From the NCBI GenBank assembly GCA_006503475.1, contig RSEH01000212.1:1-64000 (forward strand): a DNA stretch of 64,000 bases, in the 5' to 3' direction. This document shows, in pieces, positions 1 to 64,000 of the stretch. Every line of letters begins with the position of its first letter. The stretch's first letter is position 1. The position numbers and the translations under genes were made by a program. The notes under the pieces were generated by a model. It made no database searches and was not told the origin of the DNA. It was given only the letters and a program-made list of their open reading frames with translations. The DNA comes from Stentor roeselii (Eukaryota > Ciliophora > Heterotrichea > Heterotrichida > Stentoridae).

Positions 1-325
1 CTGGAGATGAAAAAAGCTGGAAAAAAGCGTCCGAAGTTTCTCAGACGCCAAAGTTCTCCATAGAAGATTACTCTAAGTTGCTAGTAATAATCTCAGATTT
101 GATATCTTGGAGATGCTTTAAAAGTTTAGATTTTTTTAAAGCTTTCTCTTTGTTTATTTGTATCAGAATCCAGGCATCTATTTCTTCTTGTTCAAGCTGG
201 ACTATCTTGTGCTTCTTTTTAGTATGCATGAAAAGATGATACGCGCAGAGATAATTGTATTTTTTGCATGTATTACATCTTCCAGAGATTTCTTCTCCCT
301 GACAATCCTCTTCTTGACATTTCAT
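1..325 (-). CDS. B-box-type zinc finger protein, partial (runs off window start)
   Basis: The first exon (325 down to 72) begins with ATG and encodes a Cys/His-rich finger in residues 3-40 (CQEEDCQGEEISGRC, then CNTC, CAYH and H...H), the spacing of a B-box, followed by a Lys-rich helical stretch. The frame meets a stop at 68-70, but a 16-nt GTAA...AG intron at 56-71 removes it and the frame then stays open to base 1. B-boxes usually mediate protein-protein contacts, often in ubiquitin ligases. No RING is visible in this part. The C-terminus lies outside the window, so the full role is unknown. Confidence 0.6.
56..71 (-). other. 16-nt intron of the B-box gene
   Basis: The sense sequence is GTAATCTTCTATGGAG. 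It starts GTAA and ends AG. Retaining it gives an immediate in-frame TAA (GAG TAA). Splicing it out keeps the frame open to the window edge. Confidence 0.6.
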
Positions 326-1077
326 TTTATATCCATTTATTCATTTAAAACTAATTTCAAATCCTAGATCACAGAATTTTATATTTCAAGTGATATATTA
401 TATAGAATCATTCAAATTCTTTATGAAAATTTTTTTTTCCTAGGAGGCTTAGATTTCAATTTATTAGACAATGAAAACGATAATAAAGTATTAGAAATTT
501 GATCTTTTATAATTTTTTAATATATATATTTATTATATAATTATAGACAATAAGCCATTTATATTATCTTTAAGACTTCTAAATTTCAATGTCTCGGTTT
601 GATTTTTCTCGTTTGATCATTCTAGGTTTGTTTGATAATTAAAATCTTCATTTTAGCCCTTGCTTGCAAAGACCAACACTATTCAAAACATATAAGATTA
701 AATTCTAAGTTAATGAACTAACAATAATCCCTAGTTCAATTCAAATTTACCATTTCAAGCATCTATTAATTATGATTGTTTATATTTTGGATTCTGTCTG
801 TTAATACTTTTGGATAATCCCCGTCTAATTTTGGAATGAAGATGATAGTTAATATGTCCAAGACTCTTTAATAGTAAACCAACTATATCAATCATTTGAA
901 AGATTTAATAAAATAGCTTTACTGAGATATAATTAGTATTATATTGATACTTTAATTATAAGGTAGACTCATCATATTCTATATAATATAAAAGGCAAAA
1001 AGCCTATCAAGAGGCATAAACATAAAATTATGAAATTTTTATCAAGAATAAACATTATTATCTATCTAAAGTATATC
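326..1077. other. AT-rich stretch with no recognisable gene
   Basis: No open frame with coding character is visible on either strand, and there is no RNA gene, terminal repeat or tandem array. It separates the B-box gene from two gene relics, so this part of the window is the least constrained. Confidence 0.6.
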
Positions 1078-2060
1078 TTAAACAATTGCAGTCTTTGTTT
1101 CATCATCATAACTGAATTCTTTAAATAGGTTCTTGAATCCATATCTCTCTCTACAATCAAACTTAAGCATTCCATGTAAAATTGGTTTTAACCATTCATA
1201 CTGTATTGAATCAACTATTTCAATTAGTAAATGCCTATTTTGTTTTAGGTTTACATCAATTAAATTTCTTTGAGTAATAAGATATAAAATTGTAAGTCCA
1301 AGACTATAAACATCTGATTTATCTTCTTTTAATTCTGCATGATAACCTTGATCAAACCTAATCTTAATTCAGGACTCATAAAGTATTTAGTTCCCAGAGC
1401 TCTGGTATATTGAGTTTTTTCGTCAATCCCAAATTTCGCAATATTGAAATCGATGATTTTTATAACGAAACTATTAGTAATCATGATGTTGCTAGGCTTT
1501 ATATCGCAATGGAGAATGTTTTTTCCCTCATAAGATTGTAAGCGTTGATTTATTGTCGATATATGAATAAAATTTCATAATTGTTATAGGGTCTGTTTTT
1601 AACATTTCAGAGCTAAACTATTTGAGCTACCTTTCTAATTGTACATCTCTAGTATGCTTATCATTTTCAACGTAGTCTCTACAAACTCAATTGAATTGTA
1701 TAAACATATAATTTTCGACGGCCTACAATTATTTGATTTAGTTTATCTGCGTAAAACTTCAAAAAGTTCTTCGAAATTCCAGATAATTTCGCAAAATATT
1801 CGCTTCTTTAAAATAGTCTCTAAGTCTATCTAAATACGGTGAGCTACATTCTTTAATAGCAATAATTTTTCCAGTTTTTACAACTTTAGCTTTCCAAATG
1901 GTCACTTTAACTCTATCCTGATCATTCAAATAAATAAGTTCTTTTTTTTCACTTCAATCAAGCTTCCATTATCAGTAACTAATTTATGTAATTTAACTTC
2001 TTCTTCAGAATAATCACAACGATCATTGCTAGATATTAATAAGCTTTTAAATAAATGAAA
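1078..2060 (-). pseudogene. Decayed copy of the neighbouring protein kinase gene
   Basis: Read on the minus strand, this region matches the 3' two thirds of the intact kinase at 3832-5592 almost base for base in places, for example the shared stretch around 1170-1195 versus 3923-3948. It still encodes recognisable C-lobe blocks (MSPELRLGFDQ, KEDKSDVYSLGLTIL, YEWLKPILHGML) and a similar C-terminal tail. The frame is broken relative to the intact gene, including one-base losses near 1355 (after the SPE block) and in the T-run near 1525 (catalytic loop). The N-terminal half of the parent is missing. It is a 5'-truncated, non-functional duplicate about 1.8 kb from its parent. Confidence 0.8.
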
Positions 2061-2189
2061 ATAGTTAAAGGTCAGATATTTGTATCATTATAACATAATT
2101 AAATTATATCTAAAAATTCCTAGCACAGCTTAAAATTCGAGTGGGTTTAAGGAAGTAAAATAGACCACTTGATGACACCTTCCTCATAA

Positions 2190-2720
2190 ACACCCACGAA
2201 AGGTCCATCACTTCGCTAGGAAGAGGAAAGTTCAAGGCAGATATGTCCAACGTTTTTCAACGGCAAGATCTTTGTCTTCAGCGGCTACTACGAAAACAAC
2301 TGCCAGGTTGATTCATGTGAAAAGTTCAACCTGGCCAGAAATCTCTGGATTGGCCTGGCAAGACTCCCAGAAAAAATCGGTTATTCCACAAGTGTTACTT
2401 TTGATAAAAAAATTTTCGTCACTGGGAAGTTTTCTTCGAAGGTCCTTAGTTACAACCCTGAAAAAAATCAATTTCGTGAAAGCTTGAATGTAGGAAGGAT
2501 TACAAGGTGCTCTTGGGTAATTGAGAAACTGCGATACTTATTGAAGAAGTCAATGCTCACTTGTTTGTAGGAGACTGGAACACTTTAGGCCGTGTGCTTA
2601 TTACTCCTATAAACTCAATTTTGATAGGTCCTTATTTGCTGAAAAATAACTCGATTTAATTTTTAACAGGGAAGTACAAGTGCGTGACTGGAGTCATCAA
2701 AGGGTCAGACTTTATCGATT
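2190..2720 (+). pseudogene. Kelch-like beta-propeller gene relic
   Basis: From about 2200 one frame gives a kelch-type blade pattern: FFNGKIFVFSGYY, then WIGLARLPEK, then FDKKIFVTGKF and VLSYNPE. After about 2530 the similarity moves to another frame (HLFVGDWNTLGRVLITPIN and following), which then meets stops. There is no good start codon and no 15/16-nt GT-AG intron that reconnects the pieces. This reads as a fragment of a kelch-repeat or related propeller gene that has lost its frame. The family call rests on the repeated hydrophobic-G-[YKS] and W/Y-N-P patterns only. Confidence 0.45.
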
Positions 2721-2815
2721 AAACCTTGAGACCTTCGAGATCACTTTACTACCTCCAAAATTTTACTCTAATTATTCAATAATTTCAAACCTTTCCATCA
2801 CCACGAATCAGTAAA

Positions 2816-3535
2816 TCACATATCTTTACTCAAAATATAAAAATAAATACTATTCCCCTGCTTTCTTTCCTCGACCTGCACCTTAAGTCCAGCCCTTTTC
2901 ACAACTTTTTCAATATCAGAGAACTGGTCATACCCAAGCTTGAACAAATATTCATACCTGTAAAGTTTTAAAAAGAAGTTAGTGAGCCAGTCATCACCTT
3001 TGCCTCTATCAAGAACCAAAACTTTTCCACCCTTCTTACAAACCCTAGCCGCTTCACTTAAAACCTTATCAGGTTGATCCGAGCTGCTTAAAACAAAAGT
3101 GGAAACAACGCAATCAAAACTTTCATCTTCAAATTTCAAGTCTTTCGCATCCATCTGAACGAGTTTCGCCTTTCCCTGCAAGTTTTCTTTTGACTTCTGC
3201 AGCATTTTCTCGCTCCAGTCAACACCTGTCAAAGCAGTGGACTGAGGGTAAAAGCCGAAGTTGAGACCTGTGCCGATGCCGACTTCCAGGACTCTGCCTT
3301 CAGCGTAGCTGCAAAGGACTTTTCTGTACTTGTCAATTCGTTTGGCCCATTCGTAGTCTTTCATTTCGTAGTCGTAAGTCTCGGCGATGCTTTCGTGGGT
3401 TTGAAAGAAGAACTTCGAACGGTCAGGGTGTTCCAAGAACTTTGTTTTGAGGGAGTCTTCTTTGTAGCTTCGGTATTGAAGGTACAGAAGACCTGATAGA
3501 CTTATTAGACCTCCACCTGCCAGGTACAGAGACAT
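2816..3535 (-). CDS. Membrane-anchored class I SAM-dependent methyltransferase (METTL7/OMS1-like)
   Basis: This is a 239-residue protein. Residues 3-20 form a hydrophobic N-terminal anchor. SAM-binding motif I is VLEVGIGTGLN at 82-92, followed by the acidic motif II (GVDWSEKML, 104-112), a motif near VQMDAKDL (126-133) and the post-I strand DCVVSTFVLSS (141-151). The size, N-terminal anchor and small catalytic domain resemble METTL7/TMT thiol methyltransferases and the yeast mitochondrial OMS1 group. The methyl acceptor cannot be told from the sequence. Its ATG lies only 5 nt from the ATG of the divergent small gene on the other strand. Confidence 0.8.
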   Translation of the reverse strand: MSLYLAGGGLISLSGLLYLQYRSYKEDSLKTKFLEHPDRSKFFFQTHESIAETYDYEMKDYEWAKRIDKYRKVLCSYAEGRVLEVGIGTGLNFGFYPQSTALTGVDWSEKMLQKSKENLQGKAKLVQMDAKDLKFEDESFDCVVSTFVLSSSDQPDKVLSEAARVCKKGGKVLVLDRGKGDDWLTNFFLKLYRYEYLFKLGYDQFSDIEKVVKRAGLKVQVEERKQGNSIYFYILSKDM

Positions 3536-3540
3536 TATAA

Positions 3541-3801
3541 ATGAAAAATAAAATGATTCTGAGAATTCCGAGGGTTGAACTTAAACCTAATGGATATATT
3601 CAGAGACTTTATACTAGGAATCAGTGGGTTTTTAAATGTATTCCTTGGGTCTGGGCACTTTGGATTGCTTTGGTACCGATTTCTTTCTTTCCGCTCAGCT
3701 TGCAACAGAATAGACTTGATACTCTTGTTGTTCCCGATTTTGGTACTGGAAAGTTCTACACGAAGTATAGGTATAAGGGTTGGGACATTGATATGATTTA
3801 G
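3541..3801 (+). CDS. Small single-pass membrane protein, unknown
   Basis: This is an 86-residue frame beginning with ATG. It has a basic N-terminus, one strongly hydrophobic segment at about 33-53 (IPWVWALWIALVPISFFPLS) and a Tyr/Lys-rich tail. This is the typical shape of small accessory subunits of mitochondrial membrane complexes, but no family was recognised. The second Met (residue 5) is an alternative start. The frame fills the space between the methyltransferase and the kinase, with a 30-nt gap at its 3' end, which favours a real gene. The 5-nt divergent spacing is extreme and leaves doubt. Confidence 0.5.
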   Translation: MKNKMILRIPRVELKPNGYIQRLYTRNQWVFKCIPWVWALWIALVPISFFPLSLQQNRLDTLVVPDFGTGKFYTKYRYKGWDIDMI

Positions 3802-3831
3802 AATAATCTTTATTATCTATCTAAGGATATC

Positions 3832-5544
3832 TTAAACATTTGCAGTGACTGTTGCATCTTCAGGGAATGTTTTAATTAGGTCTTTGAGTCCAGATCTCCT
3901 CGTGTAATCAAACTCAAGCATTCCATGTAAAATTGGTTTTAACCATTCATACCGTATTGAATTGACGATATCGATTAGTAATTGTCTATTTTTTTCAATA
4001 TTTAAATCGACGAGTTGTCCTTTAGTCACTAGACTCAAAATTGTCAATCCGAGACTAAAAACGTCAGATTTATCTTCTTTTAATGCTGCAGGAGCATTCT
4101 GGTCAAATCCTAATCTGATCTCAGGACTCATAAAGTCTTTGGTTCCCAGAGCCCCGATTTGTTGAGTTCTTTCGTCGATCCCAACTTTCGCAGCGTTGAA
4201 GTCTATGATTTTGATAACGAAATCATTAGTTATCATGATGTTGCTAGGCTTGATATCGCAGTGAAGGATGTTTTTTTCCCTCATAATATTGTAAGCGAGG
4301 ATTAATTGTTTATATATTGATAATATTTCATAGTCGTTATAAGGTCTGTTTTTGGCATCTCTTACAAGTTTATCATTCTTTAAGGTATTCTCTACAAACT
4401 CCATTTGAATTGTATAAATATACCTATCATTATCACCTTCAGTTGTTTTATCAAGTTTAGCTGCAAAAAACTGTAAAAAGTTCTTAGAAGCTCCAGAAAG
4501 TACTCTCAAAACATTAGCCTCTTCAACATAACCACTCAGTCCTTTTAAATCCGGTGAGGCGCATTCTTTGATAGCAATAACTTTCCCTGTTTCCACAACC
4601 TGAGCTTTCCAAATAGCCACATTGACAAGATGCTGATTCGTCATATAAATAACATTCATTTTTTTCGCTTCAATCAAGTTTCCGTAATCAAGAATTATTT
4701 CAGGTGGTTTAACTTCTTCTTCTTCTTCAAGATAAATGCTTTCTACATCTTCTTTTGGTTCTGTAAATTCAATTAACTTAGCTTCATTCAAAAGAAATGA
4801 ATAATCAAAGTCCCCAGGCAGTGTCCCAATGCTGCACCATTGCTTAATGCTTAGGATCATGGATTCTTTAAATATTTGAAGATCTGCTGAATGCGATTCC
4901 GCCAATACAATATAAGACATTGCTTCGCTGATATTTTGTACTGTCGGATTAGCAATCTTATCATAAATTCGACACTTGATAGATGCAGTGAGATACGAAA
5001 GCTCAGTGGTCATCAAATATCTGTCTTCAATAACTTTTGAGAGCTTGAAAGCAAATTGATAACCTTTGCATATATCTTCATAAGGTGTTTCTTTATTTCT
5101 TGACAAGGCGAGTAACTTTGATATCACCAAATCAGCGAATCCATTGATTCTGAACTTCTTAATAGCATTAAGACTTTTTGCTACTTCAATAATAAGTGGG
5201 TACCTTGTAGGGTCGATTATCGTGTTATCTTTTCTCAGTTCTCTGTTAACGACGATATATTTGACTATATTTCTGAATTTTAAATTTCCTTTCTTGATTT
5301 CTTCATCACTAATGATTATTTTATACATATCATCAATAATGTTATCACCACTTGAAGTCTTGAGATTCAAAATAGCTTCAAAGCCCTCAGGAAAGTGTTT
5401 AAAGTCTTGAGGAAGACTTGCGCATTCAATATCAACAAGACTCTTAATATTCCAAATCTGGTCCTTTCCAAACTTAGCCAAACTTTCATCAACAAAAGGT
5501 GAGTACCGGATCTGATTATTCTCTACTTCAATAGGATCAGCCAT
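3832..5544 (-). CDS. Protein kinase with unique N-terminal region and DFN in place of DFG
   Basis: The frame is open from 5592, but the preferred start is the Met at 5544 (MADPIEVEN), because the upstream residues look like untranslated sequence. About 300 N-terminal residues match nothing I recognise. A kinase domain follows with VIAIKE (the VAIK lysine), HCDIKPSN (catalytic loop), IIDFNAAK, GTKDFMSPEI and KSDVFSLGLTIL. The glycine-rich loop is not recognisable, and the usual DFG glycine is Asn (codon 4195-4197). The catalytic Lys and both Asp are kept, so activity is possible. The decayed copy at 1078-2060 shows that this gene has duplicated locally. The substrate is unknown. Confidence 0.8.
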   Translation of the reverse strand: MADPIEVENNQIRYSPFVDESLAKFGKDQIWNIKSLVDIECASLPQDFKHFPEGFEAILNLKTSSGDNIIDDMYKIIISDEEIKKGNLKFRNIVKYIVVNRELRKDNTIIDPTRYPLIIEVAKSLNAIKKFRINGFADLVISKLLALSRNKETPYEDICKGYQFAFKLSKVIEDRYLMTTELSYLTASIKCRIYDKIANPTVQNISEAMSYIVLAESHSADLQIFKESMILSIKQWCSIGTLPGDFDYSFLLNEAKLIEFTEPKEDVESIYLEEEEEVKPPEIILDYGNLIEAKKMNVIYMTNQHLVNVAIWKAQVVETGKVIAIKECASPDLKGLSGYVEEANVLRVLSGASKNFLQFFAAKLDKTTEGDNDRYIYTIQMEFVENTLKNDKLVRDAKNRPYNDYEILSIYKQLILAYNIMREKNILHCDIKPSNIMITNDFVIKIIDFNAAKVGIDERTQQIGALGTKDFMSPEIRLGFDQNAPAALKEDKSDVFSLGLTILSLVTKGQLVDLNIEKNRQLLIDIVNSIRYEWLKPILHGMLEFDYTRRSGLKDLIKTFPEDATVTANV

Positions 5545-5650
5545 TGTAATTATAATGGTCCCAATTAACTTTGTAGACTTTAAAAATGTCAAAGACTCAA
5601 TCTTATCTCAACTACCTCTAATATCTAATAATTATCCTATTCAAGCGATG

Positions 5651-6439
5651 TCATCCAAACTTGTTACACCATCCGAATATATAACTCCTACACATCGGAC
5701 ACCTCCTTCCTTGTTTCACAATAATATCAATGCACTTCTTACAAGCACAAGAATGCCCACAAGGCACGAAGTACTCACAACAGTCCTGCTCGCCACACCC
5801 GACACATTCATCAGAACAATTCCAGAAAATTTCAACAACCTCGAAGCTCCCAGTGGAATTCGAGTAGTTTTCCCTGATTTTCTCTACTTTTCCATTAACC
5901 ACCTTGAAGTAGACGATCAAGTGTTCATCTCCTGACTTCGCTAAAAGTATCAAAGGAAAAGTACTTCGATCCTCAAATTCCCAGTCAGCAGATTTGAACT
6001 CTTTCAGCTTTGACCCGACTTCAAACTTGACAAGACCTGAAAAATCTTCTGAGAACTTCTGTGATAAGGGCTGGGGACTTCTCGGGTCCAAAGAAAAATA
6101 CATTGACTTCGATTTGCCATCGATCAACTCCTTTGCGAAGAAAAAGGCTGTGACAGTCGCCGCGGATTTGTTGGAAAAATTAAAGGAAAGGCTTTCGGAG
6201 AGCTTGAGTGAGTCCTGATCGATGATAAGAGTGGAAGTTAATAAGGATGGCTTTTCAGTCTTTTCAAAGTCCGCGAAAGATTGGTAGACTCCTGGAGTTT
6301 TTGATCGGCATAATAGTTTTGACTTGATTTTACTGCTGGATTCTTGGGCATTTTCACTGTGCTCCATCATCTCCCGACGGATCCGAGCGGCTGCTGCGGC
6401 GTATCTGGCAGTGTGAGACCTGTACATCCTGTTTCCCAT
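5651..6439 (-). CDS. MGRN1/RNF157/LOG2-type RING E3 ubiquitin ligase
   Basis: This is a 262-residue protein. It starts MGNRMYRS, which could be N-myristoylated as in MGRN1 (MGS...). The middle (about 95-205) matches the MGRN1 pattern of a beta-rich domain: FSFNFSNKSAATVTAFFFAKE, a SLDPRSPQ-like segment and FPLILLAKSGDEHLIVYF. It ends in a C3HC4 RING (CVGCGE...CEYFVPCGHSCACKKC...CPMC, about 213-251). MGRN1-family ligases ubiquitinate membrane-trafficking and receptor targets. The protein is shorter than animal MGRN1, which has a long C-terminal tail, and stops just after the RING like a minimal version. No intron is needed. Confidence 0.75.
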   Translation of the reverse strand: MGNRMYRSHTARYAAAAARIRREMMEHSENAQESSSKIKSKLLCRSKTPGVYQSFADFEKTEKPSLLTSTLIIDQDSLKLSESLSFNFSNKSAATVTAFFFAKELIDGKSKSMYFSLDPRSPQPLSQKFSEDFSGLVKFEVGSKLKEFKSADWEFEDRSTFPLILLAKSGDEHLIVYFKVVNGKVEKIRENYSNSTGSFEVVEIFWNCSDECVGCGEQDCCEYFVPCGHSCACKKCIDIIVKQGRRCPMCRSYIFGWCNKFG

Positions 6440-6805
6440 TTTTTACAGCCATATATTTTTTGAGTTTTAGAGGCTATTAGAAGACTTGAAAAATATGAAC
6501 TATTGTTGCAGACTAATATCCATCGGTTTTCTGTTGAATGGACTTTTGGGATTAGAGAAATTTTGGAATCGTTTAAGGGTTTTGATGAGGTTGTCGGGAA
6601 AGATTGGATTTTAAGGGATTTTAAGTTTGGGGGATTTGATGGGCTTGGGAAGTTGGAATTGGATTGGGTTTTTAGTTCTAGAAATTTTTTAGAGATGGTT
6701 TTTATTTGGGATATAATTTGAATTTTTTATGTTTTTTGATGAAATTTTTAAGGATTTTGATTCAAATATTTAGTCTCGATATTCCCACTAAAGTCAATAA
6801 ATTAA
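6440..6805. other. Intergenic region between divergent genes
   Basis: This 366-nt stretch lies between the starts of the RING ligase (minus) and the coiled-coil gene (plus). It is G/T-rich on the plus strand. The 72-codon open frame in it is low-complexity and has no coding character. Promoters for both neighbours should lie here; no distinct motif was identified. Confidence 0.5.
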
Positions 6806-7957
6806 ATGTCAAATTTTGATAGATTCAGAAAAACTTTTGAAAATTTAAGTAGTTCTTTTACTTCAGAGGTAAATGAAAATCAGGACCAAACCGAGCAATC
6901 CAAATCCGAATACACATCCGACAAGTCCTACTACGACAACCCAAGTCCCTACCAAGTAATCCCAGCAAGCAAATCCTCTCAATGTCTATTCGATCAAAGC
7001 GAGATCGACATAAACAAGTACATTTCCACCCTAACCCAAATCCAAGAATCTCTTTACGCAGAAGTCGAGCACTTAACTCAAGAAAAAAAACTCTTATCAA
7101 GCGAGATAATCCAACTTCGAGGTAAAATGCAAGACCAAGACAAACAACTCGACTCTTTATCAGAAAAGCTCCAAAAGCGCGATAAAGAACTAAACAAGCT
7201 TCAATTCGAAAAAGACCTTCTCTGCAAGTTAGACGAAGAGTCCAAGCGACTTATCGACGATTTAAAAAAGAACTACGAAGTCCTTTTAAAAGAAAACTCA
7301 GACTTCAAAAGAACTTTCGAACTTTTCAAATCAGAAAAAACGAAACTTCTCAAAACTTTAAAAGAAACTGAGCAAAAGTCGGAAAACCTTCAAAGAACTT
7401 TCAAGTCTAAAGAAAAATTCGCCTTGACCCTTGACCATGCTTCTCCTGACACTTTAAAGACCAGGACTCGCGAGCATCTCAAGTCAAGTACTGGAAAATT
7501 CAGCTTACGACTTCTAAACGTGCCAGAAAAGCGCGGATGTTCTGATTCTCCTGATCGAGGAGGGCTTTCTGATCGAGATGAAACATTTCGGCAGGTTTTT
7601 TTGGAAGCGAAAAGAATTTTAAATGCTTCTTCTTCGAACGACCTGAAAGAAAAAATAATGAAATTGAAAGAAGTGCAGAATAAATACAAAAAAACTCAAA
7701 AATTCATTTCGAAGCTTTCGAATATGCTTGTACAGATCTCACCTTTAGGGTCTTTTGAAAAAGAACCTTCGACGAGGCAGATCTGGAAGTGGTTGACTAG
7801 GCTTCTTGAGGAATACATGAAAATTAAACAGTCGGTTTCTGGGGAAAGCTTCTTGAAACTTGCTAATTTGCTTGGAACGGCGAATGTTGAGGAAATGGTT
7901 GATAAAGTCATCTTTTTACAGCGTGGTAGGGCAAGTTTTAAAGGTTTCAATGTTTAA
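6806..7957 (+). CDS. Coiled-coil protein, unknown
   Basis: This is a 383-residue protein. A polar, Ser-rich N-terminus (1-70) is followed by a long heptad-type coiled coil (about 75-200, rich in E/K/L/Q), a Ser/Arg/Asp linker and a second helical region (about 260-380). No enzymatic motif is seen. Such proteins are common cytoskeletal or basal-body scaffolds in ciliates, but nothing here fixes a role. The stop overlaps the convergent rhodanese-like gene by 4 nt. Confidence 0.75.
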   Translation: MSNFDRFRKTFENLSSSFTSEVNENQDQTEQSKSEYTSDKSYYDNPSPYQVIPASKSSQCLFDQSEIDINKYISTLTQIQESLYAEVEHLTQEKKLLSSEIIQLRGKMQDQDKQLDSLSEKLQKRDKELNKLQFEKDLLCKLDEESKRLIDDLKKNYEVLLKENSDFKRTFELFKSEKTKLLKTLKETEQKSENLQRTFKSKEKFALTLDHASPDTLKTRTREHLKSSTGKFSLRLLNVPEKRGCSDSPDRGGLSDRDETFRQVFLEAKRILNASSSNDLKEKIMKLKEVQNKYKKTQKFISKLSNMLVQISPLGSFEKEPSTRQIWKWLTRLLEEYMKIKQSVSGESFLKLANLLGTANVEEMVDKVIFLQRGRASFKGFNV

Positions 7958-8754
7958 AAAACTAAACAATTCGCACAAACTGCTGAGTCTCGCTCAGTCT
8001 TTGGTCTTGCTTTCACTGAGGTGCTTTTAAGGTGTTCGTCGATTGTTACTGAATAAGCTGCTGGAGACTTTTTCACTTCTTCAGAGTCTTCACTATTCTT
8101 TTTTTTTTCTGATTGCCGACGTTCGATCTCATCAATGACCACTGACACAGACCTGCTTGTCGCCCAAGCAAGCAGAATTCCTCCAACTGGAGCGAATTTC
8201 CCAAAGACAATCGAAGATCGACTAGGACTGAACTTCAAGCCTTTGGACTGCAGGACTTGAAGTGCATCAGCCGAAGACATTTGAAGCAAGTCCTGAGAAT
8301 TCGGAACTTCAAAATTTTCCATGTTCACCAGCTGCTGGTAAAAGGAAGTCTTGTTTTCGAGGTCAGCCTTCGTCATCACAATCGACGTGTTAAATGGTAA
8401 AAATGGACTTTCTGATCGAGAAACTTCTTCTAAAACCCCTTCAGTCATCGGCAGGTTTTCAGGAATGTCCAGAAGGATCTTGAGGTTTGTAAAACCTGCG
8501 GCTTTTAAACACCAATAAGCTTTTGAACACATGTTTAAAGAGTTTTCGCAGTCGATTAGGATTATTTCTTTTTCGTGAGGGATCAGAAGGGATCTGATGT
8601 CTTTCAATAGAAGGTCATTATTCTTCTCCATGTATAAAATTCGAGAATTCACCAGGAATCGGTTTTTCGTGTAACCTTTTTTGCTGCAGTAGAGGAAGAA
8701 TAGGTTTTCAAGGCCTAGAACTTGGCAGCTGGCTTCATTGCAAAAGACATTCAT
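7954..8754 (-). CDS. Rhodanese-like protein with a CaaX-type C-terminus
   Basis: This is a 266-residue protein. The central part has an alpha/beta pattern of rhodanese type (EIILIDCENS, then a helix with CSKAYWCLKAAGF, then NLKILLDIP), as in thiosulfate/3-mercaptopyruvate sulfurtransferase repeats. A hydrophobic segment (PVGGILLAWATS) sits near residue 190. The C-terminal 60 residues are charged and end CANCLVF, so the last four residues CLVF fit a CaaX prenylation box, with Phe at X as in the GTPase TC21 (CVIF). The active-site Cys loop of true rhodaneses is not clear, so catalysis is uncertain. It overlaps the tail of the convergent coiled-coil gene by 4 nt. Confidence 0.55.
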   Translation of the reverse strand: MNVFCNEASCQVLGLENLFFLYCSKKGYTKNRFLVNSRILYMEKNNDLLLKDIRSLLIPHEKEIILIDCENSLNMCSKAYWCLKAAGFTNLKILLDIPENLPMTEGVLEEVSRSESPFLPFNTSIVMTKADLENKTSFYQQLVNMENFEVPNSQDLLQMSSADALQVLQSKGLKFSPSRSSIVFGKFAPVGGILLAWATSRSVSVVIDEIERRQSEKKKNSEDSEEVKKSPAAYSVTIDEHLKSTSVKARPKTERDSAVCANCLVF

Positions 8755-9472
8755 TTATTTTTTTAGAGTTTTGGTTGTTGAAGGTTTTTAATTGGATAAT
8801 TTATGGTTAAAGAGAGTTTTGGGGTGATGAGGAAAGGGTTTGAGCCGCTTAAGGTTATTTTTTAGGTCGAATTAAGGTTTGGGTTTTTGTAGTATTTGTT
8901 AGATATTATTAAATTTTTTGGGAAATTTTGAATTTTTGGAATGGGTTAAATCTAGAGAATAGGATTTTAGGATATATGAAGGTAAAGATTTATTGTTGGA
9001 GTGGTGAGTTGAATAGATATTTTTGTTTTAATTAGGAACTATTTGGATTTTAAGGTTTTTTATATTCAGTCTAGGATTCATTTAAGAAAATACAGATGTT
9101 TAACTAATTGATTTTCTAACATATGAATTAAGCGCACTATTCCAGAATATCATTAACTAGCAATATCAAATTCTCTAAACTAGCAAAATCTTAAATAATA
9201 TCTTCATCTAAAGACAAATATCAATAAAAAACCAGTTTTTCTCGAATCTAAATCAACTCTAAAAAATCCCTAAGCCAAAGCCTAAACATCTACCAAAAAA
9301 AATTTCCTCTAATCCAAAAAAGATAATAATTAATTCCATTCTTCCCAAGCAACTATCTTCCAATTGAATCTCAGTAAATCAAGGCGGTTTCCTTAAAAGC
9401 CTTCATAGCCCCAATAAAAGCTATTCCAAGGCGCGAATTTCTTAAGCAAGTCAGCATGAATATAATATTTAA
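8755..9472. other. Intergenic region, nothing recognised
   Basis: This is about 720 nt between divergent genes. The left half is G/T-rich and the right half is A/C-rich on the plus strand, a strand-composition switch near 9100. No open frame, RNA gene or repeat was seen. Confidence 0.5.
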
Positions 9473-10180
9473 ATGCTCAGTGTTGAAAAAATAGAAAACA
9501 CTCTGTCAATATCGAAACCCAAATCTCACACTTCAAGCCTAACAACCAACGAAACAAGTCGAGGTCTGTCAAGTGGTAACCTCGAAGTATTCAAAACGGG
9601 TTCTGAGCTGTGTCTGCGACCAGGGTCTCCCGACAGATACAAGTCGATAAGCGAGGCTTCAGGCCTGACGCCTTCGACGAGGCTTACAGTTGTCCGGAAT
9701 TCTCCAAGTCTTGAGTCCTTCCATGACCTGACCGGCCAAGACCTGACCCCAGTAAAAGACCTGTCAATGTACTTAGAGCTGGACATCGAAGAAGTTCCAA
9801 ATATCGGAACATCTTTTTTTTCTTCAGGTGAGAAAGACCTGCAATTCTTCGAAAGACGAAGCGAAAGTTTCCACTCATTTTCCAGCACCACTTCCAAGAC
9901 TGACAAGCAATACCAAGAATTTATCCAAAACATGAAGGAATCCAGGAAGAACTATAAAAACAACTGTAAAATCCGATGCTGCAAATGCGAGAACTTCGTG
10001 ACTACTGACGTAAAGTTGGTATATCCAAGTGTTTCACTGTAAAATTTAAACAGATTTGAGAAGATTTGGTGTTCTTTATGCATTAATGCAGACAAAACGA
10101 TTAAGTGCACTTACTTTTGTAACGTTTGCAAAAGGTTCTTAACGTTTTGCATGGATGAGCTTGAGTTTAATATTAATTAA
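9473..10180 (+). CDS. Ser-rich protein with spliced Cys-rich C-terminal domain
   Basis: Coding exons are 9473-10038 and 10054-10180, joined across a 15-nt intron, giving about 230 residues. The first 150 residues are Ser/Thr/Pro-rich and probably disordered. The C-terminus carries paired Cys motifs spread over both exons (RCCKCENF, then after splicing WCSLC, CTYFCNVCKRF and TFC), which fits binding of one or two zinc ions. The second Cys cluster appears only after splicing, which supports the intron. No family was recognised. It converges on the CDPK-like gene, with 18 nt between stops. Confidence 0.65.
10039..10053 (+). other. 15-nt intron
   Basis: The sequence is GTAAAATTTAAACAG. If kept, it gives an in-frame TAA at once (CTG TAA). 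If removed, the frame continues through a second Cys-rich block to a TAA at 10178-10180. Confidence 0.8.
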
Positions 10181-10198
10181 ACAAGATGTAGTTAGTTA

Positions 10199-11674
10199 TT
10201 AGAAGGAAACCACGAATTTCGTGACGAGCACGAAAAATGTTTCGAAGTCGACTTTAGACTTTTCTAAACTTTCTTGAAAAAGTTTCTTTAACCCTTCATA
10301 ATCCGCTGTTTTAAAGTAAGAGTCAAAGTCACTTGAATCAATCAACCCGTCTGAGTCTTGGTCAAGAGAGTTGAATGCCTGCCGAATGAGTGACTTGTCT
10401 GAAATTTCAACTAACAAGCCAATAAACTCATCTTTAGAAACACACCCGCGAGAGTCTAAATCGAATTTTTTCAGCATGTTGAAAGCTTTTTCTGAAAGTT
10501 CTGATTTGCTTAGTAAAGTTTCAATGTTGTGAACAAGGTCAGATTCCATTATCACGTCTAAACCGTTTGAGTCAAGCTCCACCCACAAGGCCTCTAGAGA
10601 GGTGATGTCGTGAAGGAGGTTAAGAGGAGAAAGAATTTTATATACAGCGATTTTTAACTTGTTTCCAAGACGAACTTTTAGGGAAAATCCGTAGTCGTTT
10701 CGGATGCTTTTCACACTTTTTATCAGTCTTTTTATAACTTTTTTGTTATTTTCTGATAAATATTTCAGGATCAAGGGAAATTTCAAAATTTTATCTGCGG
10801 ATGGACGGTTTTTTACGACCAGGATTTTTTTAATGAATTTTTTTACTTCTTTGTCGAGGTTTTTGTAATTCGCAGAAGAGATGTAGTTGACTTTAGTGAT
10901 TTTTTTCATTAAATCATTGAAGTTGTTAGATTGAAAAGGTTGATGTCCACAGACCATAGTGAAAAAAATGACTCCTAAAGCCCAAACATCACATTTTTCA
11001 TCATAGTCCTGGTTGAAAACTTCTGGAGCCATGTACATCGGAGACCCAAATCGTTGTCTGAACCCAAAAGTAGTCTTCGCAGCTCCACTAAACCCAATGA
11101 TTTTAACTCTTTTTTTATCATTTCCCACGAACATCAAGTTTTCAACGCACAGCGCGCGATGCGCGTATCCTTTTTCATGCATATACTTGACAGCTTCTAA
11201 TAACTGAATCAAAACAGCGACAGACTCATTGAGTCCAAATCTGTCGAAAGTAAGACTGTCATAAACCTCTCCTCCCTTCAAGTATTCAAGGACCAGATGA
11301 ATGTATTTTTCAGTCATGTAGACTTCGTAAAGACGGAGAATGCTCGGATGGTTCAATTCAGACAAGGCTCGAATTTCATTTAAAATCAAGTCAAAGTCCT
11401 GTATCGGATGACTTCTGAAGAAAAGACCTGCAGTGGTGAGCTGCGCGTCTGATATATAGTAAGTCTTTACTACTCTTTTCATGTTTAAGTCGCGATGGTG
11501 ACAACAGTGGAACTGCGCGATTTGAGATCGGACTGTTCCTTCCATCAAATGGCCGATGTGGTATTTTTCTCTTATATCCTGAGAAAAATCGTATAAAATG
11601 ACTGAAGTTTTTGAAATCGTTCTTTTCATTTCACTGTACTTTTCTTTCATGTATACTAGCTCTTCACTTTCCAT
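10199..11674 (-). CDS. CDPK-like pseudokinase with EF-hands
   Basis: This is a 491-residue protein with calcium-dependent protein kinase architecture: a kinase-like domain (about 35-300), a junction helix region, then EF-hand repeats (about 365-475). One canonical loop is DQDSDGLIDSSD; another is DLDSRGCVSKDE; the rest are degenerate. In the kinase domain the HRD catalytic Asp is Ala (HRA, Ala174, codon 11153-11155) and the DFG Asp is Gly (GFS, Gly194, codon 11093-11095). GSPMYMAPEVF and CDVWALGVIFF are well kept. Without both Asp it is unlikely to phosphorylate, but it may act as a calcium-responsive scaffold. The frame is intact, so loss of catalysis looks tolerated or selected. Confidence 0.85.
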   Translation of the reverse strand: MESEELVYMKEKYSEMKRTISKTSVILYDFSQDIREKYHIGHLMEGTVRSQIAQFHCCHHRDLNMKRVVKTYYISDAQLTTAGLFFRSHPIQDFDLILNEIRALSELNHPSILRLYEVYMTEKYIHLVLEYLKGGEVYDSLTFDRFGLNESVAVLIQLLEAVKYMHEKGYAHRALCVENLMFVGNDKKRVKIIGFSGAAKTTFGFRQRFGSPMYMAPEVFNQDYDEKCDVWALGVIFFTMVCGHQPFQSNNFNDLMKKITKVNYISSANYKNLDKEVKKFIKKILVVKNRPSADKILKFPLILKYLSENNKKVIKRLIKSVKSIRNDYGFSLKVRLGNKLKIAVYKILSPLNLLHDITSLEALWVELDSNGLDVIMESDLVHNIETLLSKSELSEKAFNMLKKFDLDSRGCVSKDEFIGLLVEISDKSLIRQAFNSLDQDSDGLIDSSDFDSYFKTADYEGLKKLFQESLEKSKVDFETFFVLVTKFVVSF

Positions 11675-11694
11675 TGATTATTAAACAATTGATA

Positions 11695-12174
11695 ATGAAC
11701 TGTGAAAAGAAGAACTTTGAGAATTTTGATGGTTTCAGTATTATTCAAAGTCTTGACTCTCAAGTTTCTTGTCATTCCTTGAAACCTGTCTCGTTTCAGT
11801 TGAAAGACTCTCAAAACGATGAAAAATCTGGAATTATTTTCAATGTTTTTCGACAACTCGATCATATTCGAGATGATTTTCTTCGCATTCAAAGGGAAAT
11901 TCAAGTTGTTCACACTCAGCAAGGAATTAAAAATGTCAGACTTGAAAAGTTGCTCATTGATTCTTCGGTTTTTGAGCAAAAAGTTAACAAATTTCAACAA
12001 AAAGTTGCAGGACTTAATGAAAATATCAGAAATTCTGAAAAAATTGTAGAGAAATTGGAAAATGTGCAGAAAGGACTTGAAAAAGGGGAAGAAAGATGTA
12101 GGGATATTCTGGCGAAATTGACGGAAGTAGAAAATTTGAAGGGTTTTAAGGAATTCTTGGATTTTTCAAGATAA
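11695..12174 (+). CDS. Small coiled-coil protein, unknown
   Basis: This is a 159-residue protein starting at MNCEKKNF. The frame is open further upstream, but that part overlaps the start of the divergent pseudokinase, so the later Met is preferred. An N-terminal Ser/Gln region is followed by a coiled coil (about 50-150; LDHIRDDFLRIQREIQ, then K/E/L heptads). No family was recognised. Only 20 nt separate its ATG from the ATG of the divergent CDPK-like gene, so the two probably share a promoter. Confidence 0.65.
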   Translation: MNCEKKNFENFDGFSIIQSLDSQVSCHSLKPVSFQLKDSQNDEKSGIIFNVFRQLDHIRDDFLRIQREIQVVHTQQGIKNVRLEKLLIDSSVFEQKVNKFQQKVAGLNENIRNSEKIVEKLENVQKGLEKGEERCRDILAKLTEVENLKGFKEFLDFSR

Positions 12175-12187
12175 AATAACGCTTAGT

Positions 12188-14158
12188 TTATTTAGGTTTT
12201 GGGCCTTTTTTGCTTGATCTGCGCCCGGCTTGTACTTTTGGTGTGTTTTTATCAGGGCTTTCAGAGTTTGAATTATTTTTCTCTTCTTTTTCAGTTATCT
12301 CTGCCTTGAGGTCTCCAGTTCTATTTCTCTTGTCTTTTGATATTTCCGATTTGACATCTTTAGATTTTTCCGATGGTGAGTCTTTTAACTGTTTAAATTT
12401 AGAAATTTCAGAATCCTTATTCCTGTTGATAATTTTGATGGAAGGTCTATCAATAGCAGTTAAATTTCCCAAATCCCTGATTTTTTTTTTAACACTGTGA
12501 TTATTCCTTTTCTTTCCACTTTCATCAAAATGTTTTTCCTGTCTTTCCTTGATTTTCTTCTTTTCCTCTTCAAGGTCAGTTCCTTCACTTTCTCCTTTTT
12601 CCGCTAACTTCCTCTTAAGTTTCCTCAACTTTCTCCTAACTCTATACTTTTTCAACTTTTCCTTCCTTTTTTCCTCATCAATATATTCCGATTCATTAAA
12701 AGGCCACAAGTCTCCCCACCTGGCATTTCTTAAAAATCGATAAACCTCTTTATTCGCTTTTCCCTTTGTAAGAATGATTCTTTCAAGCTTATCAATTCTG
12801 CAAACATCAAAGACCATATGTCTTGTCCTGCGAATGACCGGTCTGACAAGTCGAGACCACAAAAAGCTCTGTTGAGCCAAATTAAGCTGAAGACTTGCAT
12901 CAAGATGTCTTGGGGAGACTCCTCTGCAAATAACAATATAACTGAATTTCTCATTTTCAAAGTTAGACTCGCCCTTCACTCTCGTAATCACGTCTTTCGG
13001 GTACTTCGCAGTGAACTGTGAGAAATGACACCAAGATCGAGGACTTGCCGCTAAAGGACATTCGCCATCATGAGGACAGGGCGCCACGATGTTGGCCTGG
13101 TCTCTGTTCATAGTCGTAAGAGTCCATTGCCTGATGTTGTAAATCAACCTCGACCCTTTCGGAGTCCCAGGCTCGACAAAGACCATGATTTTTCCAGTCC
13201 TCTGCCAAAGTGCATCTAAAATCAAGTTCCTAGTGACTGGGTTTTCAATTTCACTTAAAACATATCCACAGATTACCACGTCGAAAAGACCCTCTTTATT
13301 AGCGATACTTGGCAAATTCGCTAAACTTTCAGCCCATTTTACATTTGGAAGCTTTACTGAGAGCTTTTTGCCTACTGTTCGCATTTCTTTTGAAGGCTCT
13401 ACAGCTGTGATTTGCATTTCAGGCCAAATTTCATTCGCTGCCCAAAGACCTGCACCGGTACCTGCACCGTAATCCAGGCATGAACTGGGAGAAAGGCTGG
13501 GCATTCGATGTTTTACTTCGTGAAGAATGCGGAAGATTGAGGAGTAGCTGTTTGGCATCTTTTTGTAGGCGTAACCTACTGCGTGCTCTTTTTGGTAGGG
13601 CTGACGCTTTTCTACCTCGTTTAAACCTTTTTCTTTTACTAGGGATGAGTAGGAATCACTCAGCGACTCGTTGGGAAGTTTGTAAAAACCTCGAGTTTGA
13701 GGCGCTCTGATGTCTTCGTCTACTGTTTTTAATGATGTGGCGAATGGCTGGACCTTGCGAATGTCTGATGGCTTCTCCACCCCAGAGAGTTGAACGTAGC
13801 TCTGCACTACATGGTAACCCCAGTTGCGCACTGAGGTTGATGGGAATGCGGAAAATAATGACTTTGCTGACTGAAGTAGACCTACTGGAAGTGAATTTAT
13901 TGATACGCTTCGACTCGCCATCCAGGATTTTGTTGGACTTAGGCTTTCTTCTTTTTCTGATTTCTGTTCATCATGATCACCCTTCTGATCCAAATGTTCC
14001 TTCAGTTCACCTTCCCCATTTTCCACTTCCTGACGATCCTCAAAACTCCTTCCCTTCATTCCTCCCTTTTCCCCTCCCTCTCCTCCACCCGCACCGGCCA
14101 TTCCATGAACTCCGTAATTTCCAGTCCTTCTTCCAAAGAGCCTAAAAATCACTTTCAT
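12188..14158 (-). CDS. METTL17: Mitochondrial ribosome assembly protein METTL17/Rsm22
   Basis: This is a 656-residue protein. A methyltransferase-like fold (about 200-330) contains [16 protein letters not shown] (SAM-type motif I). It is followed by the family's cysteine block, CPHDGECPL and WCHF, and a further Cys in YIVICRG. In METTL17 four cysteines bind a [4Fe-4S] cluster, and all four positions appear to be present. The family helps assemble the mitochondrial small ribosomal subunit. The N-terminus ([12 protein letters not shown]) is compatible with import. The C-terminal 200 residues are a long Lys/Glu/Arg-rich extension not typical of the family. It is divergent from uS11 with a 36-nt gap. 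Confidence 0.85.
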
Positions 14159-14194
14159 CCTCTAAACTATCCAATTCCTAAACAATGGATAAAA

Positions 14195-14659
14195 ATGTCA
14201 AAGGCGAAAGGAAAGAAGCAAGAGAAGACGCAAGAAGAGCCAGAACAAGCGATTCTCGGAGCGAACCCGACAGGCGAGCTGATATTTGCAGTGTGTCATC
14301 TCTACGCGTCTTTCAACGACACCTTCATCCACGTGACAGACCTATCCGGCCGTGAAACCTTGACGCGAGTGACAGGAGGAATGATGGTAAAAGCCGACAG
14401 AGAAGAAAGCTCTCCATATGCAGCGATGATGGCAGCTGTCGAGGTTTGCAACCGTCTGAAAAAGTTAGGAATCAATGCACTTCACATTAAAATCAGGGCA
14501 AAAGGAGGAGCTGATAGTAAAACAGCTGGACCTGGAGGACAAGCAGCTCTTCGCGCTTTGGCGAGAAATGGAATGAAAATCGGTAGAATTGAAGACGTCA
14601 CGCCTATTCCCACGGATAGCACCCGACGTGAAGGAGGACGAAGAGGACGTAGATTATAA
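14195..14659 (+). CDS. RPS14: Cytosolic small-subunit ribosomal protein uS11 (RPS14)
   Basis: This is a 154-residue protein, close to the 151 of human RPS14. Diagnostic blocks are [58 protein letters not shown] and the C-terminal [11 protein letters not shown]. The frame is open upstream, but the conserved start is the Met at 14195. It sits at the platform of the 40S subunit and binds 18S rRNA. It is intact and intronless. Confidence 0.97.
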
Positions 14660-14711
14660 GATAAAGATTAGACAAGCTAGTTATTTTGATGTACATAAGG
14701 GGACCATAAAA

Positions 14712-16718
14712 ATGTCGGAAGGAGATCCTCACAAACGTCAGAAAATTTCTGAAGAGTCGCAGGCTCTTATGACTGAGGAATCGACTTTAAAATATCAAAA
14801 CTTGTGTTTGGGGGTTAAGTTGAAGGAACAGAGGGAAGAAATTAAGAAACTTAGGATTAAGGAAGATGAATTAACTCAGAAAAGTAGGAATCAGGAAGTG
14901 TTTTTGATGGAGTTTAACCAGAAATGGGCTAAGGTAAGGGGTATTTAGATTATTTGTGACCTCAACACTCTTTGTGCTGAGTTGTCAGTCAAACCGGCTG
15001 AACCCAGTCCTTTCGATGTCTTTATTCAAGACCCCGGGGGTCTTGAAGAGTTCATCGAAGTGACTCGAAAGTGTGTTCAGAGACTTCTCGAAACAATAAA
15101 AAAAGTTTCTGACTACGAAGCCGGTTCAATCCTAGAAAATTGCAAGGAACAGCTCGATGTAAGTTCGATCCGAAGTGAAAACATGCGGTTGAAGCATGAC
15201 CTGATCAGCATGAAAGATGAGAACTTTCGAATGAGAGGAGAAATCGACGACCTGACCATGAAAAAGACGAACCTTGAAATAAAACTGATGAAAAAAGGCG
15301 AGTCAAGCTTTGAAACCTCTTCAGACAAAGCTGACGACGTCGGAGAACTGAAGCGACAAAGAGACGCATATGAAAAAATGTATAAAAATGAAATATTTGA
15401 CAAGAAAAAAAAACAATATGTCAATGAAATCACTTTCGGAAACTTCATCAACAGCAGGATCTTCAAAGGCATTGTCACCAGCGCAATAAAAATAAATGAA
15501 AAACTTAAAGTTTATCGAGAAAAATACAACGACGCCTACGAATTCAGAATCAGTTTTAAAGATAAACTTAAAAAAGAAGTCAGGTACATTGAAGAAAGAG
15601 AAAATAAAAAAAGAGATGAACTCGAAAAAAAAGTAGAAAGAATCGTTAAAGACATGGAAAAAATCAAAAGCTCTCGAGACGATGCTTTAAGAGCTCTTGA
15701 AGTCCAGAAAAAACTCCAAAAAGAACTAAAATCTTCCAACAACTTCTCAGTCCTCATCGAAACCTTGGAAAGCGACAAATCAAAACTAAATGAAAAAAAC
15801 TCGAAACTTAAAGAAAAACTTCAAAACCTCAACAAAACCATTGAAACTCTTGAAGACCTGCAAAAGTCCAGCGCATCTGAGCCAAGTGACCAAAAACTGA
15901 TTCGTCTCCTTGAAGAAACACGTTCTAAGCTAAAACTGGAACAACAAAACTCAGACAATCTCATAAAAGAAATAGAAGTCACTGAAAACGCCTACGAAAA
16001 ACAAGTGGAAAAAGTAAAAATGTTAACAAAACAACTCTCAGCACAAGAAGAAATCTATCAAAAGCTCATGAGTGAAAAAGTAAAAGAAGCCTCTTGGCGA
16101 GTAGTCCACGACCAAGAAACCCAGGCATTCGAAGAAAAAATCGCTGAACTAACAGAAAGAATTCACTTTCATGAAGAACTTCAAAGTCAATTCGACGAGA
16201 TCCAAAAAAAAAAAGACGAAAAAATCGAGTCCCTTTCAAACAAATGCAAAGAATTCGAAAAAAAAATAAAGTTCATCTTCGAAAAACACGAAGAAGGTCT
16301 TCTAAGAGTCAGCGAGTTGCTAGATGTAAAAAAAGACTACATCGCTGCATTGAAAAAAGCTGATGAACTCTTCATTAAAGCTCAAGAAGAAAGCAGTTCA
16401 AATCAAAAATTGTTAGAATCTGAGTTAAAACAGCTGAAAAAAGAACTTGCCGATAAAAACGACCCAAATAATCTAAAGTCAACTGACGAGGTGTTAAACA
16501 ATGAAGTGAGTTACTACAAGGTAAGAGCCAAATAGCAACTCATAAGATGCTCAGTTTGCAATGACAGGACAAAAGACACGATTCTTCGAGGGTGTCTCCA
16601 TGTTTTTTGCAATATCTGTCTTACACGTCATCTGGAGACCCGCAAGCGCAAGTGCCCGATGTGCAAGAATCGGTTCAACAAGGAAGACATGAAGAACTTC
16701 ACTTGGGAAAAACAGTAG
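14712..16718 (+). CDS. BRE1: E3 ubiquitin ligase BRE1 (RNF20/RNF40 homologue), three exons
   Basis: Exons are 14712-14933, 14949-16520 and 16536-16718, joined over two 15-nt introns, giving about 658 residues. The protein is almost entirely coiled coil (from about 30 to 590) and ends in a C3HC4 RING encoded by exon 3 (CSVCNDRTKD, CLHVFCNICL, RKRKCPMCKNRF). BRE1 ligases monoubiquitinate histone H2B to support transcription elongation, and the RING plus the RxRKCPxC signature are diagnostic. Without splicing, the RING is cut off and the protein would end after residue 78. The stop is 3 nt from the stop-side end of the convergent B-box gene. Confidence 0.9.
14934..14948 (+). other. 15-nt intron 1 of BRE1
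   Basis: The sequence is GTAAGGGGTATTTAG, in phase 0. Its last three bases form an in-frame TAG if the intron is retained. Confidence 0.9.
16521..16535 (+). other. 15-nt intron 2 of BRE1
   Basis: The sequence is GTAAGAGCCAAATAG, in phase 0, ending in an in-frame TAG if retained. The RING finger is encoded directly after it. Confidence 0.93.
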
Positions 16719-16721
16719 TTT

Positions 16722-17156
16722 TCACATAAATTTCTTTATTTTAATCAAATTTTTCAAGTCTTGCTTCGACGCGCTGCGACTTGTTTTATACTCGATGAAC
16801 TTGTGAAGGCCTGATAGGTTTTTATGCATTATTTCAAAACATTCACTGCAAAAACGCTTATGAGGACAGCTGGGGCAGTAGCCTGTCGCTTCTAAGCCAC
16901 ATTTTTCACAGGTTAATAACACATGACGGTCATTTGACTGAAGGTCTTTAAAAGTATCTGCTGTGAAATTCGTGCTTCTTCGACTTTCACTGATTTTTCC
17001 TAATTTTAACTCTTTTCGGTCCTCGTCTTGCAGGTTAAGACAGGCTTCATTCTTGAAAGTTATCGAAAGGTCAGGCAAATCAGGCTTTTTTCGTTGTTTT
17101 TCAGAAGACCCTCTTGTTTTGCAGCATGCTGGGAGAAGTTTGTCGATCCAGTACAT
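16722..17156 (-). CDS. B-box zinc finger protein, small
   Basis: This is a 144-residue protein. The N-terminus is basic and polar. Residues about 83-122 form a B-box-like finger (CEKCGLEATGYCPSC, then FCSECFEIMH and HKFIEY). It resembles the partial gene at the window start and may belong to the same Stentor family of short B-box proteins with no RING. The role is unknown; a protein-interaction adaptor is likely. The ATG is 13 nt from the divergent ATG4 gene. Confidence 0.75.
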   Translation of the reverse strand: MYWIDKLLPACCKTRGSSEKQRKKPDLPDLSITFKNEACLNLQDEDRKELKLGKISESRRSTNFTADTFKDLQSNDRHVLLTCEKCGLEATGYCPSCPHKRFCSECFEIMHKNLSGLHKFIEYKTSRSASKQDLKNLIKIKKFM

Positions 17157-17169
17157 CTTATTACAATTT

Positions 17170-18378
17170 ATGGATGAACAGATAACAATCCTCTCAAATG
17201 ACTTCGAAGAAACTCTTCAAGCTGCTCAGTTTCAAATCATTCTTGATAAAAACTTTAATCGAAATCAACTGGCTCAAGGGTTTTTTCAAGATTTTCCTGT
17301 GAAAAAGAACAGGTTTTGGAAAACTGGGAATAATTTCAGATATTTTCTAGGAAAAAAATTAGAAAAAAGCGAAAATTGTGTTGTTTTTGGTTGCAGGTTT
17401 AAAGGGAATTGTTTGGAGAAGGTCAGGGAAAAAATGAGGAAGATTTTTTGGGTATCTTATCGTGAAAAGTTTAGAAGTCTTGACTTGAAGCTGATCACTT
17501 CTGATATTGGCTGGGGATGTACTGTGAGGGTCGGGCAGATGATGATTTTAGAGACTTTTCGAAGAATTCTTCAGGAAAGTGACTTGGAACTTGTGATGAT
17601 GATTCAAGATAATCTCGAATCCGCCCCTTTCGCTTTAAGAGAAGTGATGAGGGTTGGAAAGTCTTTCGGAAAAAAACCTGGAGACTGGTTTTCACCTGCG
17701 AATATTTCTTATGTTTTCACTGTTTTACTTGAAGAACATCCTGTGAAAAACTTGAAACCTTTACTTTCTCTTAACTCAGCTTTATATGAAGATCAAGTTT
17801 TTGCTCTTGCTTTTGGAATTGATAGGAAAACTGCAAGAAAAATCTGCAAATGTGAAGAGAATGAATATGAAGACCTAGGAGTTACTTGTGCTCGTTGTGG
17901 TAAAGAACTGACTGAATTTCATTGGAAGTTTGATTTATTCATTCAGATTCCTGTCATGCTGGGACTTGGCTCTGTTCTTCCTGAGTACCTGATGACTGTG
18001 AAACATCTTCTTAGCTGCCCTTTGACTGTAGGTGTTATTGGGGGAAAGCCGAGAATGGCTTTATATTTAATCGGCTTTACTCAAGACTCTTTTCTGGTAC
18101 TTGACCCGCATTTCGTGCAAAAATCATGCAAAAGTAAAGAAAAAGTTGAAAAATCGCTGAGTTCTTATCATGTCGATTCTCCGAAACTACTCAAAGATCA
18201 TGACCTGGAAGGTTCCATGTCTTTTGGGTTCTTGGTTAACTCGAAGCAGGACTGGAACACTTTGAAGGACTATTTAAATCAACCTGAGACCAAGGGTGTT
18301 ATAGTTGTAAGAGAAAATGAAGAAGTTAACACCCTAGACAGTAGTACTTTCGAAAGGTCTTCCTTTTTACTAGTCTAA
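17170..18378 (+). CDS. ATG4: Autophagy cysteine protease ATG4 (peptidase C54)
   Basis: This is a 402-residue protein from the Met at 17170. The frame is open upstream but overlaps the divergent B-box gene. The catalytic Cys lies in SDIGWGCTVRVGQ (about residue 116). The GGKP block and the Asp/His pair in LDPHFVQ (about 311-313) are all present, and SMSFGF near the C-terminus also fits. ATG4 processes ATG8 and removes it from lipid during autophagy. An insert at about 218-245 carries CKC and CARC, a possible zinc-binding loop not usual in ATG4. All catalytic residues are kept. Confidence 0.93.
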   Translation: MDEQITILSNDFEETLQAAQFQIILDKNFNRNQLAQGFFQDFPVKKNRFWKTGNNFRYFLGKKLEKSENCVVFGCRFKGNCLEKVREKMRKIFWVSYREKFRSLDLKLITSDIGWGCTVRVGQMMILETFRRILQESDLELVMMIQDNLESAPFALREVMRVGKSFGKKPGDWFSPANISYVFTVLLEEHPVKNLKPLLSLNSALYEDQVFALAFGIDRKTARKICKCEENEYEDLGVTCARCGKELTEFHWKFDLFIQIPVMLGLGSVLPEYLMTVKHLLSCPLTVGVIGGKPRMALYLIGFTQDSFLVLDPHFVQKSCKSKEKVEKSLSSYHVDSPKLLKDHDLEGSMSFGFLVNSKQDWNTLKDYLNQPETKGVIVVRENEEVNTLDSSTFERSSFLLV

Positions 18379-18399
18379 ACTCGAGTTTATAATATAATT

Positions 18400-19380
18400 A
18401 TGCAGAACTACGTTAGAAATGAAACAAAGAAATTAATTCAAAAAGGAAATTCAGTTGCAGTCATTAAAATCACTGGAGTCAAGCTTAATAACCACTTATT
18501 AAAACTACCCGGGACTAAAGTCTTTTGCAGACTTTTATATGCTGACCAAGAGTTCTCAAATCGAAGCAGGAACCCAGATTTGAATTTCAGTATTTTTGAA
18601 ATCAGACTACACAACTCACTTGAAGTTCACGTCAAAGTTTTCATCAAAGGCCTGCTAGTAAATGAAAAAGAAGTAGGAAATTGCCAGATAAAACCAGAAG
18701 ACTTCGAAGAAAGACTCCTTAAAAAAGAACTTCTTCTTGAAGGGTCCAACGTCGGAAGTATCGACCTGGTTCTAAGCACTTTCAATGAAAACCTTACAAT
18801 CAGCACACAGTCAACTTGCAACTCGCTTGACATGCGCGATGACTTCCAAAAAGACTCTTCTCATTTAGACCTGGATTCTTTAAAGCCCCTCAGCCAGTTC
18901 TGTCAAATTCCTGACACAGAATCGAGAACTGATGAATCTTTTGATGAAAAATCCACTGAACAAATTTTTGAATTTATTCAAAAAGTTTCCGCCAAGAAGT
19001 CTAAAATTTTAACTGAACGAAAAGCTTTGGAAAGCTTTTCGAGAAACTTGCAGGTACGGTCGGAAAACTTGAGTGTTCAAAAATTGAAGTTGGATGAGGA
19101 AAATGAGATTATTAAGGATGAGAAGATGAGGATTGAAAAGAATATCTTGACACTTAATCAGGAATTTTATGGACTGAAAAAACAACAGTTTAAAAATCGA
19201 GCACATAAGAAGATGGTCTTGAATGGAAAAGCGAAAGTTGCTGCTTGTCTTAATAGGTTCAGGGTACAAGATAAACGGGATGAGAGTAATAAGGAAAATA
19301 TTGAGTATTGTGTTATGGGCTTGTCAGAGTCAGTCCACCCAATAAGTTCCTGCGAATCTCCAGTTCCAGACACTTTTTAA
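18400..19380 (+). CDS. C2-like domain and coiled-coil protein
   Basis: This is a 326-residue protein. Residues about 18-130 have a beta-sandwich pattern like an N-terminal C2 domain (VAVIKITGVKLNN, KVFCRLLYADQEF, LEVHVKVFIKG, VGNCQIKPEDF, GSIDLVLSTF). The rest is polar, with a coiled coil at about 195-290. Calcium-binding Asp clusters are not evident, so membrane or protein binding without calcium is more likely. AT-rich TTTATAATATAATT lies directly before the ATG. It converges on uL3, with 28 nt between stops. Confidence 0.6.
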   Translation: MQNYVRNETKKLIQKGNSVAVIKITGVKLNNHLLKLPGTKVFCRLLYADQEFSNRSRNPDLNFSIFEIRLHNSLEVHVKVFIKGLLVNEKEVGNCQIKPEDFEERLLKKELLLEGSNVGSIDLVLSTFNENLTISTQSTCNSLDMRDDFQKDSSHLDLDSLKPLSQFCQIPDTESRTDESFDEKSTEQIFEFIQKVSAKKSKILTERKALESFSRNLQVRSENLSVQKLKLDEENEIIKDEKMRIEKNILTLNQEFYGLKKQQFKNRAHKKMVLNGKAKVAACLNRFRVQDKRDESNKENIEYCVMGLSESVHPISSCESPVPDTF

Positions 19381-19408
19381 TCTAATATAAATACCTAAAA
19401 ATCCTAAT

Positions 19409-20581
19409 TTACTTAGCCTCCTTCTTCCTCTCATTCCTATACAAAGGTCCAAAGAAGTCATTTTTTTCCTTAACAGTCTGGAATCGTCCATGTCCGAACT
19501 TGGTGCTAGTATCAATAAACTTCAAGTTAATTTCTTCAAGTGCCGACCTAGAGACCTGCGGATGAAGACTTTTCCTCAAAGTAATAACTCTTTTCTTAGT
19601 TCCAACAATAGCACCTTTGAGCATAAGGAAGTCATTCCTGACGATTCCATAATGAGGGAACCCACCAAGTGGAGTGATAGTTTTTTCAGTGATATCTTGA
19701 TCAGTGGACCCGTTTTTCGGATCATCAGCTTTTCCGATCCTATAAATTTTCTTATTGACTTCAGTCCTATGATGATACCCAAGCTGTCCTGCTCTTGGAA
19801 CACTGTACTTGACCCTTGACGGATGCCAAGACCCGATACAAGCGACTTTTCGCCTTCCTCTATGAGTCTTTCTAGGTAAAAGCTTTACTCCCCATCTTCT
19901 GACGACTCCATTGTAGCCCTTTCCTTTACACACTCCAATAGTGTCAATCATTTCATTTGCCTGGAAAACCTGTTCAACATTGACTTTCTGTTCAAAATGT
20001 TTGTAACCCCAGTCAACCTTATCAGCGATACTTCCTCCATTAACTTGAATTTCCATGATATGAGCTTTTTTCTGCTTTAAACTCAACAACTGGGTCTGGG
20101 TATGGACCAAGACTCGAACAACGCTGCAGTATTTTTTAATCCTTTCCAAGACTTTCGCGTAGTTTGTGTCGAATTTCGAGGCGTACTTCACAAAAGCCTT
20201 CTTCTTGCTCTGCACCCAGTTTCTGTAAAATCGTCTTTTGCAATCTTCACTCAGATGTTGAGCCCAAAGAGTGGTCAAAGCTTTAAGACCTCGAGGAGTC
20301 TCGATGTACCCCACAAGACCCACAACTACCACTGGAGGGGTTTCGATGATGGTCACTGCTTCAACGATTTCCTTTTGGTGAAGCTTGGAACCTGGCTTGT
20401 TGACTTCTCGGAGAATGTGAGTCATTCCTGCCTTGTAACCCAAAAACGCTGTCAGATGAGGGGCTTTTGATGGGTCATCTTTAGGGAAACTCCTAACGCG
20501 TCCTCTTTGTCTTTTCGCTCTTTTGCGGGGCAAAAATCCTAAAGACCCGTGACGAGGAGCTTCGTACTTTCGATGAGACAT
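19409..20581 (-). CDS. RPL3: Cytosolic large-subunit ribosomal protein uL3 (RPL3)
   Basis: This is a 390-residue protein, the usual length for eukaryotic uL3. Diagnostic blocks are [56 protein letters not shown] and [16 protein letters not shown]; the latter contains the His region that contacts the peptidyl-transferase centre. It is intact and intronless. Confidence 0.97.
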
Positions 20582-20603
20582 TTATATCCACTTATTTTCT
20601 AGC

Positions 20604-21578
20604 CTAAAGAACTAAGTTAAGCGGTTCAGCTTCGAGTACTTGGAATTTTTTAAGGGATTCTTGGGAGAATGAACTTGGGTGAAGGCAGAGGTCGAAACAC
20701 TTGGCATCTACTTTACCTAATTTGCGACATGATGATATGCATGAGGAGGAGAGACTTGGAGAGGAGGACTCGCCTGAGGAAAGAGAGGATTTGCATAATG
20801 ATGAAGTGCATTTGGTGTAGGTTGAGGAATAGAAAAATGAATCTGACCAGCTACTAACAAAGCATTCCCATTCACACTGATTTCCAGGTACAGGCCTCTG
20901 TTCCCTTTCCAGACTTACAGCCTTACCAATCGAGCTAGAACTACCCAAGCAAGAAGTAACACAAGGTAAATAGCAATTGAAAATCATCTGAAAGTTGACA
21001 TAGCACTGTTGAAAGCAAATCTGTCCACAATTCGTAGGAACTAAACTAAGAGCCACAGAGCCAGCTTCTTCACTAGCAGGGCAAAGTGCCGAGCATTCAC
21101 TGAAGCAAGGCTGGTAAATAGTTCCTCCAACAAGACAACTCAAATAACAATTCTGAATACAAGTGGGGGCAGTCAAGCTTTTCTCTAAAAGTCCCGCTTG
21201 TTGAACAGCTTCTTTAAACTCTTCAGTCTCTCTCGGCCTGCACTGTTCCAAGCACGAGTCAAAGCATTCCTGTCCTAGTTTATCACTATAACAATGAGTG
21301 TAGCAAGTCGATGCGCACTTGTTCTCAACGTGGAATTTGCTCGGGGCATTTAAAACTTTCTTCTCACTTTGGGTCTTTTTCTTGCATTCTCTCATGCAGG
21401 CCTGGCGAATGTTTCCATTTATCATGCACCTGGTGAAACAAATGTCCGGCTTCACTTCGACTGAAGAGCCTGAAGAAGGAGATGAGGAAGTTTCAGAGGA
21501 TTTTATTTCGAGGTTCCATTTGTTCAGCAACTGAGGCGACGCGATGACCGCTGAGATCAAACTAATCACTAGCCACAT
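20604..21578 (-). CDS. Secreted Cys-rich repeat protein
   Basis: This is a 324-residue protein with a clear signal peptide (MWLVISLISAVIASPQ). The mature part contains about six repeats of roughly 40-50 residues built on C-x3-C-x3-C ... C-x3-C patterns (CFTRCMING, CASTCYTHC, CIQNCYLSCLVGG, CGQICFQQCYVNF, CEWECF, CISSCRKL). No enzyme motif is seen. The even Cys spacing suggests small disulfide-linked helical hairpins. It may be a cell-surface, cortical-granule or extracellular matrix protein. Family not recognised. It lies 22 nt upstream of uL3 on the same strand. Confidence 0.75.
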   Translation of the reverse strand: MWLVISLISAVIASPQLLNKWNLEIKSSETSSSPSSGSSVEVKPDICFTRCMINGNIRQACMRECKKKTQSEKKVLNAPSKFHVENKCASTCYTHCYSDKLGQECFDSCLEQCRPRETEEFKEAVQQAGLLEKSLTAPTCIQNCYLSCLVGGTIYQPCFSECSALCPASEEAGSVALSLVPTNCGQICFQQCYVNFQMIFNCYLPCVTSCLGSSSSIGKAVSLEREQRPVPGNQCEWECFVSSWSDSFFYSSTYTKCTSSLCKSSLSSGESSSPSLSSSCISSCRKLGKVDAKCFDLCLHPSSFSQESLKKFQVLEAEPLNLVL

Positions 21579-21612
21579 TTATTAATCACCAGTCTTGCAA
21601 AAGATTAAAACT

Positions 21613-22299
21613 TTAGTTTAATTGCTTTGAAATGTGTCTTCGCGAATTGATGTGGTCTCGGATGTACTTTTTCTTGAAGTCTTTCTCGCATAATTCACAG
21701 AAAATCAGAGAATTTTCAGGATGATGTCGACTTTTTTTCTTTTGTTTGAAGATCTCTGGATTTGCTTCGATTAGAGCGTCTCCGACTTCTAAGGAAAACT
21801 TTGATGAACGAGTTTTTGGCCTTTCGATTGACTCGGAATCGTCGTCGTTTGGAGGTCTTGGGTTTTTTTTAGGGGTTGAAGAAGGGGGTTTTGAGGATTG
21901 TGGAAAAGAATGGAGTGGCTCTGAAGGCACTTCTGGTAATGGCTTTGGAGGGATCAGCTTTTCTTTTGATATCAAGTCGAATAATGGGTCGGCTTCGAGT
22001 GGTTGAATTGTTTCGTGTTCGGATTTTGATGGTTTTGATGAATTTTCAATTTTGGTTAAGGATTCTTCAGGGTGCTCGAAGTGGTACTCTATGTTTAAGA
22101 TTTGACCTCCCATGAATCGGCCGTTCCATGATAATAGTGCTTGACGAGCTGTTGATAGACTTGAGTATTCGATGTAGGCGAATTTTCCCTGGGTGGAAAT
22201 TACGAAGTAACTGATTTTGGCTGGCCCGAAACTGGAAAATTCTTCTTGGAGAACCTCCTGATCAACGATTGATGGGATATTTCCTACATATATGCTCAT
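21613..22299 (-). CDS. RNA-binding protein with RRM and C2H2 zinc finger
   Basis: This is a 228-residue protein. The RRM at 1-75 has RNP2 SIYVGNIPS and RNP1 GKFAYIEYS. A Pro/Ser-rich linker (about 100-180) includes FSLEVGDAL. The C-terminus has a U1-type C2H2 finger (CELCEKDFKKKYIRDHINSRRH, only the Cys and His pairs being diagnostic). The combination suggests a splicing or RNA-processing factor, but the specific protein was not identified. Confidence 0.8.
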   Translation of the reverse strand: MSIYVGNIPSIVDQEVLQEEFSSFGPAKISYFVISTQGKFAYIEYSSLSTARQALLSWNGRFMGGQILNIEYHFEHPEESLTKIENSSKPSKSEHETIQPLEADPLFDLISKEKLIPPKPLPEVPSEPLHSFPQSSKPPSSTPKKNPRPPNDDDSESIERPKTRSSKFSLEVGDALIEANPEIFKQKKKSRHHPENSLIFCELCEKDFKKKYIRDHINSRRHISKQLN

Positions 22300-22433
22300 T
22301 TTATACAGGATTATTATCTAAGACTGTGTAGCACCTTATTCATCCCCCAATCCTCCAAAACTTCAAATATTCTTCCAATTCAATTATTCAATAATCATTC
22401 AATAATCAAATCCGATCATATCTTCCAATCAAA

Positions 22434-22889
22434 ATGAAAGTTTCACTTATAATTATATCGAAAATGTCACTCGTGCAGGGATTTTTGTTAAGAATTCAAA
22501 AATACGTCGAAAGAGGCGTGATTCTTTCAATGCCCACTGCAAAGAGTGATAATCGGTTGAGTCCCTTCCTAAATGGACTGTTTCAAATGATGAACTTTTC
22601 TGAGGAGTGTTTCGTTTCTATGGCAGTCTATTTTGATAGACTTCTCAGGAGACATAATAGTTTGATTAGTGAGTCAAACATGATAAGACTCATCTTCATA
22701 AGTGGTGTTCTTGCAATTAAAATGCAAGACGACTTTTCGTGTAAGAATTCTTATTTCGCGCAAATTAGCGGGATTTCCAGTCATGAAATCAATTATTTGG
22801 AGATGAACTTCCTTCAGTGGATTGAATACAGACTTCTAGTTAATAGCGAGGAATATGAAAAGTACTATGCTAGTCTTACTAATTACTAA
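22434..22889 (+). CDS. P-type (Pho80/PCL-like) cyclin
   Basis: This is a 151-residue protein. It has the small single cyclin fold of the Pho80 family: YFDRLLRR, then RLIFISGVLAIKMQDDFSCKNSYFAQISGISSHEIN and LEMNFLQWIEYRLLV. The motif K-x-x-D-D...N..(F/Y)A...G and ELN..E..FL are characteristic. These cyclins partner Pho85/CDK5-like kinases and are numerous in ciliates. The start may be either the first Met or MSLVQG at 22464. Confidence 0.85.
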   Translation: MKVSLIIISKMSLVQGFLLRIQKYVERGVILSMPTAKSDNRLSPFLNGLFQMMNFSEECFVSMAVYFDRLLRRHNSLISESNMIRLIFISGVLAIKMQDDFSCKNSYFAQISGISSHEINYLEMNFLQWIEYRLLVNSEEYEKYYASLTNY

Positions 22890-23097
22890 GTTACTATTGT
22901 GAGTAGGTAGCTGCGATAATCTTTAGTAATGTTTGCGGATTTTCGCATTTTTAATACTTTTAAGGTGAAAGCCGAAATTTTTTAAGAACTTGATTGAAAG
23001 TAAAGAAAATCATCTTCTATTAGATATCATGATTTTATATTATAATGATCTTCAAGTGTAAAAAATTTGAATAATCTCTCCACAAAGACTTAATTAA

Positions 23098-24204
23098 TTA
23101 ATTCCTTCCATCTAATGTAAAAGTACTCATAAAAGGAGTAACAGGTCTATAGTCTTCATGAATCGAGCTCAGAATACTATCAGTATTATCCTCAGTCTCT
23201 TCAAGGCACTTCCTGATCTGAAAGTCATCCCCAAGCTCTTCAATCCTCATTTCTTCCTTCGAAACCTGTATAGTAGGTCTAGTAATCTCATATTTCCTCT
23301 CCACATTATTCTTCTGACTAGCGATTCCCTTTTTCTGCAATTTATTCTCATAAAACTTGATAATATTCCTATCTTCCAACAACAACATGACTTCTTCATG
23401 CATATAAGAAATATCCAACTTGACCACTTCCACAAGATAAACAAAAAGATTATAAAAATCATGAGTTGGTCTTCTTTTACTCGCTGCAGCAGTGACAACA
23501 ATTGCATTTTCATGTCTTTTATTCAAGATTTTAAAATTTGCTGAACATATCTCAAAAAGAAACTTGACCATTTTATAGTCGCCTTTTCGACATGCGATTA
23601 AAGCACAGTTCTCTCCTGAACTTTCGTCTTGGAAGTCCAGGTCTAGTGTATGAGGCACGTTTGGCTTGTCTTTGAAGTGGTTGTAGAGGAAGTGGATTAT
23701 GTTTACGTGCCCGTGCTCACAAGCGATGTGAGTTGGTGTGTAGGTGTGGTTTAGTCTGGTCTCTACAAGCGTGGACCTTTGGAAGTCAACTGAAATGCTT
23801 ATGTCGCCGAGAACTGATGGCATTGGCTTTAGGGATTTCATGTAGTAGGGAAGGTAGTATTGAAGGATCTCTAGGATTCCGTTTGAACAGATCACTTCTA
23901 AGGCTGTTTTCCCCTGATCAGAAAACAAATCTTCCATCGCTTCAAGACTCGCACCCATTTTCTTGTGTAAAAACTGGAAAACTACTACTTTACCGACCCA
24001 CAGGGCATAAGCAAGTGGCGACATATTCAAGTCATGTATTGTGATAAACGGTTCATCAATCATGTTGGGCTTTCCAGGTTCCGGTGGGAAGAGTTTTTGT
24101 ATTTCAACAAGAGTTTTTAAGTTGCTTCTTTCAATAGCATCTTGAAGTTTCTTGCAGTACAAGAAAGAGGACGAAGAGGTCTTGGCACTGGTGCAACAGC
24201 CCAT
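23098..24204 (-). CDS. Ankyrin-repeat protein with dual-acylation N-terminus
   Basis: This is a 368-residue protein. It starts MGCCTSAK, a classic N-myristoylation plus palmitoylation signal, so it is probably plasma-membrane attached. Ankyrin-like repeats span about 45-260 (for example SPLAYALWVGKVVVFQFLH, KTALEVICSNGILEILQYY, TPTHIACEHGHVNIIHFL and ENCALIACRKGDYKMVKFL). The last 100 residues are charged, with no known domain. It is likely a membrane-proximal scaffold; partners are unknown. Confidence 0.8.
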   Translation of the reverse strand: MGCCTSAKTSSSSFLYCKKLQDAIERSNLKTLVEIQKLFPPEPGKPNMIDEPFITIHDLNMSPLAYALWVGKVVVFQFLHKKMGASLEAMEDLFSDQGKTALEVICSNGILEILQYYLPYYMKSLKPMPSVLGDISISVDFQRSTLVETRLNHTYTPTHIACEHGHVNIIHFLYNHFKDKPNVPHTLDLDFQDESSGENCALIACRKGDYKMVKFLFEICSANFKILNKRHENAIVVTAAASKRRPTHDFYNLFVYLVEVVKLDISYMHEEVMLLLEDRNIIKFYENKLQKKGIASQKNNVERKYEITRPTIQVSKEEMRIEELGDDFQIRKCLEETEDNTDSILSSIHEDYRPVTPFMSTFTLDGRN

Positions 24205-24385
24205 TTTTATAAAAACAACACAAAAATCCCTTCAAAAAAAAAAAAATTCAATCATATCTAAAAATTAACACCCTACCAAATCTCACCTTTCTCAAAAGAT
24301 TTCTTAAAAATCCTCTAAACTCCACAATTTCCCATTTTTTAATAAATTCTCCTAACCGGCCACAATAAACCAAAACTAATAATCA

Positions 24386-25237
24386 ATGACAGAAGATGTG
24401 AAATTCCTGAAATACCGTCCAGCAACTCTTCAAATTCATCCAGATTCTCTGAAATTCCAGTCAATTCACGTAAGTCCAGAAGAGCGGTTTCGACAGCGAG
24501 CTCTGAATTTTTTACGTTCAATAACGACAGGTTCTTCTCATACCGCAAGAAGTCAGAACATTCCAGAGCCTTTACAACTGATTCCATGTGAATCGACTCC
24601 ACATTTGGGAATAACGCGTACACAAGAAGAGCACATTGAAATAAGAAAAATCCAGGCATGGGTGACGTCAGGGGTGATAAAAAAATCGTATAAGCACTGC
24701 CTGAACATCAGTCAAAGTTTGATTCCAAGAGACAGGGTGTTAATTCAGGTGTCTGAGTACCCAGGGTATATCGTTCCCAGCCCGATAAAGGAAAAACTAA
24801 ATGAAGACTTCTCTGAATTGCATCCTCATCTCGAACAAAGACTGACACTTAGCAAGTTGAGCAATTTAAGAGAAGACCTTATTGTTAAAGTCTGGAAAAC
24901 AAGTGACTTCGACCCCACTGTACTCGCTGTGGGACTTACTTGTTTTGATAGACTTCTTGATTTAAACCTGGTCAATAAAATAAATAGAAAACTTTTCGCT
25001 GCTGTTTGTGTTTTACTTGCTTTTAAGTTCTTTGAAGAGAAGATGCAAATTGGAAGCAGGGTTAATGAATTGCTGAGTAGAATTTATGATATGGATAAAA
25101 AGGACTTGCTTACTCCAAGGATTATTTTTGAGGCTGAGTTTACGGTTTATGCTTATTTGAATTTCTCGATTCATTTGAACCTAGAGGAGATTAAGGATAA
25201 TTTGGAGTATATCAGACTCAGGATGAAGGCAGAGTAA
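24386..25237 (+). CDS. CABLES-like cyclin-box protein
   Basis: This is a 283-residue protein. The N-terminus has FLKYRPATLQ and RQRALNFLRSITTG, and the C-terminal two thirds is a cyclin fold with the CABLES pattern: LNEDFSELHPHLEQRLTLSKLSNLRE, ALGLTCFDRLL-like helix, KINRKLFAAVCVLLAFKFFE, LTPRIIFEAEFTVYAYLNFSIHL. CABLES1/2 link CDK and ABL-type tyrosine kinases in animals. In a ciliate it probably binds a CDK. The N-terminal disordered region of animal CABLES is much shorter here. It lies near the P-type cyclin at 22434. Confidence 0.75.
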   Translation: MTEDVKFLKYRPATLQIHPDSLKFQSIHVSPEERFRQRALNFLRSITTGSSHTARSQNIPEPLQLIPCESTPHLGITRTQEEHIEIRKIQAWVTSGVIKKSYKHCLNISQSLIPRDRVLIQVSEYPGYIVPSPIKEKLNEDFSELHPHLEQRLTLSKLSNLREDLIVKVWKTSDFDPTVLAVGLTCFDRLLDLNLVNKINRKLFAAVCVLLAFKFFEEKMQIGSRVNELLSRIYDMDKKDLLTPRIIFEAEFTVYAYLNFSIHLNLEEIKDNLEYIRLRMKAE

Positions 25238-25324
25238 TTTAGTTTAGGACTTTTTCATTGATTTTTTTATTAATCATCATTTGACTTGATGTTAGAATTG
25301 ATTTTCATATTTACCTTACTATTA

Positions 25325-26938
25325 TCAATTATGAGGAGAAAATAAAAATCTAGAAGAAGGGATCCTTATATTTGAATGACGTGGTGAGGTTTTACAAGAT
25401 TTACAATTACTGATAGGTGTGTTAGTCAATTTGCGATTTTCACAGTTTTTCATGTAAAACTCTTTGTAAAACTTTAACTCTTTTTGTAGCTTGTCTATAA
25501 AAATCATCAGTTGTTGTTTTTCTCGATGTTCATTATTAAGTAAAGTCAAGGTTCTTTCAACTTCCGCTGTTTTTATCGTTTTATGAACAGAACAATGCAA
25601 AAAGTTGATTCTTGACATGACTGACAAAAAACTGTTCATTTCTTGTAAAGACTGATCAGAAGTGACTTTAAAGATGAAGTGAATCTGAGATGATTGGGTC
25701 AAAGTCATTGATAAAGAACTGGTCAATGCTGAGTTCCTGATCGGAATGTACTTTTGGTTTGACTTTATCGCTGAAAGACAGGCTTCTAGAGTTGATAACG
25801 CTTTGTTCACTTGAAGAGACTCTTTCATGTCAGTTGTTGCAACACCCAGTTCAGCGAATTGAATGCAAATATTGAGAGATTTTAAATGAACTGTTGTAAT
25901 TGAATGAGAACTTAAGGACTTTTTTCTCATGTTTTCGAGATATTGAGATAAAATCGCTTTGATGTTGTCTTTAGTGAATGTTGATAAAGGTAGAGAGTCT
26001 AAGTGATACAGACTTGAATTTAACTTAAACGATTTTGACTCGTTTCCTGTCAGAATTTGTTGAAAAATCCTGATTTCAGTCTCTGGTGGAAGACTTTTAT
26101 TGAATTTTTTCAGTAAAAACTTCAGCATTTTCATTAAAATTGTGCTAAACTGGTTTGAATAGCTGATAAAACAACCTGACCTTTTATCTGAAAAGTTTCC
26201 AGAAAGACATTCAAAACCTTTTCTATTATTTTCCCAAACATCTGAAAACTCAAAAGTTTTCTGGTCCTTTTTATTGATGTTGATCAAAGCCTTCTTTCCA
26301 GAGACTTGAAAGTTTTCAGAATTCGGGATATCTTGAAAATCAAGGAAAAATTTGATAAAACCGTCAAAGCAAAGATGTCTCGGAATGTGTTTAAGTCGTT
26401 TACTGACAGGCGAGTCTATCAAGATCTTCCCAGTCATCTGAATTCCAAGTTTTCCTCCTTTTTTTACTTCTAAATCAGTCCTCATTTCATTAAACTCATC
26501 TTTAAGTCTTTGAATTTCTTCTTCTTTTTTTAAAGCAACTACTTCCAATTCTTCTTTATACAAAATCGCATTTTCAGCTGCTTCGACAAGCTTTTCTTCT
26601 AAGGCTTGTCTGGAATGTTCTAAGATTCTTGCAGAGTTTTCCCAGTAGTCGTTCAGGTCTTCCAAGCGGCGACGATCTTGAAGGATTTGTTTGATTTGTG
26701 ACTTGTTTTTATCGTTTTCGTTTAGAAGAGAGTCGGTTTCTTGGTTGGACTTTTGAAGACGATTTTTAAGGTCTTCGATTTTTGATTTAAGATCGTTGTT
26801 TTCGATTAATGTTAATGAAAGCTGGGCTTCTTTGTATTTTAACTCGTTTTCGAGCTCTTCTTCGTATTCTTGAGATTGTAGCTTGAATTCTAGTAACTCT
26901 TGCTTTGCGTTAAGCAGACTGGCGGTTAGGTCTGACAT
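25325..26938 (-). CDS. Coiled-coil protein with degenerate C-terminal kinesin-type motor fold
   Basis: This is a 537-residue protein. Residues 1-165 are a continuous coiled coil, which resembles NDE1/NDEL1 stalks (LLEFKLQSQEYEEELENELK). Residues about 170-465 follow the order of kinesin landmarks in worn form: TFEFSDVW (FxFDxVF), GCFISYSNQFSTILMKM where kinesins have xIFAYGQTGSGKTYTM, KKSLSSHSITTVHL (switch I SSRSH), CIQFAELGV (switch II DLAGSE), VNKALSTLEACLSAI (INKSLSALGxVIxAL) and YIPIRNSALT (HVPYRNSKLT). The P-loop is gone, so it should not hydrolyse ATP. Stalk-then-motor order fits kinesin-14; yeast Vik1 and Cik1 are known non-catalytic relatives. A short coiled coil follows. Confidence 0.65.
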   Translation of the reverse strand: MSDLTASLLNAKQELLEFKLQSQEYEEELENELKYKEAQLSLTLIENNDLKSKIEDLKNRLQKSNQETDSLLNENDKNKSQIKQILQDRRRLEDLNDYWENSARILEHSRQALEEKLVEAAENAILYKEELEVVALKKEEEIQRLKDEFNEMRTDLEVKKGGKLGIQMTGKILIDSPVSKRLKHIPRHLCFDGFIKFFLDFQDIPNSENFQVSGKKALININKKDQKTFEFSDVWENNRKGFECLSGNFSDKRSGCFISYSNQFSTILMKMLKFLLKKFNKSLPPETEIRIFQQILTGNESKSFKLNSSLYHLDSLPLSTFTKDNIKAILSQYLENMRKKSLSSHSITTVHLKSLNICIQFAELGVATTDMKESLQVNKALSTLEACLSAIKSNQKYIPIRNSALTSSLSMTLTQSSQIHFIFKVTSDQSLQEMNSFLSVMSRINFLHCSVHKTIKTAEVERTLTLLNNEHREKQQLMIFIDKLQKELKFYKEFYMKNCENRKLTNTPISNCKSCKTSPRHSNIRIPSSRFLFSPHN

Positions 26939-27177
26939 TTAAAATTAGCTGAGTTGAATGGAATTTGGGTTTAGGTGGTAAGATTATGTTTATATGATGA
27001 TATGAATGATTGATTTAAGGTTTAAAGGAATAAGGATATTAATTGGTTGAGGTTTCTTTATGAGAGGATTATTTATTTAGGATTATCGATTTATGGGAAT
27101 GTTTGGACTGATGGAGGTTGAAATTATATTTGATTATAGAAAGTTTTTATTAATAAAAATGACTCTTGCAGTGATTT

Positions 27178-27612
27178 TTATTGGAAAATTTCTTCACAAT
27201 CGCTGATTACTTCTTTGTTCATTGCTTTCATGATTTTAACGATAGCATTTCCATACCTTAAAAGTATGACTCTTAGCTCATTTCCTATATTATTCAGAGG
27301 AATTCTTAGATCTTCTCTAATCATCCCACCTCTATTCATTAAAATCAGAAATCCATCAATTGAAAGGCTATTCACAGCCCATTTCTTATATTTGACAATA
27401 GGTGAATCAACGATTGCACCTTCAGGAAACAATCGTTCGTATTTTTCACCTGAAAAAATATCTTGTCCCAAGATTTTTATTTTCTTCTTACTGTATTTTC
27501 CGTATGTCCCTTCGACTTTCTCTAAAATCTTGCAAGGATGTTCATCGATGATTACGAATTCATCTAGTTTTAAAGTATTGATGAACACTTTTTTAGTTGT
27601 TTGAGGAATCAA
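27178..27612 (-). CDS. Divergent eIF5A-like translation factor
   Basis: This is a 144-codon frame matching eIF5A along its length: VIIDEHPCKILE (VVLKGRPCKIVE), IKILGQDIFSGEKYE and IREDLRIPLNNIGNEL. eIF5A helps ribosomes through Pro-rich stretches and needs a hypusine made on one Lys. The hypusine loop TGKHGHAK reads YGKYSKKK here: the Lys remains (residue 39, codon 27496-27498) but its surroundings differ. The frame opens with TTG. No in-frame ATG lies upstream before a stop, and no 15/16-nt intron supplies one. It may be a divergent paralogue with an unseen 5' exon, or a copy that has lost its start. Confidence 0.7.
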   Translation of the reverse strand: MIPQTTKKVFINTLKLDEFVIIDEHPCKILEKVEGTYGKYSKKKIKILGQDIFSGEKYERLFPEGAIVDSPIVKYKKWAVNSLSIDGFLILMNRGGMIREDLRIPLNNIGNELRVILLRYGNAIVKIMKAMNKEVISDCEEIFQ

Positions 27613-27747
27613 GGGTCGATAATATCTATTAATTTAATATATCAAATATCTATTCATTAAACCATCAATAAACCTCCTAAAATTAATAAACTCCTTATTG
27701 ACCTCTACTAATTCCCATTAACTTGCTAATGTCTAATTAACCTACTC

Positions 27748-29235
27748 CTAATTATTCGTAATATTCAAAGAGTTTCCAACTTTAAACATCAAGTATCCTA
27801 AAGCCATGATCAAAGGTCCATAAAAGATCCCAAAGAACCCAAACTTATAAATCCCTAAAACAATAACAATCCCAATCATCGACTCATTAAAATACCCAAG
27901 TTGACTAGTGTAAACCTTGCTATCCAAAAACCCAATCAAAAAATACTCAACTGCAAAAAGAATCAAGCATTTCTGCAAATCATTAAACAACAAGTACCCG
28001 ATCATAGGAAGTGTCATGACCCAAGCTCCAAAATAAGGAAAAAATCCGACAGCAGCAGCAAGTGCAGAGAACAAAAACTTGAACTCAAGTCCCAACAACA
28101 GAAAAGTTGCAAGTGTGACGACATAATGAATCAAAAAAGCCATGACAAAGCTAGTAGTGATACCCGCAACAGTCTTGACAATATCAGCAGAAATTTCATT
28201 TTGAAGTTCTTTTGATAGCGGGACTAGACCTATCGCTCTTTCCACGACTTTACCCTCGCCCTTGACCAGGATAGAGACAAGTGTGAAGTACAAAATGATT
28301 CTTTCTAGTAAATAAGAAATCTTATAAGCGACTCCTCCGATGTTACCGAAGACTGTCTTTAATGCAAAAATAACAGTTTTCCAGATGTACTCAGTCTTCG
28401 AAGGGATCGAATTTAGCATGTAAAGAAGACCCACAGCTGACAAGCCCAAGTCACTTAAATACAAGTCAACTATAGCGACTCCACTATTAACAATACCCCC
28501 GACCACAGGCATTCCTCGTCCATAGTTGATATACCCTTGAATGACATTCGCATTTTCAACAGGCACTTCAGTCATATTTCTCCAGATATCGCCGAAGTTC
28601 TCATTTAATACTCGAGAATAAGGACTCGACTTGAAACTTTCCAAAGGGTCTTCATCGACGAGTCCAACAAAAAAGTCAATTAAAACTTTTCCCTTTTGAG
28701 TCAATTCCCAGGCGACTGACCCGAAGATGAATGTTTGAAGCATTCCTAAAATGATGACGAGGAGTAAAATAAGCATGAAGGTGAGAACTGTATCGAGTAA
28801 AACAAGTTTTTTCTGGAAGATGAGACTAGTGAGTTTGATGAAAAAACCTAAAAACAACTTGAAAATCAAGTCGATGAAAAGGATTGAAGAGGAAAAGAAC
28901 AAAAAGTGAGAAAAGGACAATTTGTAGATTATCATCGATGCGAACACCACAAGGTACCCCAAAGTCCCTGAAGAAAACAACTCGGGTAACTTGAATAGAA
29001 GAGAGTATTGAAGGTAAGGAAATTTCTTATCAGAGCTATAACCGATCACCAGGTAATAATGAATCGAGTGCTTCAAGGGGCGCATTGCAAGACTAGTCAC
29101 TAAAGCAATTGCAAAGATATCGATGTACTCTTGCAGCAGAGCCACTAGCAGCCAGAGTGCAGAATAAACAACTGCACAAAAAGATATCGCAAGAATCATG
29201 CTTTTGACTTGTCGAAGATCGACGTGTTGATCCAT
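27748..29235 (-). CDS. TMEM245/AI-2E-family multi-pass membrane protein
   Basis: This is a 495-residue protein with about 8-10 hydrophobic segments. The C-terminal half has the family's order of helices: VVTLATFLLLGLEFKFLFSA, AVGFFPYFGAWVMTLP and GFLDSKVYTSQLGYFNES, then two or three final helices. This resembles TMEM245 and the bacterial AI-2E transporter family. The N-terminal half has pairs of helices typical of TMEM245. Substrate unknown. The start Met is 14 nt downstream of the stop of the large calcium channel gene on the same strand. Confidence 0.75.
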   Translation of the reverse strand: MDQHVDLRQVKSMILAISFCAVVYSALWLLVALLQEYIDIFAIALVTSLAMRPLKHSIHYYLVIGYSSDKKFPYLQYSLLFKLPELFSSGTLGYLVVFASMIIYKLSFSHFLFFSSSILFIDLIFKLFLGFFIKLTSLIFQKKLVLLDTVLTFMLILLLVIILGMLQTFIFGSVAWELTQKGKVLIDFFVGLVDEDPLESFKSSPYSRVLNENFGDIWRNMTEVPVENANVIQGYINYGRGMPVVGGIVNSGVAIVDLYLSDLGLSAVGLLYMLNSIPSKTEYIWKTVIFALKTVFGNIGGVAYKISYLLERIILYFTLVSILVKGEGKVVERAIGLVPLSKELQNEISADIVKTVAGITTSFVMAFLIHYVVTLATFLLLGLEFKFLFSALAAAVGFFPYFGAWVMTLPMIGYLLFNDLQKCLILFAVEYFLIGFLDSKVYTSQLGYFNESMIGIVIVLGIYKFGFFGIFYGPLIMALGYLMFKVGNSLNITNN

Positions 29236-29249
29236 AATTATCTAAAAAA

Positions 29250-32200
29250 TCATCCTTGAATTTTACTTAAAAACTCCTTCAATTTCATTTCAATTCCTTC
29301 TAAATCATCCTTTAAGACCTCTTTAGAATCCTTCACTTTTTCCTTTCGAGTTTCCAGACAAAGAGCTGTTGTCGGGAAAAAAGTGATGTCATTTTGCATC
29401 AATTTTCCTTTCACGTACTTTTCGATGCCGTCACATTCAGTGATAGGTTTTCTTCGAATATATAAAATATAAGCCAAATAAGCCCAGACGTTATGTTCTA
29501 TCTGAATATGTTGATTCCACCCTGATCCTCTTAATTCAAATTCATGTTTAGGTCTTCCACAAACAAAACAGAAATTTTCAATGTCATGTTCGATTTCACG
29601 TCTTGCGTCTCTAAGTTCTGCGAAGGTGTCAACAATGATCCCGAAGAAAATGTTTAGCATGATGATGATCACGATGATGAAAAAAGTGATGTCGAATATC
29701 AAGCGAAGCTCGTAGTACTTGTCTTTTCGCACAGATGGAAAGATGACGTCACCGATGCCTCCTCCAGCTCTGATGCCAAGACTTAAAGAACTCGCAACAC
29801 AGTTGAATAAAGTATCGCAATAAGTGTTTAACTGGTATTCATTTCCAAGACTTTCCATATAATATTGTCGAAGAAGTGCAAATCCCCAGACACCGAAAAT
29901 ATAAACAAAAATAACTAACAAGACAACAGTTAATAGTAAAGACTTCTTGTTTTTCGTTATGACAAGTAAGACATTTTTCAGTGTTTCTGACCTTCTTAAG
30001 ATATCAAGCATCATGACTGCGTAAAAGAAAGGGTTGTACCATCCTAGTATTGCCAAAATACATAAAATGATGTTTATAAGGTTCTCGAAGTCGAATAGTA
30101 TATAAAAAATATATTTCTTGTAGTTCTGTAACTCACTTCCCAGGTTTTTCGAAGATGATTCTATCAAGTTGTTCATTTTGATAGTGCCTTGAATTTCTGA
30201 ACCACCTGAAGTATGCAGTCCTCCAGCTTCTTGATTTTCATGGATTTTATTGAAAATAATCATGGGGTAAGTCATGAGCACTGACAATAAATACATGAAA
30301 ACAGAGATGATCATTATCATTGTTCGAAGAAAAATCATCAGACCCTCTCCTGGGAACTGTGAAGTGTTGTAAGTCGAGTCATTCGCAGAAGAAACAGTTC
30401 CAATCACAATCAAATTCGCGAGGATGATAGTGATAAACAGCATCTTTGCAAAGAAGTCGTAACGACTGGTCATCCACCCTAAGAACCCGATTCGATGAAT
30501 GATCTGCAAATGACTAAGTTCATGTTGAATTTTTTCAGTGAGAAACAAAAAACTCTTGATTTGTTCCTCATTCGAATCACGGTCAACTCCATAAATAACC
30601 CCTCGTCGCATTCGTTCATTTAAAAAAGCGAGAGACGTCGGTATCTGAAAAAAGCATTTTTCGATTTGACCGTCTTTATCAATTTCAATGCTTGCGATGA
30701 GACTAGTGTAAAACTCGTAAGCCTCGTCCATGGTGCCATCAGACTCAATATACTTGATAAGAAACAAGAAAAGTTTTTTAAAGTCCATGAAAATATCTTC
30801 ATTTGAACCTCCAAGATGATCAATGCCGTTTAATATCTTGTCAATCATCGGCTCTCCTTTGTACTCAGGGTGTTCATCAGAGAAGCAGAGACACCGAAGT
30901 TCATCAATATTTCTGAACCTTTCCCTTAACTTAACAGTGATAATCGTGATCTTAAACCCAACTGATATCATGTCCCAGTCCTCTACTTGCAATTCAGGCA
31001 AAGACGACTCCATTGACACATAAACTGATTTAATTTCATTTAAAAGTTGATTATCAAGATTTGTCCCCACAATTGACTCCTGCAAAAAAGCATCTTTATT
31101 TGGCATCACGAATTCTTTATATATTATCAAAGCGACGTCAGCGAGGATTTGAAAATCAATAAAATCAATCATTTTTAAAGCGAGATCATTGGAAAAGTTA
31201 CCTTCAAGTAAAGCTTCTAAGAACTTTACAATGCTCTTGAATAAAGCTTTAGCTTCTGCGTTGATGCTGTAGAGTTGAATGATTGAATTGATGAACTTGT
31301 AAAGTTTTTTCTTTTTTCCTAGTAATTCTTGGTTTTTTACACAAGGACCTTTGCACATGTCGGTCAAGGTCTCGAAAGCTTGGATGACTACGGAAGTAGC
31401 GGAAGGGTCTGATAATAAACACCCGCCTACTTGTTTGAGGTTTACCAGAAATGAAACGATTTCATCGACCATGTTGATTGAAATTGCTTTAGAAGACTCT
31501 TGCTCACGAAGGAAGTTCTGAAAAGGCAGATAACAGTTTTCACAGCACATTTGAAGTAATCGCAAAAGGAACTCAGCGAGATAAGGATCACTTTTATTTA
31601 CCTTTTCACTTCTCATTAAGTTACCCATGTTATCATCTTCAGCATTTGATTGAATGACTAACATTTTTTCAATGTTTTTATCAGGATCATGTAAAAACCT
31701 TTCCAAATGTTTTTTAATGATCGAGTCACGAGTATCTCTTAACACATCTCGAATATAAGGAAAAAGTTCACAAGAGTTCTGAGATTTAATCAAATTTAAA
31801 AAATTTTCCTGGATTTTCGAGTTTCCATATTCAAGAAGCCCGATGAGTAACTGTACTGCTTCCTGCACAAGTGAAAGAGGACTGTTGACACTGATCAGGT
31901 CTAAAGCGATTTTAAGAACTCCAGCATCGCTAAGTCGACATTGGCATCTAACAAGTTCTTTTTTTAAATTTTCCTCTTCCACATCACGTTCATCAAAAAG
32001 TGCATCTTTCGGAGTGAATTCCGGAATTAACATCTTAAAAATCCTTACCAGGTAGATTTTATGTCTTTTCTTGTAAAACACAAGACCCAGCTTCGTAATT
32101 GACTCATCAAGGGAAACATTTACAGGGTCCATATATTTTTCTTTTATCTTCGAAACAAGCATTTTCATATCATCTTCGATGCAGATTTCGAAGAACTTTT

Positions 32201-35200
32201 CACAAAATTCTCGGAATTTTTCTTTCACGTCTTCTGAAGGGTTTTGTGGCTCTGGGCCTTGAGGCTCTGAAAAATTCTGAACTTCTTCTTCTTCGCCTTC
32301 TTTTTTTACTTTTACTATTCGAGGATGCTTTGAAAAATACCTTCTGACTATTCTTTCTAACTCGGATATTTGGATGGTTCCGCTGTGGTCTGAGTCGATT
32401 TGGTTAAAAGCTTGTTCTATCTCTGCTGATGAAATGTTTCCTATTATTTTTCTTATCAATACTCGAAATTCCTCGAATTCGATTAAACCTGAACCATCTG
32501 CATCGAAGTATTGAAAAGCCTCGTCGAGAGATAGTTTGTTGTCGATTATATATTTTTGAAGACTTTTTATTATCACGTTGTCGGAAAACTTCTGACCTGG
32601 ACGAACTGATTCTTGAGCTCCTCTTGGAAGGGACTCACGCAGATGGTCACTTGCGATTATGTATCTGGAAAAATCGATTTCTGGGTTTGAGTTTTCTGCT
32701 TGTTGGAGAAGGTCGTTTATTTCGAATAAAACTAGTTTCAGGTCACGAATGATATTCCCCATGTTTTCATCAATTGGCATAGGAGAGTCTTGAAAGATAT
32801 TCATAAAAATCCTAAACAATCCAATATGTTCATCAAACCAACTAGGTTTCTGCGACAAGTACTCCCAATACTCCAACGTATCCTGTTCAAGCACAGTGAG
32901 TTTCGGCGATCGTCTCCTAACCTGATTCCTGCTAATAACTGGAAAAGCTCCTTTTCTACAAAGATCCATAATAATCTGATAAGTAGTCTTTATTTTCGCA
33001 ACATCAGGAATAACCACATCCCTAATAAGCGAGTCAAGAAGGTTAATATTAAGTTCAGGTTCAACTTCTCCTTCAATTTTACTGAAAAAAATCAATTGCA
33101 TGAACCTAAAATAAACCAACTTTGCAGAATAAGTCATTTCTGGCTTTAACAAGCAATTTCTCAAACTAGTAAAAGTCATCAACTTCCTTCCTTGAAGTAT
33201 TCCAAAAGTATTCCTTGCTGAGCAAGCGATTACCACTCGAAGCACCTCCAAATGTAAGAAAAACTTCTGACTAGCCAAAACAGTCGGATCCAAAAAAATC
33301 ATCGGCGCGAAGACATCCTGTGAGTCTTCTCCTGTAATTTTTCTAATCCCTTCACTTTTAAACACAAGTTTTAACACCCTGACCTGCAGTTTCTGAATGA
33401 ATTGCAAGTCGAAGTCTCTTAAAAATCCTCTGAGAAACTGAGCATATTCAACAGAAAAACCTTCTGAATCGATATAAGAAAAAACAGAAGAAAGAGCAAG
33501 TTCACCTTTAGGACTAAGTCTTAAATCACTGAGAACTTCACAGATAAGTCTTGTGATGTTTATTTCTGGGATAAGTTCAATCATTCTATGGATACTTCTT
33601 GAAACTTTTTCCTGATTTTTCTTGTTTTTCTTGACGAAGATCAGAAGTCCTGCTATTGTGACTTGAAAAAGTTGTGCCAAGTTTCTGCTGATTTTAAGTT
33701 CGAGGATTTCTAGAAGAAGATGGTTGATTCCACTGTGGTTGAGAAGGTTTTGATATAAGGTTTTAGTGCTGCTGGACTTGTACATCGCGATGCAGTCTTG
33801 AATGATCACTACTGAGTCTTTGATGGCTTCTGTGACTTGGCTTGAGTCATGAGTTTCATCTTTTTCTTGTACAAGAAGAGTGACTGTGGACTGAAGTCGC
33901 TTTCCAAGGAGAACCATGCTTTTGTATTGATCAGTCTGCTCGTCACTGAAAAGGAACTCACAGTATTTCAGTTCAGTTGAAAGGACTTCTCTTAAAGTTA
34001 TGTCTTGAATTAGCACATTTAGAGCTTTTATGTGAATTTCTTTGTTTTTTCCTCCACTTACGTCGAAAAGTAACTCGAGAAGGTAAATGTCCATGTTGTA
34101 AATTCGTTCTCTGTATTCTTTATCGACTTGGCCAAATGCGTTTTCCACATCGACTGTGTAAGGAACAGAAACATCCCAGTCAAGTTTAGTCATCATTTTA
34201 TCAAACCTCTCTTTAAGACTCTCATCAATGGGTCCAGAATTTTCGTAGTTTTCTTTAAAAAACAAGAGAAAGTCAAGAATATGGAGATTTTGTCTCAGAT
34301 TAACAATAACTTCCAAAGCTTTCAAAATTTCCAAGTAAAACAAGGAAATTTTATACTCTAAGCTTGGCCTATAGTTATCATCAAGTGACTGATAAACCCC
34401 CATGATAAACTTAGAACTCCAATGATCAGTACTTCCACAGTCTTTCATCATGAAAAAGCACAAAGGTTGCATGAAAAACTCGATAAAGTCCTCATCTTCT
34501 AGTTCCAAGTCAATTATTGTGCTAGCAAGTTTCGAAAAAGAAATGATTAAAGCAATACTTCTACTTTCTTTCAAATGTTTTACTCGCACTCCTCCGTCTT
34601 TATCCCAAAAGAACCTGATGATGTCTCGAACTGGCTTTAAAGATTCTTTTCGTTGTTGGTGGATCTGGTCTTCGAACTTCTTCAAGTCACTCCAAACGAA
34701 ACATCTTTCTTTGTGAAGAGAACATGGCAGGAGTGGGTCGATGTCGATGAAGATCACTCGGCATAGATCTGCATAAGCTGCTCGAAGTTTGTCACTGATG
34801 TTAACGTTTCTCAAGATTGATGCAATGTGCTCTAAAGTCACTCCTTTTGCGGTTTGGATCTGGTTTATTGCTTTTGCAAACCTGGAAGTGCAAACAGAAG
34901 TCAAGAATTCAATTGCATGTGCCAAGTAATTAGAATAAATAATGTTATCTGATATGTCCTCCACGTAAAAAGAACCTTCATAAGGCTCTTGTTCTACGAG
35001 AAAATTTCCTTCATCGACAACTACACCTAAATGATCTAAAAAAGGGTTTAACTCTAAAAATTTCTTTAAATTCATCTTTTTTTTTGGAAAGTCGAATTCG
35101 ATAACAGGTCTTTTGTTGAGATAGTCAAATTTTATAATGGAAAAATCTGTCTTCGGGTCTGTGAGTTTTTTAAGTGCCTGGCTTTGATAGCGTTTATCAC

Positions 35201-37004
35201 CTTGGTCATTAGAAGCGCATAAATACTGTAAAATGCTTAAATAAAGGCCTTGTTCTTTCAAGTTTTCCTTTGTAATCGGTTTCAAATAATTATACCATAT
35301 TTGAAAATTGTTCTCATCTAAAGACTGAACAACAGTCGAGTTTTTAAATAGTTCTTTTAAAATCCTACCAATTCCAAGGGTCAGTCCTTGTTCGAGCTGA
35401 GCCAAAAGGACAGCTTCGTATTGGAAAAGATGTTTGCAGTTCTTCATGTTGGACTTTATCGAGTCGTAGATTAAATTGTAAACTTTTTCAAGGACTTCAC
35501 TAAAGCGGTGTGAAAATTCGTTAACTGGCAAGAGTCTACTGTATAGTTCTTGACAGGTCTTGATTAGTACTTCAGTTATGTTGAGCTCTCTTATCGCGTT
35601 TTGACGAGTGATTAAATCGACATCTTCACTGGCTTTCAAGATTATGTGCTGAGAGATGTTGTTAAGTAAACTCTTGAAATTTAAACATTTTTCGTGGAAT
35701 TTTTTTATGTTGTCTGGTGTTAAGTCGCTCATTTCGCTGCTGGTAGGCAAGTCACTCACATACTCCGAAAAATCAGTCAAAAAAGGGTTAACCAGAGAAA
35801 GTTTATAGACATGTGCAGTCTTAGCCTCAGCCACATCTTCAATAATAAAAGCAACCCCTGAGAAATTCTTCGTTGTATATACAACCGACAATCGAAGCCA
35901 CTGTTTTTTATCACGATCTTTCTGCATTTCATTATATTCCAAATTCAAAAAGCGATTTTTCATAGTTTTTATTCCAAAGATACTTCCAAACTGAATATCT
36001 TTCGTTCCTGGAGGATTTTCAGACACAAAGTTAAACAAAGTTCCATCATCATATCCCTTAGAAGTCAGAAAAATGCCATCAGTAGTTTCTTGAAGGAATT
36101 TTCCAGTAGCCACATGTTTAACTCTATAAAATTCCTGCCATTTCGCAGTCCCACCAAAAAAAGTAGCAGTTCTTTGCACTTCCCACAAAGAGTTACTAGT
36201 GACATTTCCTTCTTGAACAAAGACCTCATGTGGTTGTCCTTCTTTAAAAGTCTTAGTGCATAAAAATCCTCCACTAATATGATGTTTAATGCGAAAAGAA
36301 TCACCAGTCCTCACAAAAGAACTGGTATCAGTGAACAGGTCAAAGTTAATAAACCTTCGAATCATCCAAGGACTGAAAAGTCCAGAAGCATTGACATCCG
36401 CGCGAGAAGCAGCTGAAAGTGTTTTTTCTTCAGCGTGTAAATAGTACTGTGACTTATTGGAGACCATTACAAGGCAAACAGAGTCGCTATATCTGATGAC
36501 TTCTCCTTCTTTTCTTAACTTGTTCGTCGCTGTTATCTCGAACCAGGACTTTTCATCACTTTCTTCAGTCATCGAGACTTGAAGACACCCGGCTTCCGCC
36601 GCCATTGACTGGGTGAAGACTGAAATAAAACCGGAAGAATGCAAATGACGAAGTTGAATTTTCTCACCGTATGTTAAAGGCTTGCCTAGTGATTGTTTTA
36701 ATTCGGATTCTGATTGTTTTGAAGCGTCTTTTGTCACTTTTGTTGGGATTTCGATACGGAAAAGGCAGGATCGAGTTAGGATGTTTGCACCTTTGTCGTT
36801 GGAGGATTCACGGGGGATCACTGTAACTGAATTTGAAATCACACCGTCGGCTGAGATCATTCCGCAGTAGGAACCTCTTTTCATTAGCAGGAGGATTATG
36901 TCTCCGATTTTCACGAATCCGGTCTTGTCTGTTTTTAGCTCTTCTCGCACTTTTCCTTCGTTTACTTCTTTTTCTTCGAGGTTTGGATTTTCCGCGTCTT
37001 CCAT
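29250..37004 (-). CDS. IP3-receptor/ryanodine-receptor-type intracellular calcium channel
   Basis: This is a 2,584-residue uninterrupted frame, close to IP3-receptor size (about 2,700). Order: N-terminal beta-trefoil and MIR region (about 25-400; GDIILLLMKRGSYCGMISADG, LRHLHSSGFISV), helical RIH regions (about 450-1,450), a canonical EF-hand pair near 1,500 and 1,540 (DADGSGLIEFEE and DSDHSGTIQISE), further helical repeats, membrane segments at about 2,175-2,455, pore loop SLGIRAGGGIGD (filter GGGIGD, as in RyR; IP3R has GGGVGD), and the C-terminal C2H2 zinc block (CFVCGRPKHEFELRG...HIQIEHN). It should release calcium from stores. The EF-hand pair is a RyR-like trait in an IP3R-sized protein. 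Whether IP3 binds was not established. Confidence 0.9.
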   Translation of the reverse strand: MEDAENPNLEEKEVNEGKVREELKTDKTGFVKIGDIILLLMKRGSYCGMISADGVISNSVTVIPRESSNDKGANILTRSCLFRIEIPTKVTKDASKQSESELKQSLGKPLTYGEKIQLRHLHSSGFISVFTQSMAAEAGCLQVSMTEESDEKSWFEITATNKLRKEGEVIRYSDSVCLVMVSNKSQYYLHAEEKTLSAASRADVNASGLFSPWMIRRFINFDLFTDTSSFVRTGDSFRIKHHISGGFLCTKTFKEGQPHEVFVQEGNVTSNSLWEVQRTATFFGGTAKWQEFYRVKHVATGKFLQETTDGIFLTSKGYDDGTLFNFVSENPPGTKDIQFGSIFGIKTMKNRFLNLEYNEMQKDRDKKQWLRLSVVYTTKNFSGVAFIIEDVAEAKTAHVYKLSLVNPFLTDFSEYVSDLPTSSEMSDLTPDNIKKFHEKCLNFKSLLNNISQHIILKASEDVDLITRQNAIRELNITEVLIKTCQELYSRLLPVNEFSHRFSEVLEKVYNLIYDSIKSNMKNCKHLFQYEAVLLAQLEQGLTLGIGRILKELFKNSTVVQSLDENNFQIWYNYLKPITKENLKEQGLYLSILQYLCASNDQGDKRYQSQALKKLTDPKTDFSIIKFDYLNKRPVIEFDFPKKKMNLKKFLELNPFLDHLGVVVDEGNFLVEQEPYEGSFYVEDISDNIIYSNYLAHAIEFLTSVCTSRFAKAINQIQTAKGVTLEHIASILRNVNISDKLRAAYADLCRVIFIDIDPLLPCSLHKERCFVWSDLKKFEDQIHQQRKESLKPVRDIIRFFWDKDGGVRVKHLKESRSIALIISFSKLASTIIDLELEDEDFIEFFMQPLCFFMMKDCGSTDHWSSKFIMGVYQSLDDNYRPSLEYKISLFYLEILKALEVIVNLRQNLHILDFLLFFKENYENSGPIDESLKERFDKMMTKLDWDVSVPYTVDVENAFGQVDKEYRERIYNMDIYLLELLFDVSGGKNKEIHIKALNVLIQDITLREVLSTELKYCEFLFSDEQTDQYKSMVLLGKRLQSTVTLLVQEKDETHDSSQVTEAIKDSVVIIQDCIAMYKSSSTKTLYQNLLNHSGINHLLLEILELKISRNLAQLFQVTIAGLLIFVKKNKKNQEKVSRSIHRMIELIPEINITRLICEVLSDLRLSPKGELALSSVFSYIDSEGFSVEYAQFLRGFLRDFDLQFIQKLQVRVLKLVFKSEGIRKITGEDSQDVFAPMIFLDPTVLASQKFFLHLEVLRVVIACSARNTFGILQGRKLMTFTSLRNCLLKPEMTYSAKLVYFRFMQLIFFSKIEGEVEPELNINLLDSLIRDVVIPDVAKIKTTYQIIMDLCRKGAFPVISRNQVRRRSPKLTVLEQDTLEYWEYLSQKPSWFDEHIGLFRIFMNIFQDSPMPIDENMGNIIRDLKLVLFEINDLLQQAENSNPEIDFSRYIIASDHLRESLPRGAQESVRPGQKFSDNVIIKSLQKYIIDNKLSLDEAFQYFDADGSGLIEFEEFRVLIRKIIGNISSAEIEQAFNQIDSDHSGTIQISELERIVRRYFSKHPRIVKVKKEGEEEEVQNFSEPQGPEPQNPSEDVKEKFREFCEKFFEICIEDDMKMLVSKIKEKYMDPVNVSLDESITKLGLVFYKKRHKIYLVRIFKMLIPEFTPKDALFDERDVEEENLKKELVRCQCRLSDAGVLKIALDLISVNSPLSLVQEAVQLLIGLLEYGNSKIQENFLNLIKSQNSCELFPYIRDVLRDTRDSIIKKHLERFLHDPDKNIEKMLVIQSNAEDDNMGNLMRSEKVNKSDPYLAEFLLRLLQMCCENCYLPFQNFLREQESSKAISINMVDEIVSFLVNLKQVGGCLLSDPSATSVVIQAFETLTDMCKGPCVKNQELLGKKKKLYKFINSIIQLYSINAEAKALFKSIVKFLEALLEGNFSNDLALKMIDFIDFQILADVALIIYKEFVMPNKDAFLQESIVGTNLDNQLLNEIKSVYVSMESSLPELQVEDWDMISVGFKITIITVKLRERFRNIDELRCLCFSDEHPEYKGEPMIDKILNGIDHLGGSNEDIFMDFKKLFLFLIKYIESDGTMDEAYEFYTSLIASIEIDKDGQIEKCFFQIPTSLAFLNERMRRGVIYGVDRDSNEEQIKSFLFLTEKIQHELSHLQIIHRIGFLGWMTSRYDFFAKMLFITIILANLIVIGTVSSANDSTYNTSQFPGEGLMIFLRTMIMIISVFMYLLSVLMTYPMIIFNKIHENQEAGGLHTSGGSEIQGTIKMNNLIESSSKNLGSELQNYKKYIFYILFDFENLINIILCILAILGWYNPFFYAVMMLDILRRSETLKNVLLVITKNKKSLLLTVVLLVIFVYIFGVWGFALLRQYYMESLGNEYQLNTYCDTLFNCVASSLSLGIRAGGGIGDVIFPSVRKDKYYELRLIFDITFFIIVIIIMLNIFFGIIVDTFAELRDARREIEHDIENFCFVCGRPKHEFELRGSGWNQHIQIEHNVWAYLAYILYIRRKPITECDGIEKYVKGKLMQNDITFFPTTALCLETRKEKVKDSKEVLKDDLEGIEMKLKEFLSKIQG

Positions 37005-37476
37005 TTGATTATAAAGAGGAAGTTGAAATGCTTTGAATGGAATTGAGATTAGAGGAAAGAGGAGTTCAGGAAGAAGGGTATTGTGGAAAGGGGGATTGAA
37101 GGAGTATAGGGGAATGAGAGTATTAAAGATTAAAGGATTTAAGAAATAGAGTAGAAATAAAGGAATATTGGAGAAGGAAAGAAAAAGAGCATTGGGTTGG
37201 ACTTAGAAGGAATTTTGGGATTTTTTGAATTGATGTGTCTGTTGAAAGATTGTTTTAATTAGTTTAGGGACTATTAAAAGATGAAAGGGTGGGTTATTTG
37301 AGTTTATTATTTTTATTTTTGCAGATAGGAGATAGTTCTAATCAGAGTATCAAAGTTCTAGTCAGAATATCAGAGTTTAAATATGACATTAAGAGATATT
37401 GCTAATGACTTAGATAGAAACTTGAAGATTACCATGATTTGTATTTGATTTATCTTTAACATTCACCTGTATAAAA
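37005..37476. other. Intergenic region between divergent genes
   Basis: This 472-nt stretch is strongly purine-rich on the plus strand (G/A runs, about 37010-37200) next to the channel gene's start, then AT-rich near the succinyl-CoA ligase start. It presumably holds both promoters. No frame, RNA gene or clear repeat was seen. Confidence 0.5.
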
Positions 37477-38775
37477 ATGTGGGCCAATCGATTCTCCAGA
37501 TCCCTCCTCTCATCAATAAAACGTTACTACAACTTGCATGAGTACCAAAGTCTCATGTTGTTGAAGTCTTTCGGGATTCCAACTCCTTACAACAAAGTTG
37601 CGAATTCCGTTTTAGAAGCCCAGTGCATAGCTACAGAAATTGGCGATGCTAAAGTGGTGGTTAAGGCTCAGGTACTGGCTGGTGGTCGTGGTAAAGGCAA
37701 GTTTTCAAGTGGAGTACAAGGTGGAGTTCACATAATTCCTCCAGAAGAAGTATCAAGTATCGCAAAAGGAATGATAGGTAACAACCTGATCACTAAGCAA
37801 ACAGGTTCCACCGGAAAGCCGTGCAACATGGTATTAGTAATGAAAAAAGTCCCTCTCGAGAAAGAGCTTTACCTTGCATTCCTTCTCGACCGTAAGTTCG
37901 GAGGTCCAGTGCTAGTCTACTCACGTAAAGGAGGCATGGACATCGAAGAGGTAGCAGCGCGAGACCCATCCGAGATCTTCAAAGTTCCTCTATCCCTAAA
38001 AGAAGGAGTAACCACTTCCATCGCATCCGAGGTGACCAAGAACTTATCCTTCGACCCATCAAGAACATCTGAAATCTTCGACCTATTATCAAACATGTAC
38101 AAACTTTTCATTCTAAAAGACCTTCTTGTTCTTGAAATCAATCCTCTCGGTGTGACTGAAACAGGAGAAATCATTGTCTGTGATGCGAAACTCAACTTTG
38201 ACGATAACGCAATTTTCAGACAAGACGATACTTACTCCGCCCGAGACTTGAGACAAGAAGACATGGACGAGCATGAAGCCCACGCTGCTGGACTCAGTTA
38301 CATCTCAATGGAAGGAACCATCGGGTGCCTCGTCAACGGCGCAGGACTCGCAATGGCCACCATGGACTTGATCAAGCTTAAAGGAGGCTCCCCTGCAAAC
38401 TTTTTAGATGTCGGGGGAGGTGCACAAGAAGATCAAATTGTAAGCGCTTTGAAAATCTTGCAGGGAAATAAGGATGTCGACTCGATACTTATCAATATAT
38501 TTGGAGGGATTATGAGATGTGATATTATTGCAAGTGGATTGATTACTGCTATTAATAAAGTTGGATTTCGAAAACCTATCGTTGCAAGACTTTGTGGAAC
38601 GAATTGGAAAGAAGCGAAGGATATTATTACCCAAAGTAATGTCGGAGTTTTGTATGAACCTGATGAAGAATCTGCTGTTAAAAAAGTAGTGGCTGTTTCG
38701 AAGATGTTGAGAATGTCGAGAGAAATGGGCTTGGAACTTGAGATCAATTATAACATGGAGGAACTCCATAAGTAG
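37477..38775 (+). CDS. Succinyl-CoA ligase beta subunit, mitochondrial
   Basis: This is a 432-residue protein. The N-terminus MWANRFSRSLLSSIKRYY is basic and amphipathic, fitting mitochondrial import. The ATP-grasp half has LHEYQSLMLLKSFGIPTP and VVKAQVLAGGRGKGKFSSGVQGG. The C-terminal CoA-ligase half has NGAGLAMATMDLIKLKGG, ANFLDVGGGA and INIFGGIMRCDIIA. It forms succinyl-CoA ligase with an alpha subunit in the TCA cycle, making ATP or GTP; the nucleotide preference cannot be assigned by eye. It is complete and intronless. Confidence 0.95.
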   Translation: MWANRFSRSLLSSIKRYYNLHEYQSLMLLKSFGIPTPYNKVANSVLEAQCIATEIGDAKVVVKAQVLAGGRGKGKFSSGVQGGVHIIPPEEVSSIAKGMIGNNLITKQTGSTGKPCNMVLVMKKVPLEKELYLAFLLDRKFGGPVLVYSRKGGMDIEEVAARDPSEIFKVPLSLKEGVTTSIASEVTKNLSFDPSRTSEIFDLLSNMYKLFILKDLLVLEINPLGVTETGEIIVCDAKLNFDDNAIFRQDDTYSARDLRQEDMDEHEAHAAGLSYISMEGTIGCLVNGAGLAMATMDLIKLKGGSPANFLDVGGGAQEDQIVSALKILQGNKDVDSILINIFGGIMRCDIIASGLITAINKVGFRKPIVARLCGTNWKEAKDIITQSNVGVLYEPDEESAVKKVVAVSKMLRMSREMGLELEINYNMEELHK

Positions 38776-38793
38776 ATAGATTAATGCTATTAA

Positions 38794-39315
38794 ATGGCAA
38801 CGAATCACAAACTGGCTCTTATTGTTAACAAAATTCCACTTGAACCTGTTGATTGTTCTAGATTTGGAACTATTGGTGGCACTCGTAGGTTTTTGACTCC
38901 TGTCCGGTTCAGACAAATTTCTTTAAGACCTAAAAAACTTCCAAAAATCACCCCAGATGACAAAAGAAAAAGTCACGCATATGGCCTTGGCGATGTTCTA
39001 AATACTTTCAACTCATCTAAAGGAGTCCTACAACTCGAAAACCTGCTAAGAACACGAATAAAGCTAAATGTAGTCCAAAACAAGCATTACGGGTACATAA
39101 AAAACTCTACCAGAAAAAAGATGCAAGACACAATCAAAAGCAAGTCAAGACAAGAAAGTCCAATTCAAGCATCTTTCCAGTTGCAAGAAGCCAAAGTGCT
39201 TAATTTCCAGTCAAATCCAAGAATGGTGGATGCGACTTTTAACACTGATTTTGATTTAATTAACTACGAGTTTTCTTATCCTGCCCTCATCAACCCTCAG
39301 TTTCCCACCCATTGA
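38794..39315 (+). CDS. Basic protein, unknown
   Basis: This is a 173-residue frame starting 18 nt after the succinyl-CoA ligase stop, on the same strand. It is rich in Arg/Lys/Asn/Ser. The N-terminal segment includes LALIVNKIPLEPV and RRFLTPVRFRQ; a middle helix has LENLLRTRIKLNVV. No domain was recognised. Its last 26 nt overlap the 3' end of the convergent gene at 39290. The even composition and good start make it likely real. Confidence 0.6.
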   Translation: MATNHKLALIVNKIPLEPVDCSRFGTIGGTRRFLTPVRFRQISLRPKKLPKITPDDKRKSHAYGLGDVLNTFNSSKGVLQLENLLRTRIKLNVVQNKHYGYIKNSTRKKMQDTIKSKSRQESPIQASFQLQEAKVLNFQSNPRMVDATFNTDFDLINYEFSYPALINPQFPTH

Positions 39316-39949
39316 TAACAAAACATTCACAGTCAAAAAACTTTTTCTCAGAATTTTTCGATTTTTCAGAAATTCTGAATTTTTCAACAAGATTCTTGAT
39401 TTTCGTAGGAATTTCATTTGTATTGATTCTTTGAAACAACTCTTTTTTCGCTACTTTCATCAACCGCATGTCATAGTTTTGAACTTCAAGATTTTCATTT
39501 GAAATTTTACTGCGACTTCGCTTTTTGAAATATCCTCGAATGCTTTTTATTTCTTCTTTTTGATAGTCTTTCTGTGGAGGAAAGTTGAAGACTTTAAAGG
39601 AATGTTTTGTTTTAGAGTCTGCCATTCTTGAAACTGGTCGAAATGTGTTGTAAGAAGAATTTCGATGATTTTGGTGAATTGGTTTGAAATTTTCCTGGTA
39701 TTTCATTTGGTTTGTTATCAGGAAGTTATCGTCGGAGGGCTTTTTGGGAGTGATGTTTATTATTGGAAGGTTTTTCATGTCTTTTGACTTGCTTTTGCAT
39801 TTTGAGTTTTTACGTCTTTGTGAAAAGAGACGATTGTTGGACCTTGATTGGACTTCAAAGGTTTTTAGAATGTTTTGAAAGGACTCTCTTGAACTGGGAA
39901 AATCTAAACAACTTAACATTCGGTTTTTTTGGAGTCTTTCAACTGACAT
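39290..39949 (-). CDS. Basic, disordered protein, unknown
   Basis: The preferred start is the Met at 39949 (MSVERLQKNRML), giving 219 residues. The frame is open 60 codons further upstream, but that part is Pro/Ser/Lys-rich with no coding character. It is rich in Lys/Asn/Ser/Arg with short hydrophobic patches (FKVFNFPPQ, LFQRINTNEIPTKIKNLVEKF). No domain was recognised. It ends inside the 3' end of the convergent gene (26-nt overlap). Confidence 0.5.
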   Translation of the reverse strand: MSVERLQKNRMLSCLDFPSSRESFQNILKTFEVQSRSNNRLFSQRRKNSKCKSKSKDMKNLPIINITPKKPSDDNFLITNQMKYQENFKPIHQNHRNSSYNTFRPVSRMADSKTKHSFKVFNFPPQKDYQKEEIKSIRGYFKKRSRSKISNENLEVQNYDMRLMKVAKKELFQRINTNEIPTKIKNLVEKFRISEKSKNSEKKFFDCECFVINGWETEG

Positions 39950-40503
39950 GATTATTGTTATTTGAGGATAGTTGGAGGGTGAGTTGGAATGGTTGGATTT
40001 GGTGGGTTTTGGAATGGAGAGGTTTAGAAGAAGTTTGGGTTTTGAGATGGAGGATTTTTTAAGTGGTTTTTGTGGATGCTTGGAAGGGGGAAGTAATGAT
40101 ATCCAGTAGTTCAAGTATTTATTCAACAATTAAAAGCATCTTTGGATGGTTAGAAAGAATTTTTAATAAGTTATTAAATATATTAGTATATGTGTTTTAG
40201 ATAATAGTGTGAATTTTATAGCTTGCATAGCATACAAATTTTAAAAACTTTCAGCATGCTAGTTAGTAGAGTATAATTAATATCATATAACAACAAAGTG
40301 AATATTTGTTTTAATTAAATAATGTTGAGCAGTCTCTGATATATTTAATTCAACTCATCTAAACTCAAATATAATCCTTCCTAAAAGCCTTTATTTCAAG
40401 TCCTAGTCATTCCAAACCTTAAACCCAACAACAAATTCCAATACCCATCATCCGTTCTGATTCCAATATAAACTATTCTAAATTATTCCCTGATAAAACA
40501 ATA
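39950..40503. other. Intergenic region, nothing recognised
   Basis: This is about 550 nt of AT-rich sequence between divergent genes. The left part (to 40129) is only an upstream extension of the previous frame. No RNA gene, repeat or alternative frame was seen. Confidence 0.5.
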
Positions 40504-40995
40504 ATGGAATCATCTGAATCAGACGAAAGATCCTCGCCAGATTCATGGTCAACAAGTGACTTGAGTTCACTAGCCGAGTACTCCAGTAGTTTCCAAAGCA
40601 TTTCCACAGACCACCTATCAAAAACATCAGAAAAGGATTTAATTTATTCTATTTTTTCCTGGGCGAAATCGAAGCAGCCTCAATATTACGCAAATAAACA
40701 AATCCTCAAACCTTTTATTAAGGAAATCTTTAAAGAGTCGCTGGACTTCCTTATGGAAAACTTTGACTTTCGTTGTTGCTCTTCAGTTCAACACTCTTCA
40801 AAATGTCTGAAAAGGTGGAAAGGGATTGAAGAAAAGATCTTGGAATTGGTAGATGAAGAGATTTTAATGGATCGACCTGTTTTTTCTATCACGAAGAGGC
40901 AAAAGAAAAGAGAAAGTGTTTTACTTGATAAATCTCAACCTTTTTGGATTCAGAAGATTATGGTTCAGAACTTATTTATCAATAGTAAATACTAA
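40504..40995 (+). CDS. Small acidic protein, unknown
   Basis: This is a 163-residue protein. The N-terminus is Ser/Asp/Glu-rich (MESSESDERSSPDSWSTSD). A helical middle contains LKPFIKEIFKESLDFLMENFDFRCC and ILELVDEEILMDRP. No domain was recognised. The hydrophobic periodicity and clean ATG support a gene. It stands alone between an AT-rich gap and a decayed kinase gene. Confidence 0.6.
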   Translation: MESSESDERSSPDSWSTSDLSSLAEYSSSFQSISTDHLSKTSEKDLIYSIFSWAKSKQPQYYANKQILKPFIKEIFKESLDFLMENFDFRCCSSVQHSSKCLKRWKGIEEKILELVDEEILMDRPVFSITKRQKKRESVLLDKSQPFWIQKIMVQNLFINSKY

Positions 40996-41444
40996 GTTAT
41001 TTTTTAGCTTATGATAGGATAATCTTGTTGTCTTGATCATCTTCTAAGGCTCCTGAGTATTAAAATTGAGACTCCAGTAGTTTTAAATAATTTTATAAAT
41101 CAAGTCTATGATTATCTGAGTATTTCTTAAAATACCACTTAACTCTTCTGAATAGGAAACTTTTCACAATTCACACAACTTTAAATAATTTAAATTTTTG
41201 TTAGTATCGGTCAACTATTCTTCAAAAACAACCTTCTGAACAACAATACAAGCTTAAAACATTTCAGGTTTTATAAATGTATGAATAAATCATCTAAAAT
41301 TAAGAACCCTCTGCTCCAAGTCTTCTCAATCACATTTAACACTAAAAACTCCAAAAAAATTGAAACCCTTATCACTCCAAACCATTCCCGTTACGCATCC
41401 TGTTAATCCAGAGTTAAAAACCTAAATATCCGAGATTTTTACCA
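40996..41444. other. Non-coding AT-rich stretch
   Basis: These roughly 450 nt contain no open frame of note, no RNA gene and no repeat. They lead into the kinase relic. Confidence 0.5.
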
Positions 41445-42235
41445 CCTAGGTCATGCTTTAGTCTCAGGAACCTTCAAAAAGTGCGAAAAATTGTTTAAAA
41501 TTTCTCACCTGATTAAAAGTGTCAATAAAATTGATAGAAAATGAAAAAATCAAGTTACCAGGAGCTTTAATGCAATGAGACCAGATTTTCGTTTTATGAA
41601 TCATCCAAATTTAGTGTAGATCTTAAAAACGTTCGAGAACAACAAAGATTTAAATTTTTATGAACTTTTAGAAGGAAAAAACTTGTCTGGCTTAGCGACT
41701 AGGAAGTTTCGATGAAAAACTGAAGCGGGGTGATGTTGAAGATGCTCAATGTGGTGAAATACATGCATTAAATTGGAGTTTATCATCGAGACTTGAAAAT
41801 CGAAAACTTCGTTGGTTCGATGAAGGATAATGACTTGAAACTTATTCATTTTGGATTTTAAAGTGATTAGAAATAGTCAGACAGATGATGACTGTTGTCG
41901 GGTTTTCTGATTATGTATCTCCTGAGGTCTTGACTGGCAGATACAAAGAAAAAATATGACTTTTGGAGTTAATAAGTAAATTTTTATATGGTTTTATGGG
42001 AAAATGCCTTTCAATGGCTGGGATACTCAAGACCTGATCAAGCAGATCTGAATATCTGCCATCAAGTTCAAAGGACCGCAGTAAGAAAAGGTGAGTTATT
42101 GGGTAAAAGAGCTCTGCATTCGCCTATATGACTAAAACGTTGACACAAGACTTTCAGTAGAAGAGGTCTAGAAGCATGACTGTTTCTGGAAAAATTAAGA
42201 TATTCCTCTGGACTGAAAACTTCTGGCATTCCTCA
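41445..42235 (+). pseudogene. Decayed CDPK-like protein kinase gene
   Basis: All three plus-strand frames carry kinase blocks in the right order. These are a glycine-loop remnant (LVSGTFKKCEK, about 41460), FRFMNHPNLV (about 41590), ELLEGKNLSGLA (about 41665), the activation segment RQMMTVVGFSDYVSPEVLTGRYKEK (key residues VG..DYVSPEV; about 41880-41955), GKMPFNGWDTQDLIKQI (about 42000-42050) and an RLSVEEV...KHDCFW end (about 42150-42195). The frame changes several times and stops are frequent, and no GT-AG 15/16-nt introns explain them. The order and the YVSPEVLTGRY style point to a calcium-dependent kinase. This is a host gene relic with no intact copy in the window. Confidence 0.75.
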
Positions 42236-42281
42236 AAAATTTCATAATTCGATGAGTCTTGGAACGCGAAGCGCTACTACA

Positions 42282-42374
42282 ATCAGAAAATTGAACAAAA
42301 ATCAGAAAATTGAAATAAAATCATAAAATTGAAATAAAATCATAAAAACTGATAGAAAATCAGAAAATTGAACC
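42282..42374 (+). repeat. 19-bp tandem repeat, about five copies
   Basis: Units start at 42282, 42301, 42320, 42339 and 42359, spaced 19, 19, 19 and 20 nt. The core is ATCAGAAAATTGAAATAAA with small changes; the fourth unit is the most divergent. It lies just after the kinase relic in non-coding sequence. Confidence 0.8.
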
Positions 42375-42597
42375 ACCTTTTTCTCCCTATAAAAACAAAA
42401 GCGAGACTTTCTATATCCTTCTAAAATTAAAACTAGTCTCAAGTCTTCTTCATTAAAAATAATCAAAAGTGACCAACTAAAGACTTTCAACAGGTTTTAT
42501 ACCTGAACAACTCATTGCTTTCAGTACAAAAGTTTTTATCTAAATTTAGACTAAAGAACACTAGAAGAATTAATATAAGAAATTAAAAAAACTCGTT

Positions 42598-45267
42598 TTA
42601 AGAGTTACTTACTAAATATTTTTTCTCTATCTTGAAACGGGTAGACAGGGCTAAAGAGTGTGAGTGTTGCTTTCTATTTACATTGAAAAAATCGTTTAAA
42701 AGCTTGTTTCCTCCGATTTTACCGAAGACTTTCCCTGTTTCGATCGAGTAGCTGATATCGTCCTCTGGTTTCATTGAGTACCTTTCACATGAAGAGGGGA
42801 TGCTTTCCACTCGATTTTTTATGCGTTTGTCGATTTTCTTTTGAAGACTTAAAGATTTTATATGGAAATGATTCACTATTGGGTTGAAGTAGTCTGGGCT
42901 TTTGTCTTCTGGGAATACAAAGACTTGAGGGATTATTGGAGTTTCTGTGTTTGAACAATCGGATTTTTTTGGGGATAAGGCTTTCGGTGAGGAAATCGGG
43001 TTTTGGAAAAGGTTTTCTTGCTTTTTAAATGATTTGGATATGCTTGGCTGGGGAGTCGTGTTTTTAGGAAATTTCACTAGTTTCATTATTTTGGATTTTT
43101 TGGAGATTAGAGCTTTTGACTCTTCTGCCTTGGGCTGGACTTCTGTGTTTGTGGTGGATATGTTTTCTGAACGGTCAAATGAACAATTAGAATCACTTCC
43201 TCCAGAATCACTATCAGGTTCAACCTTAGTAACCTCAATATTTTCCCACAAACCCTCACCAATCTCATCCTGACAATTTTCCTCAATACTTCCACTTTCC
43301 TCAATAATCCCAATTTCAATTTTCTCCTTCATTTTATTTTCCTTATTAATTTTCTTCAAAAAACTTTCAGCTTCATAAACTTTTCCATCTTTCAAATCTT
43401 TTCCCACTTGAAAATTTTTCCCATTTCCATCCAAATTTTTTTTATTGAGCCTATTAAAGAACTTGAGTCCTCTAATTTCCATTAAATGCCTTAAAAAGTC
43501 ATTAGTCATCTGAAACTTTCTCATATAAATTCTCTGATCTTTGAAAATAAGACACAACTTGCAAAGATCAGCTCCAAGTGTAGCCAAGTCTTTTTCATCC
43601 ATATGAAAATCTTCACTTCTGTTCTTTCCAAATGCTGATAATTTTTCAGGTCCGTAAAAAGAGGCTTCCATTGTATAACAATGACTGATGTTGAAGCTTT
43701 CCCATAAGACTACCCTTGCTGTGGCTTTTCGGTCGTCTTCCATACGAAAATGGGAATCTTTGAAACTGAAAAATTTGTTTCTTAAGGAAAAAAGATAAGG
43801 CACCACCCGCGCCATGACGTTTCTTCTGACGATAGAGGGCTCGTAGGACCTTACTCCACATCCATACATGAAGACGTTTCTTTTTTTAGTGTGTCCGTGC
43901 ATATCACAAACCAAAACCAATTCATGTTTTTCTGAGACCGCTTCAATCATTTTTTTAGCAAAATAAATAGTAGGATGCAAAGCTTTATTGGGTTGGTTCC
44001 ATCTTCTATTTAAGTCAATTCCAAGTAACGAGCATCGATAATTTCCATATTTACACCCATCAGGATTAAGCATAGGAATGATTTTAAACACAAAGTTCTT
44101 CCTAAGTAACTTAGCCGGTCTAGAAGCGCTAATCAAGAAGTCAATAGCTCCTTTCATCATATAAGAAGAAACCGTTTCGCCACTATGTACTCGTGCAGTA
44201 AGCACGACAGCTTTTTTGTGTAGATGTTTATTTGCCTTATAATTTCCAAGTTTCTTATCCTGAAAGTCCTTTTTGATATTTTTAAGTTTAGCAAGTTTTC
44301 GAGAATTAGAAGAAACTGACCATTCAGCAGCTTCTTGTTCGAAGGGAAAATAATCTTTAACGCTTTGAGTGATGGTGACCATTCGACAGACGTTGCCTCC
44401 AAGTGACTTGCAAAGGGGGTCGACTCTAACAAAAGCAGGGTGTCGAGAGGCGATGTCGTTTAAGTACAGTTCAAGCTGGGTGTAGGTGTAAGGAACGGCA
44501 TAGGCGAAGAAAACCAGGTCGTTTTCATAGCGAAAGTCATAAGTGAAGCTCAATGTGAAGTATTTTTTACTTCCTACAAAGCGAAGTCCTTTAGGGTCTC
44601 CTGCATTTTCGACGTATGACAAGTCGTAACCGTCTCTGACCCATGATATTCCATTTTGACAAAATGATTGAGTTGAATACACGCAAGGTTTCATCCCTGA
44701 ACAGTATAAAAGGTCTTTTTTTAGCAGGTTTGTGATTTTAAATGTTATTGAAGTCTTACGGGGGTTGGTGACTGAAAAGTAATACCAGTGGTTCTGGTCG
44801 CAGGTGTTGGTGTCGCTGTTAACGTATAACATGTACTCGTAATCTGAGATTTTAACTGCTTTGTGCAAGTTTCCGCTTTCGAACTTACTGTTGAATGTTA
44901 GAGTCACACCGTCCATTGGCACTTCTAAGGAGTACTCTGAAATGAAAGGAGGGTCAGGGGTGTGGTACTTCATTCTTAAAAAGGCTGAATAGTCTGAATG
45001 GAAACTACCGGAATGAGAAGACTTGGTCATTTCTTTTTTTACTGATAGGGCCGGAGGAGCCTGAACTTGAGGATTAGCCGAATGCGAGATACAAGCCTTA
45101 GAATCATAAACTAACAACCCACCAAGTTCAAATTTTAATTTCGTCTCCGGTTGCTTCGAAGTTGTCATAAGAAGGTCAGAAACATCAGAAGGGTTGTAGA
45201 ATTGGTTGTAGTTTAATGTGGAAAAATCTATCGGACCACGAGGTCGCGCCCTGGACTCAGAAGTCAT
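42598..45267 (-). CDS. Cytosolic carboxypeptidase (CCP/AGBL family, M14), tubulin deglutamylase type
   Basis: This is an 889-residue protein from the preferred Met at 45267 (MTSESRARPRGP); the frame is open to 45351. An N-terminal CCP domain (FTLSFTYDFRYENDLVFFAYAVPYTYTQLELYL) is followed by an M14 catalytic domain: zinc ligands in ARVHSGETVSS (about 361) and CDMHGH (about 454), substrate-binding GIDLNRRW, and catalytic Glu in YTMEASFYG (about 533). CCPs trim glutamates from tubulin tails, which matters for cilia. The C-terminal 300 residues are disordered. It resembles CCP2/3 in layout. All catalytic residues are present. The ATG is 24 nt from a divergent gene. Confidence 0.92.
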   Translation of the reverse strand: MTSESRARPRGPIDFSTLNYNQFYNPSDVSDLLMTTSKQPETKLKFELGGLLVYDSKACISHSANPQVQAPPALSVKKEMTKSSHSGSFHSDYSAFLRMKYHTPDPPFISEYSLEVPMDGVTLTFNSKFESGNLHKAVKISDYEYMLYVNSDTNTCDQNHWYYFSVTNPRKTSITFKITNLLKKDLLYCSGMKPCVYSTQSFCQNGISWVRDGYDLSYVENAGDPKGLRFVGSKKYFTLSFTYDFRYENDLVFFAYAVPYTYTQLELYLNDIASRHPAFVRVDPLCKSLGGNVCRMVTITQSVKDYFPFEQEAAEWSVSSNSRKLAKLKNIKKDFQDKKLGNYKANKHLHKKAVVLTARVHSGETVSSYMMKGAIDFLISASRPAKLLRKNFVFKIIPMLNPDGCKYGNYRCSLLGIDLNRRWNQPNKALHPTIYFAKKMIEAVSEKHELVLVCDMHGHTKKRNVFMYGCGVRSYEPSIVRRNVMARVVPYLFSLRNKFFSFKDSHFRMEDDRKATARVVLWESFNISHCYTMEASFYGPEKLSAFGKNRSEDFHMDEKDLATLGADLCKLCLIFKDQRIYMRKFQMTNDFLRHLMEIRGLKFFNRLNKKNLDGNGKNFQVGKDLKDGKVYEAESFLKKINKENKMKEKIEIGIIEESGSIEENCQDEIGEGLWENIEVTKVEPDSDSGGSDSNCSFDRSENISTTNTEVQPKAEESKALISKKSKIMKLVKFPKNTTPQPSISKSFKKQENLFQNPISSPKALSPKKSDCSNTETPIIPQVFVFPEDKSPDYFNPIVNHFHIKSLSLQKKIDKRIKNRVESIPSSCERYSMKPEDDISYSIETGKVFGKIGGNKLLNDFFNVNRKQHSHSLALSTRFKIEKKYLVSNS

Positions 45268-45291
45268 TTTGATTATTGGATTCAAGATATA

Positions 45292-46617
45292 ATGAAAACT
45301 TTCAGGTATCGAGATCAGTACCTCAACAAAACCTTTCCTCAGTTCATTCATGCCACAATCGATGAAAGTATTTTTTCACTAATCACAATATTTCTAGTTG
45401 AATCCTTGGCAAGGACGAAAAACTCAAATGACTGCAACAGACTTTACACAATTTTCATCGACTTTATGAAGAAGTGGGAAAATGATGAAGGAAAAAAGGT
45501 TTTTAACAGACATCTCTCTAGAATCATGGAAAAGGAAACTTTAGTTTCAAGGTTCATTGAAATCAGAGAAAATATTTCAGAGATTTATAGATTTTCAGAT
45601 AATTTTATGAGAAAGGCTTTGAATTTTACTGAAATAAATTTGAAAACTCGAACTGTTTTAAAGAAAGCTGCAGAGGTTTTTGGGGTTTATTTGAAGATCA
45701 ATGATATTTTGTTTCCAGCTGAAGGGATCGGTTGCCAGTTATTAGGAAATTTCGGGGTTTATGCCAAGTCACTTTGTCTTTACTATACTGAAGAAATGCA
45801 TGCAATTGACATGAGTACCAGAAAACATATTAAAAAAAAAAGATTTCCTTTTTACTACGACCCTTTAAAGAAAACAAGTATCGGCTTCAGGTATAACCAA
45901 TTTGAACCAAGTAAAAAAACCTCTGTAAAAACTGACCAGAGTCAAATTTCAAACTTGATTCGGTACTTTGATGATCTTTCTGTAATACCTAGTAATCAGA
46001 ATTCTTTTGAAATAAATATTTCAGTTATTCAATCAACTTGCAATCGTCATCCCCAGAATTTAATTCAATCAACTTGCACCAATAGACACTGCATTCAATG
46101 TTTGTATGAAACGATTCAGTCTGGAGAAAGTTTTATTTCTTGTGGTTGTGGAGCAGAAATTTCAGAAAAAGATAAAAAAATGATTATTGAAATATTTGAA
46201 AGTCAATTAAAATCAAGAGACTTTCAAAGAATTGAGGATAATCAAGAAGATTTGCATGTGGATCAGTGTTCTACTGAGGAAGTTAAAAATGAACTGCCCC
46301 AAGTGGAAAAAAAGGAAATTTTAGATTATCAAAAATCAACTCCTCCTCCGTTAATAAAGAAAAAAATTAGTGGAATTTACTTTGAGAAGAAAATGATTTG
46401 TTTTTATTGCAAGGTAGAGTCATACGAGTCTGAATTTCAAATTCATTGCAACTGCAGGTCGATATTGGAAGTAACAATGATTTGTATCGCCTGCCGGGCG
46501 AAAGTGATAGAAAAATGCGTGATATGTAACCAGAATTATTCTTTTTTCACGAAAGTAGCACTCGAAATCTACAACTTGACAAAATGTGCAAAAATGTTAA
46601 AAAACAAAAAAAAATAA
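45292..46617 (+). CDS. Cys-rich protein, possible otubain-like N-terminal fold
   Basis: This is a 441-residue protein. Residues 1-190 are helical and end in LCLYYTEEMHAIDM, which loosely recalls the end of otubain-type (C65) domains (VYLLYRPGHYDILY), but no catalytic Cys motif was found. Residues about 235-300 and 365-430 are Cys-rich (CTNRHCIQCLYE, CGCGAEI, CFYCKV, HCNCRS, CIACRAKVIEKCVICNQ), consistent with several zinc sites. The otubain link is weak; zinc binding is better supported. It is divergent from the carboxypeptidase. Confidence 0.55.
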   Translation: MKTFRYRDQYLNKTFPQFIHATIDESIFSLITIFLVESLARTKNSNDCNRLYTIFIDFMKKWENDEGKKVFNRHLSRIMEKETLVSRFIEIRENISEIYRFSDNFMRKALNFTEINLKTRTVLKKAAEVFGVYLKINDILFPAEGIGCQLLGNFGVYAKSLCLYYTEEMHAIDMSTRKHIKKKRFPFYYDPLKKTSIGFRYNQFEPSKKTSVKTDQSQISNLIRYFDDLSVIPSNQNSFEINISVIQSTCNRHPQNLIQSTCTNRHCIQCLYETIQSGESFISCGCGAEISEKDKKMIIEIFESQLKSRDFQRIEDNQEDLHVDQCSTEEVKNELPQVEKKEILDYQKSTPPPLIKKKISGIYFEKKMICFYCKVESYESEFQIHCNCRSILEVTMICIACRAKVIEKCVICNQNYSFFTKVALEIYNLTKCAKMLKNKKK

Positions 46618-46673
46618 CTCTAAATTTTAAACCCTTCTCCAAACCTCAAACCTAAAAAAATCTCCAAAACTAT

Positions 46674-48014
46674 CTATCTTAAAACAACCATATGCGGACT
46701 AAGATCAAGAGGTTTGCTGGAATTATAAATCGTTTTAACCCCAACATCCCTAAACGCTTCCTTAAACCTATAAACAAAGAAAGTATCAGTCCTAAACTTG
46801 ACAAGTTCAGGTGGTTCACTTTCCTTAATCAAAGGTTTAGTCCTGGTGTCAAGTCCTTCCAGCCTCATGGCCATCATAGCGAGTTGTTTCGCACTATCAT
46901 TCCTTCCATTCATTTCTTCCTTCTTCGCCTTGGCGTACAAGTTCTTTATTTCCTGCTTCAAAAAATCCTCATCACAAAGTTTCCAACGAAAAGTATTCAT
47001 TCCATCTCTAAACTCTCGCCATTGAATTTTCGCATCATTATTTCTATCCCAAGCCCTCATAACTTCAATAATGCTAGGCACATCATCAACAGGAACCTTT
47101 CCAATTCCAGCTTTATTTTCCTTGATATCTCTTAAAACTTGTGACATTTCATCAAAATCAAGATATCCACTTTTATCTTTATCATAATTCCAAAACAACT
47201 TCTTTATCTCATTTTTTTCCCATTCTGAGACTCGGTTTTCAGGGCAAAGGCCGAAGTTTTGAGAGTTGGTCTTCACTTTTGATGCAAGAGGGGCGGGTTG
47301 TTCTTTGTACCTTTCCCAAGCGAAGGTGGTAGTTGCGAGTTTATCTTGTTCTTGTTGAAGTTGATATCTTTTTACTTTTATCGTTTTTACTTCTCGTTCC
47401 AAGTCTTTTTCACCTGTGCTTGGTTCGAATTTCTTGGGATTTTTAAAGACTTTACCTGAGCCGGTTTCCATGAGTTTTGCGATGATTGACTCTGCCCGAG
47501 TTCTTTCGGAATAAGTGACTTCTAAGTGAAGGTTACCATGTCTGTCGAATATCTTCAGGTTTGGAAGGGTCACGATTACCTTTTGTCGATAGTAAGGCTC
47601 TTCCGCGCAGGGGTTTCCGTAAAGGTCTAAGTGAAAAGTACTGAGACGTTCAATGTTCGTCAGCTTGCAGAGGGTCTTCAAGATCTTGTCGAGACCTCTT
47701 AAGTTGTTGTTCCCTGCCAGAAGAGTTTCTAAGAATTTGAACTTTTTGATTGAACCGTCTAAAGTCGTAAGGCAGTTGTTTTCAATGTAAAAGTGCTTGA
47801 TTCGGAAACAGGTCTCCAGGTTGTTTATTGAACGGATCTAGGGAGATTTTACTTTGTTGTTGTTAAGCCAGACTACTTCTAGGTTAGGGAAGGATTCGAA
47901 ATTTTTTAAGATTTCTATGTTTTGGTTGGATAAATGGACTTCTGTGCAGTTTCGAGCGGATTTTGCGTTTTTTATTGGAAGGATGTTCCAAGGGTTTGAG
48001 ATGTTTTCAGTCAT
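46674..48014 (-). CDS. Leucine-rich-repeat protein with C-terminal EF-hands
   Basis: Coding exons are 48014-47853 and 47837-46674, joined over a 15-nt intron, giving 441 residues. The N-terminus holds LRRs (TEVHLSNQNIEIL, NLEVVWLNNNK, then IRSINNLE, IKHFYIENNCL and LLAGNNNLRGL) and an LRR cap (DLYGNPCAEEPYYRQKVI). Two EF-hands follow at about 270-335: DKDKSGYLDFDE is canonical, DRNNDAKIQWRE is partly changed. The LRR part recalls ciliary LRR proteins such as LRRC72, but the EF-hand fusion is not typical of that family. It may be a calcium-sensing ciliary or cortical protein. Confidence 0.85.
47838..47852 (-). other. 15-nt intron of the LRR/EF-hand gene
   Basis: The sense sequence is GTAAAATCTCCCTAG, in phase 0. 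Retained, it ends in an in-frame TAG. Removed, the LRR pattern runs on without a break. Confidence 0.9.
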
Positions 48015-48175
48015 TTTTACAGTTATTTCGATTTAATGTTGCTGGGCTTTGTTTATGTTTCAGAAATTTGAAGAGAAAAAAAGAGATTTGATGTTTTAAG
48101 GAATTTTTGAATGAAGGAAAATTATTTGATTAGGTGTCTGGAAAAATTCTGTTTTTTGGATTTACAGAATATAAG

Positions 48176-49369
48176 ATGAAAATTAATTTAGATAAAAACA
48201 CTGGGGAAAAAGACTTTAAAGATTTTGGCAACTTTACTACTGCTCAGAGACGAAACTTCTGGCTTAGGACTACTGGGGCAATGTATGAGATGAGCTACAA
48301 TTCGCTTTATTACCCCCGAATACTTGAGCAAAATTCGTCTAGAGTCTCGAAGTTCACAACACAAATAGAGCGAGACCTTCATCGAACCTTCCCTGAAGAT
48401 AGATATTTCGACACTCCCGAAAGTTTTTCAGTTCTAAAAAACATTTTAACAGCTTATTCCTTCCGCAACCCAAACATCGGGTACTGCCAAGGAATGAATT
48501 TCTTAGCAGGTCGTTTTTTGACGCTGGGCTTTTCCGAAGTAGAATCTTTTTGGCTACTGGTCCAACTGGTCGAGCGCTATTTACCATTCGAGCACTTTTC
48601 GACCATGACCGGAGTCCTCATCGACCAAAAAATTTTTGACTTTCATCTTCGGACCCGCTTGTCGAATGTGGCGAAACTTTTCGATTCTTTAGAAATCAAC
48701 TCGTCGTTAATCACTGTTCAATGGTTCACTTGTATTTTCGCTAACTCTTTTAGTCCTAAGGTTACTGCGAGGCTGTGGGACGAGTATTTCATTCATGGTC
48801 ATAGCATTGTTTATAAAATCGCTTTAGCGATTTTTTGGATCAGTGAAGCTGAAATTTTAGAAAAAAGGGAACTTAGTCAGATTTGTGCAGTGATTCAAAA
48901 AAACTGCAAATCAATTCAATATGTTGATGATTTCATTAAAATTGTCAACAGAAAACACTTCAAAAACCATCCACTAGTCCTTCAAAGACTAAACCAAATC
49001 GCAGTAAAAAAAGTGAATGAAGAAATTTACGGAAGGTTCCGAGTAGTTCTAACAGAATCCGAAATAATGAAAAAAATCGAAAACTGTGAAAATGACGAAT
49101 TTTGCCGACAAATAAACATCTCAACCAGCAGTTTTTTTACTTTTATGGCAGACAGCGAAGTGAAAGTAATTGAAGACTACTGGCTTCGACCTGGGGTCGA
49201 ACGTGAAAAAAACCTTTCATTGTTTCGAGAGAGTGAAAATTTAATGCTAGGGAAAAAAAATCATTTCTGTCAAATCGAAATCAACGAAGACAAGATCTAC
49301 AACGACCAAGTCTCCAGTTCTTTCATTGAAATTCTAAAAGAGGTGCAGGAATTTAATGAAATTCAGTAA
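48176..49369 (+). CDS. TBC-domain Rab GTPase-activating protein
   Basis: This is a 397-residue protein from the first ATG (48176). The frame is open to a GTG at 48134, but no upstream ATG is in frame. The TBC domain is complete, with the arginine finger in IERDLHRTFPE and the glutamine finger in YCQGMNFLAG, plus LWDEYFIHG. Both fingers are needed for GAP action, so it should be active on a Rab. The C-terminal 100 residues are charged and have no known domain. The Rab partner is unknown. Confidence 0.9.
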   Translation: MKINLDKNTGEKDFKDFGNFTTAQRRNFWLRTTGAMYEMSYNSLYYPRILEQNSSRVSKFTTQIERDLHRTFPEDRYFDTPESFSVLKNILTAYSFRNPNIGYCQGMNFLAGRFLTLGFSEVESFWLLVQLVERYLPFEHFSTMTGVLIDQKIFDFHLRTRLSNVAKLFDSLEINSSLITVQWFTCIFANSFSPKVTARLWDEYFIHGHSIVYKIALAIFWISEAEILEKRELSQICAVIQKNCKSIQYVDDFIKIVNRKHFKNHPLVLQRLNQIAVKKVNEEIYGRFRVVLTESEIMKKIENCENDEFCRQINISTSSFFTFMADSEVKVIEDYWLRPGVEREKNLSLFRESENLMLGKKNHFCQIEINEDKIYNDQVSSSFIEILKEVQEFNEIQ

Positions 49370-49399
49370 TTTGATATTTATTATTTATTTGTAAATTGA

Positions 49400-49570
49400 A
49401 TGGGCTGTGGTATGAGTAGCAAGTCTCGCGAAATAAGCATTGACGTTAAAGAACCATCGGGTGCTGATCAGTCTAACCAATCGAATGTTCTTCTTAAGTA
49501 CGAAACTAGTCATAATGTTTATAGGATCAAACTCAAGAAACCTAAAGAAGATCGTGTTCTGGAGAATTAG
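49400..49570 (+). CDS. Very small acylation-type protein (56 residues)
   Basis: An ATG at 49400 opens a 56-codon frame ending at TAG 49568-49570. It starts MGCGMSSK, a strong N-myristoylation/palmitoylation pattern (Gly2, Cys3, Ser6/7). A polar middle and a basic end (KLKKPKEDRVLEN) follow. It begins 30 nt after the TBC gene on the same strand. A 63-codon minus-strand frame covers the same bases but lacks coding character. The function is unknown; the N-terminus suggests a membrane-tethered peptide. Confidence 0.6.
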   Translation: MGCGMSSKSREISIDVKEPSGADQSNQSNVLLKYETSHNVYRIKLKKPKEDRVLEN

Positions 49571-50228
49571 ATACAAGGTAGAATAAGATAATGTAAATCA
49601 TTCGATTTTGACAGGAAGCATTATTTTGCTTCGGATTGTTTTCTTGTTGTTTTTGCTGGTTTGGGAGAAAAAGGTTAACGGGTTTGGATTTATTAGGATT
49701 TTAAGGTTTGATGTTTTAACGAATGGGCTGGATTATTTGAGATGTGATGGAAAATTGTACTTTCAATGTTTTAACTTTTTTCTTAGGGGATTTTAATGGA
49801 TTGAGGTTTGATTTTGAATGGGTTTGAATCAGATCGGTTTAGGATAGATTATATTCAGAATCTGGCTGGGTGAAAGTTTCAAGTATGAAAAAGTAATTCA
49901 GAAGTTGAATTTTAGATAATTTTGTTTAGTTTGCAATTGAAGGATAGTTACATTTCTGGATAGATCTTAAATTATCTTATAGAAAATAATGGAAAGATTT
50001 ACATATTTCTAAAATTATTCAATTTCTAAGAGCATCTTGGAATATTTATATTGAAGAAATTTCTTGAAGTTTTTAAATCTTTGTGAATTAGTAGAAGAAT
50101 TCAAAATGTATGGGATTATCAAAACCATACTTGCAACCCTCAAACAATTAATCTTTCCAACCTTTCAAATAACCTTTCTAAACATCAAGATGATCAAGAA
50201 GTCTTCCATCTTGCCTATAATATATTCA
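49571..50228. other. Intergenic region upstream of eL39
   Basis: About 660 nt with no gene recognised; a G/T-rich left half passes into AT-rich sequence. Just before the eL39 start lies CCTATAATATATTCA (about 50214-50228), an AT-rich element close to the ATG. Confidence 0.5.
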
Positions 50229-50399
50229 ATGGTAATCTAAACATAGGGTTCAATCAAGAGTCTCCGAAAGAAGAAGATAATGGGTCGAGCCCGAAAGCAA
50301 AACCGGCCAATGCCCCGTTGGGCTTCTTACAAGACAGGTAGCACCCAAAGATACAATTCAAAGAGAAGGAACTGGCGTAGGACTAAGCTAAACATTTAG
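50229..50399 (+). CDS. RPL39: Cytosolic large-subunit ribosomal protein eL39 (RPL39)
   Basis: Exon 1 is only the ATG (50229-50231). A 15-nt intron follows and exon 2 (50247-50399) encodes the rest, giving 51 residues, the usual length. KQNRPMPRWASYKTG and RYNSKRRNWRRTKLNI match eL39 (KQNRPIPQW...RYNSKRRHWRRTKL). eL39 lines the peptide exit tunnel. Splicing directly after the start codon is unusual; keeping the intron would give only a few residues before TAA. The gene is below the usual ORF size cut. Confidence 0.95.
50232..50246 (+). other. 15-nt intron directly after the eL39 start codon
   Basis: The sequence is GTAATCTAAACATAG, in phase 0. Retained, the frame reads ATG GTA ATC TAA and stops. 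Confidence 0.93.
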
Positions 50400-50414
50400 T
50401 AATCTATTCAAACA

Positions 50415-50888
50415 TCAGCCTTCAGGCGGTTTAAAAGGTCTTTGATGCAAAGTAGGAAGGTTAACAAAGACCTCTGAATCATTTTCATTAAAAACCTTCT
50501 TCCTCGGCCCAGACATTGTCATCGGTCGTGCCTGAAGCCCGACTTCAAGCGCTGAGGACAAAGACAGGTGTTCAGGAAGACTCGCTTCTTTGAAGGGCTT
50601 CTTCTTCTGCGTCACTGACATGGTCGTTGGACGAGGCTGCATTGAAACTTCTAAAGCTGTAAGATTTCCTCTGTTTTCACCTTTTTTAGGACTTTTTGTA
50701 CGGTTTCGTAAAGGAAGCAACTGCTGAGTCTGGGTGAATGGAGATGGACGGGAGGTTTTTCGTGATTTTGATGAGGTCTTTTGACGTAGACGGTTTATTG
50801 ATGGCTGAGGGTACCACATACGTGTTTTTAGGTTCTGGCTTTTACCTGATATTAGACCCAGCTCTGGTACGAAGATTAAGTCGCTCAT
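50415..50888 (-). CDS. Small basic protein with internal repeat, unknown
   Basis: This is a 157-residue protein, rich in Pro/Ser/Lys/Arg and probably disordered. An internal repeat of about 20-25 residues occurs twice: ALEVSMQPRPTTMS...KKKPF and ALEVGLQARPMTMSGPRKKVF. No domain was recognised. It converges on eL39, with 15 nt between stops. Confidence 0.65.
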   Translation of the reverse strand: MSDLIFVPELGLISGKSQNLKTRMWYPQPSINRLRQKTSSKSRKTSRPSPFTQTQQLLPLRNRTKSPKKGENRGNLTALEVSMQPRPTTMSVTQKKKPFKEASLPEHLSLSSALEVGLQARPMTMSGPRKKVFNENDSEVFVNLPTLHQRPFKPPEG

Positions 50889-51192
50889 GGGTTATTTGTT
50901 TTATTTGGTTTTTGAGAGATATGGAAATGTTGGATGGTAGAATTTTTTTATGAGTTTTAGGAAGAGGGGGTTTTGGATTTGATTTATGGTGGAATGATTT
51001 TAGAGATTGAGAATTGTGAAAAATTTGGATTGGAATTTTTTTGTTTTTTTAGTTTGAGTGGAAAGATTTAGTTATTGTTGATAGGTTTATATGATGGAAA
51101 AATGTTTTTTATTTAAAGGAAGTTTTAGAATTTATAGGAAAATTTTGAAAGATAATATTTTCTGTTATTAAAGGAATTTCTTTGATGTGGGT
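50889..51192. other. Intergenic region, nothing recognised
   Basis: About 300 nt of G/T-rich sequence between divergent genes. No frame or repeat was seen. Confidence 0.45.
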
Positions 51193-51471
51193 ATGATAGG
51201 TTTATGTGAAAGTCAAAATGTTATTTCTATTGACCCAGTTGAATTTTTAAGAATTAATAAGAATCTTGTTGAAGATTATATTTCATCTATTTACAGATTT
51301 ATCTTTCAATATATTTACTTATCTTTACAAGATCATTATCAATCTAATTCATCAGAATTAATAGAATCTTATAAAAATATTATTACTTATAAACTCTATA
51401 AACTCATAAAAATGTTTCATCTGTTTAAATTTACTAAATCCTCACCAGAGATAATCCTTAATCTAAATTAA
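51193..51471 (+). CDS. Small helical protein, unknown
   Basis: This is a 92-residue frame from ATG 51193; a GTG lies two codons upstream. It is rich in Ile, Tyr, Ser and Asn with helical periodicity (DYISSIYRFIFQYIYLSL, YKLYKLIKMFHLFKF). No family was recognised. The high AT content could by chance produce such a frame. The 7-nt distance to the following gene on the same strand is in keeping with the tight packing here. Confidence 0.4.
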   Translation: MIGLCESQNVISIDPVEFLRINKNLVEDYISSIYRFIFQYIYLSLQDHYQSNSSELIESYKNIITYKLYKLIKMFHLFKFTKSSPEIILNLN

Positions 51472-51478
51472 TAATTAA

Positions 51479-52693
51479 ATGGAAAAATTTTACCAGATAA
51501 TCAAAAACTGCTACTGTGGATTAAGTTCATCAAAATCATCACGATCAGAATCACACACCAGAAACTCATCAGCCCTGATAAACCTTCCAGCCTCATTCGA
51601 TTACATCAACAGCAAAACTCTCGAAGACGACGAAGACCTAAGCCCAGACTCAACATTTGACGATTCAATCAAGAAAGAAACCTTAGAAGATTCTGAAAAA
51701 CAATCAAAATGTTTCCAATGCGACAGTCTTTCAGCTTTAATCCTTCTTCCCTGCAGTCATCAAATATGCGAGATCTGCTTAGAACTGAAATTTTCCCAAA
51801 ATTCATCCTTATCAACTCAAGAGCCTTTAAAATGTTTCTGCACTAAAAAAATTCCAGTTTCACTTTTAAAATCCTTAATAAAGCCTTCAAAGTTCATAAA
51901 ATATCTGAACGAAACTTCAAAAATCTCTAAAATTTCAGAAAACTGTGAAAATTGCGGAGAAAATCACGAAGGCACTTGTCTTGACTGGTACAAATCAAGT
52001 CATGACCCGAAATGTTTGAACTGTGGAGGAGTTGAAGAGTTTTTATTGATTTGTGGGCATGGGTACTGCTCTTCTTGTGTGAAAAAACATGCTGAGAGCT
52101 GTTTAAGGGCGAGTTTGCTCGGAGTTGTGCCTTGCAAATACTGTGAAAAGGCTGAAGTCCTTGTACCCGTCTGGGTCTTGAATAAAGTCTTCGGCGAGTT
52201 CGAGTCCTTCATCGAGTTACAGACGAGTTTAAAGGTAAAAAAAGCGAAAAATGAACAATCTTGCATGATTTGCTTGAAAAAATTACCTTGTTCACGGTAT
52301 TTGACTTTAGAATGTGAAGATAAGTTCTGTAAGGGCTGTATTTCTCGATATTTTGAGGAAATGATTTCGAGGTTTACTGTTGACTGTGAAATTTTCTGCC
52401 CGAGGTGTAGAGTAGTTGTTGATCCTTTAATTGTGCAGGGAAATGTCCAGTCCGAGACTTGTGAAAAGTACTTGGAAATGCTAGTTAAATTCAACAAGTA
52501 CCGGAAAAGTGAAAAGTCAAATGTTATCTGGTGTGTTCACTCAAAGTTCACCCAAACCGGTATCTGCCAAAAATGTTTCTTAACCAAAACCAATGATTTT
52601 TCTCCAAAACTAATCAGAGAAGTTAAAGTTTCAGTGATTTCAATCACTGAAAGTCCATTTTTGCTTTCTTCCAGTACTATAAACGATTATTGA
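51479..52693 (+). CDS. Three-RING/RBR-like zinc protein, probable E3 ubiquitin ligase
   Basis: This is a 404-residue protein. Three Cys/His-rich modules follow one another: about 80-130 (CFQCDS...LPCSHQICEICL...CFC), about 160-235 (CENCGENHEGTC, CLNCGG, CGHGYCSSC and CKYC) and about 262-315 (CMICLKK...CEDKFCKGCI...CPRC). The module row suggests an RBR-style or multi-RING E3 ligase, but the fixed Cys of RING2 and a classic IBR were not confirmed. The N-terminal 75 residues are Ser-rich and disordered. It ends in TGA, in support of the standard code. Confidence 0.7.
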   Translation: MEKFYQIIKNCYCGLSSSKSSRSESHTRNSSALINLPASFDYINSKTLEDDEDLSPDSTFDDSIKKETLEDSEKQSKCFQCDSLSALILLPCSHQICEICLELKFSQNSSLSTQEPLKCFCTKKIPVSLLKSLIKPSKFIKYLNETSKISKISENCENCGENHEGTCLDWYKSSHDPKCLNCGGVEEFLLICGHGYCSSCVKKHAESCLRASLLGVVPCKYCEKAEVLVPVWVLNKVFGEFESFIELQTSLKVKKAKNEQSCMICLKKLPCSRYLTLECEDKFCKGCISRYFEEMISRFTVDCEIFCPRCRVVVDPLIVQGNVQSETCEKYLEMLVKFNKYRKSEKSNVIWCVHSKFTQTGICQKCFLTKTNDFSPKLIREVKVSVISITESPFLLSSSTINDY

Positions 52694-52718
52694 AATATAA
52701 TGAATATGTTTATAAAGA

Positions 52719-53756
52719 ATGGTATTTATTTCTCTCTGGAGTCCACGTCAATCACCTCGTCTTGTATTTTTTTCCCCTGTTATACTGGGAATAATCTTGA
52801 CTTTAACCTTTTATTCCTCGTCAGTTCTTTATTCTTCAGACTACCTCGACCGATGCGAATTCGAAAAGTTCATCGAGACTTACTCGAAGGCTTACACTGA
52901 TAAAGACTCTCGCTTCTTCACCTTTCAAGCAAATCTAGCCTTCATCCGAATGCACAACAGTCAAAACGAAGACTGGGTCTTGGGAGTCAACTCCTTCGCC
53001 GACCACTCCCCTGACGAGTTCAGAGAAAAATACCTCCGAGGCCTGGTACAGGCCGAGCCTAGAAAAAGTGAGTCAAAAGGGGAAAAATCTGTAAAGGATA
53101 TTCCGACGTATGTTAATTGGGTTAAGAATGGCGCTGTTACTCCTGTTGGAACTCAGGGAAATTGTGGAAGTCATTGGGCTTTTTCTGCTGCTGGAGCTAT
53201 TGAAGGCATTTGGAATATTTCAGGAAATCCGTTGGTTCAGTTGTCGGTGCAGCAGTTGGTGGATTGCTCGGGAAAGTATGGAAATTATGGGTGCAATGGA
53301 GGACTTATGGATTATGCTTTTAAGTATGTCATGGGAAATAAAGGGATCAACTCTTGGGCGAATTATTCTTATGTTGGAATTGAGAGTCCTGGGTGTAATA
53401 AGACTTTAGCTAGTGCTGCTGTTGCTTTGATTAAGAACTTTACGGATGTTCAGGCTAATTCGAGTGATGCTTTGTTGCAGGCTATTGCACAGCAACCTGT
53501 TTCTGTAGGAGTTGAAGCTGATCAGTCTATTTGGCAGTTTTATAGGGGAGGGGTTATTTCTAGAAATTGTGGAACGTTACTAGATCACGGCGCTCTAGTA
53601 GTAGGTTACAATCTCGAAAGCACTCCAAACTACTACCTAGTAAAAAACTCCTGGGGTGCACAATGGGGAGAAAACGGTTACATCCGGTTAGCAATAACAC
53701 CAGGTGCAGGTGTCTGCGGCATCCAAATGATCCCTTCATACCCTACCCTTAGCTAG
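52719..53756 (+). CDS. Papain/cathepsin-family protein with catalytic Cys replaced by His (pseudoprotease)
   Basis: This is a 345-residue protein. A hydrophobic segment (about 18-38) may be a signal anchor. Next comes an I29 inhibitor prodomain ([23 protein letters not shown]) and a C1A papain fold. The active-site motif reads [11 protein letters not shown], where papains have QGxCGSCWAFS, so the nucleophile is His152 (codon CAT, 53172-53174). The active-site His290 ([10 protein letters not shown]) and Asn310 ([10 protein letters not shown]) remain, as do the glycines of [10 protein letters not shown]. It should be unable to cleave peptides by the papain mechanism, but it may bind or inhibit, as known silicatein-type Cys-to-Ser relatives and other pseudoproteases do. 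Confidence 0.9.
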
Positions 53757-53764
53757 TCTTAAAA

Positions 53765-56700
53765 ATGTCTTTTCTCGCAACAACCTACTGCAGTTCAAAC
53801 CACGGAAGAAACCAACTAGTCAAAAAAGTCCAAAACCCCCGTCGAAGACCAGTTCCTCGAAAAAAACCAGTCCAAGGTCCAAGCAATTCATTTCATTTGA
53901 ACCTCTCTTCTCAAATTTTGAAAAATTCCAGAAGTGTCTCTAGAGACCGAGCGCGGAATCTGTCAGTGAACAACTACACCCCCAATAATAGAAGAAGCCT
54001 CAGCATTCACTTTTTCGGCCTTAACAGTTCTGGAAAGTTTTCTTGTTCAAGTGCCTTGAGAGATGGACTTGAATATGAAGATGGGTTTAAAGCTGAAATG
54101 ATTGAAAATTGGGTCGCTAAAGCTAAAGTTGATATAAAAGCTGCTGCTTTTGAAACTGCTTTGAAAGAGTTGAATAAAGTTCTTAAAATTTGTCAGAATC
54201 ATTTAAATGCGCTTTATTTGAGAAGTAATTGCTTTATGAGTTTGGGTAAACATAAAATGGCTATACCTGACTTGTTGAGTATTGTGCAGGAAAATGCTGG
54301 TTTTGATAAACATGTTTATATTGCTTTGGCTGTTTGTTTTGTGGAAGTTGATGATGTGAATACAGCTATTCGGCAGTTAAGTAAGTGCATTGAAATTTTC
54401 CCGAATTTCTCTGAAGGGTATATAAATAGAGGAATTCTTTATAACAGACAACAAAGATGGGATAAAGCCTTGAACGATTTCAAGCAAGGCATACAGATAA
54501 ACAAGAAAAAAGGTACCCCGTATATTGGGCTAGCCGATACCCTGCTGGGAATGGGTGACACGAAATATGCCTTAGCACTTTTAGAGAAGGCCTTTAACGA
54601 CCCTAAGTCATACCCAGCAGCGCTGCTTAAGCGTGGAAAGATTTTCTTTGAGCAGCAGCATTTTGCCTCAGCATTAAAAGACCTGGACCAGGTACTTCAA
54701 TCACAGAGCGAAAATGTTGAGGCCTTTTACTACCGAGCCTTTGCATTGCTAGGGCTAAACCGAATAAGCGACGCAGCCTTATCCTTAGAACAAGTAATAA
54801 AATACGACACTTCCAAGAACTACGTAGGGGCCGCAATTTACAACCTAGGCGCAATAAAGATCAAACAACGTGACTACTACGGCGCAATGTACACCTTCAA
54901 ACGAGGAGTCGACATGGGTCTCGAGATCGAAGAGCAAAAAGTTCTAAAACATTACGTCGAAGCCATTCTCTGCCTAATGAAGCGAAATTTCAAGGAAGGT
55001 CTCAACATTTTAACCAAAATCATAAAAAGCAAAAATCCTTTAATCCAAGAGTACATCGGAAACTGTTACGCTTTTCGAGGTTACGCTCATGCAGCTTTAG
55101 AAAACCATGAAAAAGCAGTCCAAGACCTAACCACAGCAAGTGGCCTTCAAGTTTTAGACGGTTCTTCAGAGTTCAATTTATTAATATCAAAAGCAGTGTT
55201 ACTTTCACTTCGAGAAAGTGAAAATTCTCTGAAACTTCTGTCATCAGCAAGTAAAATTTTCCCGAATAGCATCGAGCCGAAGGTATACACAGCAGCTATT
55301 AACTTTTCTTTATGTCAATCAATGAAAAAGCCGGAATTAGCAGAGATTAGTAAAGAATTACTTGATGAGTGCATTAAAGTCAGGGAAAGTGAAAGTGATT
55401 TGTTCTTTTTTAGAGGAGTTGTGAATTATTTTTTGGGAATGATTAAAGAAGCTATTGAGGATATTGAAACTGCGATTGATAAAGCAGAGGATAACCAGCC
55501 TGAACATTTCTTTGCTAGAGGGGCTTGCTCGGCTAGGCTTAAAATGTATAAAGAAGCCAAACAGGATTTCGCTATTGCACTGCAGCTTAATGAAAAGTTT
55601 GCTGATGCGTTTTTGTTTAAGGGAAGGTGCCATTTTATTATGGATGAAATTGATCAGGCTTTTGAAGACTTTCAGAAACTTACTGTTATGAAACCGGATG
55701 ACCCGGAAGTTCATATTTTAGGAGGGAATTTGTTGTTGCTTACTGGGTCTACTGAAAAAGCTATGCAGGCATATTCGAATGCTACTAATGCAAGACCTAC
55801 TGTTGAAGGGTTCATTCATAAAGCCAAAACATTCTTAATCCTCGAAAATCTTCCAGAAGCCCTTCAAGAGCTCAAAACCTGTTTCAAATACTTTCCCGTT
55901 CCATCAGTAAGTTTCGACATCGAAGTTCTAGAAATCCTTCTAAAAGCTCACTCAAAAGACAACCTAAAGCAAAGCCTCTTAAAAAGTCTAAACCACTTAA
56001 ACACAATTCTATCTTACAAGCACGAAGGAAGTATTTGTAAAAACTTACAAATCCACTGGTTTAAAGCTGTTTTCCTATTCTTCTTAGGTGACTTCCAAAA
56101 GTCCAAAACCGAGTTCAAGTCTTCAATCTTACTCAACGACGACTCTGACGACGAAACAATTGACAGAGAGACTTTAGAGATCGGTTACAACACAGCTCTT
56201 ATCTACATCCTCGGCGACTACCACGAAGCCGCTTACAACAGATTAAACGAAATCGTTTACTACCTCGAAGGAAAAGACCGGGGAAAAGTCCTGCTGATTA
56301 TGTCAGTTCTTCAATTGGGCCTTAACCAAAAGTCCACTTCGAAAAACTTGATTCAAGAAGCCAGCAAGTTCGACCCTGAGATAGTAAAAATCTTTCAAGA
56401 AAGGAAAAGTGATATAAAAGTCCTTCCTTTGTCAAGTGCTTCGAAATATGCTTCAGTTTTTCCAATGGCGAAAGTAAAAATTGCTGATTGTCAAGCATTG
56501 CTTTTAAGACCGAGTTTTAACCTGCCTAAAGGAGATATGCCGAAAATGGACTTTGGAGTTGAAAGTCAGGTACTTGCTAGGTTTCATGTTAAACATGTGA
56601 AGTGCAGACCTGAAACTCCTTGGCTTAATCGGGTTAAAGGAACTATTCAGTTTACTGATGAAATTCAGAATATTGAAACGGAAAGTGTTGCTGATTCGAA

Positions 56701-56863
56701 TGATGAAGAAGCTTTAATTGAAAGGTCGGCGGAGTTTAATTCTTATAGTACTATGAGGAAGTATAAGTCTGAAAGCATTTCTTTGCATGAGCAGGAGGTG
56801 TCGAATAATTCGGACTCGGATACCTCGGAAAGCTCGAATTATGATGATTTTGTATTTGCTTAA
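53765..56863 (+). CDS. Large TPR-repeat protein
   Basis: This is a 1,032-residue protein. A basic N-terminus (PRRRPVPRKK) precedes many TPR units over about 120-880 (for example AFETALKELNKVLKICQNHLNALYLRSN-type pairs, SEGYINRGILYNRQQRWDKAL, VEAFYYRAFALLGLNR, PEHFFARGACSARLKMYKEAK). The acidic/Ser-rich C-terminus is disordered. TPR scaffolds of this length are common in cilia and transport machines; partners are not identified. It begins only 8 nt after the pseudoprotease stop. Confidence 0.85.
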   Translation: MSFLATTYCSSNHGRNQLVKKVQNPRRRPVPRKKPVQGPSNSFHLNLSSQILKNSRSVSRDRARNLSVNNYTPNNRRSLSIHFFGLNSSGKFSCSSALRDGLEYEDGFKAEMIENWVAKAKVDIKAAAFETALKELNKVLKICQNHLNALYLRSNCFMSLGKHKMAIPDLLSIVQENAGFDKHVYIALAVCFVEVDDVNTAIRQLSKCIEIFPNFSEGYINRGILYNRQQRWDKALNDFKQGIQINKKKGTPYIGLADTLLGMGDTKYALALLEKAFNDPKSYPAALLKRGKIFFEQQHFASALKDLDQVLQSQSENVEAFYYRAFALLGLNRISDAALSLEQVIKYDTSKNYVGAAIYNLGAIKIKQRDYYGAMYTFKRGVDMGLEIEEQKVLKHYVEAILCLMKRNFKEGLNILTKIIKSKNPLIQEYIGNCYAFRGYAHAALENHEKAVQDLTTASGLQVLDGSSEFNLLISKAVLLSLRESENSLKLLSSASKIFPNSIEPKVYTAAINFSLCQSMKKPELAEISKELLDECIKVRESESDLFFFRGVVNYFLGMIKEAIEDIETAIDKAEDNQPEHFFARGACSARLKMYKEAKQDFAIALQLNEKFADAFLFKGRCHFIMDEIDQAFEDFQKLTVMKPDDPEVHILGGNLLLLTGSTEKAMQAYSNATNARPTVEGFIHKAKTFLILENLPEALQELKTCFKYFPVPSVSFDIEVLEILLKAHSKDNLKQSLLKSLNHLNTILSYKHEGSICKNLQIHWFKAVFLFFLGDFQKSKTEFKSSILLNDDSDDETIDRETLEIGYNTALIYILGDYHEAAYNRLNEIVYYLEGKDRGKVLLIMSVLQLGLNQKSTSKNLIQEASKFDPEIVKIFQERKSDIKVLPLSSASKYASVFPMAKVKIADCQALLLRPSFNLPKGDMPKMDFGVESQVLARFHVKHVKCRPETPWLNRVKGTIQFTDEIQNIETESVADSNDEEALIERSAEFNSYSTMRKYKSESISLHEQEVSNNSDSDTSESSNYDDFVFA

Positions 56864-56883
56864 ATTAACATGGTTAAGAGAAA

Positions 56884-57038
56884 TGGGGGTTTTATTTGAA
56901 GGGGGTTTTATTTGAAGGGGTTTATTTGAAGGGGGTTTTATTTGAATTGTTTTTTTATTTGAAGTGTTTTTTATTTAAAGTGTTTTTTATTTGCAGTGTT
57001 TTTTTATTTGAAGTGTTTTTTTATTTGAAGTGTTTTTA
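56884..57038 (+). repeat. Minisatellite of TTTTATTTGAAG-type units
   Basis: About nine copies of a 15-22 nt unit based on TTTTATTTGAAGGGGG or TTTTATTTGAAGTGTT in tandem, with unit length varying by the G/T run. It lies between the TPR gene and the PWWP gene, in the only wide gap (219 nt) in this row of plus-strand genes. It may carry promoter or insulator function; that is unproven. Confidence 0.8.
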
Positions 57039-57082
57039 AGATTCATAAAAGATCTTAAAGGTTTAAAGTTTAGATTATAAAA

Positions 57083-58126
57083 ATGTCCAAAAAACTAGGG
57101 GATGTTGTTTGGGCCAAAGTCTCTGGATATCCAGAATGGCCAGGAATTATCTCAAAGTTAGACGGAAGTCAAGCCACTGTCCATTTCGTTGGAGACAACA
57201 CTCAGTAATTTTTAGCCAGCACCTTGAAAGATATTTCAAAATTGAAGAATTTTTCAGAAAATAAGCTAAAAAAAGCTGATAGATGGCTCACTAAAAGTTA
57301 TAAAGCAGCATCGGCCTTGCAACCACCAGTGTCTTTAGAAGAATTGAAAGAGATCAACAGTCGAATAATCGCTAAATTCCAAAACTCCGCTCCAAAAGAA
57401 TCAAAATCCCCAGAAAAATCCGGAAAACAAACAAAACAATCAAATCAAGAAAAACCAGAAAACTCCAGATACCCCGAAGAAAGTTTCGAGGAAAAACTGC
57501 GAACCTTATACTTAAAGCTCGACAAGAAAATCTCAAATTCTCTCGAAACCCCAGAATCAAGAAGAACGCGTTTACCAGCCCTTAAAAAAAGTGCAGAAAT
57601 TCTAAATTCATTCACAATGCAAAACTACAACCAAAACAAAACTTACTCAATAGAGGACATCTTAGAAATCATCGAAAAAATCACAGATCTCGAATATTCA
57701 AAGAAACTTCTTCATTGCTCAGGAATAATCCGGATTTTAAAGTACTTTAAATCATTTTTAGCTGATTCCAGTGACCAAGAGGTAAAGAAACTAGTAAAAC
57801 TCTCAGATAAACTTTTACAACATTTCAACAAACTTCTGGTAATGAGTGAGTTATTCGAAGGAAATTCTAAAAACGATGAAAATCACTCAGAAAAAGTGAA
57901 GATGCGAGGAGAGATGCTTAAAGTTCTTTCTGATAAAGGTTTTAGTGGCGCTTCAGGTTCAAAACAAATGAAAAACATTGAGTCCAAGTTGAAAGAAATG
58001 GACCCAAGTGAAGGAAAAGTTTATCTAGAAAAATATTCTTATTTGATAAAAGAATTTCAAAGATCAACCAGCTTGTCACTTGAGGACCTTACTCAGCAGG
58101 GCTTTGTTTTTCTTAATAATAGTTAA
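57083..58126 (+). CDS. PWWP-domain chromatin protein with LEDGF-like helical domain
   Basis: Exons are 57083-57204 and 57220-58126, joined over a 15-nt intron, giving 342 residues. The PWWP domain (1-70) has GDVVWAKVSGYPEWPGIIS and HFVGDNTHTLK; the second half of the core appears only after splicing. Residues about 180-260 form a helical bundle (SIEDILEIIEKITDLEYSKKLLHCS and following), like the integrase-binding/TFIIS-N domain of HDGF/LEDGF proteins. Such proteins read histone H3K36 methylation and tether other factors. The middle is Lys/Ser/Pro-rich. The stop overlaps the ATG of the next gene by 1 nt. Confidence 0.85.
57205..57219 (+). other. 15-nt intron of the PWWP gene
   Basis: The sequence is GTAATTTTTAGCCAG, in phase 2. 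Retained it gives CAG TAA. It interrupts the PWWP core, and both sides read as one domain once it is removed. Confidence 0.92.
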
Positions 58127-59619
58127 TGAAAATCTGTTCAGGGTACTCGACATGGTCGCTTCGAAGACAGCTTCAAACAATTTTTATCACAATCTACTCG
58201 ATTCTTATCTCTCTTTATGTTTTAATGACTGTGCTACAGTTGAGTTGGCTTGAAAATTATTTGAATGAGAACTCTTATGATGTTATTAAAGGGAACATGA
58301 TTGACCAGTTGAAACTTATTTCAGATTCAGAAGTTCTTCATGTTATGATTGGAATAGAACGCATTCAGAACCTTGTCTTGATGAGGGCATTAATGGTTGA
58401 AGTCACTTTAGGATTTAGCTCGGTAAGTAACAATTACTTTGAAAAAGCGACTGCAATTAATTCAAAAAAAGTTGGCTACACTACTTTTAATTATTCATAT
58501 GGGTATCATTCAAGATTTAGCGATTTAAGTGAGGAAGGGGAGGATATTGTTTCAAGAATGGCTGGGTTGAATCCGATTCTTGGAACTTTATTTGAAGAGA
58601 CCATGACTTCAATTTATGAAGGGTTTTATACTGATGAAATTCTTAATTTTAGTCCTTTAGTGTACTTTGATGATTCAAGTTACTCTCCTTTGAATCGTGA
58701 ATGGTTTTATAAAGCAGTTGATACACCTAAATTATTGATATCGACTGAGCCTTATTTCGACTATACGACTAATCAACTTATAATCACTGTCTCGAAAGCG
58801 ATTTTAAAGAATTCGACTGCCTTCGGAGTTGTTGCTGCTGATATTAGTATTGCTCAATATACTAAAACACTCAGTAATATTAGAGTCACTTCGAGTGGAA
58901 GAGTTTTTCTAGTGTCTGCTGGGGGAATTATTATGAATCCGCATCCTTCTTGGGAAAAGCTTAGTATTTATCGAATTTATAATGAATCTTTAACTGGGAT
59001 TAAATATAGTGTGTGGGAAGAAATGAAGAAACAAAAATCTGGAAGTGAATTTGAAATGGATATTACAGGGTTTGGAAGGTGCTTTCTTATTATTAATATC
59101 ATCAAGTTCGGTAATGAAACTCAGTATTTTATGTTTTCAGTTATTCAAAAGAGCAGTATTCAATCTCCTACAAAGAAACTTGAAGATTCTTTTAAAAAAA
59201 TTTATAATTATTTGTTTTGGAGTGTTATTATTATTTCTGCGATTTTTCTTTTGATTTCTATTGTTTTGATTTATTATTTTGCTAGAAGCGCTACCAAGAA
59301 GTTCAGTATGATTAATCAAATTTTAGAAAAAGTCAAAGGTAGAGCGTGTTTTCAGTATATTACTAGAAATTGTTCTTTTGAAGATATAAAAAAAAATGAC
59401 TCAGGTGTTAAAACCCTAGTTGAAAACTGTGAAGAAAAAATAAATTTCTTAACAGAAAAAGAGCAAAACTTCAAATATTTCAAATGGGATCAAACACGTC
59501 CAAGTAATGCAATGCTTCATTCAAGATGGAAAAGAAAAATATATCCTTTCAACAAATACTCTGAGAAAGACCCTCACTGGAACCGAGCAATTGACGAGAT
59601 TGGAAAATTAGTAGGATAA
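58126..59619 (+). CDS. Cache-domain membrane receptor-like protein, copy 1
   Basis: This is a 497-residue protein. A membrane helix at about 18-42 is followed by an outer region with a dCache-type core: YSPLNREWFYKAVDTP, ISTEPYFDY and FGVVAADISI (residues about 180-245), then a second membrane helix at about 358-382. The remaining 110 residues are inside the cell and match no known output domain. They end in a block shared with the next two genes (YFKWDQTRPSNAM...W...YPFNK...W). The R-x-W-F ... D pattern is that of amino-acid-binding Cache domains, with Phe for Tyr. The ATG overlaps the stop of the PWWP gene (TAATG). Confidence 0.8.
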   Translation: MKICSGYSTWSLRRQLQTIFITIYSILISLYVLMTVLQLSWLENYLNENSYDVIKGNMIDQLKLISDSEVLHVMIGIERIQNLVLMRALMVEVTLGFSSVSNNYFEKATAINSKKVGYTTFNYSYGYHSRFSDLSEEGEDIVSRMAGLNPILGTLFEETMTSIYEGFYTDEILNFSPLVYFDDSSYSPLNREWFYKAVDTPKLLISTEPYFDYTTNQLIITVSKAILKNSTAFGVVAADISIAQYTKTLSNIRVTSSGRVFLVSAGGIIMNPHPSWEKLSIYRIYNESLTGIKYSVWEEMKKQKSGSEFEMDITGFGRCFLIINIIKFGNETQYFMFSVIQKSSIQSPTKKLEDSFKKIYNYLFWSVIIISAIFLLISIVLIYYFARSATKKFSMINQILEKVKGRACFQYITRNCSFEDIKKNDSGVKTLVENCEEKINFLTEKEQNFKYFKWDQTRPSNAMLHSRWKRKIYPFNKYSEKDPHWNRAIDEIGKLVG

Positions 59620-59622
59620 TAA

Positions 59623-61134
59623 ATGGGACTTAAACAAGAATTCAGTAAACTTGACCTTTCAAGGCAAATCCAGTTAACCTTCGTTGTTTTTATCGTAATT
59701 CTTTCTGCTATCATGGTCACTATCACAAAACTTCAACTCACTTGGCTGGAAAAAGAAGTCCATTCCCAGGCGAAAGATGAAATTGAAGAAAGTGTCTTCG
59801 AAAAAATGAGAATTTTGGCAAAGTCTCAATCAGAGTTCATAGAAAATGAGTTTAAAAATTATATCAAACTTGTTCATGTTATGAAAAATTTGACTGAAAC
59901 TGTTTTAGAAGAAAATTCGAAAGTTGAGAATTTTTTGAAGGAAACTATTCCGAAATATGCTACTTCGGTTCTTGAGGATGTAAAGGACTGGACTACTTTT
60001 GTTTATGGATCGAAGTATGGAGAAGCGAATGATGGTGAAGAGAAGGTATTGGTTTATGAGCTATCGAGACTTAACCCTGTTATTCAGTCTTTAAGAGCAT
60101 CAACATATGTTAATATATATCAAGGATTTGAGTTGAAGGAAATTTATAATAGGTATCCTGGCGTCAACTATGAGACAACCAGCTACACTCCAATAGTCCG
60201 AGAATGGTACTTCCGAGCTGCTGAAAGCCCTAAAGAAACAATCCTAACAGAGCCTTACATCGACCCACTAACCAACACCTGGGTATTTTCCACTTCAATC
60301 GCAATAAAAAACTCAACAAAAGACGTGATCGGAGTAGCCGGGGCAGACATAACCTTGAAATCAATAACAGAAAAAATAACCCACATCAGTTTACTAGACG
60401 GTTACGAAATTCTCGTCACAGAAGCAGGAATGATTTTAACTAAACCAGCGAGTTGGAACATTGAAGAAACAGCGCGAATTTATGATACAAGTGAAACAGG
60501 TTTTTCTTATGAACTTTGGGAAAAAGTGCTGAAAAGTACCCCAGGTGATAGTTTTGACTTTCAAGATTTGAATGGAACTGATTATTTCATGGTAGTTGAT
60601 CATATTTCTCCTTTTCAATACAGTTCAAATGTCACACATTTTGTTTTACTTTTCGTGAATAAGCAGAAAGTAAAAAAACCTGTTGATGATTTGGATCATC
60701 AATTTAGAAATATCAATGAAATCATGTTTTGGGTTGTTATTAGTATTACTTCAGGTGTTATTGTTATTTCATTTTTCCTTATTTACTTTCAGGTCAAGAG
60801 CACTATTGCCCAGCTTAGGACTATTGAGAAACTCTTTAGGAATATTATTAGAAGGTCTTTGTTCACTCGGGCGACTCGTGATGTGAATTTAAGGAAACTT
60901 GATTTTAGGAAAAGTGGAATTGAAGAATTGGCTGAAGGGTGCAAGTATAAAGTTAAGAAAATCTCTGGGTTAGAAGAAAAGTTTAATTACTTCAAATGGG
61001 GACTTACTAGGCCGAAGGATGCGCATATTTATTTTACCTGGACCAATAATGTGTTTCCATTCAACAAGCACTACGGCAAAAAAATCGACTGGCGAGAAAA
61101 GCTTAAAATGCTCGAAAAGCCAACTTTAAAGTAA
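59623..61134 (+). CDS. Cache-domain membrane receptor-like protein, copy 2
   Basis: This is a 503-residue paralogue of the previous gene, 3 nt behind its stop. Membrane helices lie at about 18-42 and 366-390. The dCache core has YTPIVREWYFRAAESP, ILTEPYIDP and VIGVAGADITL. R-x-W-Y and the following Asp match the known amino-acid-binding Cache signature most fully of the three. The C-terminal block is YFKWGLTRPKDAHIYFTW...FPFNKH...DW. No kinase, cyclase or methyl-accepting domain is present. It is intact with no intron. Confidence 0.8.
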   Translation: MGLKQEFSKLDLSRQIQLTFVVFIVILSAIMVTITKLQLTWLEKEVHSQAKDEIEESVFEKMRILAKSQSEFIENEFKNYIKLVHVMKNLTETVLEENSKVENFLKETIPKYATSVLEDVKDWTTFVYGSKYGEANDGEEKVLVYELSRLNPVIQSLRASTYVNIYQGFELKEIYNRYPGVNYETTSYTPIVREWYFRAAESPKETILTEPYIDPLTNTWVFSTSIAIKNSTKDVIGVAGADITLKSITEKITHISLLDGYEILVTEAGMILTKPASWNIEETARIYDTSETGFSYELWEKVLKSTPGDSFDFQDLNGTDYFMVVDHISPFQYSSNVTHFVLLFVNKQKVKKPVDDLDHQFRNINEIMFWVVISITSGVIVISFFLIYFQVKSTIAQLRTIEKLFRNIIRRSLFTRATRDVNLRKLDFRKSGIEELAEGCKYKVKKISGLEEKFNYFKWGLTRPKDAHIYFTWTNNVFPFNKHYGKKIDWREKLKMLEKPTLK

Positions 61135-61143
61135 CATAAATAA

Positions 61144-62664
61144 ATGGGAAAGCAAGGTAAAGTAAGTTCACTCTTCGGAACCCTAAGCATATCATTGCAA
61201 GCCCAGCTTTTCTTGATAATCTGCTACGTGATTCTCTGTTTTACGCTAATAATCATAACCTATTACCAACTCGACTGGCTGAGGGACACAGTGATTTCCA
61301 ATTCCGAAGACTTCTTACAAGACAACCTAAGAAGGCAAATTAAAGCAGAAATCGCGCTGAAGTCTCAAACAGTCAAGCAAGTCTTTAACAACTCCGAAGA
61401 ACTTCTTATGTCTTTAGTGATGCTGGAGCAACAGCTGCTTAAATCAACAATTTTCAAGTCTAAAAACCTGCCTCAAGATATGGAACTGGAATCTGGAGAG
61501 CTTTTCTATGAATCTGCTGTTGTTATGAGACAGGAAAATTTCGACTCGAAAGGTGAAAAAGATGAGAAAAGTTTGAGTTTTTTATCTGAAGCTTTTAGAT
61601 CTTTTTATTATGAACCGTTTTTTTACTATCAAACTGGATTTACTGGACAGGACAACTTAGCTTATCCAGGTTTTTACTTCGGTGAGCGAGACTACGACTA
61701 TCAACTGAGGCAGTGGTTTTACAATGCCTCTGATTCGAAATTCTTGATCACGCAACCCCATTTTGATGAGTTTTTTCAGGATGTTAAAACTTTTTCATTT
61801 TCTAGAAAAGTTAAGAGCAGTGGCCAGGTCGCTATGCAACTGAAATTAAAACTCGATTCACTATTTCAGGAAGTTTTTCGCACCTATTCATTGAAACATG
61901 AGCAGCATTACATGGTTGTTTCTAATGACGGTTTTATTTTAGCTATTTCAGATGACTGGGCAGGACGAAAAGACAAGATCATGAAAGTATTCAATGAAAC
62001 AATCGGTATTTCATCAAAAAAATGGGAAAAAATCAAAGACAGTGACGATTTTGAAGAACTATTTAAATTCACCCGTCCTAAAAACCCTTATAAAGTAAAA
62101 AACAGCGACGAAGGCACTGAGTACCGACTGATGAAAATCGATATAAAAGTGAATCCTTTAACTTTTTACTTAATTGTTTGTTACAGGTTCGAAGATCTTT
62201 CCGACCAAATCGACGACATCAGAGAAAATTTCAACGAAACCTTCAACACGATCTTTTACATCATCCTCATCATCGGAATCATCATCGTCATCGTCATTCT
62301 CATAGTTGTCCGACTTGCCATCAGAGACCTGGTGATCAAGTTTTTCGCCTTCGAAGCAGTCCTCGACAAGATTTTTTCAAGAGCTCTTTACAAAGACTCA
62401 ACTCAAATGATGGACCTCAGCCAGTTACTTGTAAAACCTGGAATGTTCAGTGATTTAATTTCTGCATTCGAGGCAAGAATGAGGCAGCTTCGTCAAAAAG
62501 AAGAAAAAAACTCTGACTTCTTCATGAAAAAAATCAAACCTCCTGAAACTTATCTTTACCTGGACTGGAAAAATAAAGTTTATCCTAAAGGCAACTCGAT
62601 TAAGTCAAAGGTGGACTGGGTTGATTCTCTTAGAGCATTAAAAAAAAATAAGGATTATTTTTAG
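61144..62664 (+). CDS. Cache-like membrane protein, copy 3 (divergent)
   Basis: This is a 506-residue paralogue, 9 nt behind copy 2. The N-terminal helix (about 20-43) and second helix (about 372-397, very Ile/Val-rich) are kept. The outer core is worn: YDYQLRQWFYNASDSKF keeps R-x-W-F, but the GxxxADI end is LKLKLDSL, so the ligand Asp position is lost or moved. The C-terminal block is FFMKKIKPPETYLYLDWKNKVYP...DW. It may bind another ligand, or none. The C-terminal block is the best-conserved part after the helices. Confidence 0.72.
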   Translation: MGKQGKVSSLFGTLSISLQAQLFLIICYVILCFTLIIITYYQLDWLRDTVISNSEDFLQDNLRRQIKAEIALKSQTVKQVFNNSEELLMSLVMLEQQLLKSTIFKSKNLPQDMELESGELFYESAVVMRQENFDSKGEKDEKSLSFLSEAFRSFYYEPFFYYQTGFTGQDNLAYPGFYFGERDYDYQLRQWFYNASDSKFLITQPHFDEFFQDVKTFSFSRKVKSSGQVAMQLKLKLDSLFQEVFRTYSLKHEQHYMVVSNDGFILAISDDWAGRKDKIMKVFNETIGISSKKWEKIKDSDDFEELFKFTRPKNPYKVKNSDEGTEYRLMKIDIKVNPLTFYLIVCYRFEDLSDQIDDIRENFNETFNTIFYIILIIGIIIVIVILIVVRLAIRDLVIKFFAFEAVLDKIFSRALYKDSTQMMDLSQLLVKPGMFSDLISAFEARMRQLRQKEEKNSDFFMKKIKPPETYLYLDWKNKVYPKGNSIKSKVDWVDSLRALKKNKDYF

Positions 62665-62700
62665 AGTTTTATATTTTTTACTTTATATTTATTTCTTTGA

Positions 62701-63432
62701 ATGGGAAATTTTACTTTTTCTATTCTTCGCATTTTTGAGTACTCTTTTCAAAGGACTGCTTCTGAGGACCTGGAAACGCTGAAGAAAAAAGTTGTTTCGG
62801 TTGAAGAAAGATGTGACGGGCTTGAATTTTTGCAAGACCCGAGACCTGGGTTCAGGTCTTTTTTATTGCTGAGGACGAAAGATAACTGTTACATTCGAGT
62901 TGATTACCCGGAAGGCTCTGTCGAGCCTCTGGTCAATTTTAACTACAGAGAAAGTATGAATTGTGAGTCTTTTCGTTATTCTTTAGTGAAAGAAGAACTG
63001 ACACTTGAACAGGCTTTGGAAATTATCAGAAAACATTCAGTCAAACTGCCTTTTCAATGGAATTCTCATAATTCTCAGCATGTTTGTTTAGATTCTTTCA
63101 GAGAAATGACTGGAATTCATACTTTTTTACTTAGGAATGATTATCTTAGGTGGCGTAGGCAAAGATTTCATTCTAAGGATAAAAAAGATGCTCATGAAAG
63201 AGACTCTAGAGAACTTATAGTCAAAAAATGGAAAAAGGAACTTGGACCTGAATTAGACTCGGAAAAAATTGAAAATTTTTATGGGCCTAGGATAAGAAGG
63301 GATTCTTGGGAAATGTTTGAATTTGCTGTTCACTTGGCTTCTGTCAAGTATTGGGAAAAGTTTATGGATCCTGGGTTTAAAGAAATTCGAAAAAAAATCT
63401 GGAAAAGAGCTGAGATGGGGAGTTCGAATTAA
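62701..63432 (+). CDS. Acylation-type cytosolic protein, unknown (possible papain-like fold)
   Basis: This is a 243-residue protein starting MGNFTFS, a possible N-myristoylation site. Residues about 50-140 (FLLLRTKDNCYIRVDYPEG..., then LTLEQALEIIRKHSV, LPFQWNSHNSQHVCLDSFREMTG) recall permuted papain-like (LRAT/PPPDE-type) domains that carry an N-C-x-H-F motif; here it is NSQHVC, so the usual Cys would be Ser. This is a weak match. The C-terminal 90 residues are rich in Arg, Lys and Trp. It lies 36 nt behind the Cache array on the same strand, so it may work with it. Confidence 0.5.
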   Translation: MGNFTFSILRIFEYSFQRTASEDLETLKKKVVSVEERCDGLEFLQDPRPGFRSFLLLRTKDNCYIRVDYPEGSVEPLVNFNYRESMNCESFRYSLVKEELTLEQALEIIRKHSVKLPFQWNSHNSQHVCLDSFREMTGIHTFLLRNDYLRWRRQRFHSKDKKDAHERDSRELIVKKWKKELGPELDSEKIENFYGPRIRRDSWEMFEFAVHLASVKYWEKFMDPGFKEIRKKIWKRAEMGSSN

Positions 63433-63797
63433 TAATTTTCCAGTTATCTTTCATGAGAAATTCATACATTTTCTTTACTAACTATCCTTAAAATTAAGAT
63501 CAGATTGTAAAGTGAAAAATTCTTGAAATTTCATTCAATCTAAAATATATTCAAATAGTCTTAGTATTAAAGTTCTCTAAAAAATGAAATTTAGTTATAA
63601 TATTATAACTCACTACTCAAAATTTGGATTTTTGAAAATATTTTAAAGTTTATTATTTAATATCAAGACCTAATCTTATCTAATTCTCCAATTAAATCAT
63701 CATCACTTTTCTTAGTATAAAATAATTCTTTTTCATGAAAAAATTATTGATCCTTTTCTAATAATCACTCTAAATCAAACTCTTTGATAATAAGTTT
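63433..63797. other. AT-rich intergenic region
   Basis: About 365 nt, strongly AT-rich. No frame, RNA gene or repeat was seen. It ends the run of plus-strand genes. Confidence 0.5.
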
Positions 63798-64000
63798 ATG
63801 GACGAAAGCGGATTAGAATCGACATCAACTCCACTACCAGACCATGAAGAATCATCAAATGACAAGCTGCAACAAAAAATTGACCGACTTACTCTTTTAC
63901 TTAAAAAGGCAAAGGAGACGATTCTTGATTTAACAATCCGTCTTCGAGAACAAGAACTTGACTTGAAGTCAAAAGATGAAGAACTTATATCGTTTAGGTC
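63798..64000 (+). CDS. Coiled-coil protein, partial (runs off window end)
   Basis: An ATG at 63798 opens a frame that stays open to base 64000 (67 codons). An acidic start (MDESGLESTSTPLPDHEESS) leads into a heptad-type coiled coil (LQQKIDRLTLLLKKAKETI, then LTIRLREQELDLKSKDEEL). The family cannot be assigned from this part. Confidence 0.65.
   Translation, partial: MDESGLESTSTPLPDHEESSNDKLQQKIDRLTLLLKKAKETILDLTIRLREQELDLKSKDEELISFR

Follow-up and report, generated by a model that had tools for sequence, protein, structure and literature searches.

A multigene family of double-Cache membrane proteins with a short shared C-terminal block in the ciliate Stentor roeselii

Three adjacent genes of Stentor roeselii, designated W1, W2, and W3, belong to a multigene family of membrane proteins in which the amino-acid site of bacterial sensors is kept and one short conserved tail stands where an output domain would normally follow. 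They lie in a stretch of 64,000 nucleotides of contig RSEH01000212.1, referred to here as the window. The favored reading, to which roughly even chances are given, is that the family consists of amino-acid or amine receptors signalling via a separate partner docked to the tail. Ciliates react to amino acids and other chemicals, and to our knowledge, few of the receptors involved have been characterized molecularly. The family supplies named receptor candidates and predicted ligands, and its one motif could be deleted or serve as bait. Amino-acid sensors of the Cache type have been described in bacteria and animals, and their range would extend to ciliates, which the paper defining this sensor may already include.

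W1 (58126..59619, 497 aa), W2 (59623..61134, 503 aa), and the divergent W3 (61144..62664, 506 aa) are intact open reading frames (ORFs) starting with ATG, arranged head-to-tail on the plus strand and each coding for about 500 residues. They were recognized through Pfam and motif alignment together with profile matches for W1 and W2 and a paralogue match for W3, and the span 58126-62664 given in the initial annotation is correct. Each protein is predicted to have a membrane helix, an outer region of about 325 residues, a second helix, and an inner tail of about 110 residues. Hydropathy agrees with this layout, also proposed initially, in all three: the hydrophobic segments are found around residues 16-38 and around 364-388, and the stretch after the last segment over the threshold has 107-118 residues. 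In W1, the helices are placed at residues 19-37 (58180..58236, plus strand) and 364-382 (59215..59271, plus strand).

The gaps between the genes are 3 nt (59620..59622, a second TAA) and 9 nt (61135..61143). Because the next gene begins there, a hidden output exon was rejected for W1 and W2. W3 is followed after 36 nt by an ATG ORF without a Pfam match. The frame is open through W1, W2, and W3 under the ciliate code (table 6), and readthrough into a single protein was considered. Two observations led to its rejection: several paralogues on other contigs start at positions that align with the starts of W1 and W2, and the family genes end at TAA, TAG, and TGA alike.

The outer region of the three proteins is a double Cache (dCache_1) domain. 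W1 and W2 are above the Pfam cut-off for MCP-like_PDC_1, and among the three only W2 exceeds that for dCache_1; W3 is below both and is assigned to dCache mainly via its paralogues (best E=1.6e-36). In profile matches to the PDB, a diguanylate-cyclase sensor has the best E-value among the solved relatives, followed by PctA (1.9e-19), and the receptors PctB, PctC, Mlp24, Mlp37, and CtaA are also included. The predicted structure of W2 is of low confidence (pLDDT 54.4, pTM 0.43). With this model, Foldseek returned 93 matches at E<=0.001. Among the best 50 of the 93, two are MCP models of full length (ranks 1 and 18) and the remaining ones are sensor domains of chemoreceptors or a histidine kinase, largely the same set as the profile-matched solved relatives; PctA was matched at 4.1e-8 with a TM-score by target of 0.58. 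The Cache identity suggested in the initial annotation is thus backed by Pfam for W1 and W2, by the profiles of solved dCache sensors, and by the low-confidence model, and a non-Cache outer fold, named there as a contrary outcome, did not appear. Both structure models are of poor quality (pLDDT 54 for W2, and 55 for the tail, which is not usable), so that they confirm neither the pocket nor the fold of the tail.

The ligand-site motif of the universal amino-acid sensor (dCache_1AA) was scored at the positions of PctA Y121, R126, W128, Y129, Y144, and D173, with Y or F accepted at 129. All six are kept in W1 (Y, R, W, F, Y, and D) and in W2 (Y188, R193, W195, Y196, Y212, and D242). By alignment, the motif stretches lie on the plus strand at 58681..58842 in W1, in the membrane-distal Cache half, and at 60184..60348 in W2. 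The equivalent stretch of W3 (61693..61839, plus strand) is degenerate, with Y144 changed to H and D173 to Q in the PctA numbering; the places in W1 and W3 were counted from the sequence. Ten of the 14 close family members (W1, W2, and eight more) have the complete motif, while it is changed in W3, C198b, C366, C421, and all three distant members. C366 departs only by D to E, and Y at 121 and W at 128 are present in 17 of 17 members. With their dCache domain and the arrangement Y..R.WY..Y..D, these proteins are similar to bacterial amino-acid chemoreceptors of the PctA/PctC/CtaA/Mlp37 type, which are among the best solved relatives by profile and by the fold of the low-confidence model. Two helices bracket the sensor in bacterial dCache chemoreceptors as they do in W1-W3; unlike those receptors, however, the family has neither a Pfam-detected HAMP nor an MCP signalling domain.

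The same amino-acid motif is carried by animal alpha2delta, and the animal dCache proteins described as sharing it are channel subunits (PMC9901441). W1-W3 resemble alpha2delta and CACHD1, the latter also found among the PDB profile matches (8s7c, E=1e-13), in being eukaryotic and in having no known catalytic output, which a channel-modulating subunit does not require. It is conceivable, though unlikely, that the Cache ectodomain controls, from outside, how a membrane Ca2+ channel is trafficked or gated, with the tail serving only to anchor or sort the protein. In alpha2delta, a VWA domain is inserted into the Cache and the protein is described as having a GPI anchor (PMC9901441), whereas the Cache of W1-W3 is bracketed by two membrane helices and followed by a conserved tail, and no VWA domain was found in these three proteins. 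Furthermore, the family-wide tail motif suggests an inner partner, and none of the five neighbouring genes scanned matches a channel family.

Based on hydropathy and profile, the inner tails are located on the plus strand at 59272..59616 in W1, 60784..61131 in W2 (counted from residue 388; hydrophobicity continues in an overlapping second segment up to residue 396), and 62308..62661 in W3. Each consists of two parts of about 55 residues, a segment in the HAMP position and then the C-terminal block (C-block). The mean identity among the 14 close members is 0.21 for the former, which is poorly conserved, and 0.28 for the latter. The C-block motif, located by pattern match on the plus strand, reads YFKWDQTRP...WKRKIYP...HW in W1 (59476..59580), YFKWGLTRP...WTNNVFP...DW in W2 (60988..61092), and FFMKKIKPP...WKNKVYP...DW in W3 (62518..62619).

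The C-block shared by W1-W3, recognized already in the initial annotation, is real and far above chance. An HMM built from 11 paralogues outside the window picks just W1 (6.5e-19), W2 (5.2e-16), and W3 (1.6e-7) from the 561 stop-to-stop ORFs of at least 40 codons in the window, with the next-best ORF at 0.37. The tail pattern as first described, turned into a regular expression whose gap ranges were our choice, matches only these three, both among the 561 ORFs and among the 17 family members. A looser pattern devised after alignment, [RK]P-x(5-8)-[WV]-x4-[YF][PS]-x(9-13)-W, matches 13 of the 14 close and none of the three distant members.

The absence of a known domain from the tail, another early claim, survived comparison with Pfam, PDB, and NCBIfam, none of which gave a consistent match. 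Eleven Pfam families each matched one of the 14 members, the best being Syntaxin_2 (7.3e-4), which is taken as a chance coiled coil; the best PDB match (0.17) is an antibody and is also taken as chance. In NCBIfam, W1 and W2 have no match, and W3 has two at 0.04-0.1, all far below the cut-offs. No Pfam HAMP was detected in the 17 members, and the segment in the HAMP position of W3 was not picked up by the profile of that segment. The comparison of the 14 close tails with seven E. coli HAMPs by hhalign scored 9.6, inside the shuffle range (maximum 14.1 of 30); the three distant members scored 17.7 against a shuffle maximum of 12.6 of 30, with a probability of only 6.9%. Two genome searches with the tail recovered close family members in 14 of 14 matches at E<=1 (the query among them) and in 14 of 15 matches, respectively, and nothing convincing outside the family. 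The exception in the second run, C293 (E=0.073), overlaps an ORF resembling amine oxidase by eye, and another weak match is C161 (E=0.23).

The family including W1-W3 comprises at least 17 genes, of which 14 are close and three distant members, with 12 on separate contigs. The genome search revealed 15 places for PF22673, 13 of them over the cut-off, and 16 for PF02743 (dCache_1), nine of them over the cut-off; ORF length at these 16 is 498-557 codons in 15 cases and 951 codons in the remaining one, which has TPR and VWA domains. The tandem array reported initially is a local cluster of three in a mostly dispersed family. A recent triplication of W1-W3 is not supported by the tree, which puts W2 nearest to C119 (100/98) and W3 on a long branch whose position is uncertain. 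The group statistic of the tree is silent on a single origin because the window rows were grouped only against three distant rows. Pattern scans of prokaryotes and viruses yielded 5, 117, and 6 stretches with zero confirmed relatives, and they carry little weight, as only a few patterns were used and the bacterial dCache relatives already known were missed as well.

The members are strongly diverged, with 64% identity in the closest pair and a mean ectodomain identity of about 0.3. The closest pair, the sole one with unsaturated dS, shows constraint on amino-acid replacements: dN/dS is about 0.25 overall, 0.21 in the ectodomain, and 0.30 in the tail, and about 0.63 over the 56 codons of the C-block, where the constraint is below the rest. 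Such divergence and the short, motif-like C-block would also suit surface proteins for uptake, adhesion, or mating type, with diversified ectodomains binding food, prey, or partner molecules and a tail serving as a sorting or endocytosis signal, but this is rather improbable given the small-molecule sensor ligand-site residues kept in 10 of the 14 close members.

No output domain is fused to these proteins. Pfam matches of the family proteins include no kinase domain, and the scanned ORFs at the dCache_1 places include neither a kinase nor a cyclase domain. The methyl-accepting domain PF00015 is absent from the protein matches, and none of its six candidates in the genome reached E<=0.01. Osmosensor kinases of the Sln1/AHK1 type are similar to W1-W3 in the outer region flanked by two helices, but they continue into histidine kinase domains, whereas W1-W3 end after about 110 residues. 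In these fungal and plant kinases (AHK1 type), the outer loop between the helices is described as about 300 residues long and is called Cache (PMC6944256).

HisKA was detected at 16 places in the genome, 14 of them over the cut-off, and no contig has both one of the 16 and a matched Cache gene. One of the two loci read encodes HisKA, HATPase, and receiver domains and the other HisKA and PAS, with no extracellular sensor domain by Pfam in either. Together with the lack of methyl-accepting domains, this is consistent with Cache receptors signalling to separate histidine kinases, dividing receptor from kinase as MCP and CheA do, but with unrelated inner parts. Receptors and kinases could, however, each serve other pathways, and the reading covers two of 16 kinase loci; this arrangement is regarded as doubtful. 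Its full form, a two-piece eukaryotic chemosensory system in which at least 17 output-stripped dCache receptors dock separate histidine kinases through the C-terminal block and broken-site members are obligate partner subunits, is less probable still. Recurring neighbour genes were also considered as a signalling partner, and the few similar pairs are not convincing.

Under the favored reading as tail-docked amino-acid or amine receptors, proteins of the W1-W3 type would be surface receptors of a heterotrich-type ciliate with no catalytic domain of their own. As in bacterial PctA-type chemoreceptors, the outer double Cache would bind a small amino acid or amine. Binding at the membrane-distal half may shift the helix running into membrane helix 2. 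The inner segment in the HAMP position would pass this shift on to the C-terminal block, a putative short adaptor that docks a separate partner in the cytoplasm or the membrane. W1 and W2 would be the ligand-binding members, while W3, whose site is broken, could have another ligand or serve as a partner or constitutive subunit. The matches to dCache sensor profiles, the motif in 10 of 14 close members, the shared C-block, the lack of room for an exon in the gaps after W1 and W2, the scanned dCache_1 ORFs free of kinase and cyclase domains, and the overall constraint in the closest pair count for a receptor. The weak constraint on the C-block, the motifs changed in four close and three distant members, the poor models, and the top solved relative, which is not a known amino-acid binder, count against it.

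Another protein from the same genome, C510 (L057:3166-6000), has the order Cache-HAMP-TPR-VWA. It is similar to W1-W3 in the dCache ectodomain and, by eye, the two helices, and its weak HAMP-like segment is likened to their layout. C510 has a large TPR and VWA part, whereas W1-W3 carry the short C-block.

Three adjacent forward-strand genes of the window encode dCache membrane proteins of ~500 residues, designated here as W1 (58126-59619), W2 (59623-61134) and W3 (61144-62664). Each starts with ATG and is an intact ORF. The tandem trio with a shared tail block recognized in the initial annotation is real. Hydropathy analysis revealed two main hydrophobic stretches per protein, with 115, 107 and 118 residues beyond the last above-threshold segment in W1, W2 and W3, respectively.

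Relatives were searched in the Stentor roeselii assembly (44.4 Mb, 522 contigs) with the full-length proteins W1, W3, C344 and C520 (the last two named after their contigs), three tails and two Pfam families as queries. At least 17 full-length members were found. Fourteen of them are close (W1-W3, two on C198, and those on C3, C366, C421, C78, C119, C153, C453, C320 and C72) and three are distant (C344, C520 and C35). Apart from the trio on C130 and the pair on C198, which is separated by 288 nt, the remaining twelve members are on twelve contigs.

The outer region had been described as Cache-type, and the Pfam and PDB profile matches agree that the sensor was placed correctly. At E ≤ 1, MCP-like_PDC_1 matched 16 and dCache_1 matched 15 of the 17 members; C35, scanned singly, matched neither. 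Across the assembly, 13 of 15 MCP-like_PDC_1 places and 9 of 16 dCache_1 places exceeded the curated cut-off. When a profile of the 17 members was compared with the PDB, 24 sequences matched at E ≤ 0.001, each within the Cache region, led by the diguanylate-cyclase sensor 7k5n (3.2e-21) and the bacterial amino-acid chemoreceptor PctA (5ltx, 1.9e-19). The AlphaFold model of W2 from a three-sequence input was poor (pLDDT 54.4), yet its Foldseek matches included dCache receptors with the probability 1.00.

In the amino-acid motif described in PMC9901441, Y and D follow a Y..R.WY stretch; passages of PMC11245519 name Y121, W128, Y129, Y144 and D173 as site residues of PctA. R126 was placed by counting along the aligned PctA sequence YDPRSRPWY. 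The motif as printed in PMC9901441 is one x shorter between Y and R than PctA. Y121 and W128 are conserved in all 17 rows of the alignment. When F is accepted at 129, 10 of the 14 close members keep all six positions, W1 and W2 among them. C366 shows a single change, D to E, while at least two positions are lost in W3, C198b and C421. The R is missing in all three distant members. Part of the same motif is reported for amine sensors in PMC11245519. Because the motif is intact in W1 and W2 and lost in W3, the former two look like amino-acid binders and W3 does not, as predicted from the residues.

The tail, ~110 inner residues after helix 2, can be divided into a segment in the HAMP position and a C-block of ~55 residues. 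An HMM of the C-block, built from the other 11 close members, none of which lies in the window, was run against 561 window ORFs and recovered W1 (6.5e-19), W2 (5.2e-16) and W3 (1.6e-7), with the next-best ORF at 0.37; the proposed shared C-terminal block is thus confirmed. An HMM of the preceding segment recovered W1 and W2 and missed W3. Against the assembly, the W2 tail found the 14 close members and nothing else, the C153 tail found the same 14 and one chance match, and the C35 tail found the three distant members and one weak match. Nothing consistent was found for the tail in Pfam, NCBIfam or PDB.

The terminal block of the distant members is shorter and may be related to the C-block, with an hhalign score of 17.4, where 50 shuffles reached at most 12.7, but at a probability of only 11.9%. 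Their post-helix-2 segment shows a weak likeness to HAMP (17.7 versus 12.6 in 30 shuffles, probability 6.9%). In an NCBIfam scan of C344 and C35, both matched, at E 0.001-0.03 and thus far below the cut-offs, the equivalent region of NarQ, CpxA and chemotaxis transducers. The segment of the close members showed no HAMP likeness, its score of 9.6 falling inside the shuffle range. A likely ancestor of the family would be a Cache-HAMP receptor, with later divergence of HAMP and loss or replacement of the output.

The 14 close members share a mean pairwise identity of 0.29-0.30 across the two ectodomain halves, 0.21 in the post-helix-2 segment and 0.28 in the C-block. In the family tree, W2 groups with C119 (support 100/98) and W3 forms a long branch. 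For the closest pair, C366 and C320, dN is 0.26 and dS 1.05 over the whole gene; the respective values are 0.23 and 1.08 in the ectodomain, 0.35 and 1.17 in the tail, and 0.57 and 0.90 in the C-block. These values point clearly to constraint on the whole gene of this pair, with weaker constraint on its C-block. The other pair tested had a saturated dS over the whole gene and likewise in its ectodomain and C-block.

Candidate outputs were searched elsewhere in the assembly. MCPsignal had zero matches at E ≤ 0.01, and HAMP had two weak places and none above the cut-off. HisKA was found at 16 places (ORFs of 450-795 codons), 14 of them above the cut-off (on C506, C174, C195 and others), and none shares a contig with any matched Cache gene. 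Two of the 16 loci were read; by Pfam, one combines HisKA, HATPase and a receiver, and the other HisKA and PAS. By eye, hydrophobic segments precede the kinase domains in both, several in the former. Within reach of these searches, the Cache receptors of this cell thus carry no kinase and its kinases no Cache sensor. A further Cache protein on C510 (L057 3166-6000; 944 aa) carries dCache, TPR, VWA and a weak HAMP-like segment. Two further ORFs of 912-933 codons, on C21 and C237, have weak HAMP matches and may be its relatives.

Relative to the initial annotation, several points are new: the predicted ligand class, the site loss in W3, the family size and spread, the two-part tail, the finding that neither W1 nor W2 has a hidden output, and the separate histidine kinases in the genome. 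A full-text search found no paper pairing dCache with ciliates; most subscription papers lie outside its coverage, so the family may be reported already. In one of two papers that mention both the Cache domain and Tetrahymena, the passages concern animal receptors and a taxon list. PMC8199190 and PMC5019070 contain both cache domain and ciliate, and by their titles treat bacterial histidine kinases.

W1, W2 and W3 share one reading frame. In 58110-62710, the gaps are -1 nt between the upstream gene and W1, 3 nt between W1 and W2, 9 nt between W2 and W3, and 36 nt after W3. Among 11 further same-strand pairs of neighbours in the window ORF list (with the upstream gene extended, and the ORFs 13973-14659 and 15183-16535 omitted), seven are spaced 8-34 nt. 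Since short gaps are common, the tight spacing seems to be a general trait of this genome and not the mark of an operon. The upstream gene is PWWP-like by eye, and its 57209-58123 part had no Pfam match. It contains a candidate 15-nt intron, GTAATTTTTAGCCAG, at 57205-57219, whose removal would delete an in-frame TAA; a 16-nt GT...AG string is also nearby. Passages of PMC9942806 on the heterotrich Blepharisma describe introns of 15-16 nt, TGA as tryptophan and CCCTAACA as the telomere unit. In S. roeselii, family genes terminate at TAA, TAG and TGA, and CCCTAACA repeats are present at both ends of C153 and absent from the other 16 of 18 contig ends inspected. A standard-code heterotrich points to Stentor or a relative, since Stentor uses the standard code.

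Several other genes were also noted. The papain-family protease at 52719-53756 (Peptidase_C1, E = 2.2e-64) has GSHWAFS, with His in the catalytic cysteine position, in place of the usual GSCWAFS, and is perhaps a pseudoenzyme. An ORF near the C3 Cache gene is 55% identical to it. Two related proteins of ~650 residues (L010 226-2184 and L015 5202-7205; 46% identity over 626 columns), without Pfam match, are each encoded by the next same-strand ORF downstream of a Cache gene. A Class III nucleotide cyclase ORF (L019 24-1742, E = 2e-67) is near the C72 Cache gene, from which a single ORF separates it, and is encoded on the other strand. Within the window, one 2584-codon ORF at 29250-37004 by eye resembles an intracellular calcium-release channel, EF-hand-like stretches included.
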